A DNA stretch of 51,010 nucleotides, from IMG/VR virus record IMGVR_UViG_3300028590_000025, positions 1 through 51,010 of that record. One strand, given 5' to 3'. This document shows positions 1 to 51,010 of this stretch, piece by piece. The notes beneath the pieces are model-generated. The model did no database searches. It was not told the origin of the DNA and was given only the letters and a program-made list of their open reading frames with translations. The translations under genes and the position numbers were made by a program. Numbering within the stretch: the first letter of the stretch is position 1; every line of letters starts with the position of its first letter. This stretch comes from a virus.

Positions 1-137
1 CCATCGAGAACGCCACCTATGGCAGCCATGACACCTTCGAGGCCATGGGCTACCGGTTTATCCTGCCCGACGCCGAGATTGCCCTACCGGCCATTCGCGA
101 GCTGCGCGCCTTCAAGGCCTATGGCGGCTTGTCGGTG
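1..137. repeat. Terminal redundancy, left copy
   Basis: Matches 50874-51010. The first 126 bases are identical, then three bases differ (127-129), then seven match again. This is the overlap expected when a circular or circularly permuted genome is assembled as one contig; the implied genome length is 50873 bp. The mismatch changes Gly-Leu to Ala-Val in the exonuclease gene, so it is either real variation or an end error. Confidence 0.9.
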
Positions 138-446
138 ACTGGCAAGGTCGACTGTCTGGATGGCAAGGTGGTCGAGGACCACAAGACCACCTCGAAGATC
201 GACTTCGACAGGTATCTCGAAGGCTACCAGTGGCGGTTCTATCTCGATGTCTTCGAGGCCGACATCTTCCGCTGGCATCTTTTCCAGATCACCGAGCAGG
301 AGCCGCGCGTCTACCGCGTCTCCGCCCCCCAGGTGCTCGAAGCCACCCGTTACCCCGAACTCCATCGCGACTGCGCCCGTATGGCCGAGGAATACCTCGA
401 CTTTGCCACTCGCGTCGGTCTGCCCAACTCGAGGATCGAAGATTGA
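1..446 (+). CDS. PD-(D/E)XK exonuclease, 3-prime part (starts at 50714)
   Basis: C-terminal three quarters of a 201-residue protein whose first 54 codons lie at 50714-50875; frame is kept across the contig ends. The core reads G-K-V-D (Asp104), then E-D-H-K (Glu112, Lys115), then Q-W-R-F-Y (Gln130), which is the RecB/Cas4-like PD-(D/E)XK nuclease signature (PDDEXK_1). It lies directly between a Sak4-like ATPase and SSB, so the likely role is resecting DNA ends for phage single-strand-annealing recombination in the cytoplasm. The stop overlaps the SSB start. Family is secure; the exact substrate polarity is inferred from context. Confidence 0.88.
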   Translation, partial: IENATYGSHDTFEAMGYRFILPDAEIALPAIRELRAFKAYGGLSVTGKVDCLDGKVVEDHKTTSKIDFDRYLEGYQWRFYLDVFEADIFRWHLFQITEQEPRVYRVSAPQVLEATRYPELHRDCARMAEEYLDFATRVGLPNSRIED

Positions 447-955
447 GCTCAGTTAATAAGGCCATCATCGTCGGACGCCTTGGCGCCGATCCAGAGGTTC
501 GCACCACCGAGAATGGCACCAAGGTCGCCTCACTGTCGGTCGCCACTTCCGAAAAGTGGACCGACCGCAACAGCGGCGACAAGAAGGAAAAAACCGAATG
601 GCACCGCGTCACGATCTGGGGAGGTAAGGACGGCGACGGCCTTGCCGGCATAGCCGAGAAATTCCTGAAGAAGGGCCACAACGTCTACCTGTCGGGCAAG
701 CTTCAAACCCGCAAGTGGCAGGACCAGCAGGGCGTTGACCGCTACACCACCGAAGTGGTGCTGAACGGCTTCGGCGCCGAGCTGGTCTTGCTCGAAGGCA
801 CCCAGGGTGGCGGCAACCGCCCACCACCAGCGGACAGCCCGGACGACTACGGCCACACCAACTCCAGCGGAAGCGGATCCCGTGGCAGTGGCGCGCCGGC
901 ATTCCAGCCGGGCGGCCTCGATGACGACATTCCGTTCGCCCCACAGGTGGACTGA
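443..955 (+). CDS. ssb: Single-stranded DNA-binding protein
   Basis: 170-residue SSB. The N-terminus reads S-S-V-N-K-A-I-I-V-G-R-L-G followed by D-P-E-V-R, the standard OB-fold opening, and the C-terminal tail carries an acidic D-D-D-I-P-F element near the end, as in bacterial SSB tips that recruit partners. The start is taken as TTG at 443, which overlaps the exonuclease stop by four bases and has GAGG about eight bases upstream; the open frame continues upstream but those residues do not resemble SSB. A Gly/Ser/Pro-rich linker separates the OB fold from the tip. It would coat ssDNA in recombination and replication together with the neighbouring annealing ATPase and exonuclease. Confidence 0.95.
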   Translation: MSSVNKAIIVGRLGADPEVRTTENGTKVASLSVATSEKWTDRNSGDKKEKTEWHRVTIWGGKDGDGLAGIAEKFLKKGHNVYLSGKLQTRKWQDQQGVDRYTTEVVLNGFGAELVLLEGTQGGGNRPPPADSPDDYGHTNSSGSGSRGSGAPAFQPGGLDDDIPFAPQVD

Positions 956-958
956 GCC

Positions 959-1435
959 ATGCCACGCCAGATCGTCACCCTCGCCAACGAACGCCTCGTG
1001 GACCGCACTATTCAATTGGTGCGGGAGGCGTTCGCACGGAAGCCAGGCAGTCGCGTCGAGATCAAAGGGCCGAAGCGCTCCAGCGATCAGAATGCAGCTA
1101 TGTGGGCAATGCTGGGCGACATCTCCGCCCAGATACTTTGGCAGGTTGATGGCGGGCGCCGACTTCTCGATGTCGAGGAGTGGAAACTGGTGATGCTCGA
1201 CGCCCTCAGGCGCGAGCACCGCGATCAGATGAAGCTCGTTCCGAACTCGGATCACACCGGCTTCGTCAATATCAGCGGCACGTCATCGTCGGACCTCGAA
1301 GGCCCAGAGATGCACGATCTGCTGACGATCATATCGGCCTTCGGCGACCAGCACGGTGTCGTCTGGTCCACTCCGAAGCCCAAGGGCGATCAGCGCCCCG
1401 TCCCGCCACCATCGGCCTATGAGGAAGCGCCATGA
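959..1435 (+). CDS. ninB: NinB-like recombination protein
   Basis: 158 residues. The block S-S-D-Q-N-A-A-M-W-A-M-L-G-D-I-S and a following E-E-W-K segment are typical of the NinB/Orf family (lambda Orf), a recombination mediator that binds ssDNA and SSB and can replace RecFOR in loading recombinase or annealing protein. Position immediately after SSB fits that partner role. The ATG at 959 lies three bases after the SSB stop; the stop overlaps the next start (ATGA). The C-terminal 25 residues are Pro/Lys rich and probably disordered. Confidence 0.85.
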   Translation: MPRQIVTLANERLVDRTIQLVREAFARKPGSRVEIKGPKRSSDQNAAMWAMLGDISAQILWQVDGGRRLLDVEEWKLVMLDALRREHRDQMKLVPNSDHTGFVNISGTSSSDLEGPEMHDLLTIISAFGDQHGVVWSTPKPKGDQRPVPPPSAYEEAP

Positions 1436-1575
1436 AGCCCGCTCGAATGCCATGGCACTACGACGCCACGCGCGGCCGTCCTGAATGGTCCAAGGAAATG
1501 GGCCGGGAACATGCTCAGCGCCGCCAGATATCCAATGACCTGCGCAAGCGGGCCGAACGAGCAGGAGCCCGATGA
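1432..1575 (+). CDS. Small basic hypothetical protein (47 aa)
   Basis: Begins with ATG in an ATGA overlap with ninB and ends in an overlap with the next gene, so it fills the only gap in this operon. The product (M-K-P-A-R-M-P-W-H-Y-D...) is rich in Arg and Lys with a central W-S-K-E-M-G-R-E-H segment and a probable amphipathic helix. I do not recognise a family. Tight packing at both ends and an uninterrupted frame are the evidence that it is translated. Confidence 0.6.
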   Translation: MKPARMPWHYDATRGRPEWSKEMGREHAQRRQISNDLRKRAERAGAR

Positions 1576-2264
1576 TGGCTGACAAGCCGATCCTATTCTC
1601 CGCGCCCATGGTCAAAGCCCTGTTGGCCGGAACAAAGACGCAGACGCGGCGGTACTTCTCTGCCGATCCTTACCTTGAAGCTGTGGAGCGCACAGCAACG
1701 CAGGGTTGGCGCTTCATCTTGAAGCCCGGCGCTGAACTGTCGGTGAAGCCGCCCCGCATCATGGTTGGCGACCGGCTCTATGTCCGTGAGACATGGAGCG
1801 GCATCCACGCTTTCCGAAATACGCCGCCCGCTCAACGCGAAAGCATGATGACGCCCGACGGGCCGCTACTGCGCGAAGATGTCTGGTTCTGGGCTGATGG
1901 CAATCCTGATGGCGGCGACTATGAGAAGCCCCGTCCCGGCATGCATATGCCCCGCTGGGCGTCGCGCCTGACGCTCACCGTCACCGATGTGCGGGTCGAG
2001 AGGCTTCAGGACATCAGTGAACAGGACGCGTGGGCCGAAGGTTGTGCCAAGGGCGCGCCTGATGACGTGGGCGGCTTCTTCCCCGCTGAGGAGGCCGACC
2101 CCAGCGGCGTCGGCTATCGGGGCTGGGATAACGCCCGCGATTGGTATGCGGACCTTTGGGACCAAATCAACGGCGAGGATGCCTGGGAAGCCAACCCTTG
2201 GGTTGCCGCCTACACCTTCACAGTTGAGCACGGCAACATCGATCAGTTGGCGAGGGCCGCCTGA
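1572..2264 (+). CDS. Phage protein with PUA/ASCH-like N-terminus
   Basis: 230 residues (229 if translation starts at the second ATG, 1575). The opening K-P-I-L-F-S-A-P-M-V-K-A-L-L-A-G-T-K-T-Q-T-R-R is the hallmark of a widespread prophage family, often loosely annotated as morphogenetic or ASCH-like; later come R-L-Y-V-R-E-T-W and W-Y-A-D-L-W-D-Q-I-N-G. ASCH/PUA folds bind RNA or modified nucleotides, but the function of the phage members is unknown to me. It lies among recombination genes in a translationally coupled operon, with overlaps on both sides. Confidence 0.75.
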   Translation: MMADKPILFSAPMVKALLAGTKTQTRRYFSADPYLEAVERTATQGWRFILKPGAELSVKPPRIMVGDRLYVRETWSGIHAFRNTPPAQRESMMTPDGPLLREDVWFWADGNPDGGDYEKPRPGMHMPRWASRLTLTVTDVRVERLQDISEQDAWAEGCAKGAPDDVGGFFPAEEADPSGVGYRGWDNARDWYADLWDQINGEDAWEANPWVAAYTFTVEHGNIDQLARAA

Positions 2265-2413
2265 TGCTGATCATTGCCACCACAAATCGGCAGCACTGCT
2301 CACCTATGCCCGAAATGGGCAAAGAGGCATCGATAGCCCAAGCCATCGCTTTCGCCCGTTCTCGCAAACCTATGGCGAAGGCGCTGCCGAAGATCGTGCG
2401 GAGGAAGCGCTGA
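2264..2413 (+). CDS. Small hypothetical protein (49 aa)
   Basis: A 49-residue frame whose ATG overlaps the upstream stop (TGATG) and whose TGA overlaps the next start. The product is Met/Ala/Lys rich with a strongly basic C-terminus (P-K-I-V-R-R-K-R). No family recognised. It is supported mainly by exact fit between two confident genes. Confidence 0.5.
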   Translation: MLIIATTNRQHCSPMPEMGKEASIAQAIAFARSRKPMAKALPKIVRRKR

Positions 2414-2760
2414 TGCGCGTGCTGGTTTGCGGCGGCCGCAATTACACCGACACCGCCCGCGTCTTTGCTGTGCTGGACAAGCTGCATGGCGAAGCCGGGA
2501 TAGATGTGGTCATCGAGGGGGGCGCTCGTGGTGCCGACGCCTGCGGGAAAGAATGGGCGATCCGCAGGCAGGTTGAGTGCCAGACCTTTGAGGCCGATTG
2601 GGAGAACCAAGGCTCATTCGCCGGCCCCGCCCGCAACAAGCGCATGCTGGACGAAGGCAAGCCCGATCTCGTGATCGCCTTTCCCGGCGGCCGCGGCACT
2701 GCCGATATGGTGCGCAAAGCCCGTCGTGCTGGTGTGGACGTGGTTGAAATCGCGCCATGA
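2413..2760 (+). CDS. DUF2493 / YspA-like SLOG-family protein
   Basis: 115 residues. R-V-L-V-C-G-G-R-N-Y near the N-terminus, then G-G-A-R-G-A-D near residue 37, and P-G-G-R-G-T-A near the C-terminus, form the Rossmann-like nucleotide-binding pattern of the SLOG superfamily (YpsA/DprA-like, DUF2493). Such phage proteins are thought to bind a nucleotide or nucleotide-derived ligand; no enzymatic activity can be assigned. The start is ATG 2413, overlapping the stop of the 49-aa gene; an in-frame open stretch upstream is not part of the family. The stop overlaps the next gene. Confidence 0.8.
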   Translation: MRVLVCGGRNYTDTARVFAVLDKLHGEAGIDVVIEGGARGADACGKEWAIRRQVECQTFEADWENQGSFAGPARNKRMLDEGKPDLVIAFPGGRGTADMVRKARRAGVDVVEIAP

Positions 2761-3218
2761 TGATCCGCAGCCAGAAGATCATCGATACCGCACGCGGCGC
2801 CGAATGCGCTTTCCGATTCCCCGGCATCTGCCAAGGCGGCACGGAAACGACGGTATGGGCCCACCTCAATGGCGCGAAATACGGCAAGGGCGCGGGGAAC
2901 AAGGCGCATGATGTCCTTGGGGCGCCAGCTTGCTTCTGGTGCCACACCTATCTGGACGTTGGACATGGAACGAAGCCGCTGATCAGCACCGAAACACTTC
3001 TGGAATGCGTCTTGGAAGCCGTTACCGGAACCTGGGTGCGGCTGATCCAGGCGGGCGTGGTGTCAGTGCCCCAAGACAAGCCGAGGCCCGCCCACGAGGC
3101 TCCTGTGAAGGCCAGAAAACCAACAGCGCAGCGGGCAAAGATCAATTCACGAGCCGAATGGCCGACTGGCCAGAAATTGCAGAGCAGGAACACCCTGCGA
3201 CGGAAGGAGCGCACATGA
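2757..3218 (+). CDS. YbcO-type (DUF1364) HNH-like nuclease
   Basis: 153 residues. The first 80 residues carry the DUF1364/YbcO pattern: R-S-Q-K-I-I-D-T-A-R-G-A-E-C, then P-G-I-C, then A-H-L-N-G, then C-F-W-C-H, a metal-binding set of Cys and His. This family is found beside ninB in lambdoid phages and is assigned as a putative nuclease that acts with recombination proteins. The last 55 residues are Lys/Arg/Pro rich and extend beyond the usual domain, perhaps for DNA binding. ATG 2757 overlaps the upstream stop; ATG 2760 is also possible. Confidence 0.8.
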   Translation: MMIRSQKIIDTARGAECAFRFPGICQGGTETTVWAHLNGAKYGKGAGNKAHDVLGAPACFWCHTYLDVGHGTKPLISTETLLECVLEAVTGTWVRLIQAGVVSVPQDKPRPAHEAPVKARKPTAQRAKINSRAEWPTGQKLQSRNTLRRKERT

Positions 3219-3940
3219 GCAAAGAGAACAGGGTGTCGGACGTACGGCTGACTTTGATTGCCTCTGGCATTGCTGACCGCCTCGGCGCCGGCGCATATGG
3301 TGCGCCCGACCTCGAGCGCGACATTGCCAGCGCGATCACCGAGCTATTGGCCCTACGCTCCAAGCCTGTGGCAGGGGTAGAGGTGAAGCCGCTTGGCGAT
3401 TGGCGAAAGGTTGCGCTGTTCGACCTGAACGATCTGCATGTGCCAGACTATGAAGGGATAGCGACCAAGGTTGCGGAGAGCATCGTCGGCACCTATGCAG
3501 TCGTAAAAGTTGACGGGGGCAAATATGCGCCTTGGCTGGGCAAGAGCCGCCTGCCATGCTCGTTTGAAACCGATGACGAAGCAACAGCCGCCGCCGAAGC
3601 CGACTACCGCCGGCGCATCTTCTCCACTCTCCCCCTTCCAGCACAGGAGCCGGTGGCGTGGAGACGGGAGTATGCCGATCCCCACTACCAGAGCGAGGTG
3701 ACGCAGTGGAAGGAAACGGCCGACGTCTGGGTCGAAGATGGCTTTACGGTTACGCCCCTCTACGCCTCCCCACAGCCAGAGGCGGTCATAACCGACGAGA
3801 TGGTGGAGCGGGCGGCGAAGAAGTTCGTCGCGCACCAGAACGGCCAAAGCCTTGATGAATACGGCGACGGCTCTTATTCCCGCGGCATCAAGCACTCCAT
3901 GCGCCTCGCCCTCACCGCCGCCCTGAAGGACGGCAACTGA
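3215..3940 (+). CDS. Hypothetical phage protein (241 aa)
   Basis: Starts at ATG 3215 overlapping the previous stop (ATGA), with AAGGAG upstream. A helical N-terminal region of about 50 residues is followed by a segment with P-V-A-W-R-R-E-Y near residue 148 that is common in phage ead-like proteins, and a C-terminal segment with V-I-T-D-E-M-V-E-R-A-A-K. These modular pieces recur in rhizobial prophage proteins, but I know of no function. It is the last larger gene before the excision/integration pair and probably shares their transcript. Confidence 0.65.
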   Translation: MSKENRVSDVRLTLIASGIADRLGAGAYGAPDLERDIASAITELLALRSKPVAGVEVKPLGDWRKVALFDLNDLHVPDYEGIATKVAESIVGTYAVVKVDGGKYAPWLGKSRLPCSFETDDEATAAAEADYRRRIFSTLPLPAQEPVAWRREYADPHYQSEVTQWKETADVWVEDGFTVTPLYASPQPEAVITDEMVERAAKKFVAHQNGQSLDEYGDGSYSRGIKHSMRLALTAALKDGN

Positions 3941-3944
3941 TACC

Positions 3945-4184
3945 ATGGCTAGACCATCCCGGATCCCGATGGGAAGTTGGCCTCGGCGCATGAACGCCGA
4001 GTTCGCCGCCGGCTATTGTGGAGAACCCAGCGTTGAGGCATTCCTTGATCGAGTCGGGACGGAATACCCTACCCCCGATGTGAACGAGGGGCGCCGACGG
4101 CTGTGGCTGAGGGACAATCTGGATCGGGCGATGGGAGTGGGCGACCAGGAGGTCGGCCTGTTGGACGCGGCCGAGGTTCTGTAG
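3945..4184 (+). CDS. AlpA-like small DNA-binding protein, candidate excisionase
   Basis: 79 residues. The pattern A-G-Y-C-G-E-P-S-V-E-A-F-L-D-R-V-G, then Y-P-T-P, then L-W-L-R-D-N-L-D is a winged-helix/AlpA-like layout seen directly upstream of integrases in rhizobial prophages. It ends at 4184, two bases before the integrase start, so the two are almost certainly co-translated. The position argues for a directionality factor; binding to attP is inferred. Confidence 0.7.
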   Translation: MARPSRIPMGSWPRRMNAEFAAGYCGEPSVEAFLDRVGTEYPTPDVNEGRRRLWLRDNLDRAMGVGDQEVGLLDAAEVL

Positions 4185-4186
4185 CC

Positions 4187-5362
4187 GTGACGATCACCCT
4201 GCCCCGTTTTGTCATCGCCAAGTCCGGCAAGGCTGGCATGGCCTACTACTGGAACCCGCCCGTCTACTGGCGGAAGCAGGCCGAAGCGCAGGGCCGCAAA
4301 TACCCTTTCGAGAGCCAGAAGCTCGGCGCAGACATGCGACAGTCCGAACTGGATGCCGCCGCCTTCCCGCATAACGCCCGGTTCGATGAATGGCGGCTCG
4401 GCGCAGTTTCCACCCCGTCGAGGCTCTACGCCGCCCATGGAACGGTGGAATGGCTGTTTGAGCAGTATCAGGCCAGCGACATCTTCAAACGCCGTGTGGC
4501 GGAGCGCTCGCAGGCTGACTATCGACTGATCTTCAAAGCGGTAGCTGATCACCCCACAAAGACCGGTGGTCGGTTCGGCGCGCTCCCAGTCTCGAGCATC
4601 ACGCCGGCGGCGGCCGAAAAGATCTATTCCGCGATGATCGCAGACGACAAATACCGGCGCGGCGAGAAGGTGGTGATGTATTGCAAGACGGTCTGGCGCC
4701 TCATGCAGCCACACCATCCGCAACTCTTCCGCTCAGACGTTCCGAACCCATGGATCGGCGTCCAACTCGTCAAGCGCACCAAGATGGTCAAGGCCGCAGT
4801 GGACCGCGAGGCGGTCTACACCTTTGCGTGGGCAGCGATAGAGGCAGAGAGGCCCGAAGCCGCTGCCGCGGCGGTCATCTGCTTCGAGTGGCTACAGCGC
4901 CCGGAGAACGTCGTCGGCGGCTATGTGAGGTGGGGAGACTACCGGCCCGGCGAATCCATCCGCATCGAGCACCACAAGACCGGGCAGATGGTGGTCCACC
5001 CGCTGACAGACGGTGCCGTCGCCTTCTATCCCGAGGCAGAGGAAGTGCTGGCGCAGATGCCGAAGCGCGGTCTGGCGATCGTTCTTGGACCGGATCACAC
5101 CGAGCCCTACAAGCCTTCCCGCTTTGCCCAAATCGTGCGGAAGATCGCCGACGACGCCGGCCTACCCAAAGCCTTCACGCTCGATGCTTGCCGTCATGGC
5201 GGCATGACTGAGCTTGAGGAGGCAGGGCTTACCGAAGGCCAGGGCCGCGCCCTCTCGGCACATCGCAGCCGGGCCTATGAACGTTATGCTAAGCGCACCA
5301 GCAAGCGCCTGTTGAGCGCCACCAAGGCCCGCCACCAGCACCGGGCAGGCGGTCAGGAATAG
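4187..5362 (+). CDS. int: Tyrosine site-specific recombinase (integrase)
   Basis: 391 residues from GTG 4187; the open frame reaches back to 4103 but that part overlaps the upstream gene. The catalytic part shows Q-R-P-E-N-V-V (box I Arg), H-H-K-T-G (Lys), D-A-C-R-H-G-G-M-T-E-L (box II Arg), S-A-H-R-S and Y-E-R-Y-A-K-R-T (nucleophile Tyr). The first His of the usual H-x-x-R box is Asp here (D-A-C-R), which I recall as normal in this alphaproteobacterial subfamily. It would integrate the phage at the tRNA-Cys-like site lying just downstream. A terminator follows. Confidence 0.93.
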   Translation: MTITLPRFVIAKSGKAGMAYYWNPPVYWRKQAEAQGRKYPFESQKLGADMRQSELDAAAFPHNARFDEWRLGAVSTPSRLYAAHGTVEWLFEQYQASDIFKRRVAERSQADYRLIFKAVADHPTKTGGRFGALPVSSITPAAAEKIYSAMIADDKYRRGEKVVMYCKTVWRLMQPHHPQLFRSDVPNPWIGVQLVKRTKMVKAAVDREAVYTFAWAAIEAERPEAAAAAVICFEWLQRPENVVGGYVRWGDYRPGESIRIEHHKTGQMVVHPLTDGAVAFYPEAEEVLAQMPKRGLAIVLGPDHTEPYKPSRFAQIVRKIADDAGLPKAFTLDACRHGGMTELEEAGLTEGQGRALSAHRSRAYERYAKRTSKRLLSATKARHQHRAGGQE

Positions 5363-5390
5363 GCCGAAACACTTTCTGAAATCCCCGGAC

Positions 5391-5428
5391 AAAAGCCCGT
5401 TCCAGCGATGGATCGGGCTTCACTTTTT
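5391..5428 (+). terminator. Rho-independent terminator after int
   Basis: A hairpin pairs AAGCCCGTTCC with GGATCGGGCTT (one mismatch) across the loop AGCGAT, followed by CAC and five T. It ends the rightward early operon that begins near 47.1 kb. It overlaps the left arm-type repeats of attP. Confidence 0.8.
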
Positions 5429-5460
5429 CAGAAAATGCGCTGGGAACATTGAGGCCTCTG

Positions 5461-5501
5461 CGAATTTGCAATCCGCTGCGTAACCACTCCGCCACGCGGC
5501 C
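5461..5501 (-). other. tRNA-Cys 5-prime half (attP core identity)
   Basis: Read on the minus strand from 5501, the sequence starts GGCCGCG, continues TGGCGGAGTGGTTACGCA and then forms a five-base-pair anticodon stem around loop TTGCAAA, anticodon GCA (Cys). After the anticodon stem the similarity to a tRNA stops: no T arm or CCA-bearing 3-prime half follows. It is a fragment, not a working tRNA, and marks a host tRNA-Cys gene as the probable integration target. Confidence 0.8.
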
Positions 5502-5641
5502 TCTGGGCGGCACTACCTAAGCGACGCCAAGGGGTTATGCAATAGCCACGTTACCAGCCTGTGAATTTTCTGAAGAACGATCTGCTGCGCCTTCGGAATT
5601 TTCTGAAATGCGTTCGAGACTTGTTCGGGCAGGAACGGTGA

Positions 5642-5878
5642 TCACCACGGCGGATTCGCTGCCGCCGGCACTTTCCCGCTATCCTCCGCCCTGCCCTTAC
5701 CGACACAAACCGCACGGCCGTTCTCCCAGCCGCAATAGCTGAGCCGGCCGTCGGAACGCGATCGACCGAAGCCAGCATTCGGCGCACCGCATCCCTCACA
5801 GAAATAGATCGGGAATTTGTGCTCGGCGGTCTGGGCCGGCGATATCACGCCTTTGTCGGATTGGTACTTGGTCGGCAT
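5642..5878 (-). CDS. Small zinc-ribbon-like protein
   Basis: 78 residues from ATG 5878. It contains C-E-G-C-G-A-P-N-A-G-F-G and then Y-C-G-W-E-N-G-R-A-V-C, four cysteines arranged as in a small zinc ribbon. Similar short proteins sit in prophages of this order; the function is unknown. It is divergent from the HTH gene at 5934, with 55 bases between. A longer reading from 5953 would overlap that gene and is less likely. No good ribosome binding site is visible. Confidence 0.6.
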   Translation of the reverse strand: MPTKYQSDKGVISPAQTAEHKFPIYFCEGCGAPNAGFGRSRSDGRLSYCGWENGRAVCVGKGRAEDSGKVPAAANPPW

Positions 5879-5933
5879 AGATGGAATCGTCTCTGGGAAA
5901 GTGGCATGATCGATACCAGCCCAGGAGGCGGCC

Positions 5934-6185
5934 GTGAAAGCCGATCGTTTCAATCAAGCCCTGACGTCCCTGTACTGGTCCAAGGAGACCTTGGCCGAGA
6001 TGCTGGGCTGCGACATCAGTTTGGTTGAGGCTTATTCGCAAGGACTCGTGGAGCCGCCGCCGAAGCTTAGCGCATGGCTAGAAGTGCTGGCGCAGCTCCA
6101 CGAGGACTTGGCCGATCAGATGCCGTCTGGCCTCGTTGGCAAGCGGTACGACCACAGGACGCCCACACAGCCCGACCTATTCTAG
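5934..6185 (+). CDS. Small HTH DNA-binding protein
   Basis: 83 residues from GTG 5934, chosen because AGGAGG lies at 5923-5928 at ideal spacing. The segment W-S-K-E-T-L-A-E-M-L-G-C-D-I-S-L-V-E-A-Y followed by P-P-K-L-S-A-W-L-E is a XRE-like helix-turn-helix of a type common in Hyphomicrobiales phages and resembles the gene at 34041. It stands alone on the plus strand between attP and the lysis end of the late operon; it could be a moron or a local regulator. It overlaps the convergent gene by four bases. Confidence 0.7.
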   Translation: MKADRFNQALTSLYWSKETLAEMLGCDISLVEAYSQGLVEPPPKLSAWLEVLAQLHEDLADQMPSGLVGKRYDHRTPTQPDLF

Positions 6186-6367
6186 CCGCCCTGCTTGTCC
6201 TTCATCCAAGGATATTCCTCGGGCGGCTTGATCTTGGCCGCACGCCTCTTCGCCTCTCGATCGACCTTGTTCTTCGCGAGCTTTTCCGCGTGCTTCCGCT
6301 TCTGCTCGGCTTCGAACTCCAGCCTGGTCCGGTTCGCGAGTTCGATATCCCAGTCCTTTGTCCACAT
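6182..6367 (-). CDS. Small highly charged helical protein (61 aa)
   Basis: ATG 6367 is preferred because GAGG lies eight bases upstream; GTG 6376 is an alternative. The product is almost all Lys, Arg, Glu and Ala with a predicted long helix and ends P-P-E-E-Y-P-W-M-K-D-K. No family is recognised. It overlaps the convergent HTH gene by four bases at its 3-prime end. Confidence 0.55.
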   Translation of the reverse strand: MWTKDWDIELANRTRLEFEAEQKRKHAEKLAKNKVDREAKRRAAKIKPPEEYPWMKDKQGG

Positions 6368-6436
6368 GGCTCGCACCTCATTTCCAGCTTCCGCTTGAGG
6401 TGTTATGTACTCATTTTGTTCTGCGAGAGTCGAGAC

Positions 6437-6691
6437 ATGTCCCGCATCACCGTTGACCAGCTATATGCGTCCTATGGCGCCTATCTGCGCGCGAAGGTGC
6501 AGGAGATTGAGTTTCAGGGATGGGGCCCCGGCATGGTCGAGAGCTTTCGCAAGACCATGGCAGAGCACGGCGAACTGGAAGCCTCCTACCTGAGGCAGAT
6601 GTTGGCCGACAGGCGCATCGCTGATGAGGAGATGAAGGTCAAACTGGATGCGATCGACAAGGAGGAGAAAGAACGGCGCAAGCGCCGCTAG
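6437..6691 (+). CDS. Hypothetical charged protein (84 aa)
   Basis: ATG 6437; weak ribosome site. The sequence has an aromatic N-terminal part (V-D-Q-L-Y-A-S-Y-G-A-Y-L) and a long charged helix ending in a K-E-R-R-K-R-R tail, suggesting nucleic-acid or protein contact. The function is unknown. Its stop overlaps the stop of the convergent DNA ligase by four bases, leaving no room for a terminator between them. Confidence 0.55.
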   Translation: MSRITVDQLYASYGAYLRAKVQEIEFQGWGPGMVESFRKTMAEHGELEASYLRQMLADRRIADEEMKVKLDAIDKEEKERRKRR

Positions 6692-7623
6692 TCCCTCTCG
6701 ATCTCGATGGCCTGAACGGTCGCGTGCCGAAGCTTGTCACTGCCCTTGAGGTGGCGAACCGTGGCGCGCAGGCCAGGACTGAGCCATGTGGCCTTCCTCC
6801 GGCCGGTGCCGATGATCGGGGCCTTCGCCACACCCCTGCCCTCCACATAGCGCCAGAAGACGTCCCGGAGCGATGCCGGGAGGGAAATGAAGGCAGCACC
6901 ACGATAGCCCGCTTCATCGGCAAGGAGCGCGTACGGAATACCGTCGCTGCCATTGTCGACGCCGATAACGTCGAAGGTGTCCGTGTGCCAGCACTTGGTC
7001 TTGAGCCAGGCCTGCGTCAGACCTGAAGTGTAGGTGCTGCCCTTTCGCTTCGAGACGATACCCTCAAGGCCCATCTGGTCGGCGAGCTTGAAGAAGTCGG
7101 CGCCCTCGCCATCATATTCGTCGGAGATGAGGATGTGTTTGGTGCTGCTTCCTTCCAGGATCCAGCGGAGATGAGCGCGGCGCTCCTCCAGCGGCTCCCT
7201 CCGAAGGTCGACGCCGTTGAGGTGCAGCAGATCGAATGCGAAGAACACCAGCCGCCAAGGCTCACTCGTTATGGCGCTGCGCACTGCCCCGAAGTCCGTG
7301 ACGCCATGCTCATCCTGAACGCAAACCTCGCCATCGATCAGCGCAGACATGCAGTCGATGCCGCCGCCGGCCTGAACGATGTCGGGATATTTCGCGGTCC
7401 AGTCGTGGCCGTTGCGGGTGAAGGCTTTCACCTCTCCGCCGCCAATAGCCAACTGGGTTCGATAGCCGTCGTATTTGATCTCATGCAGCCACTGGCCGCC
7501 GGCGGGCGGCTCGTCCACCAGCGTGGGCTGCATGGTCGGGATAAACTTCGGGATGATGAGGGTAGATTCAGAGTCCTTGCGGGATTTCCGCTTCGTGCTG
7601 GGTGGCGGCGTCAGCGCCGCCAT
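6688..7623 (-). CDS. ATP-dependent DNA ligase (LigD ligase-domain type)
   Basis: 311 residues from ATG 7623 (a TTG at 7650 would add nine). Motif I is E-I-K-Y-D-G-Y-R with the adenylated Lys at about residue 50, followed by L-I-D-G-E-V (motif III), F-F-A-F-D-L-L-H-L-N-G, G-L-E-G-I-V-S-K-R (motif IV) and A-W-L-K-T-K-C (motif V), then an OB-fold-sized C-terminal part. The wording is that of bacterial LigD ligase domains without the polymerase and nuclease domains. It would seal nicks during phage replication or recombination. It lies downstream of the lysis genes, an unusual place for a replication enzyme, and may have been acquired separately. Confidence 0.88.
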   Translation of the reverse strand: MAALTPPPSTKRKSRKDSESTLIIPKFIPTMQPTLVDEPPAGGQWLHEIKYDGYRTQLAIGGGEVKAFTRNGHDWTAKYPDIVQAGGGIDCMSALIDGEVCVQDEHGVTDFGAVRSAITSEPWRLVFFAFDLLHLNGVDLRREPLEERRAHLRWILEGSSTKHILISDEYDGEGADFFKLADQMGLEGIVSKRKGSTYTSGLTQAWLKTKCWHTDTFDVIGVDNGSDGIPYALLADEAGYRGAAFISLPASLRDVFWRYVEGRGVAKAPIIGTGRRKATWLSPGLRATVRHLKGSDKLRHATVQAIEIERD

Positions 7624-7679
7624 GGCGCGCTCTGGTTCATGGCGGAACAATAGCGCGGGCCGCGAATCGGTTCCAGCAG

Positions 7680-8003
7680 CTATCGCCTACTGATCTCTCG
7701 AGTGATGCGCAGCTCTTCGCGTACGCGATCAAGGGCCTTGGCCGCGCCATCGAGACTTTCGATGAGTTCGCCACCCACCTTGTTCGTTTCGGTGAACGTC
7801 ACGTTCAAGGCTTCGAGGGCGGCCGAGGCCTGGCGGATCGAGGAAGCGTCCATCGTCATGGCTGCGATCTCTGCCTTGCCTCCCCCAGCTTTCCGGTTGT
7901 TGACGATAGCCACCGACACGCCGGCGACGGCCGCAATGACCGCCGTGACGACACCGATGATGGCAACCTGCGTAGGCGCTTCTAGTGTGGTGAACCAATC
8001 CAC
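7680..8003 (-). CDS. Membrane-anchored coiled-coil protein at end of lysis cassette
   Basis: 107 residues with one N-terminal membrane segment (about residues 12-34, Val/Ala/Ile rich), then a hydrophilic helical domain with spaced Leu/Ile. It overlaps the upstream membrane protein gene by 22 bases. The topology resembles lysis accessory or type II membrane proteins of phages. It could be a holin partner or regulator; no family signature was seen. Confidence 0.6.
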   Translation of the reverse strand: MDWFTTLEAPTQVAIIGVVTAVIAAVAGVSVAIVNNRKAGGGKAEIAAMTMDASSIRQASAALEALNVTFTETNKVGGELIESLDGAAKALDRVREELRITREISRR

Positions 8004-8431
8004 GGCCGGCTCCTGATGGCGTTGTAGCTATCCATCCCGGCACGGGCGGAATTGAATATGTCGCCGGCCATCAGCACCAGAGCCAGGATCATACCCAAAG
8101 GCGGCCCATGCTCATTGGTGGCCATGGCGTAGCCGGCGGCGATCGAAGAGAAGAGCCCGACACCCATTATGGCAACGAAGCACCTGATCGGGGCGGACAC
8201 TTCGGGCTTGTGCCCGTTAAGAACCAGGGCCCCTACCCGTCCAGCAGCGAGGCAAAGGCTTGCCCCGACCCAAATGCCAACTGGGGCAATGGCCGCGAAT
8301 CCGGAGAGACCCGTTCTTGAGAACGCTGTCGGCCAGATGACCAGATAGAGCCCGATCAGCAGCATGCCGATACCACCGAGCCACTCGGCGATGCGCAGCG
8401 GGATCTTCTCGCGGAAACGGAGATAGATCAT
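7982..8431 (-). CDS. Polytopic membrane protein, candidate holin
   Basis: 149 residues with four predicted membrane spans (about 17-36, 44-64, 83-103 and 110-125). It overlaps the o-spanin gene by four bases (ATGA) and sits in the lysis cassette, so a holin role is the simplest reading. Four spans and 149 residues are on the large side for a holin. The endolysin in this cassette also has its own C-terminal membrane helix, so holin function may be shared. Confidence 0.6.
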   Translation of the reverse strand: MIYLRFREKIPLRIAEWLGGIGMLLIGLYLVIWPTAFSRTGLSGFAAIAPVGIWVGASLCLAAGRVGALVLNGHKPEVSAPIRCFVAIMGVGLFSSIAAGYAMATNEHGPPLGMILALVLMAGDIFNSARAGMDSYNAIRSRPWIGSPH

Positions 8432-8661
8432 CGAGCCGCACCACGGCAGGCATCGAGCTTCTGGTAGTGACGATCAAGCTGATCAGCCCAGGCATCGACC
8501 GAACTGTCGCCAGCCGCTTGCAAGGCATCCACGACGGACGCGGGTGCCGGGGGCAGCACTGGGCAGCTACCGACCACGCGACCTGTCGCGCAGCCGGTTA
8601 TAAGCCCCGCCAGGATCAATAGGCCCAGCGTCGATCCGATCGTATTCAGCTTGGAGCGCAT
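8428..8661 (-). CDS. o-spanin (Rz1-like outer-membrane lipoprotein)
   Basis: 77 residues. A hydrophobic signal followed by L-I-T-G-C puts the lipidated Cys at residue 24; the mature part is about 54 residues with V-L-P-P-A-P-A near its start, a Pro-rich stretch typical of Rz1. The gene starts 95 bases inside the i-spanin gene in another frame, the classical overlapping Rz/Rz1 design. The pair would fuse inner and outer membranes in the last lysis step, which implies a Gram-negative host. Confidence 0.85.
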   Translation of the reverse strand: MRSKLNTIGSTLGLLILAGLITGCATGRVVGSCPVLPPAPASVVDALQAAGDSSVDAWADQLDRHYQKLDACRGAAR

Positions 8662-8860
8662 CGCGCTTCTCCTTCTGCTCTGCTTCGATGATTGCTTTGC
8701 CTTCGGCGCGGCCCTTGCCGTAGCTCAGGGCAGCGAGAAAGGCCGCCGCCGCTGCCAAGGCACCCTGCCAGCCGAAGAACCGCCACACGACCACCACTGC
8801 GGTCACTGCCATGGCGAGCCAAGCCCACCACGGCACCAATGAAATGATCCAGTCGATCAT
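8567..8860 (-). CDS. i-spanin (Rz-like)
   Basis: 97 residues: one N-terminal membrane span (about residues 8-25, with W-W-A-W-L), a second weakly hydrophobic Ala-rich stretch, then a charged helical periplasmic part. Four-base overlap with the endolysin upstream and 95-base overlap with the o-spanin downstream. Identification rests on topology and the overlapping arrangement rather than on sequence similarity, as is usual for spanins. Confidence 0.8.
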   Translation of the reverse strand: MIDWIISLVPWWAWLAMAVTAVVVVWRFFGWQGALAAAAAFLAALSYGKGRAEGKAIIEAEQKEKRDALQAEYDRIDAGPIDPGGAYNRLRDRSRGR

Positions 8861-9714
8861 GCTGCCACCGGATCAGGATCGAGGGCATCATCGAGCTTGG
8901 CCTTCTGCCGGTTGGCATACCAGCGATAGGCGAAGCCACTGATGGTCAGCACGGCGCCGAGGATGATGAGCCCGACCACAACCTTCTCGATCCAGCCGCC
9001 GGCCGAGGAATACGGCGTGAGCTGTTCCTGGGCTTGGTTGATGACGCCGCCGATGCCGCCGGCACCGATACCGCCGCCAGTCGCCGCATCGGCCACGCCC
9101 TTGCCGGGGGCCTTGCGGGCATCCTCGATGGTGCCCTTCTCGTTGCCACCGACGAACGTGGGCTCAGGACCGACCGAGCCAGTTGCCCATGCCTGCCCCG
9201 TTGCCTTGACCTGACCGATGCGGCGCGACCAGCCACGCCCGAAAGTCGGCCAGGTCTTGAGCGCCTTCAGGAAAGCTTCGCGCCGCTCGATGATGCGACC
9301 GATCAGGGCGTCCATGTCATTGACCGCAGCAACCGCCTGCAAGGTCAGAGCGCCCATCACGCCATCGACGTGCCCCGCGTAGAGCGAGCCCAACGCGCGC
9401 TGAAGCCACTTGATCGCCTGCTTCGGCCCGGAGTTCACGGCACCGTCGAAAACGACATAGCCGACGCCCTCGGGCATAGCGTCGCCCTGCACCGCGTCCC
9501 AGTACTGGAACCGGTAGATAGCAGCGACTTCCATGTCGTCGATTTGATAGACGTCGCGGTTGGGCAGGTTCTGCTTCGCACGCCAGGCGGTATAGACGCG
9601 CTGAGTGATGCCCTTATTGGTGCGGCCGCCCGGATCCTTGGGGTGATCGACCTTGCCACCCTCGTGAATGAGGATGTGCGGAAGCGCGCGGTCAAAGCCG
9701 CGTTCATTGGCCAT
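8857..9714 (-). CDS. GH108 endolysin with C-terminal membrane anchor
   Basis: 285 residues. L-I-H-E-G-G-K-V-D-H-P-K-D-P-G-G-R-T-N-K-G-I-T is the GH108 N-acetylmuramidase signature with catalytic Glu18; the peptidoglycan-binding type region continues to about residue 175. A Gly/Ala-rich linker leads to one membrane span (about 237-260) and a short charged tail. Most GH108 endolysins stop near 180 residues, so the anchored tail is an extension, perhaps tethering the enzyme or acting as a built-in holin-like element. It is first in the lysis cassette. Confidence 0.9.
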   Translation of the reverse strand: MANERGFDRALPHILIHEGGKVDHPKDPGGRTNKGITQRVYTAWRAKQNLPNRDVYQIDDMEVAAIYRFQYWDAVQGDAMPEGVGYVVFDGAVNSGPKQAIKWLQRALGSLYAGHVDGVMGALTLQAVAAVNDMDALIGRIIERREAFLKALKTWPTFGRGWSRRIGQVKATGQAWATGSVGPEPTFVGGNEKGTIEDARKAPGKGVADAATGGGIGAGGIGGVINQAQEQLTPYSSAGGWIEKVVVGLIILGAVLTISGFAYRWYANRQKAKLDDALDPDPVAA

Positions 9715-9734
9715 ATCGGCCTCCTGTGATGTTG

Positions 9735-9764
9735 GAAAAGAAAAGGCCCCGCAGAAGCGATGCC
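9735..9764 (-). terminator. Imperfect terminator upstream of the lysis cassette
   Basis: On the minus strand GGCATCGC pairs with GCGGGGCC across TTCT (one mismatch, one G-T pair), followed by TTTTCTTTT. It would lie between the spike gene and the endolysin and could delay or reduce read-through into lysis genes. Confidence 0.5.
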
Positions 9765-9817
9765 GGTTGATCTATAGTGGGCAGGCTGATTGTTTTGGCG
9801 CAGGGGGAACGCACCGG

Positions 9818-10345
9818 ATGCTCGACTATAAAAAGAACTTCAGAGCGCAAGTCGCCCCGTCACAGCGTCAGCTAATCGCGATTGGGATGGTTGCGGTTCA
9901 ATGGTCTCAGTTCGAGGGTCTAATAACCCTCATCGGCCAGACACTGCTGGCCGACGATCAGGAGGGCCTATTGCGCTTCAACTCCGATAGGAGCGTTAAG
10001 GGCAGGATCGAGACCTGCGAAAAGCTTGCGGAGACCCATATCCGAGAACCGTTCCGGGCACAGTTTCTGTCGATCTTCCGAACCGGAAAGGACCTGCAAT
10101 TTCAGCGGGACCGGATAATCCATAATCAGTGGTCAGGGCCGGCAGGTGCGGAGGCGGTTGGCGTGTTCAACTGGGTGCCGCCACATCAACCGTTCGATTG
10201 GAAGTTGGATTTTGGAGGCATCATGGGCGTGGCTCACAAAATCGACGATCTGCAAATGCGCCTTTTCAGCCTGTTCATGGCGACATCACCCGAACCGGGC
10301 TCTTTCGTTTCATTCAGCCAGGCGATCATTGCGATGAAGAAGTGA
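9818..10345 (+). CDS. Moron: HEPN-like protein
   Basis: 175 residues from ATG 9818 with a G-rich ribosome site (AGGGGGAA) upstream. It is predicted to be mainly helical. Residues 97-102 read R-D-R-I-I-H, an R-x4-H element as in HEPN ribonucleases, with a preceding W-S-Q-F-E-G-L-I segment often seen in this helical fold. It is alone on the plus strand between the lysis cassette and a tail gene, with its own terminator, which is the arrangement of a moron expressed from a prophage. An RNase-type defence or exclusion function is inference only; the family was not searched. Confidence 0.65.
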   Translation: MLDYKKNFRAQVAPSQRQLIAIGMVAVQWSQFEGLITLIGQTLLADDQEGLLRFNSDRSVKGRIETCEKLAETHIREPFRAQFLSIFRTGKDLQFQRDRIIHNQWSGPAGAEAVGVFNWVPPHQPFDWKLDFGGIMGVAHKIDDLQMRLFSLFMATSPEPGSFVSFSQAIIAMKK

Positions 10346-10387
10346 AAGCCGCCGCGTATCCCAATAGAGGAACGATGGGCGGCTTTT
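10345..10387 (+). terminator. Terminator between convergent genes
   Basis: AAAGCCGCC at 10345-10353 pairs perfectly (9 bp) with GGCGGCTTT at 10378-10386 across a 24-base loop, ending in TTTT on the plus strand and TTT on the minus strand. It can serve the plus-strand moron and perhaps the minus-strand spike gene. Confidence 0.65.
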
Positions 10388-10390
10388 CTC

Positions 10391-11713
10391 TCAGTAGCCG
10401 TGAATCTCGATCTCGCCGATGGAGACGTTCACCGACCCTTCGACATTGCTATCGATGACTAGCCGGAATGCAGTGCAAGGTGCCGAAGCGCCCGCCAGGA
10501 TGAACTTCTTGGCCACACCGTCTTGGTAGGTCTGGCCGCTTCGAGCATCGAGCGTGACCCAAGCGGCGCCGTCAAATCCTTGGAGCACGCAATTCTTCGG
10601 GCCCTGTGCCGGGAAACCAGCGCGGCACTTAATGGAGTAACTCACCACCGACTTGGGCGTCTCAAAGTCGACCCTCCACCAGCAAGGGAAAGTATCTACG
10701 TTAGGTGAATGCCAGAAGGTTGAGGGTGCCCGATCAGCCGCCTTCCAAGGGTGGAATGCCGTCGTAGCAAGCATGCCGCTCGCCGATATCGTGACCCCGG
10801 ACACCGTGTCGCCTGTCATCGCTGGAAGCAGGTTTCCGATCGTGAATGCGGGGAAGAACTGCTCGAAAAACTGCTTCATGGTGCCGGGATAGACGGCACT
10901 AGTGCATTCCAGCCATGACTCTTGATTGCCGCGGCCATAGATGAGGAAAGTTTCTCCGCCGAACTCGCAGATGGTAGCGTCGGAATTGTTATTCCCTTCG
11001 CCCACTGAAGGGAAAAGCGCCGCCGTCTGGCCGTCCGCGCCGAAACCGACCGACCATGTGACGCCGTGGTCGATTGAGCGCGCCGCGACGGTGGTATGGT
11101 TGCCCTCTAGCAGTGCCATGTAGAGCATATAGAGGGTGTCACCGACATAGCGGACGACAGGGCAGTTCACATAGCTGTCATTCTTGAAGACGGGCGGCAG
11201 CATCGTCCATTCGGCAGGGTTCGTGGCCCCAAGAAGATGAACCACGAAATGGTTTGCCGGGTAGGATGGGTCAGTTGTCTCAACCATCATCCGATACTTG
11301 CCGCTCATCGTGTGCTTGGCAACGGACGTATTGTAAAAGCCCATCCCTGCCGTCGCGGTAAAAACCACAACTGGCGCCGTCCAGTTCACAAGATCGGTAC
11401 TGCGCATCATCGAAATGCGGCTGTGGTCTTCGCTGGACCCGTAGACGAAAACAATTCCGTCCTCGACGTGCACGCAGGGATATTTCATGTCGGGCGCATC
11501 TATGATGGCAAGCGGACGGTAAAGACCGCCATCAATGCGGAACTTGCCTGAATAGTTGCCGCTGGGCGCGATAGCGGTAAGTGTCCAAGGGCGCCCCTTG
11601 AACTCGAATAACTCAACCTCGACCGGACCAACAGGCGCGGTGCTCTCCGATGTCCTGAAGGTCAGGTAAGGCTGGTCAGACTTTTTGAGCAACGCGGGCG
11701 AATGGAGCGTCAT
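10391..11713 (-). CDS. Sialidase-like beta-propeller tail protein with discoidin-like C-terminus
   Basis: 440 residues. Repeated blade-like segments include R-S-T-D-L-V-N-W-T (about 104-112) and a full Asp-box S-I-D-H-G-V-T-W (213-220), as in sialidase and GH43/GH32-type propellers. From about residue 305 the sequence resembles a discoidin/F5-8C module (W-K-A-A-D-R-A-P-S-T-F-W, then W-W-R-V-D-F) and ends with G-E-I-E-I-H-G-Y. It is probably the receptor-binding or capsule-degrading spike, last of the tail genes before lysis. Whether it is catalytic is unknown; it may only bind glycans. Confidence 0.75.
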   Translation of the reverse strand: MTLHSPALLKKSDQPYLTFRTSESTAPVGPVEVELFEFKGRPWTLTAIAPSGNYSGKFRIDGGLYRPLAIIDAPDMKYPCVHVEDGIVFVYGSSEDHSRISMMRSTDLVNWTAPVVVFTATAGMGFYNTSVAKHTMSGKYRMMVETTDPSYPANHFVVHLLGATNPAEWTMLPPVFKNDSYVNCPVVRYVGDTLYMLYMALLEGNHTTVAARSIDHGVTWSVGFGADGQTAALFPSVGEGNNNSDATICEFGGETFLIYGRGNQESWLECTSAVYPGTMKQFFEQFFPAFTIGNLLPAMTGDTVSGVTISASGMLATTAFHPWKAADRAPSTFWHSPNVDTFPCWWRVDFETPKSVVSYSIKCRAGFPAQGPKNCVLQGFDGAAWVTLDARSGQTYQDGVAKKFILAGASAPCTAFRLVIDSNVEGSVNVSIGEIEIHGY

Positions 11714-11790
11714 AATCTGTGTGCCTCGTGGATTGCATGGAAAGTGATCTCATCTGGCGGCCAGTGAGAATTCGATGTATCGGATCGGGG

Positions 11791-12876
11791 ATGGGTATTC
11801 TTCGGCTGTTTCTGGCGATTACGGTGGTAATAGCGCACGTGGGGCAGATGCCGTACGTGAACGCGCTCATTGGCGGACCGCAGGCCGTTCAGGTGTTTTT
11901 CATGATCTCGGGCTTCTACATGGCCCTTGTGCTGAACGAGAAATACGACCGCGCCGGCCCATTCTATTGGGCGCGCATCAGCAAGCTCTATTCGTTCTAC
12001 TTCGTGGCTCTCGCCGTCGCCATTTTCGTGGCAGGCGCCACGGGTACGAACCATTTTACGGCCATACTCACGGGGGATTGGGACCTTCCAAGCAAGACAT
12101 TGGCGGTGATGTCGAACCTATTCATCGTTGGCTCCGATTGGATACTTTTCGCCTACCCATCACCGGACGGCCTGGCATTTACTTCCAGCTTTACAACGCA
12201 GGCTCCGCGTTTTGACGAAGTGGTCTATCTGATCCCCGCGTGGTCGTTGCCTCTCGAGATGGCCTTTTATCTCATCGCCCCATTCGTGGTGCGTCGCCCC
12301 GGTGCGCTTCTCGGGCTGGCAGCGTTATCGGTGATATCTCGATATTTCACATACCAATTCTTCGGCGCTGGCGATCCGTGGAGCTATCGCTTCTTTCCTA
12401 GCGAGCTGATCTTCTTCATCATCGGCGTCGGGGGGTACTATACCTACCGCCAAGTACGATGCTGGCGATTGACACCCGCCTTGGGGTGGGCAGGTCTAAT
12501 TTGGCTAATCGCTTTGATGGTCTGGATCGGCCGGTACGCACCCATCTCCCAGGCCGTACCATTCAGCAAATATGGACTGATCTTCTATTTGTCGGCCGCA
12601 TGTGCGCTCCCCTTCATTTTTGCCGCGACCAAGGATGTGAAATTCGATCGCGCGGTCGGGGAATTTTCTTACCCAATCTACCTCGTTCACATCGTGGTTG
12701 TATTGGCGTTCCTAGAGCCAGGCGCACCTCAGTTGAACGGTCCGACGATTGTCGCGATTAGCGTGTTGGCCGGCATGGCGATTACGCCAATTGGCCAAGC
12801 GCTGCACAGAACGATGCTTAAGACGCCCGCGATATTCGTCCGGCGGCGCTCAGGTATCGTTGGCGCCGCCGAATAA
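11791..12876 (+). CDS. Membrane acyltransferase (acyltransferase-3 / OafA type)
   Basis: 361 residues from ATG 11791, chosen because M-G-I-L-R-L-F-L-A-I-T-V-V-I-A-H-V-G is the usual N-terminus in this subfamily; GTG 11719 or ATG 11737 would add leader residues. About ten membrane spans, an R...H pair in the first span and a conserved F-F-M-I-S-G-F-Y motif fit acyltransferase-3 enzymes that O-acetylate surface polysaccharides. It lies on the plus strand between two minus-strand tail genes and has visibly lower GC than they do, so it is a likely lysogenic-conversion moron that alters the receptor and blocks superinfection. Confidence 0.85.
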   Translation: MGILRLFLAITVVIAHVGQMPYVNALIGGPQAVQVFFMISGFYMALVLNEKYDRAGPFYWARISKLYSFYFVALAVAIFVAGATGTNHFTAILTGDWDLPSKTLAVMSNLFIVGSDWILFAYPSPDGLAFTSSFTTQAPRFDEVVYLIPAWSLPLEMAFYLIAPFVVRRPGALLGLAALSVISRYFTYQFFGAGDPWSYRFFPSELIFFIIGVGGYYTYRQVRCWRLTPALGWAGLIWLIALMVWIGRYAPISQAVPFSKYGLIFYLSAACALPFIFAATKDVKFDRAVGEFSYPIYLVHIVVVLAFLEPGAPQLNGPTIVAISVLAGMAITPIGQALHRTMLKTPAIFVRRRSGIVGAAE

Positions 12877-12885
12877 AGTCGGTCG

Positions 12886-13494
12886 TCAAGCCCAAGCGCG
12901 AACAATCAGTCTCCAACGGCTGGCCGTGATCGCCGCAGCTTGCGCGTTGTCGAGGCGTATGACGATAAAAACGCCAGCGTCCACGCCGTATAGAACACTA
13001 ACATTAGTGGCGTCACGTCTCACTGACATCCCATAAGCGTCGAGGACGGAACTCGAGTTCTGTCCAATGTTAACGCCTACGACATCTCCTACCGAGTAGC
13101 CCAGCTCAGCGGTCTTGCAGACAATCTCCGCGGTGATCAGCTTCGGAGCGACACCGAGACCATGAGCCAGTGTCACAGGCGAGCCCGCGGTGATGGTTTG
13201 TTCGCCGCTGGTGTACTCCTTTGTGAACGGCAGGGTAACCCACTCCGGCGCAGTCAGCGCTGCATTCTGTCGGAGCATTTGCCCAGCCGTGCCCTTTGCG
13301 AGCCTGACTATCTCTTTGCTCGCATTTACGTAGAGCAGATCGCCTTCCGCTAGTGCAGCAATGACACCACTCGCCCACCCTCGGATCTGATCGACGGTGA
13401 ATTTACGGCTGTTGCCGGCTTGCACGCCATGGAGCAGTTCGCTACCAGCCGGGGCCGTGCCGGCGGTCAGCTCGCCGATTGTCTTGTTGGCCAT
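12886..13494 (-). CDS. Tail fibre-like structural protein
   Basis: 202 residues. N-terminus N-K-T-I-G-E-L-T-A-G-T-A-P-A-G-S-E-L-L is the standard opening of phage fibre or tip-appended proteins (K-I-S-E-L-x-x-A-x-x-x-x-G-x-E), and the C-terminus is beta-rich, ending R-L-I-V-R-A-W-A. AAAGGA lies upstream of the ATG. It lies just downstream of a strong terminator and only 10 bases from the convergent acyltransferase. Confidence 0.7.
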   Translation of the reverse strand: MANKTIGELTAGTAPAGSELLHGVQAGNSRKFTVDQIRGWASGVIAALAEGDLLYVNASKEIVRLAKGTAGQMLRQNAALTAPEWVTLPFTKEYTSGEQTITAGSPVTLAHGLGVAPKLITAEIVCKTAELGYSVGDVVGVNIGQNSSSVLDAYGMSVRRDATNVSVLYGVDAGVFIVIRLDNAQAAAITASRWRLIVRAWA

Positions 13495-13514
13495 CGAGGC
13501 ATCCTTTCAGGCAT

Positions 13515-13545
13515 GAAAAAACCGCCTCCGATGACTCGGGGCGGG
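13515..13545 (-). terminator. Strong Rho-independent terminator in the fibre region
   Basis: On the minus strand CCGCC-CCGA pairs with TCGG-A-GGCGG (one bulged A) across GTCA, followed by six T. It sits between two minus-strand tail genes, so it must either set the dosage of the distal fibre gene or end the main tail transcript. Confidence 0.8.
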
Positions 13546-13571
13546 CGTAAGAGCTTCAGCGTTAGGCGAGA

Positions 13572-13997
13572 TCAGGTGAGCGTGAAGACGCCGTTGGTGC
13601 CATCGAAGTCGATGGTCAAGCTTTCACCGCTGGCCAAGGTCAGGGCGGAGCCGTAGTCGTACCAACCGATCAGCGCATCTGCCGGCGAAGTCGCGCTGTC
13701 GTTGTAGATGACCAGGTAACGGAAGGGGCCGACAGAGCCGCCCGTGGCGGTGATGGTCTCGTCGGCGATAGTCACCTTCGCCGTGCCGCCGCTTTCGGTC
13801 AACGTGACGCTGTCGAGGGCGTAGCCTCCAGCCGTGTAGCCGCCCGTCGCGGAGATCTGGGTAATGTTGGCGAGGATGGTGTTTGTGTTCACCGGCGCCG
13901 TATTGGACAGCGCCACCTTGAAGGTGTGGCTGGAGAAGTTGTGGACGCCCTTGAGCACCTGCTCAACGAAGTCCTGGAATTTATTGAAGGTTGCCAT
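13572..13997 (-). CDS. Virion-associated beta-rich protein
   Basis: 141 residues, starting M-A-T-F-N-K-F-Q-D-F-V-E-Q-V-L-K-G-V-H-N-F, a pattern that recurs in tail-tip region proteins of many phages, followed by a beta-rich body with T-G-G-Y-T-A-G-G-Y. No catalytic motif. Its position between the fibre genes supports a structural role. Confidence 0.65.
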   Translation of the reverse strand: MATFNKFQDFVEQVLKGVHNFSSHTFKVALSNTAPVNTNTILANITQISATGGYTAGGYALDSVTLTESGGTAKVTIADETITATGGSVGPFRYLVIYNDSATSPADALIGWYDYGSALTLASGESLTIDFDGTNGVFTLT

Positions 13998-14009
13998 CGG
14001 GCACTCCGT

Positions 14010-14795
14010 TTACTGGCTGAAGAGAAGGAAGTCGGTTCCGGACTGGGCATCACCAGACAGGAGGGAAAGGTCGCTACCGCTCGATGCATCGCCCGAGAGC
14101 GCTTCGATATTGTCGAGGCTCAGAAGGGCGGCGTTGAAGGTTGCCGTGTAGGTCGCGGCATCGGCCGAGAGGACAAGCGACCGTGTGAGGGTGGCATCCG
14201 TGCCAGACCAGGCGAAGGACGCTACCGCGGCCGCCATGGGCAACTGCCGCAGCAATGCGGCGTCGGGGGCCGTCATCGCGTACGTTGCAGCGTCGGCCGT
14301 GATGATCTTGCCGGTCGTGAAATTCGCGGCGTTTCCAGTGAAAGCATAGCTTGCCGTGTCGGCCGCCATGAGGAGGCTGCGAATGAGTCCGACATCGTTC
14401 GGCGTGACGACGAGTGCGTCCTCATCCACCCGAATGAAGAGGCTGCGGCGAAGGTCCGCATCGTTGACCACCAGTTCGTACGACCAGGACGGGAAACCGG
14501 AGATATTGCTGTATTGCAAAGCAACGTCGCTGCCGAAGAACCTCATTAGAACCGGGTTGCTGAGAACCAGCAGATCGTTGCCGGACCCCGACATGTCGAG
14601 CAGGTCGGTCCCGGACTGCATGTCGCCGTCGAGCAGCAGAAATTCCTCGCCCACGACAGGGTTCTCGGCATGCATGATCAGGCTGCGCCGCAGATCGATG
14701 TCCGAGAAATCGAACTCATAACCCTGACCTAAGGCAAGCAGCCGCCTCGTCGGGGCGCCATAGTCCCGGATGTAGATCCTCGGATTGTAGTTCAT
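14010..14795 (-). CDS. Repeat-containing tail protein
   Basis: 261 residues with degenerate tandem repeats of roughly 29-33 residues built on D-A-A-L-L-R-x-L-x-M-A-A and A-D-A-A-T-Y, from about residue 115 to 225. Two copies of S-G-x-D-L-L-x-L-S-style beta turns lie near the N-terminus and again at the C-terminus (G-D-A-S-S-G-S-D, G-D-A-Q-S-G-T-D). The design suggests a fibrous spacer. No named family. Confidence 0.6.
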   Translation of the reverse strand: MNYNPRIYIRDYGAPTRRLLALGQGYEFDFSDIDLRRSLIMHAENPVVGEEFLLLDGDMQSGTDLLDMSGSGNDLLVLSNPVLMRFFGSDVALQYSNISGFPSWSYELVVNDADLRRSLFIRVDEDALVVTPNDVGLIRSLLMAADTASYAFTGNAANFTTGKIITADAATYAMTAPDAALLRQLPMAAAVASFAWSGTDATLTRSLVLSADAATYTATFNAALLSLDNIEALSGDASSGSDLSLLSGDAQSGTDFLLFSQ

Positions 14796-14804
14796 TCGCC
14801 GCCC

Positions 14805-15605
14805 CTAAGCGTTCTGGCTGATTTCAGAGAGCCAGATGACGTTCGACCCCTTAGGGTAAGTCGCCGCGAGCGTGCTCGACACCCGGATTTCATAAGTGTG
14901 CGAGTCGATGTTCCCCGGCAGATGCGAGAAATAGAACGGCGTGTTGACCTGCGAGTTTGGCTGGCAATGGTCGGTGAAGCTCTGCGTCAGGACGCTGTCG
15001 ACGTAGAGCCCTATGACGACGCCATCGTCGTCGGCCGAGCCAGCGCCAATGACACGACCGATTGAACCTTCGATGATCACGCGGCTGTCGGGGTAGATGC
15101 ACTGAAACGACTGCGACACGATCGCCGTGACGGCAGTTGCAGGCCCGGCCGCCGCAGCCAAGCGGGTCGGCGTTGACCTCTGCACCATGATGCCGCCCTG
15201 CACGGTCACGTTCGTCGTGCCGCCCGAGGTGACCAGCCGGAAGGAATCATCACTGGCCACGAAGACGATTTCAGTGATACGGCCCGCCACGATGGCGCCG
15301 GACGCCAGAACCGCGCCATCAGGATCACGGATGGCCTTGGCGCCGACGCCCGAGATGTTGATCGTCGCCGTGCCCGTATTGGTCGCTGCGGCCTCGAAGA
15401 TGCAGCGCAAGCCATCCGAATAGGCAGAAAAGCCATCAGGGACGGCGACAGCCGCCAGTATCGTGTTCACGCCAGTGACGGACAGCAACATGCCGCCATT
15501 GAGCGCCCAGAGCGCCGCAAGGCTGTCGCGCGTGCCGGTGGTCCAGTCAGCGCCGGATTTGCCGCCCGGATTAGTGGAAATGTCGCCAATATCGCGCGAG
15601 ACCAT
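14805..15605 (-). CDS. Tail fibre / tip-associated protein
   Basis: 266 residues, Gly/Ala/Thr-rich and beta-rich. The middle (L-R-C-I-F-E-A-A-A-T-N-T-G-T-A-T-I-N-I) is typical of short fibre modules that follow the tip protein. A C-terminal domain with R-V-I-I-E-G-S-I-G-R-V-I may be the adhesive part. Its ATG overlaps the last base of the upstream tip gene, so the two are translationally linked. Confidence 0.65.
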   Translation of the reverse strand: MVSRDIGDISTNPGGKSGADWTTGTRDSLAALWALNGGMLLSVTGVNTILAAVAVPDGFSAYSDGLRCIFEAAATNTGTATINISGVGAKAIRDPDGAVLASGAIVAGRITEIVFVASDDSFRLVTSGGTTNVTVQGGIMVQRSTPTRLAAAAGPATAVTAIVSQSFQCIYPDSRVIIEGSIGRVIGAGSADDDGVVIGLYVDSVLTQSFTDHCQPNSQVNTPFYFSHLPGNIDSHTYEIRVSSTLAATYPKGSNVIWLSEISQNA

Positions 15606-18217
15606 CAGGCAAACCTCTCTTGCAGTGTTGCGTAGATTTCTGGGGCTTCATCAACGAGGACCAGGCGAGCCCGCTCCTCCGCCATGCGCGTCACGTCCGA
15701 AACGATGCACCGATGGGTGAAGCGGCTGAGCGGCCCCAGCACGAAGTGAGCGCCTTCGAGTTCCTCGGACGAGAACGGCTGATCGACGCGGATCATCCAG
15801 CCCTCCGCCTGCGGCTCCGCCGCGACAATCGTCCGCATTTCGGTCCCGTTGGGCGTCGTCACGATGACGACGGACTGCTCACCAACCAGGAACAGGTTTG
15901 CCGGGTCGAATATGTTGTCGACGTCGAACACGCTCTCGGTGCTCTCGGTCGGCACTTCCTGGTCGTAGGAAAACGTGGTGCTGTCAAAGACCTTGCGAAT
16001 GCGGGCGCCCGTATGCGCGTCGTCGAGCAAGTCGGTGACGATGCTCACCAGGTCGCCGCGGTCACAGACGAGCCCTTCAATCGATGCCTCGACGATCCAC
16101 GCCCGCCGCCCTTGATAGTGGGCTTGCAGCATGTCGAAGAGCGCACGCCGCTGGATCAGGACGGGCTTGGTGATGCTGTCATAGGCCCGCACCTCATAGC
16201 CCGTGAAGTTGGTGTAGAACGGGTTGTTGACCTGAAGTTCGTCGTCGACATAGTCGCGCAGCTCGTTCTGGAATGTGCCCCTGATACCGATGGCCCGCTC
16301 GCCCATGACCCACTCGACCGAGATCGAAGCGTTGCGGGGCGAGAAGATCATGACCGGCAGATCAGAGGACCTGTCGCGGAACCAGTCGATGCCAAAGCCA
16401 TCTGAGAAGCGCGAGCGGGCGAATCCAGCCGTCGCGATCGCATCGAGAACCTCGCGTACAGACGAACCGGCAAAGACCCCGGACACCTCATAGCCACGCG
16501 CTGCGCATTCGGCTCGCCAGGCGACGAACTGCTCGTCAACGATCAGGTCGGTGCTGATGCCGTGATAGACGAGATAGTCGAACAGCACCTGGCGATAATG
16601 GGCCGCCGGGTTCTTGGTCGTGGTCAACGTGTTCCAGCCTGAGCCGTCCCAGTCGTGCACGTAGCGCGAAGCCTCGATCGTCACGTTGCGCACCGACTGA
16701 CCTTTGACCCGCAGCGCCATGAGCGCAGTGTTCGGACGCTGGCAGGGCTGGCGGTTGACGATCGTAGTAGCCATCGAAACCGACACGCGCCCAACGAACG
16801 GCCCCTGATCGATGGGGACCGACCATTTGGCACTGAAGAAGCCGCAGAACAGCGGATAGACAGCTCCGTCAATCGTGTAGTCCGAAGTCGATAGGCGGGC
16901 CTGGGCAAGCGCCGCGCCGCGCACGATCTCCCACTCGTATTCCTGCTTGGCGAAAACAGCCGGGTCGAGCGTCACACGGACACTGTAGCGCCGGCCCTGG
17001 ATATTGGCGGCATCGCGCAAGCCTGCGCCGGCAACGAACCACGAATGAGCATTCCACTGGTCGCCCGACACGCCCGTCGAAATATGCATGCTGGCAGGCG
17101 GAACGCGCTGGAAGAACTCGACCTGAATGGCCCCGCCGGCGCCGTCTTCGCCAAAAGCATTGTCCCAGCGAAGTCGGATTTCCTTGAGGGATGTCGAGAC
17201 GTCACGGCCAACGAAATGGATCTCGGGCAAGTTGAACCACGAGCCCTCGCTACCCTTCGGCCGGAAGCGCAGGCGGATCGGCAGCCGTACTGGCGTTCCA
17301 GCCTCGTCCGACCGGATGAAGCTGTCGAGCTGGAGGCGGATATTGATCTCCTCCATCTGCTCGTCATAGGCGGTCGTGAACCGTACGGCCTGCGGCTCCG
17401 AGTTGGCCGGCACCTCCTGGTCAACCAGTTCGGTACCCTCCAGCGTGAAAGTCGAAAGGGTTTCGCCGACGCTGGTCGCCTTGGTCACTTTCGTCACAAA
17501 GGTCGTGACCGGGCTCGCCTCCTGCCCGTCCCTGATCTGCGTCGTGATACTGGCGAAGTCACCGACCGGTGCGCCATCGACCTGAACCGCGTCGATGAGG
17601 TGATGGCCATCGAGGGCGAAGATGCGCTGGATCGTCTGAATGCCCTGGTCGAGCAGGTAGTGAGGATTGGCGATTTCGGGCGGGGCTATGCGGCGCGTAC
17701 CCACGACGAGCGGCAGATACGATTCCTTGGCCAACAAGTTGCTGCCGCTTTGCACATCGGCAAACTGGCGGGCGCGCTCGGCCGGCACCGAAGTGAGAGC
17801 GGGCGCAGCTGCCTGTTGCGCGGGGAACAGCGCATTGAGGGCAAGCTGCGCGCCGATGCCCAGTGCGCCGGCAACGAGATAGGCCAGCGGCGCGCCGATG
17901 AATGGCGTCAGGAACGGCGCAGCAACAGCAACCAGCACGGCGGCGGCGACCGCGAACAGGTCGCGCACGAAATCATGCGGGCGATAGCCGAAGAGCAAGG
18001 CATCATCGACGCGGGGTCTGACATGGCGCCACATATCGCGCGGCAGTTCGATCCACTCGACATCAGCACCTTTCGGAGCACGGACCCACGAGCGGAGGCC
18101 AACGTCGGAGGCATGGGTCTGGGCCGCGATTTCCTCGACGGTGAGGCCATAGGCCACCGTCAGCGTCTGGGGCGGAAGCCCGACGCCGTGCGCCTTGTGC
18201 AGGGTCTGAATGGTCAT
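15605..18217 (-). CDS. Host-specificity / tail tip protein (gpJ-like)
   Basis: 870 residues from ATG 18217, which overlaps the NlpC/P60 stop (ATGA); the open frame extends upstream to 18406 but that part lies over the previous gene. A hydrophobic segment near residues 88-125 (A-V-A-A-A-V-L-V-A-V-A-A-P) is typical of gpJ/TipJ homologues, followed by beta-rich central domains and I-N-I-R-L-Q-L-D. It comes after NlpC/P60 in lambda order (K then J). It forms the tip that contacts the receptor. Confidence 0.85.
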   Translation of the reverse strand: MTIQTLHKAHGVGLPPQTLTVAYGLTVEEIAAQTHASDVGLRSWVRAPKGADVEWIELPRDMWRHVRPRVDDALLFGYRPHDFVRDLFAVAAAVLVAVAAPFLTPFIGAPLAYLVAGALGIGAQLALNALFPAQQAAAPALTSVPAERARQFADVQSGSNLLAKESYLPLVVGTRRIAPPEIANPHYLLDQGIQTIQRIFALDGHHLIDAVQVDGAPVGDFASITTQIRDGQEASPVTTFVTKVTKATSVGETLSTFTLEGTELVDQEVPANSEPQAVRFTTAYDEQMEEINIRLQLDSFIRSDEAGTPVRLPIRLRFRPKGSEGSWFNLPEIHFVGRDVSTSLKEIRLRWDNAFGEDGAGGAIQVEFFQRVPPASMHISTGVSGDQWNAHSWFVAGAGLRDAANIQGRRYSVRVTLDPAVFAKQEYEWEIVRGAALAQARLSTSDYTIDGAVYPLFCGFFSAKWSVPIDQGPFVGRVSVSMATTIVNRQPCQRPNTALMALRVKGQSVRNVTIEASRYVHDWDGSGWNTLTTTKNPAAHYRQVLFDYLVYHGISTDLIVDEQFVAWRAECAARGYEVSGVFAGSSVREVLDAIATAGFARSRFSDGFGIDWFRDRSSDLPVMIFSPRNASISVEWVMGERAIGIRGTFQNELRDYVDDELQVNNPFYTNFTGYEVRAYDSITKPVLIQRRALFDMLQAHYQGRRAWIVEASIEGLVCDRGDLVSIVTDLLDDAHTGARIRKVFDSTTFSYDQEVPTESTESVFDVDNIFDPANLFLVGEQSVVIVTTPNGTEMRTIVAAEPQAEGWMIRVDQPFSSEELEGAHFVLGPLSRFTHRCIVSDVTRMAEERARLVLVDEAPEIYATLQERFA

Positions 18218-18600
18218 GACTTGCGAAGAAATCCAGTGATGGAGGCCCGGATCATCCGGTCGGAAAGAAGCTGATAGACACAGCCGTGAGACTTGGCGGA
18301 GTGCAGCACCCGGCCATTGTAGAAAACGCCGACATGCCCAGCTGAAAGGCGGCCGGCGCGCATCAGGACGAGGCAATGATCTTCCGGCGTCGGGATGGAC
18401 TGCCACCCCTGCCCTTCACTCGCCCAGGCCTGCACGCTGTCGCCGCCCGGCGGTCGGTCGGCGCGGTCAGCGAGTTCGATGCCGAGAACATGGCGGTACC
18501 AGAGTTCCACCACGCCCCAGCAGTCAGCACCGGGCCAAGCGCCCTCACCCGGAGCATGGGGCACTGCCAGAAGTCTGGGGATGACATCAGATGGCTGCAT
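18214..18600 (-). CDS. NlpC/P60 tail-tip peptidase (gpK-like)
   Basis: 128 residues from ATG 18600 (TTG 18612 possible). A-D-C-W-G-V-V-E-L-W-Y-R holds the nucleophile Cys and G-H-V-G-V-F-Y-N-G the His of NlpC/P60 cysteine peptidases. In siphoviruses this protein sits in the tail tip and helps open peptidoglycan on entry. The ribosome site is poor, and a terminator hairpin ends only 13 bases before the start, which is unusual. Confidence 0.85.
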   Translation of the reverse strand: MQPSDVIPRLLAVPHAPGEGAWPGADCWGVVELWYRHVLGIELADRADRPPGGDSVQAWASEGQGWQSIPTPEDHCLVLMRAGRLSAGHVGVFYNGRVLHSAKSHGCVYQLLSDRMIRASITGFLRKS

Positions 18601-18612
18601 TGCAGGGCCCAA

Positions 18613-18636
18613 AGAAAAACCCCGCCGAAGCGGGGT
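18613..18636 (-). terminator. Terminator just upstream of the NlpC/P60 gene
   Basis: On the minus strand ACCCCGC pairs with GCGGGGT across TTCG (7 bp plus a stable tetraloop), followed by TTTTTC. It closes the transcript of the small gene at 18664 and would cut tail-tip gene expression unless there is antitermination. Confidence 0.8.
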
Positions 18637-18663
18637 CGAGAGAGAAACGAATTGAGGTTTGGC

Positions 18664-18885
18664 TTAGTCGATGACCGGCTCCGCGCCCTCTGGTGGCGTC
18701 ATTTCACACCAGTGGGTAGGTTCAACGGCGGCAGTGTCGTCACATGTCAGCCAAACACCCATATCTTCACTCCATTCGGCCATCAGGTAGGGGTTACCCC
18801 CGGACCACATCCCGCCAGGAACATACGTCATTACTGGACGGTCTTTTGGCGCGCTGTCCATGGCGTGCCAATCGGTTTTGGTCAT
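18664..18885 (-). CDS. DUF551-like small protein
   Basis: 73 residues from ATG 18885, which has AAGGA at good spacing; the frame is open upstream to 18945 but lacks signals. D-W-H-A-M-D-S-A-P-K-D-R-P-V-M and a C-terminal P-T-H-W-C-E-M resemble the DUF551/phage P-K-D-G family. It is inserted between the gpL-like and gpK-like tail genes and is followed directly by a terminator, so it looks like an added cassette within the tail block. Confidence 0.6.
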   Translation of the reverse strand: MTKTDWHAMDSAPKDRPVMTYVPGGMWSGGNPYLMAEWSEDMGVWLTCDDTAAVEPTHWCEMTPPEGAEPVID

Positions 18886-18932
18886 TTCTGCATCCTTTTT
18901 GCTGCTGTGCATTCTAGCGCTTCTGCGCCGCA

Positions 18933-19412
18933 CTACCCAAGCCAAATCCCCGGAAAATCCTGCTTTGTCGTCTGCTTAAACGGCACCGGCTCAAGAAGCC
19001 CTGCCCGTGGCGCCAGTTCAAAACTGATGCTCTCCGACCGACCCGAAGCATTCGGGATCACCAACAGGTTCATTGTGTCGATCAGCGGCGGAGCATCGAG
19101 CGCATCGGCATTGATCAGCAGCAGGCGACAATTCACCCGCTGGCGAGCGCTATCCATGGCTCGGCTGAAGAACCGGTCAACATTTGAAATCGTCCCGCGG
19201 GCCCGAGTCTCCCCGTCGCGGGTTTCCGGCAGCTCGATCGTGATGGCAGCGCGCGTGTAGGTCTCGCCCTGCCATATGACGTTTTCGGTGTTGATCGCTG
19301 CCCGATGGACTAGAGACTTACCGTCCTCCTGGAATTCAAGAAGGATGATGTGCGGACTGACAAGAGGGCGCCGATTGAGCGTATGGCGCTGGTCGGTTGA
19401 TGGGGTTGGCAT
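18933..19412 (-). CDS. Minor tail protein, DUF1833 / gpL-like
   Basis: 159 residues from ATG 19412 with AGGAGG at ideal spacing. P-H-I-I-L-L-E-F, then E-T-Y-T-R-A-A-I-T-I-E-L-P and S-N-V-D-R-F-F-S-R match the DUF1833 type of tail protein. Its place after the gpM-like gene corresponds to lambda gpL, which joins the tape-measure region to the tip. The ATG overlaps the stop of the upstream gene. Confidence 0.75.
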   Translation of the reverse strand: MPTPSTDQRHTLNRRPLVSPHIILLEFQEDGKSLVHRAAINTENVIWQGETYTRAAITIELPETRDGETRARGTISNVDRFFSRAMDSARQRVNCRLLLINADALDAPPLIDTMNLLVIPNASGRSESISFELAPRAGLLEPVPFKQTTKQDFPGIWLG

Positions 19413-19762
19413 CAGACCTCCTGCAGCGAAACGTCGGCTTCCCAAAGGTCGGCGGTGAGGTGCCGCGGGCGAGGTTTGCCGGCGAACTGCACTTCGTAGG
19501 TCTCACCGGTCGTTGGGTGGGTCCAATTGAACTGCTTCACGCCGCGCACGAGGTCTACGGCGTAAAACTGGTTCAGCGCCTCCTTCTGCACATGCGTCAT
19601 CCGCAGCGTGTACGAGAAGTTGGAGAGGGACCGAGTGAACCGATTGCGCCGATCGGGCGCCCCTACCTCACCTCGATCCTCGACCCACGACGGAATGTCG
19701 CCCTCTTCGAACGTGCCGCCCATCGGCGGAGGCAGAGAGACGGGATAGTCGATATCGGCCAT
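19412..19762 (-). CDS. Minor tail protein (gpM-like)
   Basis: 116 residues. The body R-F-T-R-S-L-S-N-F-S-Y-T-L-R-M followed by F-N-W-T-H-P resembles small gpM-type minor tail proteins, and the location directly after the tape measure fits. It shares one base with the tape measure's final codon and overlaps the gpL-like start. Beta-rich; no catalytic residues. Confidence 0.65.
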   Translation of the reverse strand: MADIDYPVSLPPPMGGTFEEGDIPSWVEDRGEVGAPDRRNRFTRSLSNFSYTLRMTHVQKEALNQFYAVDLVRGVKQFNWTHPTTGETYEVQFAGKPRPRHLTADLWEADVSLQEV

Positions 19763-21459
19763 TACCGCCTCTGTGCCTGCTGTTGGAGGCCATAGCTGGC
19801 CATGCCGCGCCGGTAATCACCGCTCGCCAGAGCCTTGCCTGCCGATGCGGTCGACTTCTGGACCGTGCTCGGCTCGGAGGCCTGAACGATCTGCACAGTT
19901 TGGCCGGCCGCCTGGGTAAGCACCCTACCCTCGAGGTCCGGACCAAGCTCGATGCGCACGACCGATGGCGCGTTCTGGTTTGCCGCCAGCGCCATGGAAG
20001 GCCCATTTGGAATGACCTGAGAACCGCGCGGCAAATTGACAAGCTCGGGCCCCTGTTCGCCGACCCAGGCCAGCCCACCCGGGGCATAGTTGGTGCCGCT
20101 GGCGAAGCCGGGGAAAAAGCCGCCGCTGCTGCCCGTGATCGAGCTGGTTCCGCGAAGGCCGCTACTCATGCCGAAGCCGCTGAAGGCCCCCATAAGCAAG
20201 TCCCAAATGCCGTTGGAGGCCATATCAAGGGCTTTAGAGGTGAGCTTGTCGAGCGCATTCATTGCGGCGCCGCCGAGTGCTTCCCAACCGCTCTTGCCCT
20301 CCTTCAGTCCACTGCTGAAGCCTGACCAGAACCCCGACCATGCCGACTTCAGCGTGCCGCCCCAGGTCTCGGCAAGAGACTTGGAGGTATCATCTAGGGC
20401 TTTGACATTGTCGTTTGCCGCCTTCGCAGACCCGCCGAGTTCGTCCATTTCTTTTCGGGCATTTGCAATTTCCTGCGCCCGTCCGGAGATGGCGCCGAAC
20501 ATGTTGCCCATATAGTCGGTGGTATAGGCGTCGGTGTTGTTCTGGTTAAGATCGCCGCCGAGTTGTCCGAGCGAGCCCGCATAGGGGTTGGCTGCGCCCG
20601 CGAAGCTGACACGACCCAAGGTGGGGATCGCCACGCCGAATTGCCCCAGCCCTTCGTTGGCCTTGGCGATCAGGCCGTCGAGCAGTTCTGCAGCCTTGTT
20701 GATCGACCACTCGACGCCCTTCACCACGACGTTCGCAGTGGTGATCGTGGCGTCACCAATCGCCGCCGGTAGCCGGTTCCAGAGAGTGCCGATGGCACTG
20801 ACGCCAAAGGCGAATGGTGCGATGATACCGTTGCCGATGTTCTTGAGGATCGGGGCCATCTGGTCCCACACCCATTGCAGCCCGCCTACGATCGCATCCC
20901 ATACCGGCGAAAGGACATTTCCGATCTGCTCGGCGAGGAGCGACCATCCAGCCTGGACGACATCAAAAAAACCGACCTGAACTTCGGCAGTCTTGTTGAT
21001 CTCGTAGGTCAGGCCAGCAACCGCCGCAGCGGCCGCTCCAATCGCCAGTGTGACGGGCCCGAAAGTCGTTACAAGGCTTTTCCCTATACCCATCAGACTG
21101 TCGAGAGCTGGCTTCAGGCCGAACTGCAGCATCTGCGGCACCTGCTGCACCGCCACGATAAGCGGCGACATGCCTGACGCCAGAGACACGCCGATATCGT
21201 TCAACTGGTAGATCATGTTCGTGCGAACCTGCGTTCCCATACGCATGGCGGCATTGTTGGCTTGGATTGCAGCGGTGTGGGCGGCCGTCGCTGCCGTCGC
21301 CGCCTTCTGACCAGCCGCTTCTACCTGAGAAGCGCCGGCAAGCTGCCGGGCAGCCGCTGAGGCCTGTCCTGCGGCGCCGGTCAACTGGTGAAGGGAAACA
21401 GTGCCCTTCTCGACCTGAGTGGAATCCACGGCCAAGCCGAGGCGAGCAACATCGACCAT
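19762..21459 (-). CDS. Tail tape measure protein
   Basis: 565 residues. N-terminal part is a long Ala/Gln-rich coiled region (about 20-85), followed by M-I-Y-Q-L-N-D-I-G-V-S-L-A-S-G and hydrophobic segments near 130-150 typical of tape measure proteins. A Ser/Gly-rich region and a conserved C-terminal G-E-Q-G-P-E-L-V-N-L-P-R-G-S-Q-V-I-P motif follow. At this length the tail would be short for a siphovirus (by the usual about 0.15 nm per residue, near 85 nm; an estimate). It follows the frameshifted chaperone pair as in lambda. Confidence 0.88.
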   Translation of the reverse strand: MVDVARLGLAVDSTQVEKGTVSLHQLTGAAGQASAAARQLAGASQVEAAGQKAATAATAAHTAAIQANNAAMRMGTQVRTNMIYQLNDIGVSLASGMSPLIVAVQQVPQMLQFGLKPALDSLMGIGKSLVTTFGPVTLAIGAAAAAVAGLTYEINKTAEVQVGFFDVVQAGWSLLAEQIGNVLSPVWDAIVGGLQWVWDQMAPILKNIGNGIIAPFAFGVSAIGTLWNRLPAAIGDATITTANVVVKGVEWSINKAAELLDGLIAKANEGLGQFGVAIPTLGRVSFAGAANPYAGSLGQLGGDLNQNNTDAYTTDYMGNMFGAISGRAQEIANARKEMDELGGSAKAANDNVKALDDTSKSLAETWGGTLKSAWSGFWSGFSSGLKEGKSGWEALGGAAMNALDKLTSKALDMASNGIWDLLMGAFSGFGMSSGLRGTSSITGSSGGFFPGFASGTNYAPGGLAWVGEQGPELVNLPRGSQVIPNGPSMALAANQNAPSVVRIELGPDLEGRVLTQAAGQTVQIVQASEPSTVQKSTASAGKALASGDYRRGMASYGLQQQAQRR

Positions 21460-21468
21460 GGTGATACC

Positions 21469-21786
21469 TCAAACAAAAATGGCGTCGAACAGTTCGGCCG
21501 TCATGGGCCGTTCGGAGACGATGTGCGGGGATTGGCTGGTCTGCTGCTCTCGCTTCGCCGCTTCACGGCAGGCATCGAGATAGGCAACGTCCATGGTCCG
21601 AAGGATGCGCCACTCCTGCGAGCGGACGCGCGTGGCGGTCATTTGAGCCCAGTGGGCCATGTCGGCCCATCCAAGTGGCAGATAACCGCCCATGCCTTCC
21701 TGACGGCCTTGGTGAAGCTCGCAGAACCAGTGCCAGAGGTGTTCCGCCGCTGGGGACAGCGACAGATCGAATGTCGGGGTATTCAC
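21469..21786 (-). CDS. Tail assembly chaperone, T-like part (reached by -1 frameshift)
   Basis: 105 residues counted from GTG 21786, but the frame is open back to the slippery site at 21837-21831, so the true product is probably the G-T fusion of about 250 residues. The domain reads E-H-L-W-H-W-F-C-E-L, then R-L-x-W-A-D-M-A-H-W and later M-D-V-A-Y-L-D-A-C, the usual layout of the second chaperone domain. It binds the tape measure during tail assembly and is absent from the virion in known systems. No ribosome site supports independent initiation. Confidence 0.8.
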   Translation of the reverse strand: MNTPTFDLSLSPAAEHLWHWFCELHQGRQEGMGGYLPLGWADMAHWAQMTATRVRSQEWRILRTMDVAYLDACREAAKREQQTSQSPHIVSERPMTAELFDAIFV

Positions 21787-21804
21787 CGCGGATCGGGCGG
21801 CCTG

Positions 21805-21837
21805 CGCCAGTTCCTCGGCTAGGCCTTCGTAAAATTT
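21805..21837 (-). promoter_or_regulatory. Programmed -1 ribosomal frameshift element
   Basis: On the minus strand, heptamer A-AAT-TTT (21837-21831) is a perfect X-XXY-YYZ slippery site in the zero frame, four codons before the stop of the first gene. Five bases later a stem can form: GGCCT with AGGCC and inner GCC with GGC. A -1 slip reads TAC-GAA-GGC-CTA-GCC onward with no stop into the T-like domain. This matches the lambda G/GT mechanism. Confidence 0.82.
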
Positions 21838-22220
21838 GCGATGTCGCGAGCAGCCCCCACCACCTGGGCATAGATCCAGCCTTCTTTCTTAAAGATGGCT
21901 TTGATGGTTTTCGGGTCGTTGCCGGGCACCTTATTTTCGTAGGTATTGGGCTTGCCGTTGGCGTCGAGTCCCCAGTCCCACGACGCGACATACGAGACGG
22001 CCATGTCGAGCTCGTTTTCCTCCACCATATCGGCGCCGATCAGTTTCCGGCGCTGCTGCCGTGACAGAAGGTCGTCGGTCTGCTCGCGCACCACGGCCAT
22101 GGCGGCATCAGATCCAGCCGACCGCACCATGATGGTGATGCCGACCGGCTTGCCCGTCTTGGGATGCTCGACATCGAGCTTGAACAGTTCCTCGTTCTGA
22201 ACGAGACCAGAGATTTCCAT
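21819..22220 (-). CDS. Tail assembly chaperone, G-like
   Basis: 133 residues. E-L-F-K-L-D-V-E-H-P-K-T-G-K-P-V-G-I-T-I-M-V and later S-Y-V-A-S-W-D-W are typical of tail assembly chaperones placed between the tail tube and tape measure. Translation mostly ends at 21819; the slippery heptamer lets a fraction shift by -1 to make the longer fusion. The ratio of the two forms is critical for tail assembly in lambda. Confidence 0.8.
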   Translation of the reverse strand: MEISGLVQNEELFKLDVEHPKTGKPVGITIMVRSAGSDAAMAVVREQTDDLLSRQQRRKLIGADMVEENELDMAVSYVASWDWGLDANGKPNTYENKVPGNDPKTIKAIFKKEGWIYAQVVGAARDIANFTKA

Positions 22221-22226
22221 GCCTGA

Positions 22227-22955
22227 TTATCCCAGCGGCGCTACGCGCACGGTGTTCGTGTTGACTTCGATGGTGGCCTGGAGCTGGCGCACATTGTTCG
22301 GGCCGCCGAAGGCTTCCGTGGCGGCCGTAACGAGGCCAATGAAATAGCGCTCGGATGGGGTCGGCTCGGTGGTCGCGGTGTGGGTGCCGCTCTGTGTGGA
22401 CGAGGTGCTGATGACCGTGCCGCCCTTGGTTGCCGCGACGGTGAAGGTGCCGGCGGAAAGCACTTCCTTGACGTAGTAGGTCGTGCCGGCTGTGAGGCCC
22501 GTTGGCAGCGCGCCGGTCGTGGTGAACACCACAGCCACATCAACAGCCAGGCCATGCGCAGCCCAAGAGATAACACCGGGCGATGCGACCGAAATGGTGA
22601 CGGTGGCGCTCTTGGGAGCCGGTGCGTCGTTCAGCAAGACCTTGAACGGATAGTTCTGGTTCGTGGCCTCGGCAGCGATCAGAGCGAGCTGTCCGGCATC
22701 GCTGGCGACAACGGCGAAGTTGTCTTGACGGGACGGCGCATTGCGGGTGCCCTTCTGCTTCACGTCACGTCCGCGATCGATAAGCGGCGTGGTGATCAGC
22801 GCGGCGGCATCACCAAGCGCGCCCGCCTCCATCCACGATTTCACTTCGGTCCAAGACACCGCAGCGAAGTCGGAAACATCAACATCGGTGTCGGGCAGCT
22901 CGATGGCGGCGCCGATATAGTATTTGCAGCCCGAGACAGGGTAGAGGGTCGCCAT
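22227..22955 (-). CDS. Major tail tube protein with inserted beta domain
   Basis: 242 residues from ATG 22955, preceded by TAGGAGG. The N-terminal half (S-W-T-E-V-K-S-W-M-E-A-G) and the C-terminal half (E-R-Y-F-I-G-L-V-T-A-A) resemble siphovirus tube proteins. Between them, about residues 118-195, lies a separate beta domain with T-V-T-I-S-V-A-S-P-G-V-I-S-W and T-A-G-T-T-Y-Y-V-K, a module also seen in other phage surface proteins, probably displayed on the tail surface. Confidence 0.82.
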   Translation of the reverse strand: MATLYPVSGCKYYIGAAIELPDTDVDVSDFAAVSWTEVKSWMEAGALGDAAALITTPLIDRGRDVKQKGTRNAPSRQDNFAVVASDAGQLALIAAEATNQNYPFKVLLNDAPAPKSATVTISVASPGVISWAAHGLAVDVAVVFTTTGALPTGLTAGTTYYVKEVLSAGTFTVAATKGGTVISTSSTQSGTHTATTEPTPSERYFIGLVTAATEAFGGPNNVRQLQATIEVNTNTVRVAPLG

Positions 22956-22978
22956 TACGGCCTCCTATGTTTGAGAAA

Positions 22979-23404
22979 TCAGGCCCAGCATTCCCAGGGC
23001 ACAAGGATGGGCACGAGAATGCCCGGAGATGTCGTCTCGATCAGTGCGGATCCGACGTCCGGCGCCGAGGCGATGCGGACAGACAAGCCGATGGCGTGAT
23101 GAAGTCGCAGGTCGGCCGGGAAGTGCTCCGCGACCGCCCCTGCGATATCCGTGATGCGGGGCCCCTTATTCAGGGCGTCGCGTACATTGACCTGCAGGAA
23201 GCCGATGCGCTGATGCGGGCCGTCGCTATCAATCAACACGCGGTTGGCAGCGTTCGGGACGAACCGGGCCTCGATGTAGCGATTGTCCGCCGGCTTGCTG
23301 AAGTTGTTGTTCGGCCAAGCCACGGGATGGACCGGAGACAGCACCAGGGCGGCGAGCCGCGCCAGCAGCACCTGTTCGATAGCACCTTCCACGGTATTGG
23401 CCAT
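22979..23404 (-). CDS. Tail terminator / completion protein (DUF4128-like)
   Basis: 141 residues from ATG 23404 with GAGGT upstream. E-G-A-I-E-Q-V-L-L-A-R-L-A-A-L and Y-I-E-A-R-F-V-P-N, then G-F-L-Q-V-N-V-R, match the DUF4128/gpU-type terminator fold. It lies directly upstream of the tube gene, as expected. The frame is open to 23449, but that would overlap the plus-strand gene at 23424. Confidence 0.78.
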   Translation of the reverse strand: MANTVEGAIEQVLLARLAALVLSPVHPVAWPNNNFSKPADNRYIEARFVPNAANRVLIDSDGPHQRIGFLQVNVRDALNKGPRITDIAGAVAEHFPADLRLHHAIGLSVRIASAPDVGSALIETTSPGILVPILVPWECWA

Positions 23405-23423
23405 TGTGCGATACCTCTGGCCA

Positions 23424-23627
23424 ATGGCCGATAAACCGCTCAACGACAATGCCGTTCACGACCGCTTGCACGCGGCCTTAGAGGCATTGGGCAATGAGCC
23501 GGGTGAAACTATTCACGGCAACACCACGCTCGAGACGGCGCGGCGATCACTCCGATTGATGCAGCTTGGGCATCTCACGGCCTCAGAGAGGGCCGCTGGC
23601 AGGATTAAAGACCCAACCGAGACCTGA
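23424..23627 (+). CDS. Putative small helical protein (67 aa) antisense to the late operon
   Basis: ATG 23424 to 23627, filling a 200-base gap between two minus-strand connector/tail genes. The product is helical and charged (L-H-A-A-L-E-A-L-G, S-E-R-A-A-G-R-I). No strong ribosome site is seen. It resembles in style the plus-strand gene at 33149. It may be a moron; the alternative is that the gap simply carries a promoter. Confidence 0.45.
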   Translation: MADKPLNDNAVHDRLHAALEALGNEPGETIHGNTTLETARRSLRLMQLGHLTASERAAGRIKDPTET

Positions 23628-24018
23628 CCTCTGCCGCTTTGGTGGCGACGATCTGCTCCCATCGCTGAGCGACCATGGAGACCCACGGCCTGCCCGGTCG
23701 CCCATTTGCACCGTAGTGGACATGGGCCGCATAGTTGGCCGTGTAGCCCAGATAGAGCACATCGCCTGCTTCGGCGCCGGCTATGACCAGCACGATTTCG
23801 GCAGAAGGGTCTGTCCCGGCCGTGCCATCACCCTCTCGGGTAAGCAAGGGCATTTCGGTCGGGGACGCACGAAGGCTGTTCTTTAGGAAGCCAATATCGA
23901 TCGGCACCAGCGAATTGAGTTCGGAAACAAGCTCTTGCGCCGCTTCCTGAAACAGCAGATCGAACGCACCTTCCACCTTGCGTGCCCATTCGCCCACCTG
24001 GGCCTCGAAAGTGGTCAT
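23605..24018 (-). CDS. Tail completion protein (HK97 gp10-like)
   Basis: 137 residues. V-P-I-D-I-G-F-L-K-N-S-L-R-A and the later Y-T-A-N-Y-A-A-H-V-H-Y-G are typical of HK97 gp10-like/gpZ-type proteins acting at the head-tail joint. Its start overlaps the stop of the Mu-F-like gene (ATGA). It overlaps the 3-prime end of the convergent small gene by 23 bases. Confidence 0.78.
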   Translation of the reverse strand: MTTFEAQVGEWARKVEGAFDLLFQEAAQELVSELNSLVPIDIGFLKNSLRASPTEMPLLTREGDGTAGTDPSAEIVLVIAGAEAGDVLYLGYTANYAAHVHYGANGRPGRPWVSMVAQRWEQIVATKAAEVRSRLGL

Positions 24019-25055
24019 GCCGCGCGCCGTGCCAAGAACTGGGCGGTGTAGTCGATGCGATATTCCACTGCGCAGCGGCAGCCAGACGTTTCGCTGATCG
24101 GCGCCTCAGGATCGCCGGGAAAGCGAAGAGTGGCGCCTGACGGGCTCTGGAACGACTGATAGAAACCCACCTCTTCATTGTTCAGCGCCCGATGGGTGTG
24201 CCTCACACGATTATCGCCGGCAGAGCGCCAGCGCTTCGTGATGAACATCGGGTCCACCTTGCCAGACAGAATGGCCTGCTTCATCGCATCGTCTCGCGAC
24301 TTGCTCAGGGCGGTCATGGTTTCAGTCCGGCTCAGCATCTCGCCGCGGAGAGCCAGCAGGCGGTCGGCGTACCTTCCAGCGATGCGATTGACCATCTCCT
24401 TATCTGGCGCCTTACCCTCTGCGATTGCCTTGCGGATAGCGGCATCGAAGCGCTTGTCTCTGCGTTCTCTCGTCAGGTAATGCCTCAACTGATCGGGCTC
24501 GCCGCTGAGCAGTTCCTGTCGCGCGGCGGAGACAAACCGCTCCTGAGGCGCGGTGAGTCCGATCAACCCGCCTGTCCGATTGCCGGTAGCGCGCGAGGTG
24601 CGGCCGACGATGTCGAGCGCCGTTGTGCGTGGATTGTTACCTTGGGCAAGCCCTTCGGTCAGCGCCGTGCGGATGGCTTCGCGCTGGTCGTCCACGATGC
24701 GCGTCACAAGCTGGGCGCTGTGGTCCCGAAGCCATGCTTCGGCCTCCGGATTGCGAACCCCGAAGCGGAAAGCGATGCGGCTGCCATTGGGATCGCGCAG
24801 GACAAGGCCAGAGGCCATGTCGATACCGCCGGCATTGTAGGCATTGGCGATCTCGATTTCGAGCCGCCCGAAAGCCTCGGCATCAATCTGCAATACCTCG
24901 ATAGCGCCCGCCACGTCACCGCGCTCCAGACGCTCGACAAAGCGTTTCAGCACCACCTGGCTCTTGATCTCAGAGATGGCACCAAGAAAGGCGTCACGGA
25001 CGCGTGGCTCCCAGGCGTCCAGCAACTGTTCGAATGTGGAGCGGTTGGTGGGCAT
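24015..25055 (-). CDS. Mu F-like minor head protein
   Basis: 346 residues from ATG 25055, overlapping the previous stop; the open frame to 25133 lies over that gene. A helical N-terminal region is followed by M-L-S-R-T-E-T-M and K-R-W-R-S-A-G-D-N-R-V-R-H-T-H-R-A-L, then a terminal C-R-C motif (S-G-C-R-C-A-V). This is the Mu gpF/SPP1 gp7 head-morphogenesis signature. It is placed unusually late in the gene order, after the connector genes instead of next to the portal. Confidence 0.87.
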   Translation of the reverse strand: MPTNRSTFEQLLDAWEPRVRDAFLGAISEIKSQVVLKRFVERLERGDVAGAIEVLQIDAEAFGRLEIEIANAYNAGGIDMASGLVLRDPNGSRIAFRFGVRNPEAEAWLRDHSAQLVTRIVDDQREAIRTALTEGLAQGNNPRTTALDIVGRTSRATGNRTGGLIGLTAPQERFVSAARQELLSGEPDQLRHYLTRERRDKRFDAAIRKAIAEGKAPDKEMVNRIAGRYADRLLALRGEMLSRTETMTALSKSRDDAMKQAILSGKVDPMFITKRWRSAGDNRVRHTHRALNNEEVGFYQSFQSPSGATLRFPGDPEAPISETSGCRCAVEYRIDYTAQFLARRAA

Positions 25056-25480
25056 CAGATCGCAAGGTCCAGATCGTACAGCACTGCGACACCAGCCGGA
25101 GCCAATGGCCTCACGGCCATGATCTCTTCCCAAGCATGGGTGGCATCATCGGCTTCATCCACGAACGTCAGGGCCTCGCCCAAGAGGATCGTGTCGTCAT
25201 CGGTCGGAGCAATGCCCGCAGCGCCCGAGATCGTCACGGTACGCTTGGTCATACCGATCAGCGTGCCGTTGATGTCCCGCAGTTCCTTGTCGGACTGCAG
25301 GGCAATGACGGGGAAGTAGGTGATGACCGGATCGCCGGGAATCCATGGTGTCGATGGGTCTGGCGTGCCGGGAACGACGCGCCGGATCGTGGCCGGATAG
25401 CCGTTGGGCTGGGAGACGTCGCCAATGGAGGCGAGAGCGTCTTGAACTTCTGCGGCAATGCCTGTCCAGTCTTCAGCCAT
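25055..25480 (-). CDS. Head-tail connector-type protein
   Basis: 141 residues, beta-rich, with W-I-P-G-D-P-V-I-T-Y-F-P-V and a D-D-D-T-I-L-L-G motif. Its size and position, between the DnaT-like adaptor and the tail completion genes, indicate a stopper or head-closure role. No catalytic motif. It overlaps the next start by one base. Confidence 0.65.
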   Translation of the reverse strand: MAEDWTGIAAEVQDALASIGDVSQPNGYPATIRRVVPGTPDPSTPWIPGDPVITYFPVIALQSDKELRDINGTLIGMTKRTVTISGAAGIAPTDDDTILLGEALTFVDEADDATHAWEEIMAVRPLAPAGVAVLYDLDLAI

Positions 25481-25481
25481 T

Positions 25482-25577
25482 TCAGCCTACCGGGAAAAAT
25501 AGCATTGCAGAGAGGATGAAGCCCACGACCCCGCCAACGACGAAGCCGATGAGTTGATCGAAGACCCAAGCGCGCAT
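25482..25577 (-). CDS. Tiny membrane protein (31 aa)
   Basis: ATG 25577 follows the upstream stop with no gap (TAAATG) and the stop lies one base before the next gene, so it fills the space exactly. The product reads M-R-A-W-V-F-D-Q-L-I-G-F-V-V-G-G then a Gly/Val/Phe/Leu-rich stretch: a single membrane helix with a GxxG-type core. Such a micro-protein in the connector block would easily be missed. The ribosome site is weak, so coupling to the upstream gene is likely. Confidence 0.6.
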   Translation of the reverse strand: MRAWVFDQLIGFVVGGVVGFILSAMLFFPVG

Positions 25578-26057
25578 TTACACCACCAGAATGGCGGGGA
25601 ACCCGCCTACGGGCGTCAGGAACGGCGCCAAGAGGCCCTCGACAGCAGATAGCACCGGGATCATTGAACCCGGCTCGCTGGCGTCGCCAATGACGTCCCA
25701 CTCGATCTTGTCGACCTTCGTCAGAACCTTCGTGGTGCCAGGCGTGTAGGTCACCGAGAGCGATCCTGGTGCCTTGGCGTCTGCCAGAGCGGCCACATAG
25801 CTCGCCTTGACCACGGCATCAGGGATCACATCATCGCCAATCGGCTGCCCATATGCGCAAGCCCCGGTCCGAGGCCACGCCCGCTCCTGAGAAAAGCCAC
25901 CGGTGGGGATGCCGGAGAACCGAGCGCCATAGGTGCCGTCGATGTAGTTCGAGCCGCGCTCACGAAGTACCGCGATAGACGGCGGATTGTCGGGGAGAGC
26001 AAACCCATTTGCGGAGAGCCAGCTATTGAAGCCGTCGTCGGTGCCGTAGCCAGCCAT
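25578..26057 (-). CDS. DnaT-like head-tail adaptor protein
   Basis: 159 residues. Y-G-T-D-D-G-F-N-S-W-L-S-A-N-G, then R-E-R-G-S-N-Y-I-D, then R-A-W-P-R-T-G match the phage family that databases call DnaT-like ssDNA-binding, which by position is the adaptor binding below the portal. Middle: I-P-D-A-V-V-K-A-S-Y. DNA binding should not be assumed from the family name. Confidence 0.78.
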   Translation of the reverse strand: MAGYGTDDGFNSWLSANGFALPDNPPSIAVLRERGSNYIDGTYGARFSGIPTGGFSQERAWPRTGACAYGQPIGDDVIPDAVVKASYVAALADAKAPGSLSVTYTPGTTKVLTKVDKIEWDVIGDASEPGSMIPVLSAVEGLLAPFLTPVGGFPAILVV

Positions 26058-26074
26058 TGCCGTCTCCTACCCGA

Positions 26075-26386
26075 TCAGGACGCCAGCTTGGCGTCGATCA
26101 GTTCCTTGAGCTTGTCCGTTGGGATGTTGCGAGGATGCTCGATCCCGAGTTCCTTGGCTTGGGCCTTGAGGTCTTCGCGGTCGGAATTGGTCGCCCCGCC
26201 AGCTTTCCCATCTCCGTCATGATCGAGCGCGTCATCGACGGTGAGGAAAGGTAACGCCTTGACGCGCTCGACGTAATCGTCGGCCACGTCGATAGAGAGT
26301 GTTGCCTTGGGTTCGATAAACACCAGGCCGGCCACAGAATGCACCCCCTGTAGGGCGCGGGAGTTATTCGTGATGCTCGCCTTCAT
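26075..26386 (-). CDS. Small capsid-region protein with HeH/LEM-like tail
   Basis: 103 residues. An N-terminal beta part is followed by D-D-A-L-D-H-D-G-D-G-K, an EF-hand/dockerin-like Asp loop (about residues 52-62), and a C-terminal D-L-K-A-Q-A-K-E-L-G-I followed by I-P-T-D-K-L-K-E-L-I-D, a HeH/LEM-like helix-extended loop-helix module seen in phage capsid-region proteins. It follows the major capsid gene and its terminator. Role unknown. Confidence 0.65.
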   Translation of the reverse strand: MKASITNNSRALQGVHSVAGLVFIEPKATLSIDVADDYVERVKALPFLTVDDALDHDGDGKAGGATNSDREDLKAQAKELGIEHPRNIPTDKLKELIDAKLAS

Positions 26387-26411
26387 GGGGAGACTCCTTT
26401 CAGGTCCAGAT

Positions 26412-26438
26412 ACAAAAGGGGGCCGCTGGCGACCCCCT
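26412..26438 (-). terminator. Terminator after the major capsid gene
   Basis: On the minus strand GGGGG-T-CGC pairs with GCG-G-CCCCC (one T-G pair) around a very short loop, followed by TTTT. It would raise capsid mRNA stability and lower read-through into connector genes. Confidence 0.7.
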
Positions 26439-26455
26439 CATAATCAGGACTGCGA

Positions 26456-27418
26456 TCAGGACGGTGGAGCAGTAACCTCGTCGGCATAGGCCGCTGCCTT
26501 GGGCAGGCGCCATTCGGTGCCGCCGGTACGGGCGATGATGCCAGTTTCAAAGCCCATGATGGACTTCTGGCGCGGCTGCAGCACGGTACGGGGCATCGGA
26601 AGATGGAAGCGAACGACTTCCTCGTCACGGCGATAAGCGACCATGCGACCGCCGCCGTCCTGGGAGGCAGTGGCGAGTTCGCGCACCGGAATGATGTTGA
26701 GGGGCTGATTGGTCTCTGCCGTGTAAATGTTGTTGCGGCGGAGGTATTCCAGAACCGTGATGAACCCGTCGCCAGCGCCGAGGCGCTTGGTGGCGATGAC
26801 ACGGAAGGCATCGGGCGGCAGAGCGATGGTGTCTGCCCACTCGACTTCATTGGTCTGGGTGCGAACGCGGCTCAGGACCTCGTTCACGTCAGTCAGGAGC
26901 TGGTCGACCGTCTTGGCCGCCCAGAAGGTGCCCGGGGTGGCAACATCAGCGCGCGGCACGTCCGGGCTGTTGGCGAAGCCGGTCCAGTTCTTCTCGGCAG
27001 AGCCGATGAAGGCGATGGAGTTCAGGAGGCGCTCAACCTTGTCGGTCGCGCTCATTGCTTTGGTGGCATTGAGGTTGAGGCCGTAAAGCGCTGCCTGGTT
27101 GATCTCCTCGATGTTCCACTCCCAACCGGAGCCGATCATCGCGAAGTCATGGCTCTGCATGTCCTTCGTCGCAGCATTGAACGGCATATCAGTGCCGGCG
27201 CCGGACAGGAACTTGGCTTCGCCGGCAGTGTCCACGGTAAAGAACGTGGTGCCGATCGCCCATGCGTTGCCTTCGGTAACCACAGGGACGACCTGGGCAT
27301 AGTTATAGGTTGGATACCGCTTCTGATAGATGCGGGTCTCGATGTTGCGACCCTGCGCGATGACGAAGGGCATCGCTGCCTGCGCATCGGCAAAGGGCTG
27401 GCGGATCATCTGGTTCAT
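26456..27418 (-). CDS. Major capsid protein (DUF2184 type)
   Basis: 320 residues. The DUF2184 capsid family is recognised from the N-terminal F-V-I-A-Q-G-R-N-I-E-T-R-I-Y-Q, F-A-M-I-G-S-G-W-E-W, and the C-terminal M-G-F-E-T-G-I-I-A-R-T-G-G. DUF2184 proteins adopt the HK97 fold. There is no long N-terminal delta domain, consistent with a separate scaffold encoded in the DUF2213 gene. The distinct terminator after it suggests high expression. Confidence 0.9.
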   Translation of the reverse strand: MNQMIRQPFADAQAAMPFVIAQGRNIETRIYQKRYPTYNYAQVVPVVTEGNAWAIGTTFFTVDTAGEAKFLSGAGTDMPFNAATKDMQSHDFAMIGSGWEWNIEEINQAALYGLNLNATKAMSATDKVERLLNSIAFIGSAEKNWTGFANSPDVPRADVATPGTFWAAKTVDQLLTDVNEVLSRVRTQTNEVEWADTIALPPDAFRVIATKRLGAGDGFITVLEYLRRNNIYTAETNQPLNIIPVRELATASQDGGGRMVAYRRDEEVVRFHLPMPRTVLQPRQKSIMGFETGIIARTGGTEWRLPKAAAYADEVTAPPS

Positions 27419-27438
27419 GATTGCTGGTCCTTTCGCGA

Positions 27439-28191
27439 TCAGCGGAGCTTCAGGGAGACTTCAACGATGTCGCCATCGGCCCCCGAAGTGTCGAACGTGG
27501 CATCGGGGATGCGGATATGCGTCGCCGTCGAGGTGTAGCGACCATCGGACGGGTCCCAATACACATCGCCGCCGTCGACAACGGTATCGCCGGCCGTGAC
27601 GTACATCTGGCCCATCGTCATGAAGGCGCCGGTGAAATACTGGGGGTATTCGTCCGCGCCTTGGCCGGATGCGGCGGGCGGGACGGCAGGGGTGAGCACG
27701 GCCAGGCCGAGGAAGTCGGCATTGGCGGTATAGGTGACGTCGATATAGAACGTGTCACCTGCCGTCATGGTGCCGGCATTCGAGATCGTGAAGCTTCCGA
27801 TGCCAGGAATAGACGTGTTGGCAGAGGCGACCACGCCATCACCGACCACGATACCGTCTGGGTCATAGACGATATAGGGCGCGGTTGCGCTGGTCGCGAT
27901 CAGCACGGCCTTGTAGCGGCCGTGCTTGGCGCCTGCCGAGATGGTCGGGGTATCGGTGATAACGCCCGTGCCAACGTTGCCCGCAGCCTCAGAACCGGCA
28001 CCAGTGGCCGCGAACGTGCCGCCGGCAACGACGCCGTGATCGCCAGAGCCGCGAAATGCGGGCTGGCCGAAGGCAATACCCGCAGCCGATTCGACGGTGC
28101 GGGAAACCTTGTTGCACTTCTCCTCATTGGCGATCTGGCCGGGAAGGCCCTTCGCCGGAGCATTGCCGTAAGTGGTCTGATAGGGTGCCAT
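27439..28191 (-). CDS. Capsid cement / decoration protein (Gp24-like)
   Basis: 250 residues, Gly/Ala/Thr-rich and beta-rich. A-P-Y-Q-T-T-Y-G-N-A-P-A-K-G-L-P-G-Q-I-A is the standard opening of structural cement proteins placed just before the DUF2184 capsid gene. The middle (about 85-170) is an inserted or extended beta region that may be surface-exposed. It stabilises the capsid in related phages. Confidence 0.8.
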   Translation of the reverse strand: MAPYQTTYGNAPAKGLPGQIANEEKCNKVSRTVESAAGIAFGQPAFRGSGDHGVVAGGTFAATGAGSEAAGNVGTGVITDTPTISAGAKHGRYKAVLIATSATAPYIVYDPDGIVVGDGVVASANTSIPGIGSFTISNAGTMTAGDTFYIDVTYTANADFLGLAVLTPAVPPAASGQGADEYPQYFTGAFMTMGQMYVTAGDTVVDGGDVYWDPSDGRYTSTATHIRIPDATFDTSGADGDIVEVSLKLR

Positions 28192-28206
28192 GGTGGCTGC
28201 TCCTGG

Positions 28207-28764
28207 TTACGCCGTGGCCTTGACGCCACCGGACTGAAGGTCCTGCAGCATCGCAGCGCGAGCGTCGTTGACGGGCTTGAGATCGTCATTGGTGGGCGTG
28301 AGCCCATCGGTGACGGCATCGCGGAAGGGGTCCTTATCGCCGGCCTTCTTCACGGCATCCTCGACGAGGATTTCGAAGCGGGCGTCGATATAGGCCTCGG
28401 GCTTGTCCTTGGCGGCATCACCGACAACGGCAACCACCACGGCCTTCTTGATATCGGCATCAGACAGACCGTCGGTCTTGACGTCCTTGGCGAGCACCTT
28501 GGCCTTGCCGATCAGGTCGGCGCGCGATGCGACGAGCTTGTCGATCGCAGCGGCATCGAGAACCTTGCCCTTGAGGGCGTCGATCTCGGCATCCTTGGCG
28601 GCAAGAGACTTATCCTTATCGGCAATGGCAGCGATGTGGGCGGTCTCGGTTTCCGAGGCCTTCTTGGCTGCATCAGCAATGCGCTTCTGCAGGGTATCGA
28701 TTACGACAGCACCCTGATCGGTCGTCTCGACCGGGATGCCATCGACGATGACCGTCTTGTTCAT
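28207..28764 (-). CDS. Nested in-frame scaffold protein (internal start)
   Basis: 185 residues beginning at Met198 of the protease gene (M-N-K-T-V-I-V-D-G-I-P). AAAAGGA lies seven bases upstream of this ATG, an unusually good internal ribosome site inside a coding region, exactly at the protease-scaffold border. Lambda gpC/Nu3 uses the same device. Translation from the internal start is inferred. Confidence 0.65.
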   Translation of the reverse strand: MNKTVIVDGIPVETTDQGAVVIDTLQKRIADAAKKASETETAHIAAIADKDKSLAAKDAEIDALKGKVLDAAAIDKLVASRADLIGKAKVLAKDVKTDGLSDADIKKAVVVAVVGDAAKDKPEAYIDARFEILVEDAVKKAGDKDPFRDAVTDGLTPTNDDLKPVNDARAAMLQDLQSGGVKATA

Positions 28765-29355
28765 GGGTTTGTCCTTTTCAGGGGTTGCGTCAGTGATCGG
28801 GGCAGCGCCCCAGGAATACGCACCGTCACCGATGCGAAGCTGGTCCCCGCCGCGTGCCTTCTCGACAATCGCGACGTGGTTCATTTTGAAGTCGGACATG
28901 ATGGCGTCGTACGCCTCGCCCGTGGGGCTGATGCCGTCGCCCAAGGTCACATTGGCGTCGTAGCCCATGGACAGTTCGACAGCGGCGCCGGATTCGACCG
29001 TCTGGATGCCTGTGGCATCACGGAGCATCATAGGGACCCGGACGAACTCACCGTCGCGCATCACCTCATCGCCAACCTCACCAACGGCAAGGTCTTTCCA
29101 GGTATCGGCCGTGACCTTGACCGAGGGGTGACCAATGGTGATGGGCACGCCGGCATATGAGCCGATGGCGTCCTTCTTGAAGACCTCACTCTCGGGCCTG
29201 TAGACGCGCACCACGGCCTTGTCGGTGATGCCAAGCTCTGACCCAAGGTAGGCTTGCACATTGCCGCCACGAGCCACGCGCGCCGATACTACGGCATAGC
29301 CATCCGCTGTCCGACGCAGCGCGCCGTCCATCGTCATCCGATCGATGAATTGCAT
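28207..29355 (-). CDS. DUF2213 prohead protease with C-terminal scaffold
   Basis: 382 residues. The N-terminal 180 residues are the DUF2213 protease-like domain: I-T-I-G-H-P-S (His near 86), A-A-V-E-L-S-M-G-Y (Ser near 129) and M-N-H-V-A-I-V-E-K-A-R-G. The rest is a charged helical region typical of scaffolds (A-K-D-A-E-I-D-A-L-K-G-K). A second in-frame ATG at 28764 with its own ribosome site would yield the scaffold alone. It lies between the portal and the cement protein. Confidence 0.85.
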   Translation of the reverse strand: MQFIDRMTMDGALRRTADGYAVVSARVARGGNVQAYLGSELGITDKAVVRVYRPESEVFKKDAIGSYAGVPITIGHPSVKVTADTWKDLAVGEVGDEVMRDGEFVRVPMMLRDATGIQTVESGAAVELSMGYDANVTLGDGISPTGEAYDAIMSDFKMNHVAIVEKARGGDQLRIGDGAYSWGAAPITDATPEKDKPMNKTVIVDGIPVETTDQGAVVIDTLQKRIADAAKKASETETAHIAAIADKDKSLAAKDAEIDALKGKVLDAAAIDKLVASRADLIGKAKVLAKDVKTDGLSDADIKKAVVVAVVGDAAKDKPEAYIDARFEILVEDAVKKAGDKDPFRDAVTDGLTPTNDDLKPVNDARAAMLQDLQSGGVKATA

Positions 29356-29358
29356 GGA

Positions 29359-31233
29359 TTATTCCTCGGTGAGCCCTTCGGCCCAATCCTCTTTGACCTC
29401 GGCAAATAGCTCCGGTCCCAGCACGATCTCGCCCTGGTATGGCTCCACCTTGGACAGGTCGCCCTTGAAGCCATAGCTGATGGTGATGTGCGGCTGGTAC
29501 TCGGGGTGATCCCAAGACCCGCCTGCCTCGATCACGCCCTCATGGCGCCAGCGCAGTTCGTTGGCAGTGAACAGCAGCACGGTTGCTTCACCGAACTGCT
29601 CCATCAGGCGCGGGCCGCCGGGACCAACCTTCAGTTCTGGCGCCCACGATTCCCCGACGCGCATCCAATCGATCGGAGTGCGGCTGTATGCGATGGTGAC
29701 ATGCAGTTCATCGGCCGGAAGCGTGGTTTCAAAGCCTTGCGACTTGGCCCACCGGATGATCTCTGCAGCGTTCTTGACCTTCCGCTGGATATACAGCGAG
29801 CGCGGGGCAGCATCGTTCGCGGCAAGGCGCTGGCGCTGCTGTTCGGCGGGATCGTTGGCATTGGCAGCGACACCAAGGGCGGCCGTTTCGTCGGCCGGGT
29901 CCTCTTCCTGTTCCGAGAGCTTGCCGTATTCCTCGATTGCGGCCTCCAGGCCACTCAAGGAGCCGTCTTCGATCAGTTCGTTGACCAGAGCGTCGGACAG
30001 CGCCTCAATGGGCATCAGCGGCTCGCTGGTGCCGCCATTGCCAGCAATGACTCGGGCAGCGTCGGCCTTCATCTTGAAGGTTTCAGCCTTCTCCTTTTCG
30101 GAGAGGGTATAGAGCGGCGCCCAGCGGCTATAGATCGAAGGGTCTCGGTCACCAAGCGCGGAACGAACAATCACCTCGTCCAGGCGGTTCATGGCCGGCG
30201 TCAGTTCTGTGCGCTGCCGGGCAGCGATGTTGTCGTAATAGTTCTTGAGCGCGGTATCACCGTTGCTGCCGAGCCCGCTGGGGGCCTGCATGAGCAGACG
30301 AGACACCGGGATATCGGCGGCACCAGAGGCGATCTCAAGATACTTCTGCATCAGCTCGGGGAGCTGTGCGAAATTGATCTGCTTCTGCTCCCACTTCTCG
30401 CCCAGCGCCGTATCGCCGTTCGCACCATTGCCCTCGAGCAGCACCATGTTGAACATGGACTTGATCGTATTGGCGTAGGTGAAGCGATCCGTAACCGACT
30501 TGGTGCCGGCAGCCGTGGCCAGTGCCTTTGACAGCCCCGGAATGTAGATGACGTCGGCCTTGGCCTCCGGGATCAGCGCGGCGACATGGGCCTGTGCGGA
30601 ACCTGCATTGATAATGGCATCCCCAACCACCTGAAGGATGGAATCGCCCCAGTTATCCGCGGGGGTCGAGAACCGATCATCCATGACAGGAGCGCCGATG
30701 AAGCGCACCATGCGGCTGGGGTGCACGCGTACCTGCGCACCAGTCCCGCCGTTGACCTCATAATATTCGGGCTGGCCATAATAGACGCTGCGCACGTCGG
30801 TGATCAGCGGCCCAGTGGTGACCTTGCTGCGGTCCAGAACGTGGAGATAGAGCAAGTCGCCCTTCTTGACGTTCTCGACCAGCAATTCCTTGTCTGGGGC
30901 ACCGTCACGCATGCCCATGTAGATGGCGGCGCCACCGAACAGCCGGGCTTTCTGCAGGGCCATGGTGACCTTGGGCTGAAGGCTGATCTCTGGCAGCTTC
31001 TCGACGGCCTCGATTGCCTCGATCTGTTCGTTCGTGGCCTGCCATTCCCGCCACTCGCGGGTCATGTCGTTCGGGATGATGTCCACGACTTTGCGTGCCA
31101 GCCAATCAGACCGGTGCATGGCGTTAAGCTGGTCATCGCCAATGGGCACAAAGACGTAGCCGAGGCTGGTACTCTTGTCCTTGGACGTGCCGAGACCTGT
31201 GACCAGGCTCTTGAGCGTGTCTGCCAGCCACAT
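29359..31233 (-). CDS. Portal protein (DUF1073) fused to Acb1-like 2H phosphodiesterase
   Basis: 624 residues. Residues 1-430 are the DUF1073 portal type (W-L-A-R-K-V-V-D-I-I-P-N-D-M-T-R-E-W, G-G-A-A-I-Y-M-G and a Q-A-P-S-G-L-G-S-N-G-D region). An acidic linker (430-475) leads to a 2H phosphoesterase domain: H-V-T at 511-513 and H-I-T at 582-584, 71 residues apart. Acb1 anti-CBASS enzymes, which destroy cyclic-nucleotide alarm signals, share this 2H fold, and databases link DUF1073 to Acb1-like proteins. The enzymatic activity here is inferred from the intact HxT pair. Confidence 0.85.
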   Translation of the reverse strand: MWLADTLKSLVTGLGTSKDKSTSLGYVFVPIGDDQLNAMHRSDWLARKVVDIIPNDMTREWREWQATNEQIEAIEAVEKLPEISLQPKVTMALQKARLFGGAAIYMGMRDGAPDKELLVENVKKGDLLYLHVLDRSKVTTGPLITDVRSVYYGQPEYYEVNGGTGAQVRVHPSRMVRFIGAPVMDDRFSTPADNWGDSILQVVGDAIINAGSAQAHVAALIPEAKADVIYIPGLSKALATAAGTKSVTDRFTYANTIKSMFNMVLLEGNGANGDTALGEKWEQKQINFAQLPELMQKYLEIASGAADIPVSRLLMQAPSGLGSNGDTALKNYYDNIAARQRTELTPAMNRLDEVIVRSALGDRDPSIYSRWAPLYTLSEKEKAETFKMKADAARVIAGNGGTSEPLMPIEALSDALVNELIEDGSLSGLEAAIEEYGKLSEQEEDPADETAALGVAANANDPAEQQRQRLAANDAAPRSLYIQRKVKNAAEIIRWAKSQGFETTLPADELHVTIAYSRTPIDWMRVGESWAPELKVGPGGPRLMEQFGEATVLLFTANELRWRHEGVIEAGGSWDHPEYQPHITISYGFKGDLSKVEPYQGEIVLGPELFAEVKEDWAEGLTEE

Positions 31234-32765
31234 CAGCCTGTTACTCCCAGCATGCCATAAACGAAGTGCGATTGGGCCAACTCATCGAAGGCCCGAGTTG
31301 CCGCGTCTGCCTGATCCTTGAACTTCCCATTCGGGAACGTGCAAAGCTCATCTAGAAACGGCTCAATCCATGCATCCCTTACCGGGTCGCCCGTCATTAG
31401 AATGTCGACGTTGCCGGCTTCTGCCTGAGCCGATAGCGGACCGGCACGGGTCACCTTGTCGCCACTTTCCGGGCTCGATTTGGCTGTGTAGCCGGCCAAC
31501 TGCTTGACCAAGTATCCAGCCTGTGACTTGCCTGCCTGGCCGGGGTCCTGCGGCAGCGAGATCCGGCACTCCCTGCCATCAGTCGCAGCGGTGCTGAGGA
31601 TCAGCCTTTCGACCCCACCAGACGAAAGATGATCTCGTACCGAATGGGCGATGATGAACCGGCCATCAGGATAGCGGCCGATTTTCACCCCTGCGGTGTA
31701 TGCAGCGCTGTCATCGACCGTTGCTGCCAAATCCCAGCCACGGGCGAACTCTGTGGCGGCGGGAAATGCTGCCTTGAAGGCAAACCAAGCCCGCTTAAAC
31801 ATACCGCCATCTCGGGGCGCGGGGCGCTGCTGGAACTGCCCCGCCGTAGCGTAGGAGCCCATGACCTTCTTGTCGCGCTCCACCACTTCACGGGGAAAGC
31901 GGGCCGGGAATAGCAATTCGCCATCGACCTTGCGCGGGTCCTCGAACCCGATGGAAGTGTAACATTTCCTTTCCGGCTCGAACTCCATCGGCAGCATCAG
32001 ATGCTCGTAGCCGAAGTCCTTGGCCAGGATCATTCCTGCCACGTCGTTCTCGTGCAGACGCTGCATCACCACGATAATCGCGGAGCGATCCGGGTTATTC
32101 AGTCGGGTCGGCACCGCCTCGCGAAACGTCTCATTGACTGCATCGCGCTTGACGTCAGACCCCGCATCATCAACCGATAGCGGATCATCGATCAGCACAC
32201 GGTCACCGCGGGAGCCTGTCAGGCCCGTGAACGCCATCGCCTCGCGAAAACCGGTGGCGTCGTTTTCGAACTTGAGCTTGGCGTTCTGGTCCGACATGAG
32301 CCGAACCGTCGATCCCCAGCGCTCCTGATACCATTCCGAGGCAATCAGGCGCCGCATCTTGAGGTTGTCGCGAATTGCCAGCGGGTGGCTGTGCGACGTG
32401 CCCAAATAGCGCATATGCGGGAGGCCTCGCGGCCCCCACTCCCACGCCGGCCACATCACCCCCACCGAGAGCGACTTCATCGTGCCAGGAGGGACATTGA
32501 TCAGCAGGCGAGTGATTTGCCCGCTGGTGACTGCCTCCAAGTGCTGAGAGACGGCATCGATGTGCCATCCGTGCTTATACGGCTGTCCGGGTTCCAGAAC
32601 GTGCCAAGCTGCCTGTGTGAACGATGCGAGCGAGACGCCTGCGGTCTCGATATCGCGATCAAGGTTCTCCTGCGCCCGCCTCTTCTGCCGTTGGGCTGCC
32701 AGGGCTTCCAATAAGCCCGAGCTTCGCGAGAACGGGATAGGCTGCTTCGAGAGATGCAAGTTCAT
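31233..32765 (-). CDS. terL: Terminase large subunit
   Basis: 510 residues. Walker A-like N-V-P-P-G-T-M-K-S at 90-98, Walker B R-V-L-I-D-D-P near 189-195, and RNase H-like nuclease motif G-W-D-L-A near 343-347 (Asp345). It cuts and pumps DNA into proheads through the portal. Its ATG lies 107 bases inside the small-subunit gene; a later start is possible because the family's conserved part begins near residue 45. The stop is shared with the portal start. Confidence 0.93.
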   Translation of the reverse strand: MNLHLSKQPIPFSRSSGLLEALAAQRQKRRAQENLDRDIETAGVSLASFTQAAWHVLEPGQPYKHGWHIDAVSQHLEAVTSGQITRLLINVPPGTMKSLSVGVMWPAWEWGPRGLPHMRYLGTSHSHPLAIRDNLKMRRLIASEWYQERWGSTVRLMSDQNAKLKFENDATGFREAMAFTGLTGSRGDRVLIDDPLSVDDAGSDVKRDAVNETFREAVPTRLNNPDRSAIIVVMQRLHENDVAGMILAKDFGYEHLMLPMEFEPERKCYTSIGFEDPRKVDGELLFPARFPREVVERDKKVMGSYATAGQFQQRPAPRDGGMFKRAWFAFKAAFPAATEFARGWDLAATVDDSAAYTAGVKIGRYPDGRFIIAHSVRDHLSSGGVERLILSTAATDGRECRISLPQDPGQAGKSQAGYLVKQLAGYTAKSSPESGDKVTRAGPLSAQAEAGNVDILMTGDPVRDAWIEPFLDELCTFPNGKFKDQADAATRAFDELAQSHFVYGMLGVTG

Positions 32766-33150
32766 CCTCGGTCAATCCATCCAACATTTTGGGAGTGATG
32801 GTCACCACCTGGATGGTGCCACTGATCTTGCGGTTCTCTGTACCCAGCCCAAACAGCTTGGCCTTGCCCATGGTGGCCGATACGGCTGCGCTAGTCTGCT
32901 TCTCACCAATTGCGAGGGTGCGGGCTTCCTCGAGCTCGGCTGCGAGGCTTTCGACGGTCACCTCGACCTTCTTGGCCACCCTGCCCTGCAGTTCTTCTAC
33001 CCGAGCAGCGACCATAACATTTGATAACAAGCGCGATGCGCTCGGCTGGTTCGGCTTATACCCGGCATGTGCATACGCCTCGGTCGCGCTCTTGCCCTTT
33101 GCTAGCGCTTGGGCGAATGCTTCGTGACGAGGATTGGGGAGAACGGGCAT
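32659..33150 (-). CDS. terS: Terminase small subunit
   Basis: 163 residues. R-H-E-A-F-A-Q-A-L-A-K-G-K-S-A-T-E-A-Y-A-H-A-G-Y is the N-terminal HTH of small terminases, followed by helices (E-S-L-A-A-E-L-E-E-A-R) for oligomerisation. It recognises the packaging site. Its start codon shares bases with that of a divergent plus-strand gene. The 107-base overlap with terL is longer than usual. Confidence 0.87.
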   Translation of the reverse strand: MPVLPNPRHEAFAQALAKGKSATEAYAHAGYKPNQPSASRLLSNVMVAARVEELQGRVAKKVEVTVESLAAELEEARTLAIGEKQTSAAVSATMGKAKLFGLGTENRKISGTIQVVTITPKMLDGLTEDELASLEAAYPVLAKLGLIGSPGSPTAEEAGAGEP

Positions 33151-33424
33151 GACGATTTCCGACGAGCATATCGCTCAGATACGCGGTGAGGCGATGGCGG
33201 CTAGGCACATGGCTCAGTCCGCCCTTAAAGCCGCGCTGCTGCATATACCAGCGGACCAGCGTGTCCCTGCCCTTGAGGCCATCCACGCCGGCATCGACAA
33301 GAGTTTGGCCGCGTCCACGTTTGTTGGCGGAGACGCGGCGCTCAATGACATCGTGCAAGAGGTCGCACGCAAGACCGTCAGCGACGACCTTGCCTTGGCA
33401 AAAGCAGCCCTTACGCCGAAGTAG
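33149..33424 (+). CDS. Small helical protein divergent to terS
   Basis: 91 residues from ATG 33149 with GGGGA upstream. The ATG and the terS ATG overlap in opposite directions (CATG). Mostly Ala/Leu/His helices (M-A-A-R-H-M-A-Q-S-A-L-K-A-A-L) with no known motif. Its 3-prime end overlaps the convergent gene by 14 bases, so late transcription crosses it in antisense. It may be a moron or an RNA-level regulator of packaging genes. Confidence 0.55.
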   Translation: MTISDEHIAQIRGEAMAARHMAQSALKAALLHIPADQRVPALEAIHAGIDKSLAASTFVGGDAALNDIVQEVARKTVSDDLALAKAALTPK

Positions 33425-33692
33425 CGCGCTCTGCCTTCTCAAAGGTGAGCGAGTAGACCGCGCCGATCTCGAACTGCTCGATGGCGGCGGGATTGGTGAT
33501 GGTCATAGAAAGATCGCCCGACGGCGTGTACTTCGACCAGTCGCTGTTGCCGCCTTCGGGCCCGATCTGCTTGACGCCGGCCAGATAGCCGCCGAACGCA
33601 GCGCCCATCTTCACTTCCACATTCACGTCGCCCGGCTGATGGGTGGCGCGATGGTTGATTTCCTTCACGTAGAACATTGCCTGGACCGTCAT
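33411..33692 (-). CDS. Hypothetical beta-rich protein, first gene of the late transcript
   Basis: 93 residues from ATG 33692 with AAGGAGA at ideal spacing. M-T-V-Q-A-M-F-Y-V-K-E-I-N-H and N-V-E-V-K-M-G-A-A-F-G-G-Y form a compact beta domain that I recall from packaging-region phage proteins without function. It is the most upstream minus-strand gene of the late block, so the late promoter should lie just before it (33693-34040). Confidence 0.65.
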   Translation of the reverse strand: MTVQAMFYVKEINHRATHQPGDVNVEVKMGAAFGGYLAGVKQIGPEGGNSDWSKYTPSGDLSMTITNPAAIEQFEIGAVYSLTFEKAERATSA

Positions 33693-34040
33693 GGGTCTTC
33701 TCCTTGTGCAATGCCCGGAAGCCGCCGGGCGCGGATTGTTGACTAGATCAGGTAACTATTTTCGTACCGATCGCAAAAACCGTATTGACGCGAACCGCGA
33801 ACTGATATTGTTTGCGCATCAGGCAATTGTAGCCGACCGCAAAGGAAATCGACCCCATGGCTTCTTCGCCATCCGCCTCCGGGCAAATCCCCCTCACACA
33901 TCACCCACCATGTCGCCTCGTTGAGCGCGCCGCTATCGGCTGCTGCATTTTCAACCGAGGACTATGACATGATGATCGAACGCGCTACAGGCCCACCACG
34001 ACCGCTGTGTTGAGCAGCGGAACCATGATGGGAAAAGACG
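33693..34040. promoter_or_regulatory. Intergenic region, probable late promoter / packaging-site region
   Basis: About 350 bases with only tiny frames (for example 36 codons at 33857-33967 on the plus strand, AAAGGA upstream). Lower GC than its surroundings. It holds a tandem heptamer CGCGAAC-CGCGAAC (33789-33802 region), a minus-strand TACAAT hexamer near 33830 without a clear -35, and on the plus strand TTGACG-15-TATTGT (33785-33811). Being upstream of terS, it is the natural place for the late promoter and cos/pac; neither is proven. Confidence 0.4.
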
Positions 34041-34295
34041 ATGACCGATCCAGGCAAGAAGCCGGAATACCGAAGAATGACCGCAGCGGAGATTTCCGCA
34101 GCGTTCAACCGGCTCGGCCTGTCTCCCAATGAATTCTGCCGACTGACCGGCTCCGCTTACAAGCGCGTCGTCGGTTCATGGCTTGAGGGCGAGGATATCC
34201 CGCAATGGGTTCCCGTCCTGCTGGCGTCGTGGCTTGCATCCCCCCAAGCCTTTGAAGCCGCGAAGGTGGAAGCGGAAACCAGACTGGTGAAATGA
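34041..34295 (+). CDS. Small HTH regulator
   Basis: 84 residues. I-S-A-A-F-N-R-L-G-L-S-P-N-E-F-C-R-L-T-G then V-V-G-S-W-L-E-G-E-D-I-P is a XRE-like helix-turn-helix widespread in Hyphomicrobiales prophages and similar to the gene at 5934. It is a single plus-strand gene with its own terminator, between the early replication operon and the late operon, a suitable place for a switch protein or moron. Confidence 0.72.
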   Translation: MTDPGKKPEYRRMTAAEISAAFNRLGLSPNEFCRLTGSAYKRVVGSWLEGEDIPQWVPVLLASWLASPQAFEAAKVEAETRLVK

Positions 34296-34296
34296 A

Positions 34297-34324
34297 AGAG
34301 CCCGCTTCGCGCGGGCTTTTCTTC
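34297..34324 (+). terminator. Terminator after the HTH gene, possibly bidirectional
   Basis: AGCCCGC pairs with GCGGGCT across TTCGC, then TTTTCTT on the plus strand. On the minus strand the hairpin is followed by CTTTC, a weaker signal that could also end the replication operon finishing at 34389. Confidence 0.85.
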
Positions 34325-34388
34325 GTCTCGCAATTCTGGATGATGGGGAAGTGATACCCTACTCACTCAGCGAATGTCGAACGACACA

Positions 34389-34925
34389 TTACAGACCGTT
34401 CAGCTTTCGCGATACAATGCCCCATGATGCGGCGAGGTCATCGAGACTATCCCGCAGGTTGTCGGCCATGGTCAACCGGGTCCGACTGTCCTGACTGATG
34501 TCGCTGAACGATAGCCCTTGCCCGCACACCTTGCAGACCAGATCATAGTTGCGCCTGCCCAGCATCACCCGAATGCTCGCCAGTTCTTTGCCGGCGTCCA
34601 CCTGACGCTCGCTGATAGGATCGCGTGCGCCGCCTCCATCGACGTGGGTGCGGGAATAGTCCATCGCACCCGTTCCGGCCCCTCCGCAGGCTTCCCAGAC
34701 AGCCCTGAACCGGTCTGCGGCCTTCTTCTGGGCATCGTCCAGCTTCCCCCTGGCGAACAGCGTTTCGATTGCCGATTCCCGCAGGTTCTTGGCTACCCTG
34801 ATGCGCTTGGGGTTGTCGGCGCTGATGGCATGGTCTGGGCTGAAATATGGATTATCCATCTCGGCCGTGACGATCTCGACCTTCGAGGCCATCTTGAGCC
34901 TCCTGATTGCCGCCGCTTTGCTCAT
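34389..34925 (-). CDS. Hypothetical regulator at end of the replication operon
   Basis: 178 residues from ATG 34925, overlapping the upstream stop (ATGA). The C-terminal half has R-Q-V-D-A-G-K-E-L-A-S-I-R-V-M-L-G, then L-V-C-K-V-C-G-Q-G-L-S-F-S-D-I, which looks like a helix-turn-helix with a Cys pair, in the style of alphaproteobacterial DUF6456-like proteins. As the last gene of the early leftward operon, just before the late block, it is a good candidate for a late-gene activator. That is inference from position. Confidence 0.6.
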   Translation of the reverse strand: MSKAAAIRRLKMASKVEIVTAEMDNPYFSPDHAISADNPKRIRVAKNLRESAIETLFARGKLDDAQKKAADRFRAVWEACGGAGTGAMDYSRTHVDGGGARDPISERQVDAGKELASIRVMLGRRNYDLVCKVCGQGLSFSDISQDSRTRLTMADNLRDSLDDLAASWGIVSRKLNGL

Positions 34926-35302
34926 TCCAGAACTGCCTTCCACAAATCTTCTTTCGCGACCGTCTCAAGAACGGACTGACAAATTTCCTGAATATCCATG
35001 CGGCGCCGCTCCGCTTCCGCGTCGATCAGGGTCCGGTGGATGCCGCTCAATGGAACGGGGATCGCTGCGTAGGTGTGATGATTGGCTCCGGCGATATGCC
35101 CCCAGTGAGACCACATGGCCGTAATCATGTTCGGGGTGACGCCATCGTTGAGCCGGTCGCATATCCGTTGAGCCGTGAGGCCACGCCCGGTCATCAGCCC
35201 AATCTCGAAGGCCTTCCGGTTCGACCACTTCTCGACCCAGAGAGGATGGCCGATACGCTCATCATCTCGGCCGAACATGCCCAATTGAACTTCCCCAGCC
35301 AT
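34922..35302 (-). CDS. Hypothetical protein with GcrA-like HTH
   Basis: 126 residues. The segment R-G-L-T-A-Q-R-I-C-D-R-L-N-D-G-V-T-P-N-M-I-T-A-M-W resembles the N-terminal helix-turn-helix of GcrA (G-L-S-A-x-x-I-A then R-N-A-V-I-G-K), but the Cys-containing GcrA C-terminus is absent. It is translationally coupled to the genes on both sides. A second regulator of late transcription is possible. Confidence 0.55.
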   Translation of the reverse strand: MAGEVQLGMFGRDDERIGHPLWVEKWSNRKAFEIGLMTGRGLTAQRICDRLNDGVTPNMITAMWSHWGHIAGANHHTYAAIPVPLSGIHRTLIDAEAERRRMDIQEICQSVLETVAKEDLWKAVLE

Positions 35303-37602
35303 CAGAATGGTGGCTCCCCTGATGCCAGATCTCGCTTCACGTCCTCTGGAATGCCCGCTCCGGGCTGCTCCTGTGGTCGCTCCTGCTCCTGGTAGCGTGG
35401 TGGTGGCCTGTCCGATTTCCCGGTGGCCCAGACAATGCGCTTGTCGTTATCGCGGCCCATGTATCCCGCGTTTATGAGCGCCGTGGTGGTGCGCTTCAGG
35501 AAGGCCGTCAGCTCCTTGTTTCGCGCATCGATCTCATCTTCAGCCGCATTGAAGGTGATGGTGCGGCGGACGCGGGCGACGAATACCTCCTGTGGCACAC
35601 AGCGCCTGATCTGAGGCGGGGCAAGCGAACCGTGCGGGGTGTCTATGCCCTCGTCCGTCTGTGCCGCTGTAAGGGCCTCGAAAACGATCTTCTGGTCATT
35701 CGAGAGCCGCGTATTGTCCTCTTGAGCATCACTGTTGCTGTGACGCGCCGGCCGGGCGCAAATGCAGGTCGTTATGTCATCGCCATCGGCGTCGACGCCC
35801 AACTTAACGACCTCGAGAACAATCTTCCATTTCAAGTCATTGAGGCCGTTCTTGTTCTTGGTGAGCACGATCTGGCGAATGTGCCGCCCCTGCCCGTCCA
35901 GAACCTTTTGCGGCATCTCCTTCCGGTTCTGCGGAATGGTCATCATCGGTCGGATCTCAAACACCTGGGCGACATTGGCCTCGATGCTGGTATGGCCGCG
36001 CACGCGGCCGCCAGAGGCGTTCATGTGGTGCACAAGGCAGATGGCAGCGCCGGTTTGATCCTTGAGCCGATTCACCCGGGCCAACACCTTGCCGACTTCA
36101 GCACCGTCGATCTCGTTCAAGCCCTCAGTGGCAACAGAGAGCGTGTCGATGATGATCAACTCGACCGGCATGCCATAGTAATCTTCCCATGCCTTGACCT
36201 GGGCGATCAGCTTGTCGATCACATCGTCATTCATCAGCGTGAACTCGCGGTCCATGATGATGTAGGGGATATCGACGTCTGGGCTGATGCCGTTGGCCTG
36301 CCGGTAGCCTTCGGCGCGCATCTGGACGCCCTTGCCGTCCTCGCAGGCGATATGGATTACGATGCCCTTACGGGTGATCCTGTCGCCGTACTGCATGCCG
36401 CGGGCGATCTTCATTCCCATGTCCATCACGACAAAGGATTTGCCTGCCTGCTTTTCAGCAGCGAGGATGAACACGCCGTTGCGCTCGACCAGCCCCTTGA
36501 TGAGCCAGTCGTACTCGATGGGCTTGCCGGCGAGACTGATCATGGTCCGCGCGCCAAACCCGCCGGGTGGTCGCGGCACAAAACCGGGGCACGCCGCCAC
36601 AAGCGCCATTAGCTGATCAGCAGTGCCGCCAGCCTCGATCCATTCCACCACATCACCCTTCAGTGGTATGCCCGGTAGTGGCAGCACCTTCACCGATGCG
36701 GTGATCTTGCGAACCTTGCAGGCGACGTCCTCGGCATGGTCCTGGCCCGGATAGACCGGGCGGCCATCATCGTGGAACCGCAGGACGTCCTTCTCGGTGA
36801 CGTTCCCGTATTCGTCCTTTTCCTTGACCTTCTTGGTGGCCTGCGGATCATTGTCTGGTAGCACCACGACGTGGGCGCCCTTGAAGGTCGCCACCATAAC
36901 ATCGGTGAAGTTCTTCCCGGCCCCGCCGCTATTGCACGTCGCCTCAAAGCCGATGGCAACCAGTGCATCTGCCGCCTTTTCGCCTTCCACGACGAAAATG
37001 GTTTTGCCCGCTTCTATGGCCCGCTCAATGGCCTGCCACCGGTAAAGGCATGGTTCCCGACCGTTCAGGCCGAAGGTGATCTTGCCCGATGCGTCCCGGC
37101 TCTTCTGCTTGAAGGTCTTTTTCGCCTTTCCGGTCTTTGGGTCCAACACGAGCGAGCCGTCGGCATAGCGGTAGTGGTACCGGATCACCCGATACTGAAA
37201 TTCGCCATCTGGATTGGCATAGTCCCAGTGCGCGACCTCAAATTCCTGCACGTCGCCGGCGGGCTCCTGTGGCGGTGTTTCTGGTTCGCTGGGGGCACTG
37301 GTCGGATTTGCCGCTTCCTGCCGCTGTGAAGTAGCGCTGTGGCTGTGACGGGACTCTATCAGCCCTTCCTTCTGCAACCAGGCCAGCGCGCCCTCTCGAT
37401 CGGTCGAGCACTCCCGCTCAACCAGTTCAAGAGCACCGCCGCCCAAGCCCGCCTCGTGGTCGTACCAGACCATACCCTCATAGGTGAACTTGCGACTGCC
37501 ACCGGAACCCCAGCGGAGTTCCTTGGCAGTCTTGACCGTCGGCTTGCCCCAGAAGCGGATGCACAGGCCTTCCGTCAGCCCGGCGAAGTCAGTGTCGCTC
37601 AT
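35302..37602 (-). CDS. TOPRIM primase / RepA-like helicase
   Basis: 766 residues from ATG 37602 (overlapping the previous stop). The TOPRIM domain has F-V-V-E-G-E-K-A-A-D-A-L (Glu206) and V-L-P-D-N-D (Asp250/252); then the RecA-like ATPase (AAA_25) has A-A-E-K-Q-A-G-K-S (382-389) and L-I-I-I-D-T-L-S (Asp486) with V-H-H-M-N at 524-528. No zinc-binding Cys set is seen at the N-terminus. It would unwind and prime the phage origin; it is the only replicative enzyme in this operon, so host polymerase is used. Confidence 0.88.
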   Translation of the reverse strand: MSDTDFAGLTEGLCIRFWGKPTVKTAKELRWGSGGSRKFTYEGMVWYDHEAGLGGGALELVERECSTDREGALAWLQKEGLIESRHSHSATSQRQEAANPTSAPSEPETPPQEPAGDVQEFEVAHWDYANPDGEFQYRVIRYHYRYADGSLVLDPKTGKAKKTFKQKSRDASGKITFGLNGREPCLYRWQAIERAIEAGKTIFVVEGEKAADALVAIGFEATCNSGGAGKNFTDVMVATFKGAHVVVLPDNDPQATKKVKEKDEYGNVTEKDVLRFHDDGRPVYPGQDHAEDVACKVRKITASVKVLPLPGIPLKGDVVEWIEAGGTADQLMALVAACPGFVPRPPGGFGARTMISLAGKPIEYDWLIKGLVERNGVFILAAEKQAGKSFVVMDMGMKIARGMQYGDRITRKGIVIHIACEDGKGVQMRAEGYRQANGISPDVDIPYIIMDREFTLMNDDVIDKLIAQVKAWEDYYGMPVELIIIDTLSVATEGLNEIDGAEVGKVLARVNRLKDQTGAAICLVHHMNASGGRVRGHTSIEANVAQVFEIRPMMTIPQNRKEMPQKVLDGQGRHIRQIVLTKNKNGLNDLKWKIVLEVVKLGVDADGDDITTCICARPARHSNSDAQEDNTRLSNDQKIVFEALTAAQTDEGIDTPHGSLAPPQIRRCVPQEVFVARVRRTITFNAAEDEIDARNKELTAFLKRTTTALINAGYMGRDNDKRIVWATGKSDRPPPRYQEQERPQEQPGAGIPEDVKRDLASGEPPF

Positions 37603-37910
37603 GCCGCTTCCGCCTGCTCTGCCGGCGCCGGGCGCTCGATCTCTTCCCTCACCCACAGCATGAAGGCGGCGAACTCTTTCGGCTTGGCTTTCTGCAATTG
37701 AAGAAGGGCCTCGAAATCATCAGGGGCAGCGCCGAAATCGCTCAGAATGCGCCATGCATCCCGCAAGCCATCCATGTGCAGGTTGTGAGCCAGGCGCATG
37801 TCGCCGCTGGTGTCCATGCTCTCGTAGCGCTGGAAGTCGCGTTCGGTGCGCTTCGATACCGTTTCGATCTCGTCCAAGGCCGAGATGATGCGCTTGCGGA
37901 GGGGCTTCAT
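37599..37910 (-). CDS. Hypothetical helical protein upstream of primase
   Basis: 103 residues from ATG 37910, overlapping the gcrA stop (ATGA). All-helical, charged; L-R-K-R-I-I-S-A-L-D-E-I-E-T near the N-terminus and E-F-A-A-F-M-L-W-V-R-E-E near the end. No family. It ends four bases into the primase gene. It could be a helicase loader or replication accessory by position only. Confidence 0.6.
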   Translation of the reverse strand: MKPLRKRIISALDEIETVSKRTERDFQRYESMDTSGDMRLAHNLHMDGLRDAWRILSDFGAAPDDFEALLQLQKAKPKEFAAFMLWVREEIERPAPAEQAEAA

Positions 37911-38410
37911 CGTGCGGGCCTTAAATGCGCTCTGACATCGTGGGCGGCGCAGTATGGCGAGCCTTCGAGCGAGTGACGGCCGCAGAACCCGAAGTTTGGC
38001 TTCAGAGGATCGCCAATGGGCCATTTACAGGTGTGCTCGGTGAGATCGAGAATGCTGCCCACAAGCGCGGTGACGTCATTGCCGAGCTCGAGCAGGCCAT
38101 CGGGATCGGCTTCGAGCCGTGGCCCATTGGCGCGGGCAATAGCCACCTCGCGCACGCTGATGCGGGCCTCGACCTTGGGCTTCGCCTTCTTGTCAGCCTT
38201 GGGCTTCCGTGGCGGAGCTGGTGGCTTCGGCGCCCTACCCTTGAGTTGGATCTTCCGGCGCGAGCAGAACCCGATGATCGAATTGCGCGAGCAATTGCGG
38301 AAATGACGGGCGATGGATGATGCTGGATTGCCGTCGAGGATAAGAGCGCGGACGATTTTCACGCGATCCTCGTCTGGCATATCTGACCAGTCAGGGAGTG
38401 CTTCATGCAT
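37907..38410 (-). CDS. gcrA: GcrA cell-cycle regulator homologue
   Basis: 167 residues from ATG 38410 (frame open upstream but over the methyltransferase gene). N-terminal HTH: D-R-V-K-I-V-R-A-L-I-L-D-G, then C-S-R-N-S-I-I-G-F-C-S-R. After a Pro/Lys linker the C-terminus has H-T-C-K-W-P-I-G-D-P, F-G-F-C-G-R and P-Y-C-A-A-H, the full GcrA sigma70-binding domain. Host GcrA activates promoters with N6-methylated GANTC sites. It overlaps an adenine methyltransferase gene by eight bases, so the phage may build its own methylation-dependent activator. Confidence 0.9.
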   Translation of the reverse strand: MHEALPDWSDMPDEDRVKIVRALILDGNPASSIARHFRNCSRNSIIGFCSRRKIQLKGRAPKPPAPPRKPKADKKAKPKVEARISVREVAIARANGPRLEADPDGLLELGNDVTALVGSILDLTEHTCKWPIGDPLKPNFGFCGRHSLEGSPYCAAHDVRAHLRPAR

Positions 38411-38975
38411 GTGCTGGCTCCGCGTCGAATTTGGTGGCTTCATTTCCCCAAGCGTCGAAACCGGGCCGCGACTGGCGCGCGAACAGATCAGCGCGGCGCA
38501 GGCCAGCGGTGTGTTTGTCGACGAGGGCGTAGAATTCTTCGGGCTTGCGACTGTGCTCGCGGGCGATTCCGTCGAAGATCGATGGGAACGCCGAGAACTT
38601 TGGCGGCTTTCCAATGGCGCCGATCAGCACGGGCTCGTGCATCGATCGAGCCCAATAGCCGGTGCCCATACGGACCTTCCCAGCGGGAGTGGTTTTTCGC
38701 CAGACCATTTGCGATTTGTACGTGAAGCCCCAGGCCTTCATGACCTCAAGAGCCTGGGGCTGCATCGCTCCGGTGGCCCACATGAGCAGAATGCAGTCGC
38801 GCTGCGCCAAGTCACCGACGGGCAGAGCCTTGATGTCTTCGGTCTGCATTAGGTCGTAGTGCTTGCTGGCACTTTTGGCTTGGTTCGTCTCCGACCAAGT
38901 GCGAAACCTCCAAGGCGGGTCGGCAATGATCACGTCGTATGACAGCGGCAATAAGGGATCGAAGGGCCAGCTCAT
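38403..38975 (-). CDS. MT-A70 family adenine methyltransferase
   Basis: 190 residues from ATG 38975 (overlapping the upstream stop). Y-D-V-I-I-A-D-P-P-W-R-F near residues 13-24 is the D-P-P-W catalytic motif of MT-A70/Ime4-like N6-adenine methyltransferases; further A-I-G-K-P-P-K and R-E-H-S-R-K-P-E-E-F-Y are conserved in the phage branch. It is probably an orphan enzyme that protects phage DNA or marks promoters. Eight-base overlap with gcrA suggests co-translation. Confidence 0.9.
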   Translation of the reverse strand: MSWPFDPLLPLSYDVIIADPPWRFRTWSETNQAKSASKHYDLMQTEDIKALPVGDLAQRDCILLMWATGAMQPQALEVMKAWGFTYKSQMVWRKTTPAGKVRMGTGYWARSMHEPVLIGAIGKPPKFSAFPSIFDGIAREHSRKPEEFYALVDKHTAGLRRADLFARQSRPGFDAWGNEATKFDAEPAHA

Positions 38976-39991
38976 TGCACCGACTCCTTGATCATCGATG
39001 TGATCTGCGGCCACTGCTTCAGCGCCCCGCGATACCGATCCATGGTGTCGAACCAGGCCCATTTGCGATCCAGCGTCATCAGAGGGCCGGGACCGGTTGG
39101 GCATTGCGAAAGGCTCTGGTGGACCCAGCGGGGCGGCTGCCCGATCACGGCCTTTTCCCGGAGATAGAACCGACCCGATTGCGCCTTGCGCGGCCTATGC
39201 AGCACGTCGGTGACATCGTTCTCGACCAGAGGGCGCAACCGCTCGCTTGGCTTGCTCAGTGGCGGCAGTTCTGGGGCTGGCTGGACCTGTGACTCGACCG
39301 TTGGCGCTTCTGCCTCTGGTGGCTTTGCCACGGATGCGGCGAGCGCTTGCCGCGTCTCTGCCTTCAATGCCCTCTCATAGTCCCACCAGGACACGAGCTT
39401 GATACCCTTGCGGCTGGCTGTAGCGCGTACCGCGTCCTCGCTGATGCCGAGGTGCTGGGCAATGAGCTTGGATGGCCAGTCTGGATGCTCGGCATGGATG
39501 GCGAGAATATTAGCGCGGGCTGTGTCTTTGCGCGGACGAGATGGGGTTGGCGGGGTGGACTCGCATCGGTCCTGCACCCCGCCGGGCTCGCTGGATAGCG
39601 TGCCCTGTTCCGAGGTCTTTGCCTCCGCTGGCCGACGCATTTCCTCATCGTCGGGGAGCGGCTTAGGAGCCTCGGGAATTGGTTCGACGGATGGCAGAGG
39701 CCGGGAGGGGGAAAGCCCCTGTCCATCCGTCGGTACCGCAGCCGGTGCATGGCGGGAGGAGGATTCCGCCGGCTGCGATGGGGTCGAAACCGGAATTCTG
39801 GTTTCGGAAAGGGTGGTGACATCAAGCCGGGTAAATGGGCTGTGAGCACCGGAAATGCTGGTGTGCGAGGTGGTGCCCAAAAGGGCGACAACATCGTCAA
39901 AGTCACAGTCATACTCGGCTGCGATGGAATAGAGCGCGGCACGTCCCTTGTTGTGGATGGCGCGGCTGGTGTGTGCTGAGAGCGTGGTCAT
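38972..39991 (-). CDS. HTH protein with long disordered region
   Basis: 339 residues. Residues 1-45 are a small helical domain, 50-150 a Pro/Ser-rich disordered region, and 155-200 a helix-turn-helix (S-K-L-I-A-Q-H-L-G-I-S-E-D-A-V-R-A-T-A) followed by G-I-K-L-V-S-W. The last 90 residues include P-R-W-V-H-Q-S-L-S. The function is unknown; a replication-initiator or transcription-factor role is possible. Overlaps with both neighbours. Confidence 0.6.
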   Translation of the reverse strand: MTTLSAHTSRAIHNKGRAALYSIAAEYDCDFDDVVALLGTTSHTSISGAHSPFTRLDVTTLSETRIPVSTPSQPAESSSRHAPAAVPTDGQGLSPSRPLPSVEPIPEAPKPLPDDEEMRRPAEAKTSEQGTLSSEPGGVQDRCESTPPTPSRPRKDTARANILAIHAEHPDWPSKLIAQHLGISEDAVRATASRKGIKLVSWWDYERALKAETRQALAASVAKPPEAEAPTVESQVQPAPELPPLSKPSERLRPLVENDVTDVLHRPRKAQSGRFYLREKAVIGQPPRWVHQSLSQCPTGPGPLMTLDRKWAWFDTMDRYRGALKQWPQITSMIKESVQ

Positions 39992-40566
39992 GCCGCGGCC
40001 CTCTCATCAGCGAACCCGCCCCATTGGGCGGCCATAGCTTCGGCAATGCCGGTGAAGAAGCGGCTGCGCTCTTTCCACCTGTCCGGGCCCGGCGGCATGC
40101 GATGCACGCGCTGCTCGCGGCCGGCGACAATATCGGTGGGTACGAGCGGCGGCAGGCCCTTGAGCCAGAAGCATGTGCGCTTGGTTTCACCGTGACCGAA
40201 TTGCCATGGCTGCACGGACTGCGCCGGCTCGGCATAGTTCTCGATCAGCGCGTTCCAGAATGCCGAGAACAGCGCGGCGCCTTCGCGCAACTCGTCCTGC
40301 ATCTGCTCCGCGGTCTTGCCCGGTGGTGGTGTGGACAGCCAGCGGACGCCGCTATTGCAGAGCCGGGTGCATGGTGGGTGCGCCACCATGAGCAGATCCC
40401 AGCCATCATTGAGAATGTCGCGAGCGTCGCCGACGATGTGTTTGTTCGATCGGTCATCGCTGGGCAGCAGGTCACATGACCATGCATCATGTCCAAGCGC
40501 CGCAAAGGCGCGGCGGACGGTGCCGGAGAACTCACAGGCCACGAGAACGCGAAGGGAATCGGTCAT
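39988..40566 (-). CDS. Cytosine-methyltransferase-like protein without target domain
   Basis: 192 residues from ATG 40566. R-V-L-V-A-C-E-F-S-G-T-V-R-R-A-F resembles C5-methyltransferase motif I, A-H-P-P-C-T matches the P-C catalytic loop, and E-N-Y-A-E-P the E-N-P/V motif; later K-R-T-C-F-W-L-K-G-L-P-P-L is a hallmark of this phage family. There is no recognisable target-recognition domain, so the substrate may be different. Translationally coupled at both ends. Confidence 0.75.
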   Translation of the reverse strand: MTDSLRVLVACEFSGTVRRAFAALGHDAWSCDLLPSDDRSNKHIVGDARDILNDGWDLLMVAHPPCTRLCNSGVRWLSTPPPGKTAEQMQDELREGAALFSAFWNALIENYAEPAQSVQPWQFGHGETKRTCFWLKGLPPLVPTDIVAGREQRVHRMPPGPDRWKERSRFFTGIAEAMAAQWGGFADERAAA

Positions 40567-41075
40567 CTGATCGCCTTGGGATTGAATTTGAGTTCGGGGA
40601 GTTGCTGGGCGGCGACGTGGCACCAGACAGCGAGGGCGCTCGCTCGATCGGCGTCCAAGTCATCCATGCCCAGCCAAAGGCGACGACGCGCCTCGATCTT
40701 GGCGGCTTTATCCGCGTCACGGGCATTGTCGAACCGCGGTTGCCCGGTGAAGCATTCGAGCGCATCGCGAATATCGACCAGCTTCGCGGCACCCGGCAGC
40801 TTCGCCTTGGCGATCGCTCGCGCAATCACCTGGTAGGCAAAGAGGCGTGGCGCGAAACGCCGGTCATCTGAAACGGCGGTCACAGCCACGATCTGGGGCT
40901 GGTGATGGATGATGCTGGCCAGCACTTCGCGCTGCGCACCGCAGAACAATTCGTCATCGGTGTGCATGTTGCTGCCGAACGTCAGGAAGCCAGAGAACGG
41001 CTTTTCAGCATCCGGGGCACCGAAGGCCCATCCGGCACCCAAAGGGGCGAGGCTGAGTGCAAGAACGGGTTTCAT
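40563..41075 (-). CDS. Degenerate RuvC-fold protein
   Basis: 170 residues. V-L-A-L-S-L-A-P-L-G-A-G-W-A-F-G at the N-terminus aligns by eye with the RuvC G-I-D-P-G-x-x-x-T-G-W-A strand but lacks the Asp; the C-terminal D-L-D-A-D-R-A-S-A-L-A-V-W matches the terminal D-x-x-D-A-x-A-L-A-x-W motif. It directly follows an intact RuvC-like gene with four-base overlap. The pair may form a heterodimer, or this copy may bind DNA without cutting. Confidence 0.6.
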   Translation of the reverse strand: MKPVLALSLAPLGAGWAFGAPDAEKPFSGFLTFGSNMHTDDELFCGAQREVLASIIHHQPQIVAVTAVSDDRRFAPRLFAYQVIARAIAKAKLPGAAKLVDIRDALECFTGQPRFDNARDADKAAKIEARRRLWLGMDDLDADRASALAVWCHVAAQQLPELKFNPKAIR

Positions 41076-41569
41076 CGCGCCCTCGTCTCGTGGTGGTAGA
41101 GGGCGACCAGAACGGCTTCGGCGCGGCCATCATCCTTGACCCGCTTGAACAGGTCCGCATGGGCCGGGAAGCGGCGCGTGGCTAGTTGGCGGGAGCCGCC
41201 CTTATCGGCTGTGAGCCCGAAGTGCTTCTTCCACTTCTGGGGCGTCACTGTCTCGATGCCGAAGCCAAGGGCGCCGCAAGCGCCGTGCAGGGCCCCTGCC
41301 CCAAAGCCGAACTGAAACGCCTGTGCTGAGCCATCTGTGGGCCTCGCGCCGACGTATTCGATGACCGCGGTCGCGCCGAAATCGATCATGGGGCGAAGTA
41401 TGTTGCCCAGGTCGTGGACGTTGATGTGGTTCTTGGTCCGATCCTTGCCGCCAACGCGCTTGACCACGGCAAAGGTGGGCATGTCGGTGACGCTGACCAA
41501 TTCGCCCGCGCCGTTCAGGATAGCAATTGCCCCGCTCATGCCGGGGTCCATTCCAATGGTCGAACTCAT
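41072..41569 (-). CDS. RuvC-like Holliday junction resolvase
   Basis: 165 residues. I-G-M-D-P-G-M-S-G-A-I-A (Asp8), A-V-I-E-Y-V (Glu71), then V-K-D-D-G-R-A-E-A-V-L-V-A (Asp147, Glu151) supply the acidic residues of RuvC-type nucleases; T-P-Q-K-W-K-K-H-F is also conserved in the family. It would resolve branched replication intermediates before packaging. Coupled by overlap to the genes on either side. Confidence 0.85.
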   Translation of the reverse strand: MSSTIGMDPGMSGAIAILNGAGELVSVTDMPTFAVVKRVGGKDRTKNHINVHDLGNILRPMIDFGATAVIEYVGARPTDGSAQAFQFGFGAGALHGACGALGFGIETVTPQKWKKHFGLTADKGGSRQLATRRFPAHADLFKRVKDDGRAEAVLVALYHHETRAR

Positions 41570-41961
41570 GCCGCAACCCTCCGCGCCACAATCCAGTCCA
41601 GACAGGCGCGTTGGCGCTGTGCCGGTGGAAGCGCGCTACCGACTTCCCGCATGAAGGTCGCAAGCCAGGGCTCGTCACCATTGGGGTGCGGAGGCAGATC
41701 AACGGCGTACCGGGTCCGACCCTTGGCATCGACATAGGCACGAGGCCCGGCATAGGGCATCCATGCGAATGGTGGGACTTCGGCGGTAAACATGTCGAAG
41801 CGCTTCTGGTCATCCAGCCAGCGGGTCACGGTGACGACACCGCGCCCTGCGGCAATGATGGGGACCGGCTCGAATATCTTGCGGGTGCCCTTGCCGTTTG
41901 AGAGGGCTACGATGCGGTAGCGGCCTCTCGGAGCGCGGGTCATGTCGGTGGACCAGGTCAT
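41566..41961 (-). CDS. Hypothetical protein (131 aa)
   Basis: ATG 41961 overlaps the upstream stop (ATGA); a second ATG lies at 41943. Beta-rich, with Y-R-I-V-A-L-S-N-G-K-G-T-R-K and W-M-P-Y-A-G-P-R-A-Y, ending in a helix that includes R-A-C-L-D-W-I-V-A-R-R. No family recognised. Confidence 0.55.
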   Translation of the reverse strand: MTWSTDMTRAPRGRYRIVALSNGKGTRKIFEPVPIIAAGRGVVTVTRWLDDQKRFDMFTAEVPPFAWMPYAGPRAYVDAKGRTRYAVDLPPHPNGDEPWLATFMREVGSALPPAQRQRACLDWIVARRVAA

Positions 41962-42416
41962 GCCGCCACCTGCAACTTGGCCGGCATGACGAGCCATTCG
42001 ACCCACCATGTCCCGTCATCCAGAGGTCCAATAATGCCCGCGTCGGTCAGGGAGGGGTCCCAGACGATTTCGTCGCCGTGCCCGATGACACAGTGATTGA
42101 CGCCAGTGCGGCTTGTGCCAGACAAGATGTAGTGGAGGCCGTGGCTGGCCTCGCCTGCGCTATTGAGCACCGTCTCAAGTGGCACGTCCCCGTTGAACCT
42201 GACACCCACAAGGGCAATGCCCCGACGCGAGAGCCATGTGCGCGTCTCGACGTCCACCTTGACCGGATCCTTTCGGACACCGTCAGACGAGCCTTCATTG
42301 AAGTGCGGCACAGCATCGGGCGTTACGTCGAGCAGGCAAGCCAGAACGGTGCGCCAGCAATCGCCCCATTCGCCCTGGTCGGGCCGGTGATGGAAAAGCT
42401 GCTTCTGGGCCTGCAT
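41958..42416 (-). CDS. Papain-like cysteine-peptidase-fold protein
   Basis: 152 residues. G-D-C-W-R-T-V-L-A-C-L-L (Cys20), V-N-H-C-V-I-G (His108) and I-V-W-D-P-S (Asp120) form the Cys-His-Asp order of papain/transglutaminase-like folds, and D-A-V-P-H-F is typical of this phage/bacterial family. The substrate is unknown. As an early cytoplasmic protein with an intact triad it could act on a host defence or regulatory protein, or remove a conjugated modifier. Confidence 0.65.
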   Translation of the reverse strand: MQAQKQLFHHRPDQGEWGDCWRTVLACLLDVTPDAVPHFNEGSSDGVRKDPVKVDVETRTWLSRRGIALVGVRFNGDVPLETVLNSAGEASHGLHYILSGTSRTGVNHCVIGHGDEIVWDPSLTDAGIIGPLDDGTWWVEWLVMPAKLQVAA

Positions 42417-42895
42417 CAGTTCACCGTGTTCCCAGCAAGCTCGTTTAGCGCTTCGGCGCCGGCAGCCTGCTCGTCTTCGGTGACCCGCTGGATGGCTTCG
42501 ATGCGCTCACGGTTGGCGCGCTCGGCAAACGACTCTTCCGCGCCCTCTGGCGCTTCGCCTGGTGGCAGCCAGTTGTACTGCCCCGAAACATCGGCCCACA
42601 GTTCGATCTTGGTGTCGGGCATCTGCGCAGCGCGCTTCTGCTTCTGCTCGAAATACTTGCGGTCCTCGGCGCGCTCGGCGAGCTTGGCCTTGAACACTTC
42701 GAGGTCCATGCCGAGTTCGGCGCAGAGCATCTTGACCTTGCGCTTGGCCTTCTCGCGGATTTCGGCAGCGGCCTTGCGGTGCTTGTCGCGTTCAGCGCCA
42801 GCCTCATCGACCGTGATTTCCTCGACTTCTTCGAGGGCCTGGATCCAATCGGAATCGTCCGCGCTGTTCTGCAATTGTGGCGCTGCCTTGCTCAT
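42416..42895 (-). CDS. Hypothetical coiled-coil protein
   Basis: 159 residues from ATG 42895, overlapping the previous stop. Strongly charged helices (E-E-V-E-E-I-T-V-D-E, R-E-K-A-K-R-K-V-K-M-L) and a central aromatic patch Q-Y-N-W-L-P-P-G. Positively charged middle with acidic ends; it might bind nucleic acid. No family. Confidence 0.55.
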   Translation of the reverse strand: MSKAAPQLQNSADDSDWIQALEEVEEITVDEAGAERDKHRKAAAEIREKAKRKVKMLCAELGMDLEVFKAKLAERAEDRKYFEQKQKRAAQMPDTKIELWADVSGQYNWLPPGEAPEGAEESFAERANRERIEAIQRVTEDEQAAGAEALNELAGNTVN

Positions 42896-43041
42896 GGCTG
42901 CACCCCGAGAAGAACAAGGGCGACGACGAACAGGGCGAATAGGGTCACTGCCAGCCATGAGGCCACACGCCGGTCTGCGGCTTCACGGATGCCGAAATCG
43001 TCGGGCAATGAGATGGGGATGCGCTTGCGTTCCGGATGCAC
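42892..43041 (-). CDS. Small membrane protein (49 aa)
   Basis: GTG 43041 with AGGAG eight bases upstream; stop overlaps the next ATG (ATGA). The basic N-terminus (H-P-E-R-K-R-I-P-I-S) is followed by a C-terminal membrane helix (W-L-A-V-T-L-F-A-L-F-V-V-A-L-V-L-L-G). It is an early-expressed inner-membrane protein of unknown role, perhaps exclusion or a lysis inhibitor. Confidence 0.65.
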   Translation of the reverse strand: MHPERKRIPISLPDDFGIREAADRRVASWLAVTLFALFVVALVLLGVQP

Positions 43042-43043
43042 GG

Positions 43044-43448
43044 TTATGCTCCTGCTGTTGGGGATGGCTGGGGAGAGCGGATGGCGGCGACAACATGGGC
43101 GGCGCAGTCGTGAACGGCGTCGGAGCGCTCGCGAAAGTTTCCAGCGAATGTCGCAGCCATGAAGACCGTGATGCGCCGCCCATTGTGGCGGCCAGTCCGG
43201 CGCGCCTCGATGTAGCTGTCGCGCGTGTCCTGAAGGTCTGCAGCCCAGCCCAGAAGCCAGTTCTCAGCGCGACTGGCCGCCCGCTCGCGCTCGGCATTGA
43301 TGGCCTTGGCGATCTCCGCCTTCAGCGCATCGCGGGCTTCAGTGCCGTTCGGGTCCAAGCCCTCGAACTCTCCGCCCTGAATGCGGGCCTCGAATGCGAA
43401 GACGGCGATCTCTGCGGCCTTCTGGATATCGGCTGGGATGGCGGTCAT
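43044..43448 (-). CDS. Hypothetical helical protein (134 aa)
   Basis: ATG 43448 overlaps the previous stop. Helical throughout with I-A-K-A-I-N-A-E-R-E-R-A-A-S-R and a C-terminal V-H-D-C-A-A-H-V-V-A-A. Similar short Ala/Glu/Arg-rich proteins are frequent in rhizobial phages. Function unknown. Confidence 0.55.
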   Translation of the reverse strand: MTAIPADIQKAAEIAVFAFEARIQGGEFEGLDPNGTEARDALKAEIAKAINAERERAASRAENWLLGWAADLQDTRDSYIEARRTGRHNGRRITVFMAATFAGNFRERSDAVHDCAAHVVAAIRSPQPSPTAGA

Positions 43449-43678
43449 TCGGAACCGCCGATCTGCTTTGCAGCGCCTTCAAGCGTCCGCTGGACGTTCA
43501 CAACCAGGCGCACGCCATTGAACAGTTGCTTTGCAAGTTCGGCATTGGCGCGAGCCGCATCGACAGTCATGGTGCCGGCACGGACAGCGCTAAGGTCGCC
43601 AGCCAGTCCGCGGATCACCGCTTCAAGATCAAAGCGATCGTTCAAAGGCGAGGATTCGGATTGTGGGTTCAGTGCCAT
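43445..43678 (-). CDS. Hypothetical small protein (77 aa)
   Basis: ATG 43678 with AAGGAAAAGGG just upstream, ten bases inside the previous gene; the open frame to 43843 lacks signals. Helical body (F-D-L-E-A-V-I-R-G-L-A-G-D-L, A-R-A-N-A-E-L-A-K-Q-L-F). It resembles small phage proteins that accompany the early operon; no function can be given. Confidence 0.55.
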   Translation of the reverse strand: MALNPQSESSPLNDRFDLEAVIRGLAGDLSAVRAGTMTVDAARANAELAKQLFNGVRLVVNVQRTLEGAAKQIGGSE

Positions 43679-43935
43679 CCCTTTTCCTTCCATAGCGCCA
43701 CCCGTCCAAGCGCAGAGGCGACGGCATGCAGACGCTGCAAAGTGTGGTGATCGCCCCGCGTCATGCCGGGGATGCGCACCTGATGGCCTTCGCTGGCGGT
43801 GCAGTAGAGGCACAGCGGCGGGTGGTGCATCCCTTGACGCCAACGGTCGGCAGTGACGGTGCGCTCACAAATTGCGCACACGTATGGCGGCGGAAGTTCT
43901 GGCTCGATGCGAAAAGATGGGCGCGCGTGGATCAT
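43669..43935 (-). CDS. Small Cys-pair (zinc-binding) protein
   Basis: 88 residues from ATG 43935 (ATGA overlap). Y-V-C-A-I-C-E-R and P-L-C-L-Y-C are two C-x2-C knuckles about 24 residues apart, a zinc ribbon or treble clef; a basic helical C-terminus follows. Could be a small nucleic-acid-binding or anti-host factor. No family assigned. Confidence 0.6.
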   Translation of the reverse strand: MIHARPSFRIEPELPPPYVCAICERTVTADRWRQGMHHPPLCLYCTASEGHQVRIPGMTRGDHHTLQRLHAVASALGRVALWKEKGWH

Positions 43936-44240
43936 GCCGCCCACCCGGTCACGGCTTCGGCGCTACATGGGTTCCATGCCCCTGCCCGGCTGTTGTCGTT
44001 AGCGCTCATGGTGCGGCTGCGAGCACGCGCCCAGTCCATGTGGCGGCTGTCGACGCCGCCAAGATCGTCGTGCTGTGCATTGCGCCAGCGAACGATGGTG
44101 GCCGACGACACGGGCCTTCCGGACTCGGCGCTCATCTTGCGGGCGAACCAGAAAGCTTGCTGTTCGGCAGAGAGGTGGGGAATGGCCGTGATGGCGATCC
44201 TGCGCAGCATCTCGCGCATTTCGATGCGGGGCGGGGTCAT
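43932..44240 (-). CDS. Hypothetical protein with possible HTH (102 aa)
   Basis: ATG 44240 overlaps the previous stop. I-E-M-R-E-M-L-R-R-I-A-I-T-A-I is followed by S-G-R-P-V-S-S-A-T-I-V-R-W-R-N, which looks like a recognition helix region. The C-terminal part is poorly structured. Early operon, role unknown. Confidence 0.5.
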   Translation of the reverse strand: MTPPRIEMREMLRRIAITAIPHLSAEQQAFWFARKMSAESGRPVSSATIVRWRNAQHDDLGGVDSRHMDWARARSRTMSANDNSRAGAWNPCSAEAVTGWAA

Positions 44241-44566
44241 GAACGGCCCTCGGCTTTGGCGATGGCCCAATTGGCCATGTCCTCGGCGCCAATGAGGGCA
44301 GACAACGCGCCATGCACGTTCCCGCCGTCCTTCAGGGCTGCATTCATCAACTCGACGGATGCCATGTAGAGCTTCAGCGCTTCCAGCAGATCAGGAGCGG
44401 CGGCAATGAGCTTGAAGCGCTTCGCGTCAGTGCCATCGCCGGTGGCGTGGTTCGGGTCCTGATGGCAGACGATATCGCCGGGGGTCGCCACGATGAGGCG
44501 ACCGTCGTCGCAGGTGATGACCTCCCACCCCTGCCCTTCGCAAATCTGCTCCGATTTTTCGCACAT
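44237..44566 (-). CDS. Hypothetical early protein (109 aa)
   Basis: ATG 44566 with AAGGA about ten bases upstream. An N-terminal beta part (W-E-V-I-T-C-D-D-G-R-L-I-V-A) is followed by R-F-K-L-I-A-A-A-P-D-L-L-E-A-L-K, a phrase very common in phage early proteins, and a helical tail. The frame is open upstream toward the cro gene, but without a start signal. No function known. Confidence 0.6.
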   Translation of the reverse strand: MCEKSEQICEGQGWEVITCDDGRLIVATPGDIVCHQDPNHATGDGTDAKRFKLIAAAPDLLEALKLYMASVELMNAALKDGGNVHGALSALIGAEDMANWAIAKAEGRS

Positions 44567-44646
44567 GTGCTTCGGTCCTTCAGGCAATAAGCAGCCGTCG
44601 GCGCTCCATGCGCTCGGAGGCTTGGTGATGGTGAATTCGGTGTTGG

Positions 44647-44871
44647 TTAGCTGGCCACGGCCATGAGGGGCGGAGGCGCTGTCGCCTCGCCATAGATGTC
44701 GGGCCGCAGGTCATGGCGCGAGACGCCAGTGACGGCCTCGACCGCCAGCACTCGCCCCACCGGGCAAACTTCCCACTGAGAAATCGCCTGAGACGTGATG
44801 TTCCCAAGCGCCTTGGCGAGCTTGGTAGCGCCGCCGGCCTTCTCGATTGCTGTCTTCAGTGCGTTTTCCAT
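44647..44871 (-). CDS. cro: Cro/YdaS-like repressor
   Basis: 74 residues from ATG 44871. A-I-E-K-A-G-G-A-T-K-L-A-K-A-L-G-N-I-T-S-Q-A-I-S-Q-W-E is a Cro/YdaS-type helix-turn-helix. It faces the CI gene across an 84-base region with three operator-like sites, and leads the leftward early operon, as cro does in lambda. It should bind the same sites and favour lytic growth. Confidence 0.85.
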   Translation of the reverse strand: MENALKTAIEKAGGATKLAKALGNITSQAISQWEVCPVGRVLAVEAVTGVSRHDLRPDIYGEATAPPPLMAVAS

Positions 44872-44880
44872 GACTGCATT

Positions 44881-44895
44881 GAAAGCACAGCTTTC
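44881..44895. promoter_or_regulatory. Operator-like site O1
   Basis: Perfect inverted repeat GAAAG-CACAG-CTTTC, 10 bases upstream of the cro start. It shares the GAAAG-N5-CTTTC form with four other sites in the immunity region. Confidence 0.78.
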
Positions 44896-44903
44896 CGTTC
44901 GAT

Positions 44904-44918
44904 GCAAGCGAAACTTTC
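44904..44918. promoter_or_regulatory. Operator-like site O2
   Basis: GCAAG-CGAAA-CTTTC, one mismatch to the consensus. Its centre is 23 bases from that of O1, about two helical turns, which would allow cooperative repressor binding. Confidence 0.65.
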
Positions 44919-44925
44919 GATGATT

Positions 44926-44940
44926 GAAAGCTTAGATTTC
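44926..44940. promoter_or_regulatory. Operator-like site O3
   Basis: GAAAG-CTTAG-ATTTC, one mismatch to the consensus, centre 22 bases from O2 and close to the cI start. By analogy with OR3 it may control cI itself. Confidence 0.62.
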
Positions 44941-44955
44941 GGCAATCTCTGCGGC

Positions 44956-45753
44956 ATGGATACCATTGCTGCCAGAATCAAGTTTGTCCGGAAGAGTGCC
45001 GGCCTCTCCCAAGAAGCCTTTGGCAAAGCGCTGGGCGTGTCCCGCGGCGCTGTGGGCAATTGGGAACTGGACAAGGACATCGGCAAAGACAACCTACTCG
45101 CCATCGCGAAAGAGTGGCGCGTGAGCCTGGACTGGCTGATGAACGGGAAGGGCGAAGCGCCGGATCGCGACGACATCCTCGGAACTGAAGTCTTCAAGGA
45201 CAATGCGCCGAAGGCGTATTCCACCTTCGACCCTGACGAGGAATGGAAGCCTGAGACAGAGTTTGAGGGCGAAGCTTATACCCGCGAGATGTGGACGCCG
45301 CGCCAGCCCGGCGCACTGCCCGAACTGGATCTCAAGGTCGGTGCCGGCGAAGGTTCTGTGGGCGATATCCTGGTGCTCGAGCACAAGGGCCATGCCTACT
45401 CTGGCCATCGTATCGTGGACGAATGGCTCTTCCCCGAGAGCTTCCTGCATTATGCCGGCACAAGCCCGAACCATTCGATCGTTGCCGAAGTAACCGGCGA
45501 TTCCATGGTTTCGTCCTACCTGCCCGGCGACCGCGTTGTGGTCGACCTGAGCCAAGAGATGAGCGTGGACGGGGTTTACATGTGGAGCGATGGGCATAGC
45601 CCGCCGCAGATCAAACGGCTCCAGCGCATCCCCTTCAGCGATCCGCCGCGCGTCGAAATCAGCTCCGACAACAAGGCCTATAAAAGCTTCGAGGCACCCC
45701 TAGCCGAGGTCCGCATCTTCGGCCGGATCACCTGGCACTTGGGCCGGAGATAG
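44956..45753 (+). CDS. cI: CI-like repressor with S24 peptidase domain
   Basis: 265 residues from ATG 44956 (ATG 44920 would add 12 but sits over O3). N-terminal HTH: S-A-G-L-S-Q-E-A-F-G-K-A-L-G-V-S-R-G-A-V. C-terminal S24 domain: E-V-T-G-D-S-M (Ser183), Y-L-P-G-D-R-V-V-V and Q-I-K-R-L (Lys220) form the Ser-Lys dyad for RecA-stimulated self-cleavage. So the prophage is probably SOS-inducible. No ribosome site is seen before this ATG, so the mRNA may be leaderless as for lambda cI from PRM. Confidence 0.9.
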   Translation: MDTIAARIKFVRKSAGLSQEAFGKALGVSRGAVGNWELDKDIGKDNLLAIAKEWRVSLDWLMNGKGEAPDRDDILGTEVFKDNAPKAYSTFDPDEEWKPETEFEGEAYTREMWTPRQPGALPELDLKVGAGEGSVGDILVLEHKGHAYSGHRIVDEWLFPESFLHYAGTSPNHSIVAEVTGDSMVSSYLPGDRVVVDLSQEMSVDGVYMWSDGHSPPQIKRLQRIPFSDPPRVEISSDNKAYKSFEAPLAEVRIFGRITWHLGRR

Positions 45754-45757
45754 TTTC

Positions 45758-46009
45758 GTGAGCGAGAAGCCTACAAAACTCATCGTTTACCTCGCCTTCG
45801 TCCGAGACGAAGAAGGCGAACTGCAGCCAGCTTTTGAGGCCCGTGAAGCTCAATCCGAGAGCGCAGCTAAGCAGCAGGCAGCAATGCTCTGGGGCTCTGG
45901 AAAGTATGCTGGTGCCATTGCCTGGTGGCGTTCGGCCGATCTCGTCAATGGCGAGTTCGGGGAGCCTGTTATCCTCTTCCAGCAGGGCGAAGTGCCCGAA
46001 ATGGAATAG
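45758..46009 (+). CDS. Small protein downstream of cI
   Basis: 83 residues from GTG 45758 with GGAGA upstream, four bases after the cI stop. K-L-I-V-Y-L-A-F-V-R-D-E-E-G-E-L-Q-P-A then A-I-A-W-W-R-S-A-D: a compact alpha/beta protein of a kind common near phage repressors, without known function. Being on the cI transcript it should be made in the lysogen. Confidence 0.6.
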   Translation: MSEKPTKLIVYLAFVRDEEGELQPAFEAREAQSESAAKQQAAMLWGSGKYAGAIAWWRSADLVNGEFGEPVILFQQGEVPEME

Positions 46010-46028
46010 GCACCGAGGAGATCAATCT

Positions 46029-46433
46029 ATGAGGACATTTGCCACTGGATGCGTAACCGCAGTGTTTCTGCTGGCTACCCCTGCGAGTGCGATTGAGCCG
46101 TCGCGCGTCCAGCAATGCTGGAACCTTCAGCCGGAACACTTCAGCATCGGCGCCAAGGTCGAGATGCGGATAAAGCTCGATGCGAACGGCAGTGTCGTGA
46201 CTGCCGACGTCCTCCGGTATGAGCCCGATAGCGAGGATGGCCGGGCAGTCGCCATGTCCGCAGCGCGAGCTGCAGTGACTTGCGGACCTTACCCTGGCGA
46301 GAGCGGGGAATTCTACTTCACGTTCACCCCTGATAACTCTGCCGAAAGCAGCGTCATCACCCTGCCCGATAACGCCGACGGCACTGACAATTCGCTGGCC
46401 AATGAGATCCAGCAGTTGATCGACGGCAAATGA
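46029..46433 (+). CDS. Secreted TolA/TonB-C-terminal-like protein, lysogen-expressed candidate
   Basis: 134 residues from ATG 46029, with GAGGAG at ideal spacing. A clear signal peptide (M-R-T-F-A-T-G-C-V-T-A-V-F-L-L-A, cleavage after A-S-A near residue 21). The mature part reads V-E-M-R-I-K-L-D-A-N-G-S-V-V-T-A-D-V-L, then A-A-R-A-A-V-T-C-G-P-Y, as in the TonB-C/TolA-III fold of rhizobial proteins. A periplasmic TolA-like domain expressed from a prophage could block phages or toxins that use TolA/TonB; inferred. Confidence 0.68.
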   Translation: MRTFATGCVTAVFLLATPASAIEPSRVQQCWNLQPEHFSIGAKVEMRIKLDANGSVVTADVLRYEPDSEDGRAVAMSAARAAVTCGPYPGESGEFYFTFTPDNSAESSVITLPDNADGTDNSLANEIQQLIDGK

Positions 46434-46500
46434 TACCGAGCGTCCTTGGTCGGGTCATTGATATGCCGCGACGACTGAACGAGAAATGCCCGAGGCCCGA

Positions 46501-46809
46501 ATGAGCGCACCAAAGCCCGACGACGATTGGCTAGATGTCACCATTCGCTTTGTGACCCCCTGGATCGTTGGTGCCTTCGTACTCACGACATTGGTTCTGA
46601 TCCCGGTCCTCTCAATCGGCTTCACGCTTTTCGTGTTCCTGAAAACGGGAGCATGGGAGGCGATCAGCACGAGCGAAATAACGGCATGGACCGCTTCGAC
46701 CGATTGGGTCGGGTTCAACCAGGTAGCCAACTGGGTTCTGAACACCTGGGTCGGGTTCCCATCCATCGCTTTGGGATTATTCGCAGCTCTGGCTTACGCC
46801 GAACGATAG
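46501..46809 (+). CDS. Two-span membrane protein of the cI-linked cassette
   Basis: 102 residues from ATG 46501 (ATG 46486 possible). Two hydrophobic spans: about residues 16-46 (V-G-A-F-V-L-T-T-L-V-L-I-P-V-L) and about 78-98. It is the third gene after cI. Membrane proteins in this location often mediate superinfection exclusion; no family signature supports that here. Confidence 0.6.
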   Translation: MSAPKPDDDWLDVTIRFVTPWIVGAFVLTTLVLIPVLSIGFTLFVFLKTGAWEAISTSEITAWTASTDWVGFNQVANWVLNTWVGFPSIALGLFAALAYAER

Positions 46810-46869
46810 TCTCGCGCGTACTGCCCTATTGATAGATCCAGTTACTGGATAGTTCGGCTCTATAGAACC

Positions 46870-47013
46870 TTGAACTCAGTGGAAGCGCTGCGCCTAGCGG
46901 CGCGCTTCCTCGATGCCGGTAAGAGGGTGTTCTATAACCCGTTCGTCGTAGCCGCTTCGCGTCTACTCCTCACTGATCACCCCATTATAGTTACCGCGTA
47001 TACGCGTGCGTGA
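46870..47013 (+). CDS. Possible small ORF (47 aa) before the right operators
   Basis: TTG 46870 (GTG 46879 alternative) to 47013, in a stretch open since 46810. The translation (V-E-A-L-R-L-A-A-R-F-L-D-A-G-K-R-V-F-Y) is protein-like, but there is no ribosome site. It may be a relic of a longer gene. Otherwise 46810-47159 holds only operators and untranslated leader. Confidence 0.3.
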   Translation: MNSVEALRLAARFLDAGKRVFYNPFVVAASRLLLTDHPIIVTAYTRA

Positions 47014-47035
47014 AAGGTCGCGTCAAGCGAAAATT

Positions 47036-47050
47036 GAAAGCGTCACTTTC
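47036..47050. promoter_or_regulatory. Operator-like site O4 (OL-like)
   Basis: Perfect half sites GAAAG-CGTCA-CTTTC, about 2.1 kb from the O1-O3 cluster, upstream of the rightward early operon. Confidence 0.75.
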
Positions 47051-47069
47051 TTTTTGCTTGCAGTGCCCT

Positions 47070-47084
47070 GAAAGTTGTGCTTTC
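47070..47084. promoter_or_regulatory. Operator-like site O5 (OL-like)
   Basis: Perfect half sites GAAAG-TTGTG-CTTTC, flanked by T on the left and A on the right, so the palindrome is longer than the core. Centre 34 bases from O4. The rightward early promoter should lie at or between O4 and O5. Confidence 0.75.
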
Positions 47085-47159
47085 AATAGCTCCATCAGCC
47101 GAGGACGAAGAAGCGCAAGGCGCCGATCTCCTCAGCACATTTGATGGAGTGAGCAGGCT

Positions 47160-47690
47160 ATGCTCGATCAGGCAACAGTCCAGAGGCTTTTCACATACGA
47201 TGCCACCACAGGCATCCTGACCTGGAATACTCGCGCCCGCTCCGAGTTCCCTTCTGACTGGTCGCACAAAGTCTGGAACAAGAGGTTCTCTGGCAAGCCT
47301 GCCGGGTCTCCGTCTGGCATCGGCTATCTCAAAGTACGAATCCTTGGCGCTACCTATCTTGTCCACCGGGTCATCTGGCTACTTGTTCACGGCGAGATGC
47401 CGGACGCGGTCGATCACATCAACGGGGATCGCGCAGACAACCGCCTAGTCAATCTGCGGGCGGCAACTACCGCCGAAAACAACCGCAATGCGAAGCGACG
47501 CGATGACAACCAGAGCGGGCACACGGGTGTCGCTTGGGACAAGTGGCGCGACAACTGGGTCGCGTACATCAGCGTCGAAGGCGTCGAGCGCAAGCTGGGC
47601 CGCTTCAAGTCGCTGGCTGACGCGGTGCAGGTCCGCAAAGCCGCAGAGCAACAATTCAATTTTCACAGCAATCACGGACGGTCGGCTTAG
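47160..47690 (+). CDS. HNH endonuclease with AP2 domain
   Basis: 176 residues from ATG 47160. H-R-V-I-W-L-L-V-H-G, V-D-H-I-N-G-D-R-A-D-N-R and N-L-R-A-A-T-T-A-E-N form the HNH motif; a C-terminal AP2-like DNA-binding domain follows (G-H-T-G-V-A-W-D-K-W-R-D-N-W-V-A-Y). This is the homing-endonuclease type that often invades phage genomes. As first gene after the rightward operators it is probably expressed early. Confidence 0.9.
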   Translation: MLDQATVQRLFTYDATTGILTWNTRARSEFPSDWSHKVWNKRFSGKPAGSPSGIGYLKVRILGATYLVHRVIWLLVHGEMPDAVDHINGDRADNRLVNLRAATTAENNRNAKRRDDNQSGHTGVAWDKWRDNWVAYISVEGVERKLGRFKSLADAVQVRKAAEQQFNFHSNHGRSA

Positions 47691-47724
47691 GCCGATCTCC
47701 TCGAAGCCCCGATGGAGACGCACC

Positions 47725-48108
47725 ATGGTCAATGCCGAGAACATTCTGAAAGTGGCCGACGCGATCGAGACGCACTCGATCCCTGATCTCGGCTTCAACC
47801 TGACGTTCTACATGAGCGATATTGGTCAAGACGAATACGACACCGACCTGATCATCGTAGATCGCTCGGGCCACAATTGTGGAACGGTTGCTTGCATCGC
47901 TGGGTGGAGCGCGGCGCTCCGCACCGGAAGCGCCCTCGATGCAAGCGTGATGTCTGAAGCGCTATACCTTGGCCTCGACTATAGCAGTGGCGCCAAGCTG
48001 TTTGGCTGCGACATGCCTATTAACGAACGCAATGTCGTGACGCAGGAACAAGCCGTCCGCACTCTCCGCCACCTCGCCGCTACCGGCGAAGTCGACTGGA
48101 CGGTGTGA
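47725..48108 (+). CDS. Hypothetical early protein (127 aa)
   Basis: ATG 47725 with GGAG upstream. Contains G-H-N-C-G-T-V-A-C-I-A-G-W, a motif common in phage and plasmid proteins of this type, followed by A-L-Y-L-G-L-D-Y and a helical C-terminus that includes Q-A-V-R-T-L-R-H-L. No function is known to me. Confidence 0.65.
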   Translation: MVNAENILKVADAIETHSIPDLGFNLTFYMSDIGQDEYDTDLIIVDRSGHNCGTVACIAGWSAALRTGSALDASVMSEALYLGLDYSSGAKLFGCDMPINERNVVTQEQAVRTLRHLAATGEVDWTV

Positions 48109-48110
48109 TC

Positions 48111-48593
48111 ATGACCACATTCATTCCCATCGAGCGCTTGACCAGCGGCGTTTGCGTGCATCGTGTCGGCGGCGATTTCGGCCCCTTCGGCAATGCTGCC
48201 GAGGTCGTGTCCTGCGAGTTCGAAGGCGACTGCTACACCGTCACTGCCCTCCTCATCGAAACCGATGGTGCCGATGAATGGACCGGCGATGACGAGGTGA
48301 TCTTTCACGTCGATGCCGGCGAGAAGATCGAGTTTGCTGGTCAGGGCATTCCCCCGTTCATGCGCCCCGAGGGTGATGTGACGACCGAGGAATGGGCCGC
48401 GAAGGCACAGGCCCACGAACTGGCCGCAGACAGGGCCATCGTCGAGGCAGACCGCGTTCGTGGCTACGTGGGTCGGAAGATCGACGAAACGGCGCTGGTG
48501 GCTTCCGTAGCCGATGCGCTGGGCGTTTCCGGTGGTGAGCGCCGTGCCGAGTTCTTCGGTGCGTGTGATCGCGCTCTCATGGCTGCGGAGTGA
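48111..48593 (+). CDS. Hypothetical early protein (160 aa)
   Basis: ATG 48111 (GTG 48105 overlaps the previous stop). N-terminal beta half with acidic D-E-W-T-G-D-D-E-V-I-F-H-V-D and helical C-terminal half (A-A-K-A-Q-A-H-E-L-A-A-D-R-A). Acidic overall. No family recognised. Its stop overlaps the next start. Confidence 0.6.
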   Translation: MTTFIPIERLTSGVCVHRVGGDFGPFGNAAEVVSCEFEGDCYTVTALLIETDGADEWTGDDEVIFHVDAGEKIEFAGQGIPPFMRPEGDVTTEEWAAKAQAHELAADRAIVEADRVRGYVGRKIDETALVASVADALGVSGGERRAEFFGACDRALMAAE

Positions 48594-48823
48594 TGGCCAT
48601 GAGCGCTTCAGAAAACCACAACCGGCTTGCCCGAGAGTTTGTTCAGCTAGTTGGAACGGAAACCCATAGCGGCCCAGAACTGATGGTCGTGATGGAAAGC
48701 GCAATGCTGGGCACCATGCTTCTACTGGTGCGGCTCTACGGCGTGAAGCCGACCGACGCATCGATCTATCTCGAAGCCGCCCTACAGCGCGCCACCGAGC
48801 GCTATTCGGAGGGCAAGGCATGA
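48593..48823 (+). CDS. Hypothetical small helical protein (76 aa)
   Basis: ATG 48593 overlaps the previous stop (TGATG); GTG 48590 is possible. One hydrophobic helix (M-L-G-T-M-L-L-L-V-R-L) within a helical protein ending E-R-Y-S-E-G-K-A. Function unknown; coupled to both neighbours. Confidence 0.6.
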   Translation: MAMSASENHNRLAREFVQLVGTETHSGPELMVVMESAMLGTMLLLVRLYGVKPTDASIYLEAALQRATERYSEGKA

Positions 48824-48945
48824 CCTCTCACCCCCTCCTCGAAGCCACTCTGGCGACCATCACCGGCGTGCTGTTCTTCGGTCTAATCATGGTGCCGGGT
48901 TTCTGGCTCCGCTTCGGCTGCATGCCGTGGGAGGCGATTCAGTGA
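48820..48945 (+). CDS. Small membrane protein (41 aa)
   Basis: ATG 48820 in an ATGA overlap, with AAGG upstream; ends at 48945 overlapping the next GTG. One membrane helix (A-T-I-T-G-V-L-F-F-G-L-I-M-V-P-G-F-W-L) followed by F-G-C-M-P-W-E-A-I-Q. Unknown role; its tight packing supports translation. Confidence 0.6.
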   Translation: MTSHPLLEATLATITGVLFFGLIMVPGFWLRFGCMPWEAIQ

Positions 48946-49304
48946 CCCGCACCACCCAAGCCATCGGCCAGTCCCGCTTTCACCCAATCACCAGCTTCGC
49001 CGCCGTCGCAGACGGGTCGGAGCGCGTCACTCCCAAGGAGCCAGCGATGTTCGATCTAGTCGGCGCCATTTCCTCGGCGCGGAAGACCTACGAGGCCGGT
49101 GTTTCAGTTCGCGGAGCCATTGCAGCCGGCGGCGAACCGGATGGGTTGGTCGCCGACCTCCATGCCCGGTTCCGAGAGCAGGCAACGGCCATGGGTTACC
49201 TGGTCACCTCGCTTGATGACGATGCGGAGCGGGAAACCAATGAGGCCGACGAAGACGCCCAGGCTGCGGTCGAGGGTAACGACATGCGGGTGGCCGCAGA
49301 ATGA
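48942..49304 (+). CDS. Hypothetical early protein (120 aa)
   Basis: GTG 48942 with GGGAGG at good spacing and overlap with the previous stop. An internal ATG at 49047 also has AAGGAG at ideal spacing, so an 85-residue form (M-F-D-L-V-G-A-I-S-S-A-R) may be made instead or in addition. The C-terminus is very acidic (D-D-D-A-E-R-E-T-N-E-A-D-E-D). No family. Confidence 0.55.
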   Translation: MTRTTQAIGQSRFHPITSFAAVADGSERVTPKEPAMFDLVGAISSARKTYEAGVSVRGAIAAGGEPDGLVADLHARFREQATAMGYLVTSLDDDAERETNEADEDAQAAVEGNDMRVAAE

Positions 49305-49591
49305 GCGCGATCACCCTTCCTGCTCGCTATGACGATATGAGCTGGCAGGAGCGGCGCGAAGTGCGCTTGGCTTATGTTCAGTCGCAGGGCGGCCAGTGCC
49401 ACCACTGCAAAGCAGCGCTCGATGGCGATCCGCCGCAGGAAATCATGCGGAAGCGCATCAACTGGCGTCTGTTTCCGGCCAACTTCCTCAAGCACCCGGT
49501 GCACCTGCACCACAGCCACGACACCGGTCTGACCATCGGCGCAGTTCATGCCCGTTGCAACGCCGTGCTCTGGCAGTACCACGGAGAGTGA
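49301..49591 (+). CDS. HNH / endonuclease VII-like protein
   Basis: 96 residues. C-H-H-C near residue 36 and later V-H-L-H-H-S-H-D-T-G, then G-A-V-H-A-R-C-N-A-V-L-W-Q-Y-H-G: the metal-binding and catalytic arrangement of small HNH enzymes related to T4 endonuclease VII. Located just upstream of the annealing ATPase, it likely processes recombination branches. ATGA-type overlap with the gene before it. Confidence 0.8.
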   Translation: MSAITLPARYDDMSWQERREVRLAYVQSQGGQCHHCKAALDGDPPQEIMRKRINWRLFPANFLKHPVHLHHSHDTGLTIGAVHARCNAVLWQYHGE

Positions 49592-49593
49592 CG

Positions 49594-49779
49594 ATGAACC
49601 GCGCCGCCCTCCTCAGCCTCGCCCGCACCCAGCGCCGCCTCTCCCATCAATACCGGGCATGGGCCCGAGAGGACGAGCGCGCCGGGAAGCTGGACGCATA
49701 CCGCCGAGACACCGCCGAGGCCGATCGCCTCCGCAAGGACGCCCGCTGGCATCTCCAGCGCGCCCGCACCGCAATCTGA
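49594..49779 (+). CDS. Small basic helical protein (61 aa)
   Basis: ATG 49594 with GGAGA upstream. Very rich in Arg/Ala/Leu (R-R-L-S-H-Q-Y-R-A-W-A-R-E-D-E-R-A), all helical. Possibly nucleic-acid binding; no family recognised. Confidence 0.55.
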   Translation: MNRAALLSLARTQRRLSHQYRAWAREDERAGKLDAYRRDTAEADRLRKDARWHLQRARTAI

Positions 49780-49796
49780 AACCGGGAGAACCCGAT

Positions 49797-50714
49797 ATGC
49801 CACTGAAGATCACCAAGGCCGCCGACCCGATCACCGTGGAACGGCTCAACGTCGTCATCTACGGCCCGCCGGGCCTGGGCAAGACCTCTCTTGCCTTCAC
49901 CGCCGAAGCGCCGCTCCTGCTGGACTTCGACAACGGCTCGCACCGTGCCGCTGGTCGTAAGGACGTTGTGCGCATTTCGGACTGGTCCGAAGTCGCCGGC
50001 ATCACCGCCGAAGACCTTGCACCCTATCGCAGCGTCATCATGGACACCGCGGGCCGCGCGCTCGACGTTCTGACCGCCGACATCATCCGCACCAACCCCA
50101 AGCATGGCCGTGGCGGCGCATTGTCGCTTCAGGGCTATGGCGAGCTCAAGTCGCGCTTCGTCGCCTTCCTGAAGCTCCTGAACAGCTTCGGAAAGGACGT
50201 GGTGCTGATCGCGCACATGGATGAACAGCGCAACGGCGACGACGTGATCGAACGTCTCGACGTTCAGGGCGGCAGCAAGGGCGAAATCTACAAGGCCGCC
50301 GACGCCATGGGCCGTCTGGTCATGGAAGGCGGCAAGCGCATGCTGAAGTTCTCCCCGGCCGACGCCGCGTTCGGCAAGAACCCTGGCCAGCTTGAACCGC
50401 TGCTGGTGCCGCACAATGACGACGCGGTGTTCGACACCTTCCTCGCCCAGGTCATCACCAAGACCAAGGACAAGCTCAACACGCTCTCCGAGGACCAGAA
50501 GGCCGCCAAGCAAGCGCAGGATGCCCTACGCGAGGCGCTGGCAGGCGTAAGCGATGCTGATGGCATCAACAAACTGATCGACGACGCGAAGGCGTCAGGC
50601 AAACCTGGCGTGATGCTGCTGCACAACCGCGCCACCGAACTGGGCCTGGTTGGCGACAAGGCCAGCGGCACCTATGTGGCCAAGCCTGCCGTCGAGCAAC
50701 AGGACGCCGCCTGA
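49797..50714 (+). CDS. Sak4-like RecA-fold ATPase (annealing / recombination)
   Basis: 305 residues from ATG 49797 with GGGAGAA upstream. I-Y-G-P-P-G-L-G-K-T-S (Walker A, 23-31), L-L-D-F-D-N-G-S-H-R, and S-V-I-M-D-T-A-G (Walker B, Asp83), then H-M-D-E-Q after a long hydrophobic strand: the AAA_24/Sak4 type of phage single-strand-annealing ATPase. Context is decisive: exonuclease, SSB and NinB follow directly. The C-terminal 80 residues are helical and less conserved. The stop overlaps the exonuclease start (TGATG). Confidence 0.85.
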   Translation: MPLKITKAADPITVERLNVVIYGPPGLGKTSLAFTAEAPLLLDFDNGSHRAAGRKDVVRISDWSEVAGITAEDLAPYRSVIMDTAGRALDVLTADIIRTNPKHGRGGALSLQGYGELKSRFVAFLKLLNSFGKDVVLIAHMDEQRNGDDVIERLDVQGGSKGEIYKAADAMGRLVMEGGKRMLKFSPADAAFGKNPGQLEPLLVPHNDDAVFDTFLAQVITKTKDKLNTLSEDQKAAKQAQDALREALAGVSDADGINKLIDDAKASGKPGVMLLHNRATELGLVGDKASGTYVAKPAVEQQDAA

Positions 50715-51010
50715 TGCTGGCCCGGGTCTCCAATATCGAAGCCTATCGGAAGTGGCAGAATTGGAAGCCACTTTTCGATGGCGACGAAGAGCCGTCGCTT
50801 GAGGATTTCGTGCGGTCTATCACCACCGACGAGCCCAGCGAGAAGATGATGGCCGGCACGGCGTTCCATGCCGCCATCGAGAACGCCACCTATGGCAGCC
50901 ATGACACCTTCGAGGCCATGGGCTACCGGTTTATCCTGCCCGACGCCGAGATTGCCCTACCGGCCATTCGCGAGCTGCGCGCCTTCAAGGCCTATGGCGC
51001 AGTGTCGGTG
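50714..51010 (+). CDS. PD-(D/E)XK exonuclease, 5-prime part (continues at 1)
   Basis: ATG 50714, overlapping the ATPase stop. The first 54 residues (M-L-A-R-V-S-N-I-E-A-Y-R-K-W, G-T-A-F-H-A-A-I-E-N at 48-57, a helix with the usual G-x-x-x-H motif of RecB-like nucleases) run in frame into position 3 of the window. It continues to 51010 only because of the terminal redundancy. The full product is 201 residues; the catalytic residues are described with the 3-prime part. Confidence 0.88.
   Translation, partial: MLARVSNIEAYRKWQNWKPLFDGDEEPSLEDFVRSITTDEPSEKMMAGTAFHAAIENATYGSHDTFEAMGYRFILPDAEIALPAIRELRAFKAYGAVSV
50874..51010. repeat. Terminal redundancy, right copy
   Basis: Right copy of the 137-base repeat at positions 1-137. 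It differs at 51000-51002 (C-A-G in place of G-C-T). Removing it closes the circle at 50873 bp. Confidence 0.9.

Follow-up and report, generated by a model that had tools for sequence, protein, structure and literature searches.

Two overlapping reading frames lie between the tail tube and tape measure genes of the window (the whole 51,010-nucleotide stretch of viral DNA analysed here), and they raise the question of how the second frame, T, comes to be translated. As judged from the sequence, its junction with the first frame, G, is very probably a site of programmed −1 ribosomal frameshifting, of the well-known kind seen in lambda G/GT. Through ribosomes slipping back near the end of G, the phage probably makes two versions of its tail chaperone.

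Gene layout and protein identity

The tail tube (major tail protein) gene at 22227–22955 (phrog_158 major tail protein, E 1.4e-8) is directly upstream of G, and the tape measure gene at 19762–21459 (PF06791 TMP_2, E 5.7e-11; phrog_8892, E 1.1e-37) is directly downstream of T; all features of the window given here are on the minus strand. G, the short zero-frame tail assembly chaperone of 133 amino acids, is an ORF at 21819–22220 that closes with a TAG at 21821–21819, its 3′ end reading ...GAC ATC GCA AAT TTT ACG AAG GCC TAG. The open stretch of the T frame begins about 22 codons ahead of this stop. From the slip onwards, the T extension (21469–21831) runs in the −1 frame for 120 codons, starting with TAC GAA GGC and ending with the TGA at 21471–21469; its translation is YEGLAEELAQAARSAVN...DAIFV, with 21469 as the last base. 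The first-pass annotation had described this frame as open into a second domain, and the fusion as about 250 residues long with the junction N-F-Y-E-G-L. The translation agrees on each count: the 120 codons to 21469 hold the PF23812 domain, and 130 + 120 residues give a fusion of 250 amino acids with that junction.

The identity of both frames as tail assembly chaperones, proposed from the letters, is borne out by family matches. G matches phrog_313 “Tail assembly chaperone” (E 3.4e-9) in PHROGs, and a Pfam search of G gave no match. T is a member of PF23812, Phage_TAC_18 (E 9.3e-12; 45.4 bits against a curated cut-off of 27), and among its several PHROGs matches phrog_20700 and phrog_3817 carry the name “tail chaperonin”. 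Neither protein was matched in NCBIfam, the Rfam search gave no match and the tRNA search found none. The predicted structure of T is all helical with a mean pLDDT of 77.7, and that of G has a mean pLDDT of 68.7. A Foldseek comparison of both models with the PDB returned nothing at E ≤0.001 and searching PDB sequences with profiles yielded no useful match, so that structure leaves the chaperone naming neither stronger nor weaker. The T protein found no match in genome contigs, and no close DNA relative of window positions 14000–32800 was found among named phages.

In the manner of lambda G/GT gene pairs, G and T overlap but occupy different frames, with the tube gene on one side and the tape measure gene on the other. 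G also contains, close to its end, an in-frame slippery site from which an open −1 frame continues into T.

The slippery heptamer

The slippery site is the heptamer A_AAT_TTT at 21831–21837, in the G frame. It had been read at 21837–21831 and four codons before the stop, and both its letters and its place were confirmed: TTT is the fourth codon before the TAG, with 9 nt between them. The heptamer fits X_XXY_YYZ in register with the codons, and AAATTTT occurs in a single copy in the whole 51 kb. In-frame X_XXY_YYZ heptamers number 7 per 5014 codons in 15 late genes, two of them of the efficient class. At this late-gene rate, an efficient-class heptamer falls within the 22-codon overlap with P ~0.009, and A_AAT_TTT is therefore more than chance would supply. 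When the last 22 codons of G were recoded synonymously at random, AAATTTT arose in 1.1% of cases and an in-frame heptamer of any kind in 4.9%.

The available text of PMC4066793 places H_HH.U_UU.Y heptamers, the class into which A_AA.U_UU.U falls, among the most efficient in E. coli, and reports measurements in E. coli by which the U_UU.U and U_UU.C tetramers are shift-prone given an added pseudoknot stimulator. A literature search on AAATTTT or AAAUUUU with frameshifting returned no phage tail chaperone with this heptamer among the matches listed; the accessible part of PMC10299305 has AAATTTT in Wolbachia, where it is found at two paired hydrolase genes rather than at a chaperone gene. The newness of the window frameshift itself is low, as it would be an additional member of the G/GT kind whose heptamer has not been met in this literature for tail chaperones.

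In the proposed mechanism, the majority of ribosomes would terminate at the TAG of G and yield the 133-amino acid chaperone. With AAT in the P site and TTT in the A site, some ribosomes would slip back one base on A_AAU_UUU. The tRNA-Phe would re-pair on UUU and reading would continue into T, resulting in the 250-amino acid G-T fusion. By analogy with lambda, G would bind the tape measure and the T part would recruit the tube subunit.

A separate in-frame run, T_TTT_TTT, is present in the tape measure gene at window position 20971, where a −1 slip would meet a TGA at once.

Conservation across the junction

A comparison of homologues, which the first-pass annotation had suggested as a check on the heptamer, found it identical in 3/3 close relatives (L002–L004), virus contigs with 86–97% protein identity that retain the codons GCA AAT TTT ACG and the TAG; the sample is n=3, two of which are identical over most of the region. 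Nucleotide divergence between the window and L004 shows no significant drop around the site (15/160 sites vs 69/567 elsewhere, p 0.40).

T could also be a separate gene, translated from the GTG at 21784–21786 by coupling or re-initiation past the G stop, although this is very unlikely. The GTG is the first ATG, GTG or TTG in the T frame after the slip and begins a 105-amino acid ORF. It has no Shine–Dalgarno (SD) match, so that the earlier statement that the second frame lacks a ribosome site of its own is true for GTG 21786; this proves little alone, because the ATG of G has no SD match of at least 4 nt either. Annotation likewise gives T, if at all, as its own gene: a joined G-T gene is annotated in 0/18 regions (L008–L015, L207–L216), where T is missing or a separate hypothetical protein, often shortened. 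Against a separate T stands the conservation of its residues upstream of the GTG. L4 and L8, which precede the first start codon, do not vary across an alignment of 21 rows that reaches down to 26% identity, and in the stretch from the G stop to the GTG, L004 has two differences, neither of which changes a T-frame residue. Among 56 distinct junctions of the Rhizobium type, the T frame has no ATG, GTG or TTG before codon 22 after the pivot, placing the first possible start at least 22 codons into conserved T, with L9, C10, L12, D15, Q16 and G19 among the invariant residues. Pairwise differences in T codons 7–16 of these junctions number 1747, 1913 and 4649 at positions 1, 2 and 3, a count that takes in one misregistered row (L080). 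Codons that are conserved apart from mostly third-position changes, with no start until at least codon 22, argue against a separate T start. The reading of the site as a programmed −1 frameshift, first made from the letters, is supported by the heptamer, by the homologues and by a −1 frame conserved as protein.

That RNA polymerase makes the slip in place of the ribosome (transcriptional slippage) is highly improbable. Both directions of shift occur in the wider family, and the available text of the survey PMC3711429 takes both directions among orthologs as a sign of such slippage; however, the same text cites runs of >7 A or >8 T, and the longest run at the slip site is four T. A sequencing error or decayed gene, a suspicion that a virus record from a collection of the IMG/VR type invites, can be practically dismissed, as the identical break is seen in contigs from three other metagenomes and the −1 junction in other loci of the curated set. 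On sequence grounds, there is high confidence that the −1 frameshift of the window is ordinary and well formed, and of the G/GT kind.

Possible stimulators in the window

The first-pass annotation had also proposed a stem-loop five bases downstream of the heptamer. Folding weakly suggests that a hairpin may form at 21799–21825 (−13.4 kcal/mol), including the G stop codon. Its start at 5 nt downstream of the slip stood; the controls lent it little. An equal hairpin at a spacer of 5–9 is found at 1.55% of late-region positions, and z against dinucleotide shuffles is −0.55 to 0.06 for 50–120 nt and −1.45 for 40 nt. L004 has lost one inner pair with no compensating change, and no covariation supporting the hairpin was found among the close relatives. 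A role for the hairpin as a strong stimulator found no support, the hairpin being no better than dinucleotide shuffles. A search for an SD-like stimulator upstream of the slip found no match.

Survey of the slip site among relatives

The G/T layout with a −1 step is present in 141/141 curated loci, for which a readable −1 junction was the entry condition; they form 28 clusters at 60% T identity. Fourteen loci were left out: the window itself (L001), repeats of other loci (L005–L007, L087–L089), L154 (same phage as L010), L009 (+1), L145 (cut off), L080 (one-base difference near the junction), L086 and L101 (in neither of which an overlapping −1 junction was found) and L104. The last has a match below the family cut-off and a long unrelated frame, which we take to resemble MutS. 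The slip position was derived from the T match position in 112/141 loci and by hand from the visible motif or junction in 29/141, so that motif counts are cleanest in the former.

The commonest zero-frame heptamers in these 141 loci are CTCTTTT (55), GGATTTT (40), GTCTTTT (11), AAAAAAC (10) and AAATTTT (9). Rarer are TTTTTTC and CCCTTTC (3 each) and ATCTTTT, TTCTTTT and GGGAAAC (2 each), with TTTTTTT, GGGAAAG, CAATTTT and TTTTTTG found once each. AAATTTT occurs in 6 clusters (the window clade, L096, L105, L108, L128 in 1/6 members, and L153) and, outside the 141-locus set, in L200–L202 and L204, making seven further lineages besides the window clade. A full XXXYYYZ is present at the pivot in 30/141 loci and missing in 111/141; a few of the latter (e.g., L146, L148, L149, L150) have T_TTT_TTG or T_TTT_TTC one codon on. 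Among ten further named phages, one is +1, seven are −1 with a clear in-frame heptamer and PaMx28 is in neither group; no clear heptamer was found in Serratia phage Serbin.

The whole heptamer is not constant among Phe-pivot relatives; the T_TTY Phe codon is, and the T_TTT tetramer within the window heptamer is what they retain. At the pivot of 55 distinct Rhizobium-type loci, T_TTT is found 52 times and T_TTC 3 times, as against T_TTT at 1/433 other Phe codons of the same genes. A weaker control is given by the CRP-6 type, where 23/23 pivots are T_TTT vs 30% elsewhere.

Two large groups are mostly without XXXYYYZ. The Rhizobium type, one of the two, carries a strong 10-bp hairpin. Its arms, GCTGATCGAC/GTCGATCAGC, begin 7 nt after T_TTT and span the G stop codon (L018, L021, L047 and other Rhizobium-type loci). 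Over 36 rows, 90.6% of cells pair, and sliding the partner lowers pairing to ≤52%. Three pairs change on both sides vs a mean of 0.6 in shuffles, and covariation is modest at 0.056 vs 0.047 in shuffles. RNAalifold on the Rhizobium-type loci did not return the full hairpin, and a Rhizobium subgroup (L016, L017, L029, L030, L033) has a different fold.

Locus L086 was seen to carry a PF23812 domain at ~1456–1818 on the plus strand, seemingly with its own ATG overlapping the upstream stop and with no recognisable G.

Direction of the shift

In one clade the direction differs: among loci L155–L207 (at position ~2000 in most), relatives with −1 A_AAT_TTT and with +1 AAC_TTT_CGN both occur, the site lying at the same Phe codon.

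A search with the T of Limnohabitans phage DC31 (L009) gave 52 loci, 46 of which need +1, as DC31 does; five of the other six need −1 (L200–L202, L204, L206) and one is cut off. The +1 set comprises 48 loci, with DC31 and Curvibacter phage P26059A (L207). Their sites are AAC TTT CGA (31), AAC TTT CGC (7), AAT TTT CGA (6), AAC TTT CGT (2) and AAC TTT TGC (2), with TTT_CGN at 46/48. A T-frame stop just ahead of the pivot in 39/48 means that there the +1 shift must come at or after the pivot, and no start codon is found for at least 18 codons past it. These comparisons suggest that the slip can go forward too at the same codon. UUU_CGN is a plausible +1 site, as +1 shifting on UUU_CGU is reported for a eukaryotic virus in the available part of PMC3498833.

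The closest contrast is between L200, with GTA ACA AAT TTT ACG (−1), and P26059A, with GTA ACT AAC TTT CGA (+1). Their fused proteins share 154/253 identities (61%) in a gap-free alignment and are sisters (100/100) in a tree of 29 fused proteins. On that tree the direction must have changed at least twice, and a single clade of all +1 rows is rejected (p-AU 0.017), although the constrained clade was named only after the trees had been seen and the tree has long branches. With T alone the +1 rows group together (91/75), so it is the longer alignment of fused proteins that decides how many switches there were, though not whether there were any.

In this chaperone family the frameshift is likely to turn on one conserved Phe codon as its pivot and to be able to flip direction there, A_AAT_TTT (−1) being the state of the window and AAC_TTT_CGN (+1) that of close relatives, with direction having changed two or more times. 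The constant part of the signal would then be the re-pairing of tRNA-Phe alone, and not the full heptamer. Between the pivot and T the two states differ by a net 2 nt, so that the fusion protein would stay colinear despite the flip. The flip is the surprising part, as the survey PMC3711429, in its available text, reports direction to be conserved among orthologs in ribosomal frameshifting. Among the literature matches listed, none describes a direction switch in tail chaperones by title or abstract, which is not proof of absence.

Known systems and implications

The lambda G/GT slippery site is G_GGA_AAG, unlike the A_AAT_TTT of the window. The likeness to lambda gpG/gpGT is one of arrangement: the available text of PMC5009743 describes overlapping frames in the tail gene block, a −1 shift near the end of G, and G-T linking the tape measure and tube proteins. 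The Phage_TAC_18 (PF23812) chaperones of alphaproteobacterial prophages are a family to which the window T belongs by score, and among the alphaproteobacterial genomes sampled here 13 readable junctions carry A_AAA_AAC (10), G_GGA_AAC (2) and A_AAT_TTT (1, L096). The types of Roseobacter phage CRP-6 and of Rhizobium phages N28_2 and phiLM21 share with the window a Phe pivot on T_TTT, usually with the stop 9 nt later, but are mostly without XXXYYYZ, having G_GAT_TTT or C_TCT_TTT instead. DC31 and P26059A have homologous G and T and the same Phe codon pivot; they differ in shifting +1 on TTT_CGN, akin to the UUU_CGU site in the accessible part of PMC3498833.

One use of these results is that two tail genes, which gene calling splits or shortens, can be annotated correctly. 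The relatives also form a natural series that runs through loss of the P-site half of the heptamer, presence of a hairpin where that half is gone, and a flip of direction at one codon. This series allows testing of which part of a bacterial frameshift signal is needed, and of how one signal becomes another while the fusion protein persists.

Elsewhere in the window, the portal gene at 29359–31233 carries a C-terminal Acb1 (anti-CBASS) domain (PF23474, residues 479–619, E 1.9e-41). Stretches similar to this portal-Acb1 lie under portal annotations in several named phages, e.g., phiPSA1, Ssp-JY39 and RHph_TM3_3_3, so the fusion is not special to the window phage.

Follow-up and report, generated by a model that had tools for sequence, protein, structure and literature searches.

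Why would the portal protein of a phage carry, at its C-terminus, a domain that resembles Acb1, the anti-CBASS 2H phosphodiesterase of phages T4 and FBB1? We addressed this question in a viral sequence of 51,010 nucleotides (IMG/VR record IMGVR_UViG_3300028590_000025), the whole of which is referred to here as the window. An earlier note, made from the sequence alone, had read one of its genes as a portal protein with a 2H phosphodiesterase domain of its own.

The fusion gene and its genomic context

The 624-residue open frame described previously was recovered, and it lies on the minus strand, from 31233 to 29359 (Table 1). The plus strand of the same interval is interrupted by stops. The N-terminal part is a portal, as had been proposed. 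It matches the PF06381 profile, its top match in Foldseek is the Pam3 portal (8hds_A), and the gene is located between terminase and head genes, in agreement with the features of DUF1073 portals. The context is that of a head module, with genes for the small and large terminase subunits upstream, and genes for the protease, cement and capsid proteins downstream.

Additionally, the window encodes a CI-like repressor with an S24 peptidase domain (44713-45750, plus strand), and on the basis of this CI/S24-type repressor the phage is probably temperate. We also found a protein of the YAcAr/SLOG family, a class of predicted nucleotide-ligand binders (1987-2757, plus strand), a separate MuF-family head morphogenesis protein with no evident effector domain (24015-25133, minus strand), and an adenine methyltransferase of the MT-A70 family (38406-39104, minus strand). 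A PADLOC scan for defence families, covering the fusion and six ORFs of the window, gave no match.

Table 1. Coordinates of the portal-Acb1 fusion, its parts and neighbours in the window, and of portal tails with other or additional enzymes in related loci
Feature	Sequence	Position	Strand	Remarks
Portal-Acb1 fusion gene, 624 aa	window	29359..31233	minus	ATG at 31233, stop at 29361-29359
Portal body, residues 35-394	window	30052..31131	minus	PF06381 Phage_portal_3 (former DUF1073), E 1.5e-96
Flexible acidic tail/linker, residues 440-474	window	29812..29916	minus	pLDDT <50 in the full-length model
Acb1-type 2H phosphoesterase domain, residues 479-619	window	29377..29799	minus	PF23474, E 1.9e-41
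First HxT motif, H511-V-T513	window	29695..29703	minus	equivalent to H44/T46 of T4 Acb1
Second HxT motif, H582-I-T584	window	29482..29490	minus	equivalent to H113/T115 of T4 Acb1
Terminase large subunit	window	31233..32765	minus	directly upstream of the fusion; PF17289, phrog_38
DUF2213/head maturation protease	window	28207..29355	minus	directly downstream of the fusion; PF09979, phrog_530
Structural cement protein (E217 gp24/Pam3 gp6 family)	window	27439..28191	minus	PF22758
Major capsid protein	window	26456..27418	minus	PF09950, phrog_264
Portal tail: ADP-ribosyltransferase (ART)	L241	4923-9944		three matches in 1674 aa
Portal tail: ART	L279	4872-7040		
Portal tail: PBECR3 nuclease	L252	2932-4887		
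Portal tail: Acb1 + ART	L039	3459-6398		
Portal tail: Acb1 + ART	L041	163-2745		
Portal tail: Acb1 + PBECR3	L202	1830-4223		

Identity and conservation of the C-terminal domain

In a Pfam search, the fusion protein scored 141.6 bits against the Acb1 profile PF23474, for which the gathering cut-off is 27, whereas the generic LigT profile was far weaker on the domain (E 6.8e-5). An AlphaFold (AF2) model of the domain, built from 55 sequences of the window and IMG/VR, reached a mean pLDDT of 90. Its top PDB matches in Foldseek were the Acb1 structures 7t26 (apo) and 7t27 (product-bound), with TM-scores of 0.65-0.74, followed by a phosphodiesterase of Burkholderia phage BCSR5 (9q2y, 9q2g) and then by LigT of E. 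coli. Structure prediction thus recovered the 2H fold, with crystal Acb1 as the best match. Both HxT motifs, HVT and HIT, are exactly at the residues given in the earlier note, and its assignment of the domain as Acb1-like is borne out by profile, fold and catalytic residues alike.

The catalytic tetrad of T4 Acb1 consists of H44, T46, H113 and T115, with Y12, W74, F107 and W147 as stacking residues and E141 as the adenine contact (PMC9117128, Hobbs et al.). We surveyed these positions in 120 distinct domains fused to portals, accepting T or S at the last position of the tetrad. The HxT/HxT tetrad was intact in 118 of them, the exceptions being one H-to-R and one T-to-M replacement. The tyrosine equivalent to Y12 was present in all 120 domains and the tryptophan equivalent to W147 in 101 (with 14 gaps), and both are present in the window. 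The position of F107 is usually occupied by His, as it is in the window, and W74 has no clear counterpart, its placement being ambiguous. At the position of E141, Glu was found in 62 and Ala in 33 of the 120 domains; the window has Ala aligned to E141 and Glu one residue further on. Since E141 is aligned to Ala and W74 is without a clear counterpart, the substrate range may differ from that of T4 Acb1.

Nearly all close pairs gave a dN/dS ratio below 1 for the domain, with typical values of about 0.05-0.3; one close pair had zero synonymous changes in the domain and is uninformative. In the alignment of the fusion family, the invariant columns are concentrated in the Acb1 domain and include both catalytic His residues. 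Because the tetrad is kept in nearly all fused domains and the domain is under purifying selection, we expect it to be a catalytically competent 2H phosphoesterase of the Acb1 type.

Distribution and optional presence of the domain

The fusion was identified in the cultured phages Pam3, RHEph04, RHEph05, RHEph06, RHph_TM3_3_3, phiPSA1, MR15, psageK9, Ssp-JY39, Ssp-JY40, Susan and Erebus, in many IMG/VR contigs, and in 45 of 47 loci from bacterial genomes, mostly of alphaproteobacteria with some pseudomonads. With full-length homologues in cultured phages, IMG/VR contigs and prophages, the portal-Acb1 fusion is real and widespread, far beyond chance. Acb1, which has been described as rare and confined to specific phage groups (PMC11722364), is thus common on portals of alphaproteobacterial and some pseudomonad phages and prophages, where it is hidden by the labels 'portal protein' or 'hypothetical protein'. 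A SMODS cyclase scored above the family cut-off in only 10 of the 37 prophage-bearing genomes searched, a count that has no matched control set and is uninformative.

The domain is nevertheless an optional cargo on otherwise similar portals. Among 78 distinct portals sampled with the portal body alone as query, Acb1 was present in 33 (one with a further tail), whereas 38 ended after the acidic tail (within 60 residues) and 7 had longer tails without Acb1, in some cases bearing ADP-ribosyltransferase (ART) or PBECR3 domains. For the 45 portals lacking the domain, the sequence covered contained no separate Acb1 gene in the orientation of the portal gene. The portals of loci L037, L040 and L042 are 60-68% identical to that of the window and end directly after the acidic tail, the next head gene being the DUF2213 gene, so the Acb1 domain is not essential to the portal.

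Other cargo domains, a second portal family and possible module exchange

Other enzymes were found at the same C-terminal position, either in place of Acb1 or after it (Table 1). Acb1 also occurs on unrelated portals of the PF04860 family, in a metagenomic phage (L092:1202-3838) and in the genome of Methylosinus sporium (L138:4651-6468). In the tree, these two fusions branch outside the PF06381 group with support values of 0.91 and 0.73, so an origin independent of the PF06381 fusion is likely, though not proven, from the phylogeny.

Divergence within close pairs differed between the two parts of the protein. The portal dN was 0.019 against 0.278 for the Acb1 domain in L052/L139, and 0.064 against 0.329 in L025/L132; likewise, the portal bodies of the window and L024 are much closer than their Acb1 domains. 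Near-identical portals with diverged Acb1 domains suggest that the domain has been exchanged as a module by recombination.

We also noted several unusual genes. The portal at L083:3483-7310 has a C-terminal extension of 850 residues with three DUF7178 matches, and the long C-terminal extensions of the L085 and L086 portals had no Pfam match. The gene at L137:5833-6894, from a Rubellimicrobium prophage, combines Acb1 and a Gp49/HigB-like toxin domain in one frame, and the MuF-type protein encoded just upstream (L137:3732-5771) matches an intein weakly. Gp129 of Roseobacter phage DSS3P8 (L003:4489-4941) was considered as an Acb1-protease fusion and rejected, the 150-aa gene being free Acb1 alone; its label 'prohead protease, HK97 family' looks wrong.

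Location of the domain in the head and possible release

The acidic segment that had been described as a linker is indeed present, but it belongs to the portal itself, as its C-terminal tail. Portals without Acb1 carry an acidic tail of identical type ('EYGKLSEQEPDEE...'), and we therefore rejected the idea that the segment evolved for the fusion. The proposed 12 portal copies agree with the Pam3 homologue 8hds, which contains 12 identical chains. By contrast, exposure of the enzyme on the virion, which the earlier note had also considered, is unlikely, as the C-terminal barrel of the E217 portal projects into the head (PMC10329688).

The Pam3 structure is the only solved full-length homologue, and 442 residues of its 621-residue sequence are present in the coordinates. 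The Acb1 domain is apparently missing from this model, as judged from residue count rather than residue numbering, and 8hds was absent among the 50 matches listed when the domain model was compared with the PDB. Given these two observations and the low pLDDT of the acidic tail (Table 1), the domain is probably invisible in 8hds, either because the tail is flexible or because the domain has been removed.

No in-frame ATG, GTG or TTG was found at residues 427-515 of the window protein, and an internal start yielding free Acb1 was rejected on these grounds; a free domain would therefore need a protease. At the equivalent stretch in relatives of the window fusion, some in-frame start codons occur. 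Release by the adjacent DUF2213 protease is possible. A D[AG]xP motif is conserved at the junction of linker and domain in 119 of 121 sequences; L092, L138 and Erebus have either a weak form of it or none. It is a lead to a protease site only, and may instead be structural.

Proposed function and alternative explanations

We propose that the C-terminus of the portal is a cargo position for an Acb1-type enzyme that would be loaded into the head, released by a protease and injected to cleave CBASS-like cyclic nucleotides, an account to which we give about even chances. Up to 12 copies of Acb1 would be carried on the flexible portal tails inside the head, be released by a head protease, and enter the cell with the DNA, where the 2H phosphodiesterase would cleave the cyclic di- or trinucleotides with which CBASS-like immunity signals. 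Injection would require cleavage, because the portal to which the domain is attached remains with the capsid, and an enzyme entering with the DNA would already be there when phage gene expression begins. The fusion has an effector domain on a head protein, as do virion-delivered polyvalent effectors. In a broader version, the portal tail would be an exchangeable effector slot, present 12 times per head, in which Acb1, ART and PBECR RNase are swapped or stacked, freed by the protease and ejected, with an anti-CBASS effect before phage expression; we regard this version as possible but hold it tentatively.

Alternatively, the same enzyme could work at a late stage of infection with nothing injected, its activity in the host cytosol coming from portal subunits that are nascent or not yet assembled. 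Being fused to a late head gene, the enzyme would be made at the same time as those head proteins to which CBASS activation or escape has been linked (PMC12409349; PMC10419184), and this makes the alternative attractive. It would also make a release step unnecessary. However, a separate late gene would suffice for such a role, and T4 encodes its Acb1 on its own, away from the portal region. That fusion to head proteins recurs, and that ART and PBECR3 occupy the same position, suggests that location in the head matters, and we consider late action the less likely of the two accounts, although it is the main rival and a serious one. Acb1 built into the portal may disarm cyclic-nucleotide immunity at entry or, on the late reading, act when the head proteins linked to CBASS sensing appear.

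Two further explanations concern the activity itself. The domain might act on RNA, as a Usb1-like RNase or in the processing of 2',3'-cyclic-phosphate ends, rather than on immune cyclic nucleotides. Such activities are known among 2H enzymes, PHROG 755 is labelled 'RNA ligase', and the passage of Iyer et al. on these proteins gives priority to an RNase function, given that PBECR RNases occur in similar fusions (PMC5512222). Nevertheless, the fold is closest to that of Acb1 rather than to LigT or Usb1, the Acb1-specific Pfam model is far above the generic 2H models, the equivalents of Tyr12 and Trp147 are largely kept, and its authors observed no association of these 2H versions with RNA ligases (PMC5512222), which makes an RNA substrate improbable. 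We regard as very improbable that the domain has lost its enzyme function and serves the portal structurally, in assembly or DNA contact. It does belong to an essential structural protein, as all portals are, but close relatives of the window portal and 38 of the 78 sampled portals do without it, and the invariant columns of the family alignment include its catalytic residues. None of our analyses gave any sign that the domain has a structural role.

Comparison with known systems

The domain has in common with Acb1 of T4 (gp57B) and phage FBB1 (7t26/7t27) the fold, the HxT/HxT tetrad, the base-stacking Tyr and the C-terminal Trp, with 26% identity to the crystal structure in the structural alignment. 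Those enzymes are stand-alone proteins of about 150 aa, that of T4 being produced inside the infected cell, whereas the domain of the window forms the C-terminal end of a portal. The portal of Pseudanabaena phage Pam3 (8hds) has the same two-domain architecture over nearly its full length (437 bits), differing in its second motif, which is HIS rather than HIT. The portals of Rhizobium phages RHEph04 and RHEph06, Pseudomonas phage phiPSA1, Synechococcus phage Ssp-JY39 and Sinorhizobium phage Susan are identical in architecture and diverged in sequence. Portals with ART or PBECR3 tails (L041, L202, L241, L252 and L279) share the portal family and the C-terminal position, and differ in carrying another enzyme or an additional one after Acb1.

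The closest precedent in concept is provided by the polyvalent-type proteins in which 2H domains are joined to portals or MuF proteins. In the passages concerned, Iyer et al. reported these fusions in 2017 and predicted degradation of immune nucleotides (PMC5512222), and in 2022 took such fusions to suggest packaging in the head and injection (PMC9503650); the idea put forward in the earlier note is therefore not new. The class of architecture and the proposed role are identical to ours, whereas Acb1 is not named in the descriptions of the fusions there (PMC5512222, PMC9503650). The present analysis adds the link, through the catalytic residues, between the 2H tail of the PF06381 portal family and biochemically proven Acb1, together with the optional presence of the domain, its occurrence on a second portal family (PF04860), its stacking with ART and PBECR3, indications that it is exchanged as a module, and the residues apparently missing from the Pam3 coordinates.
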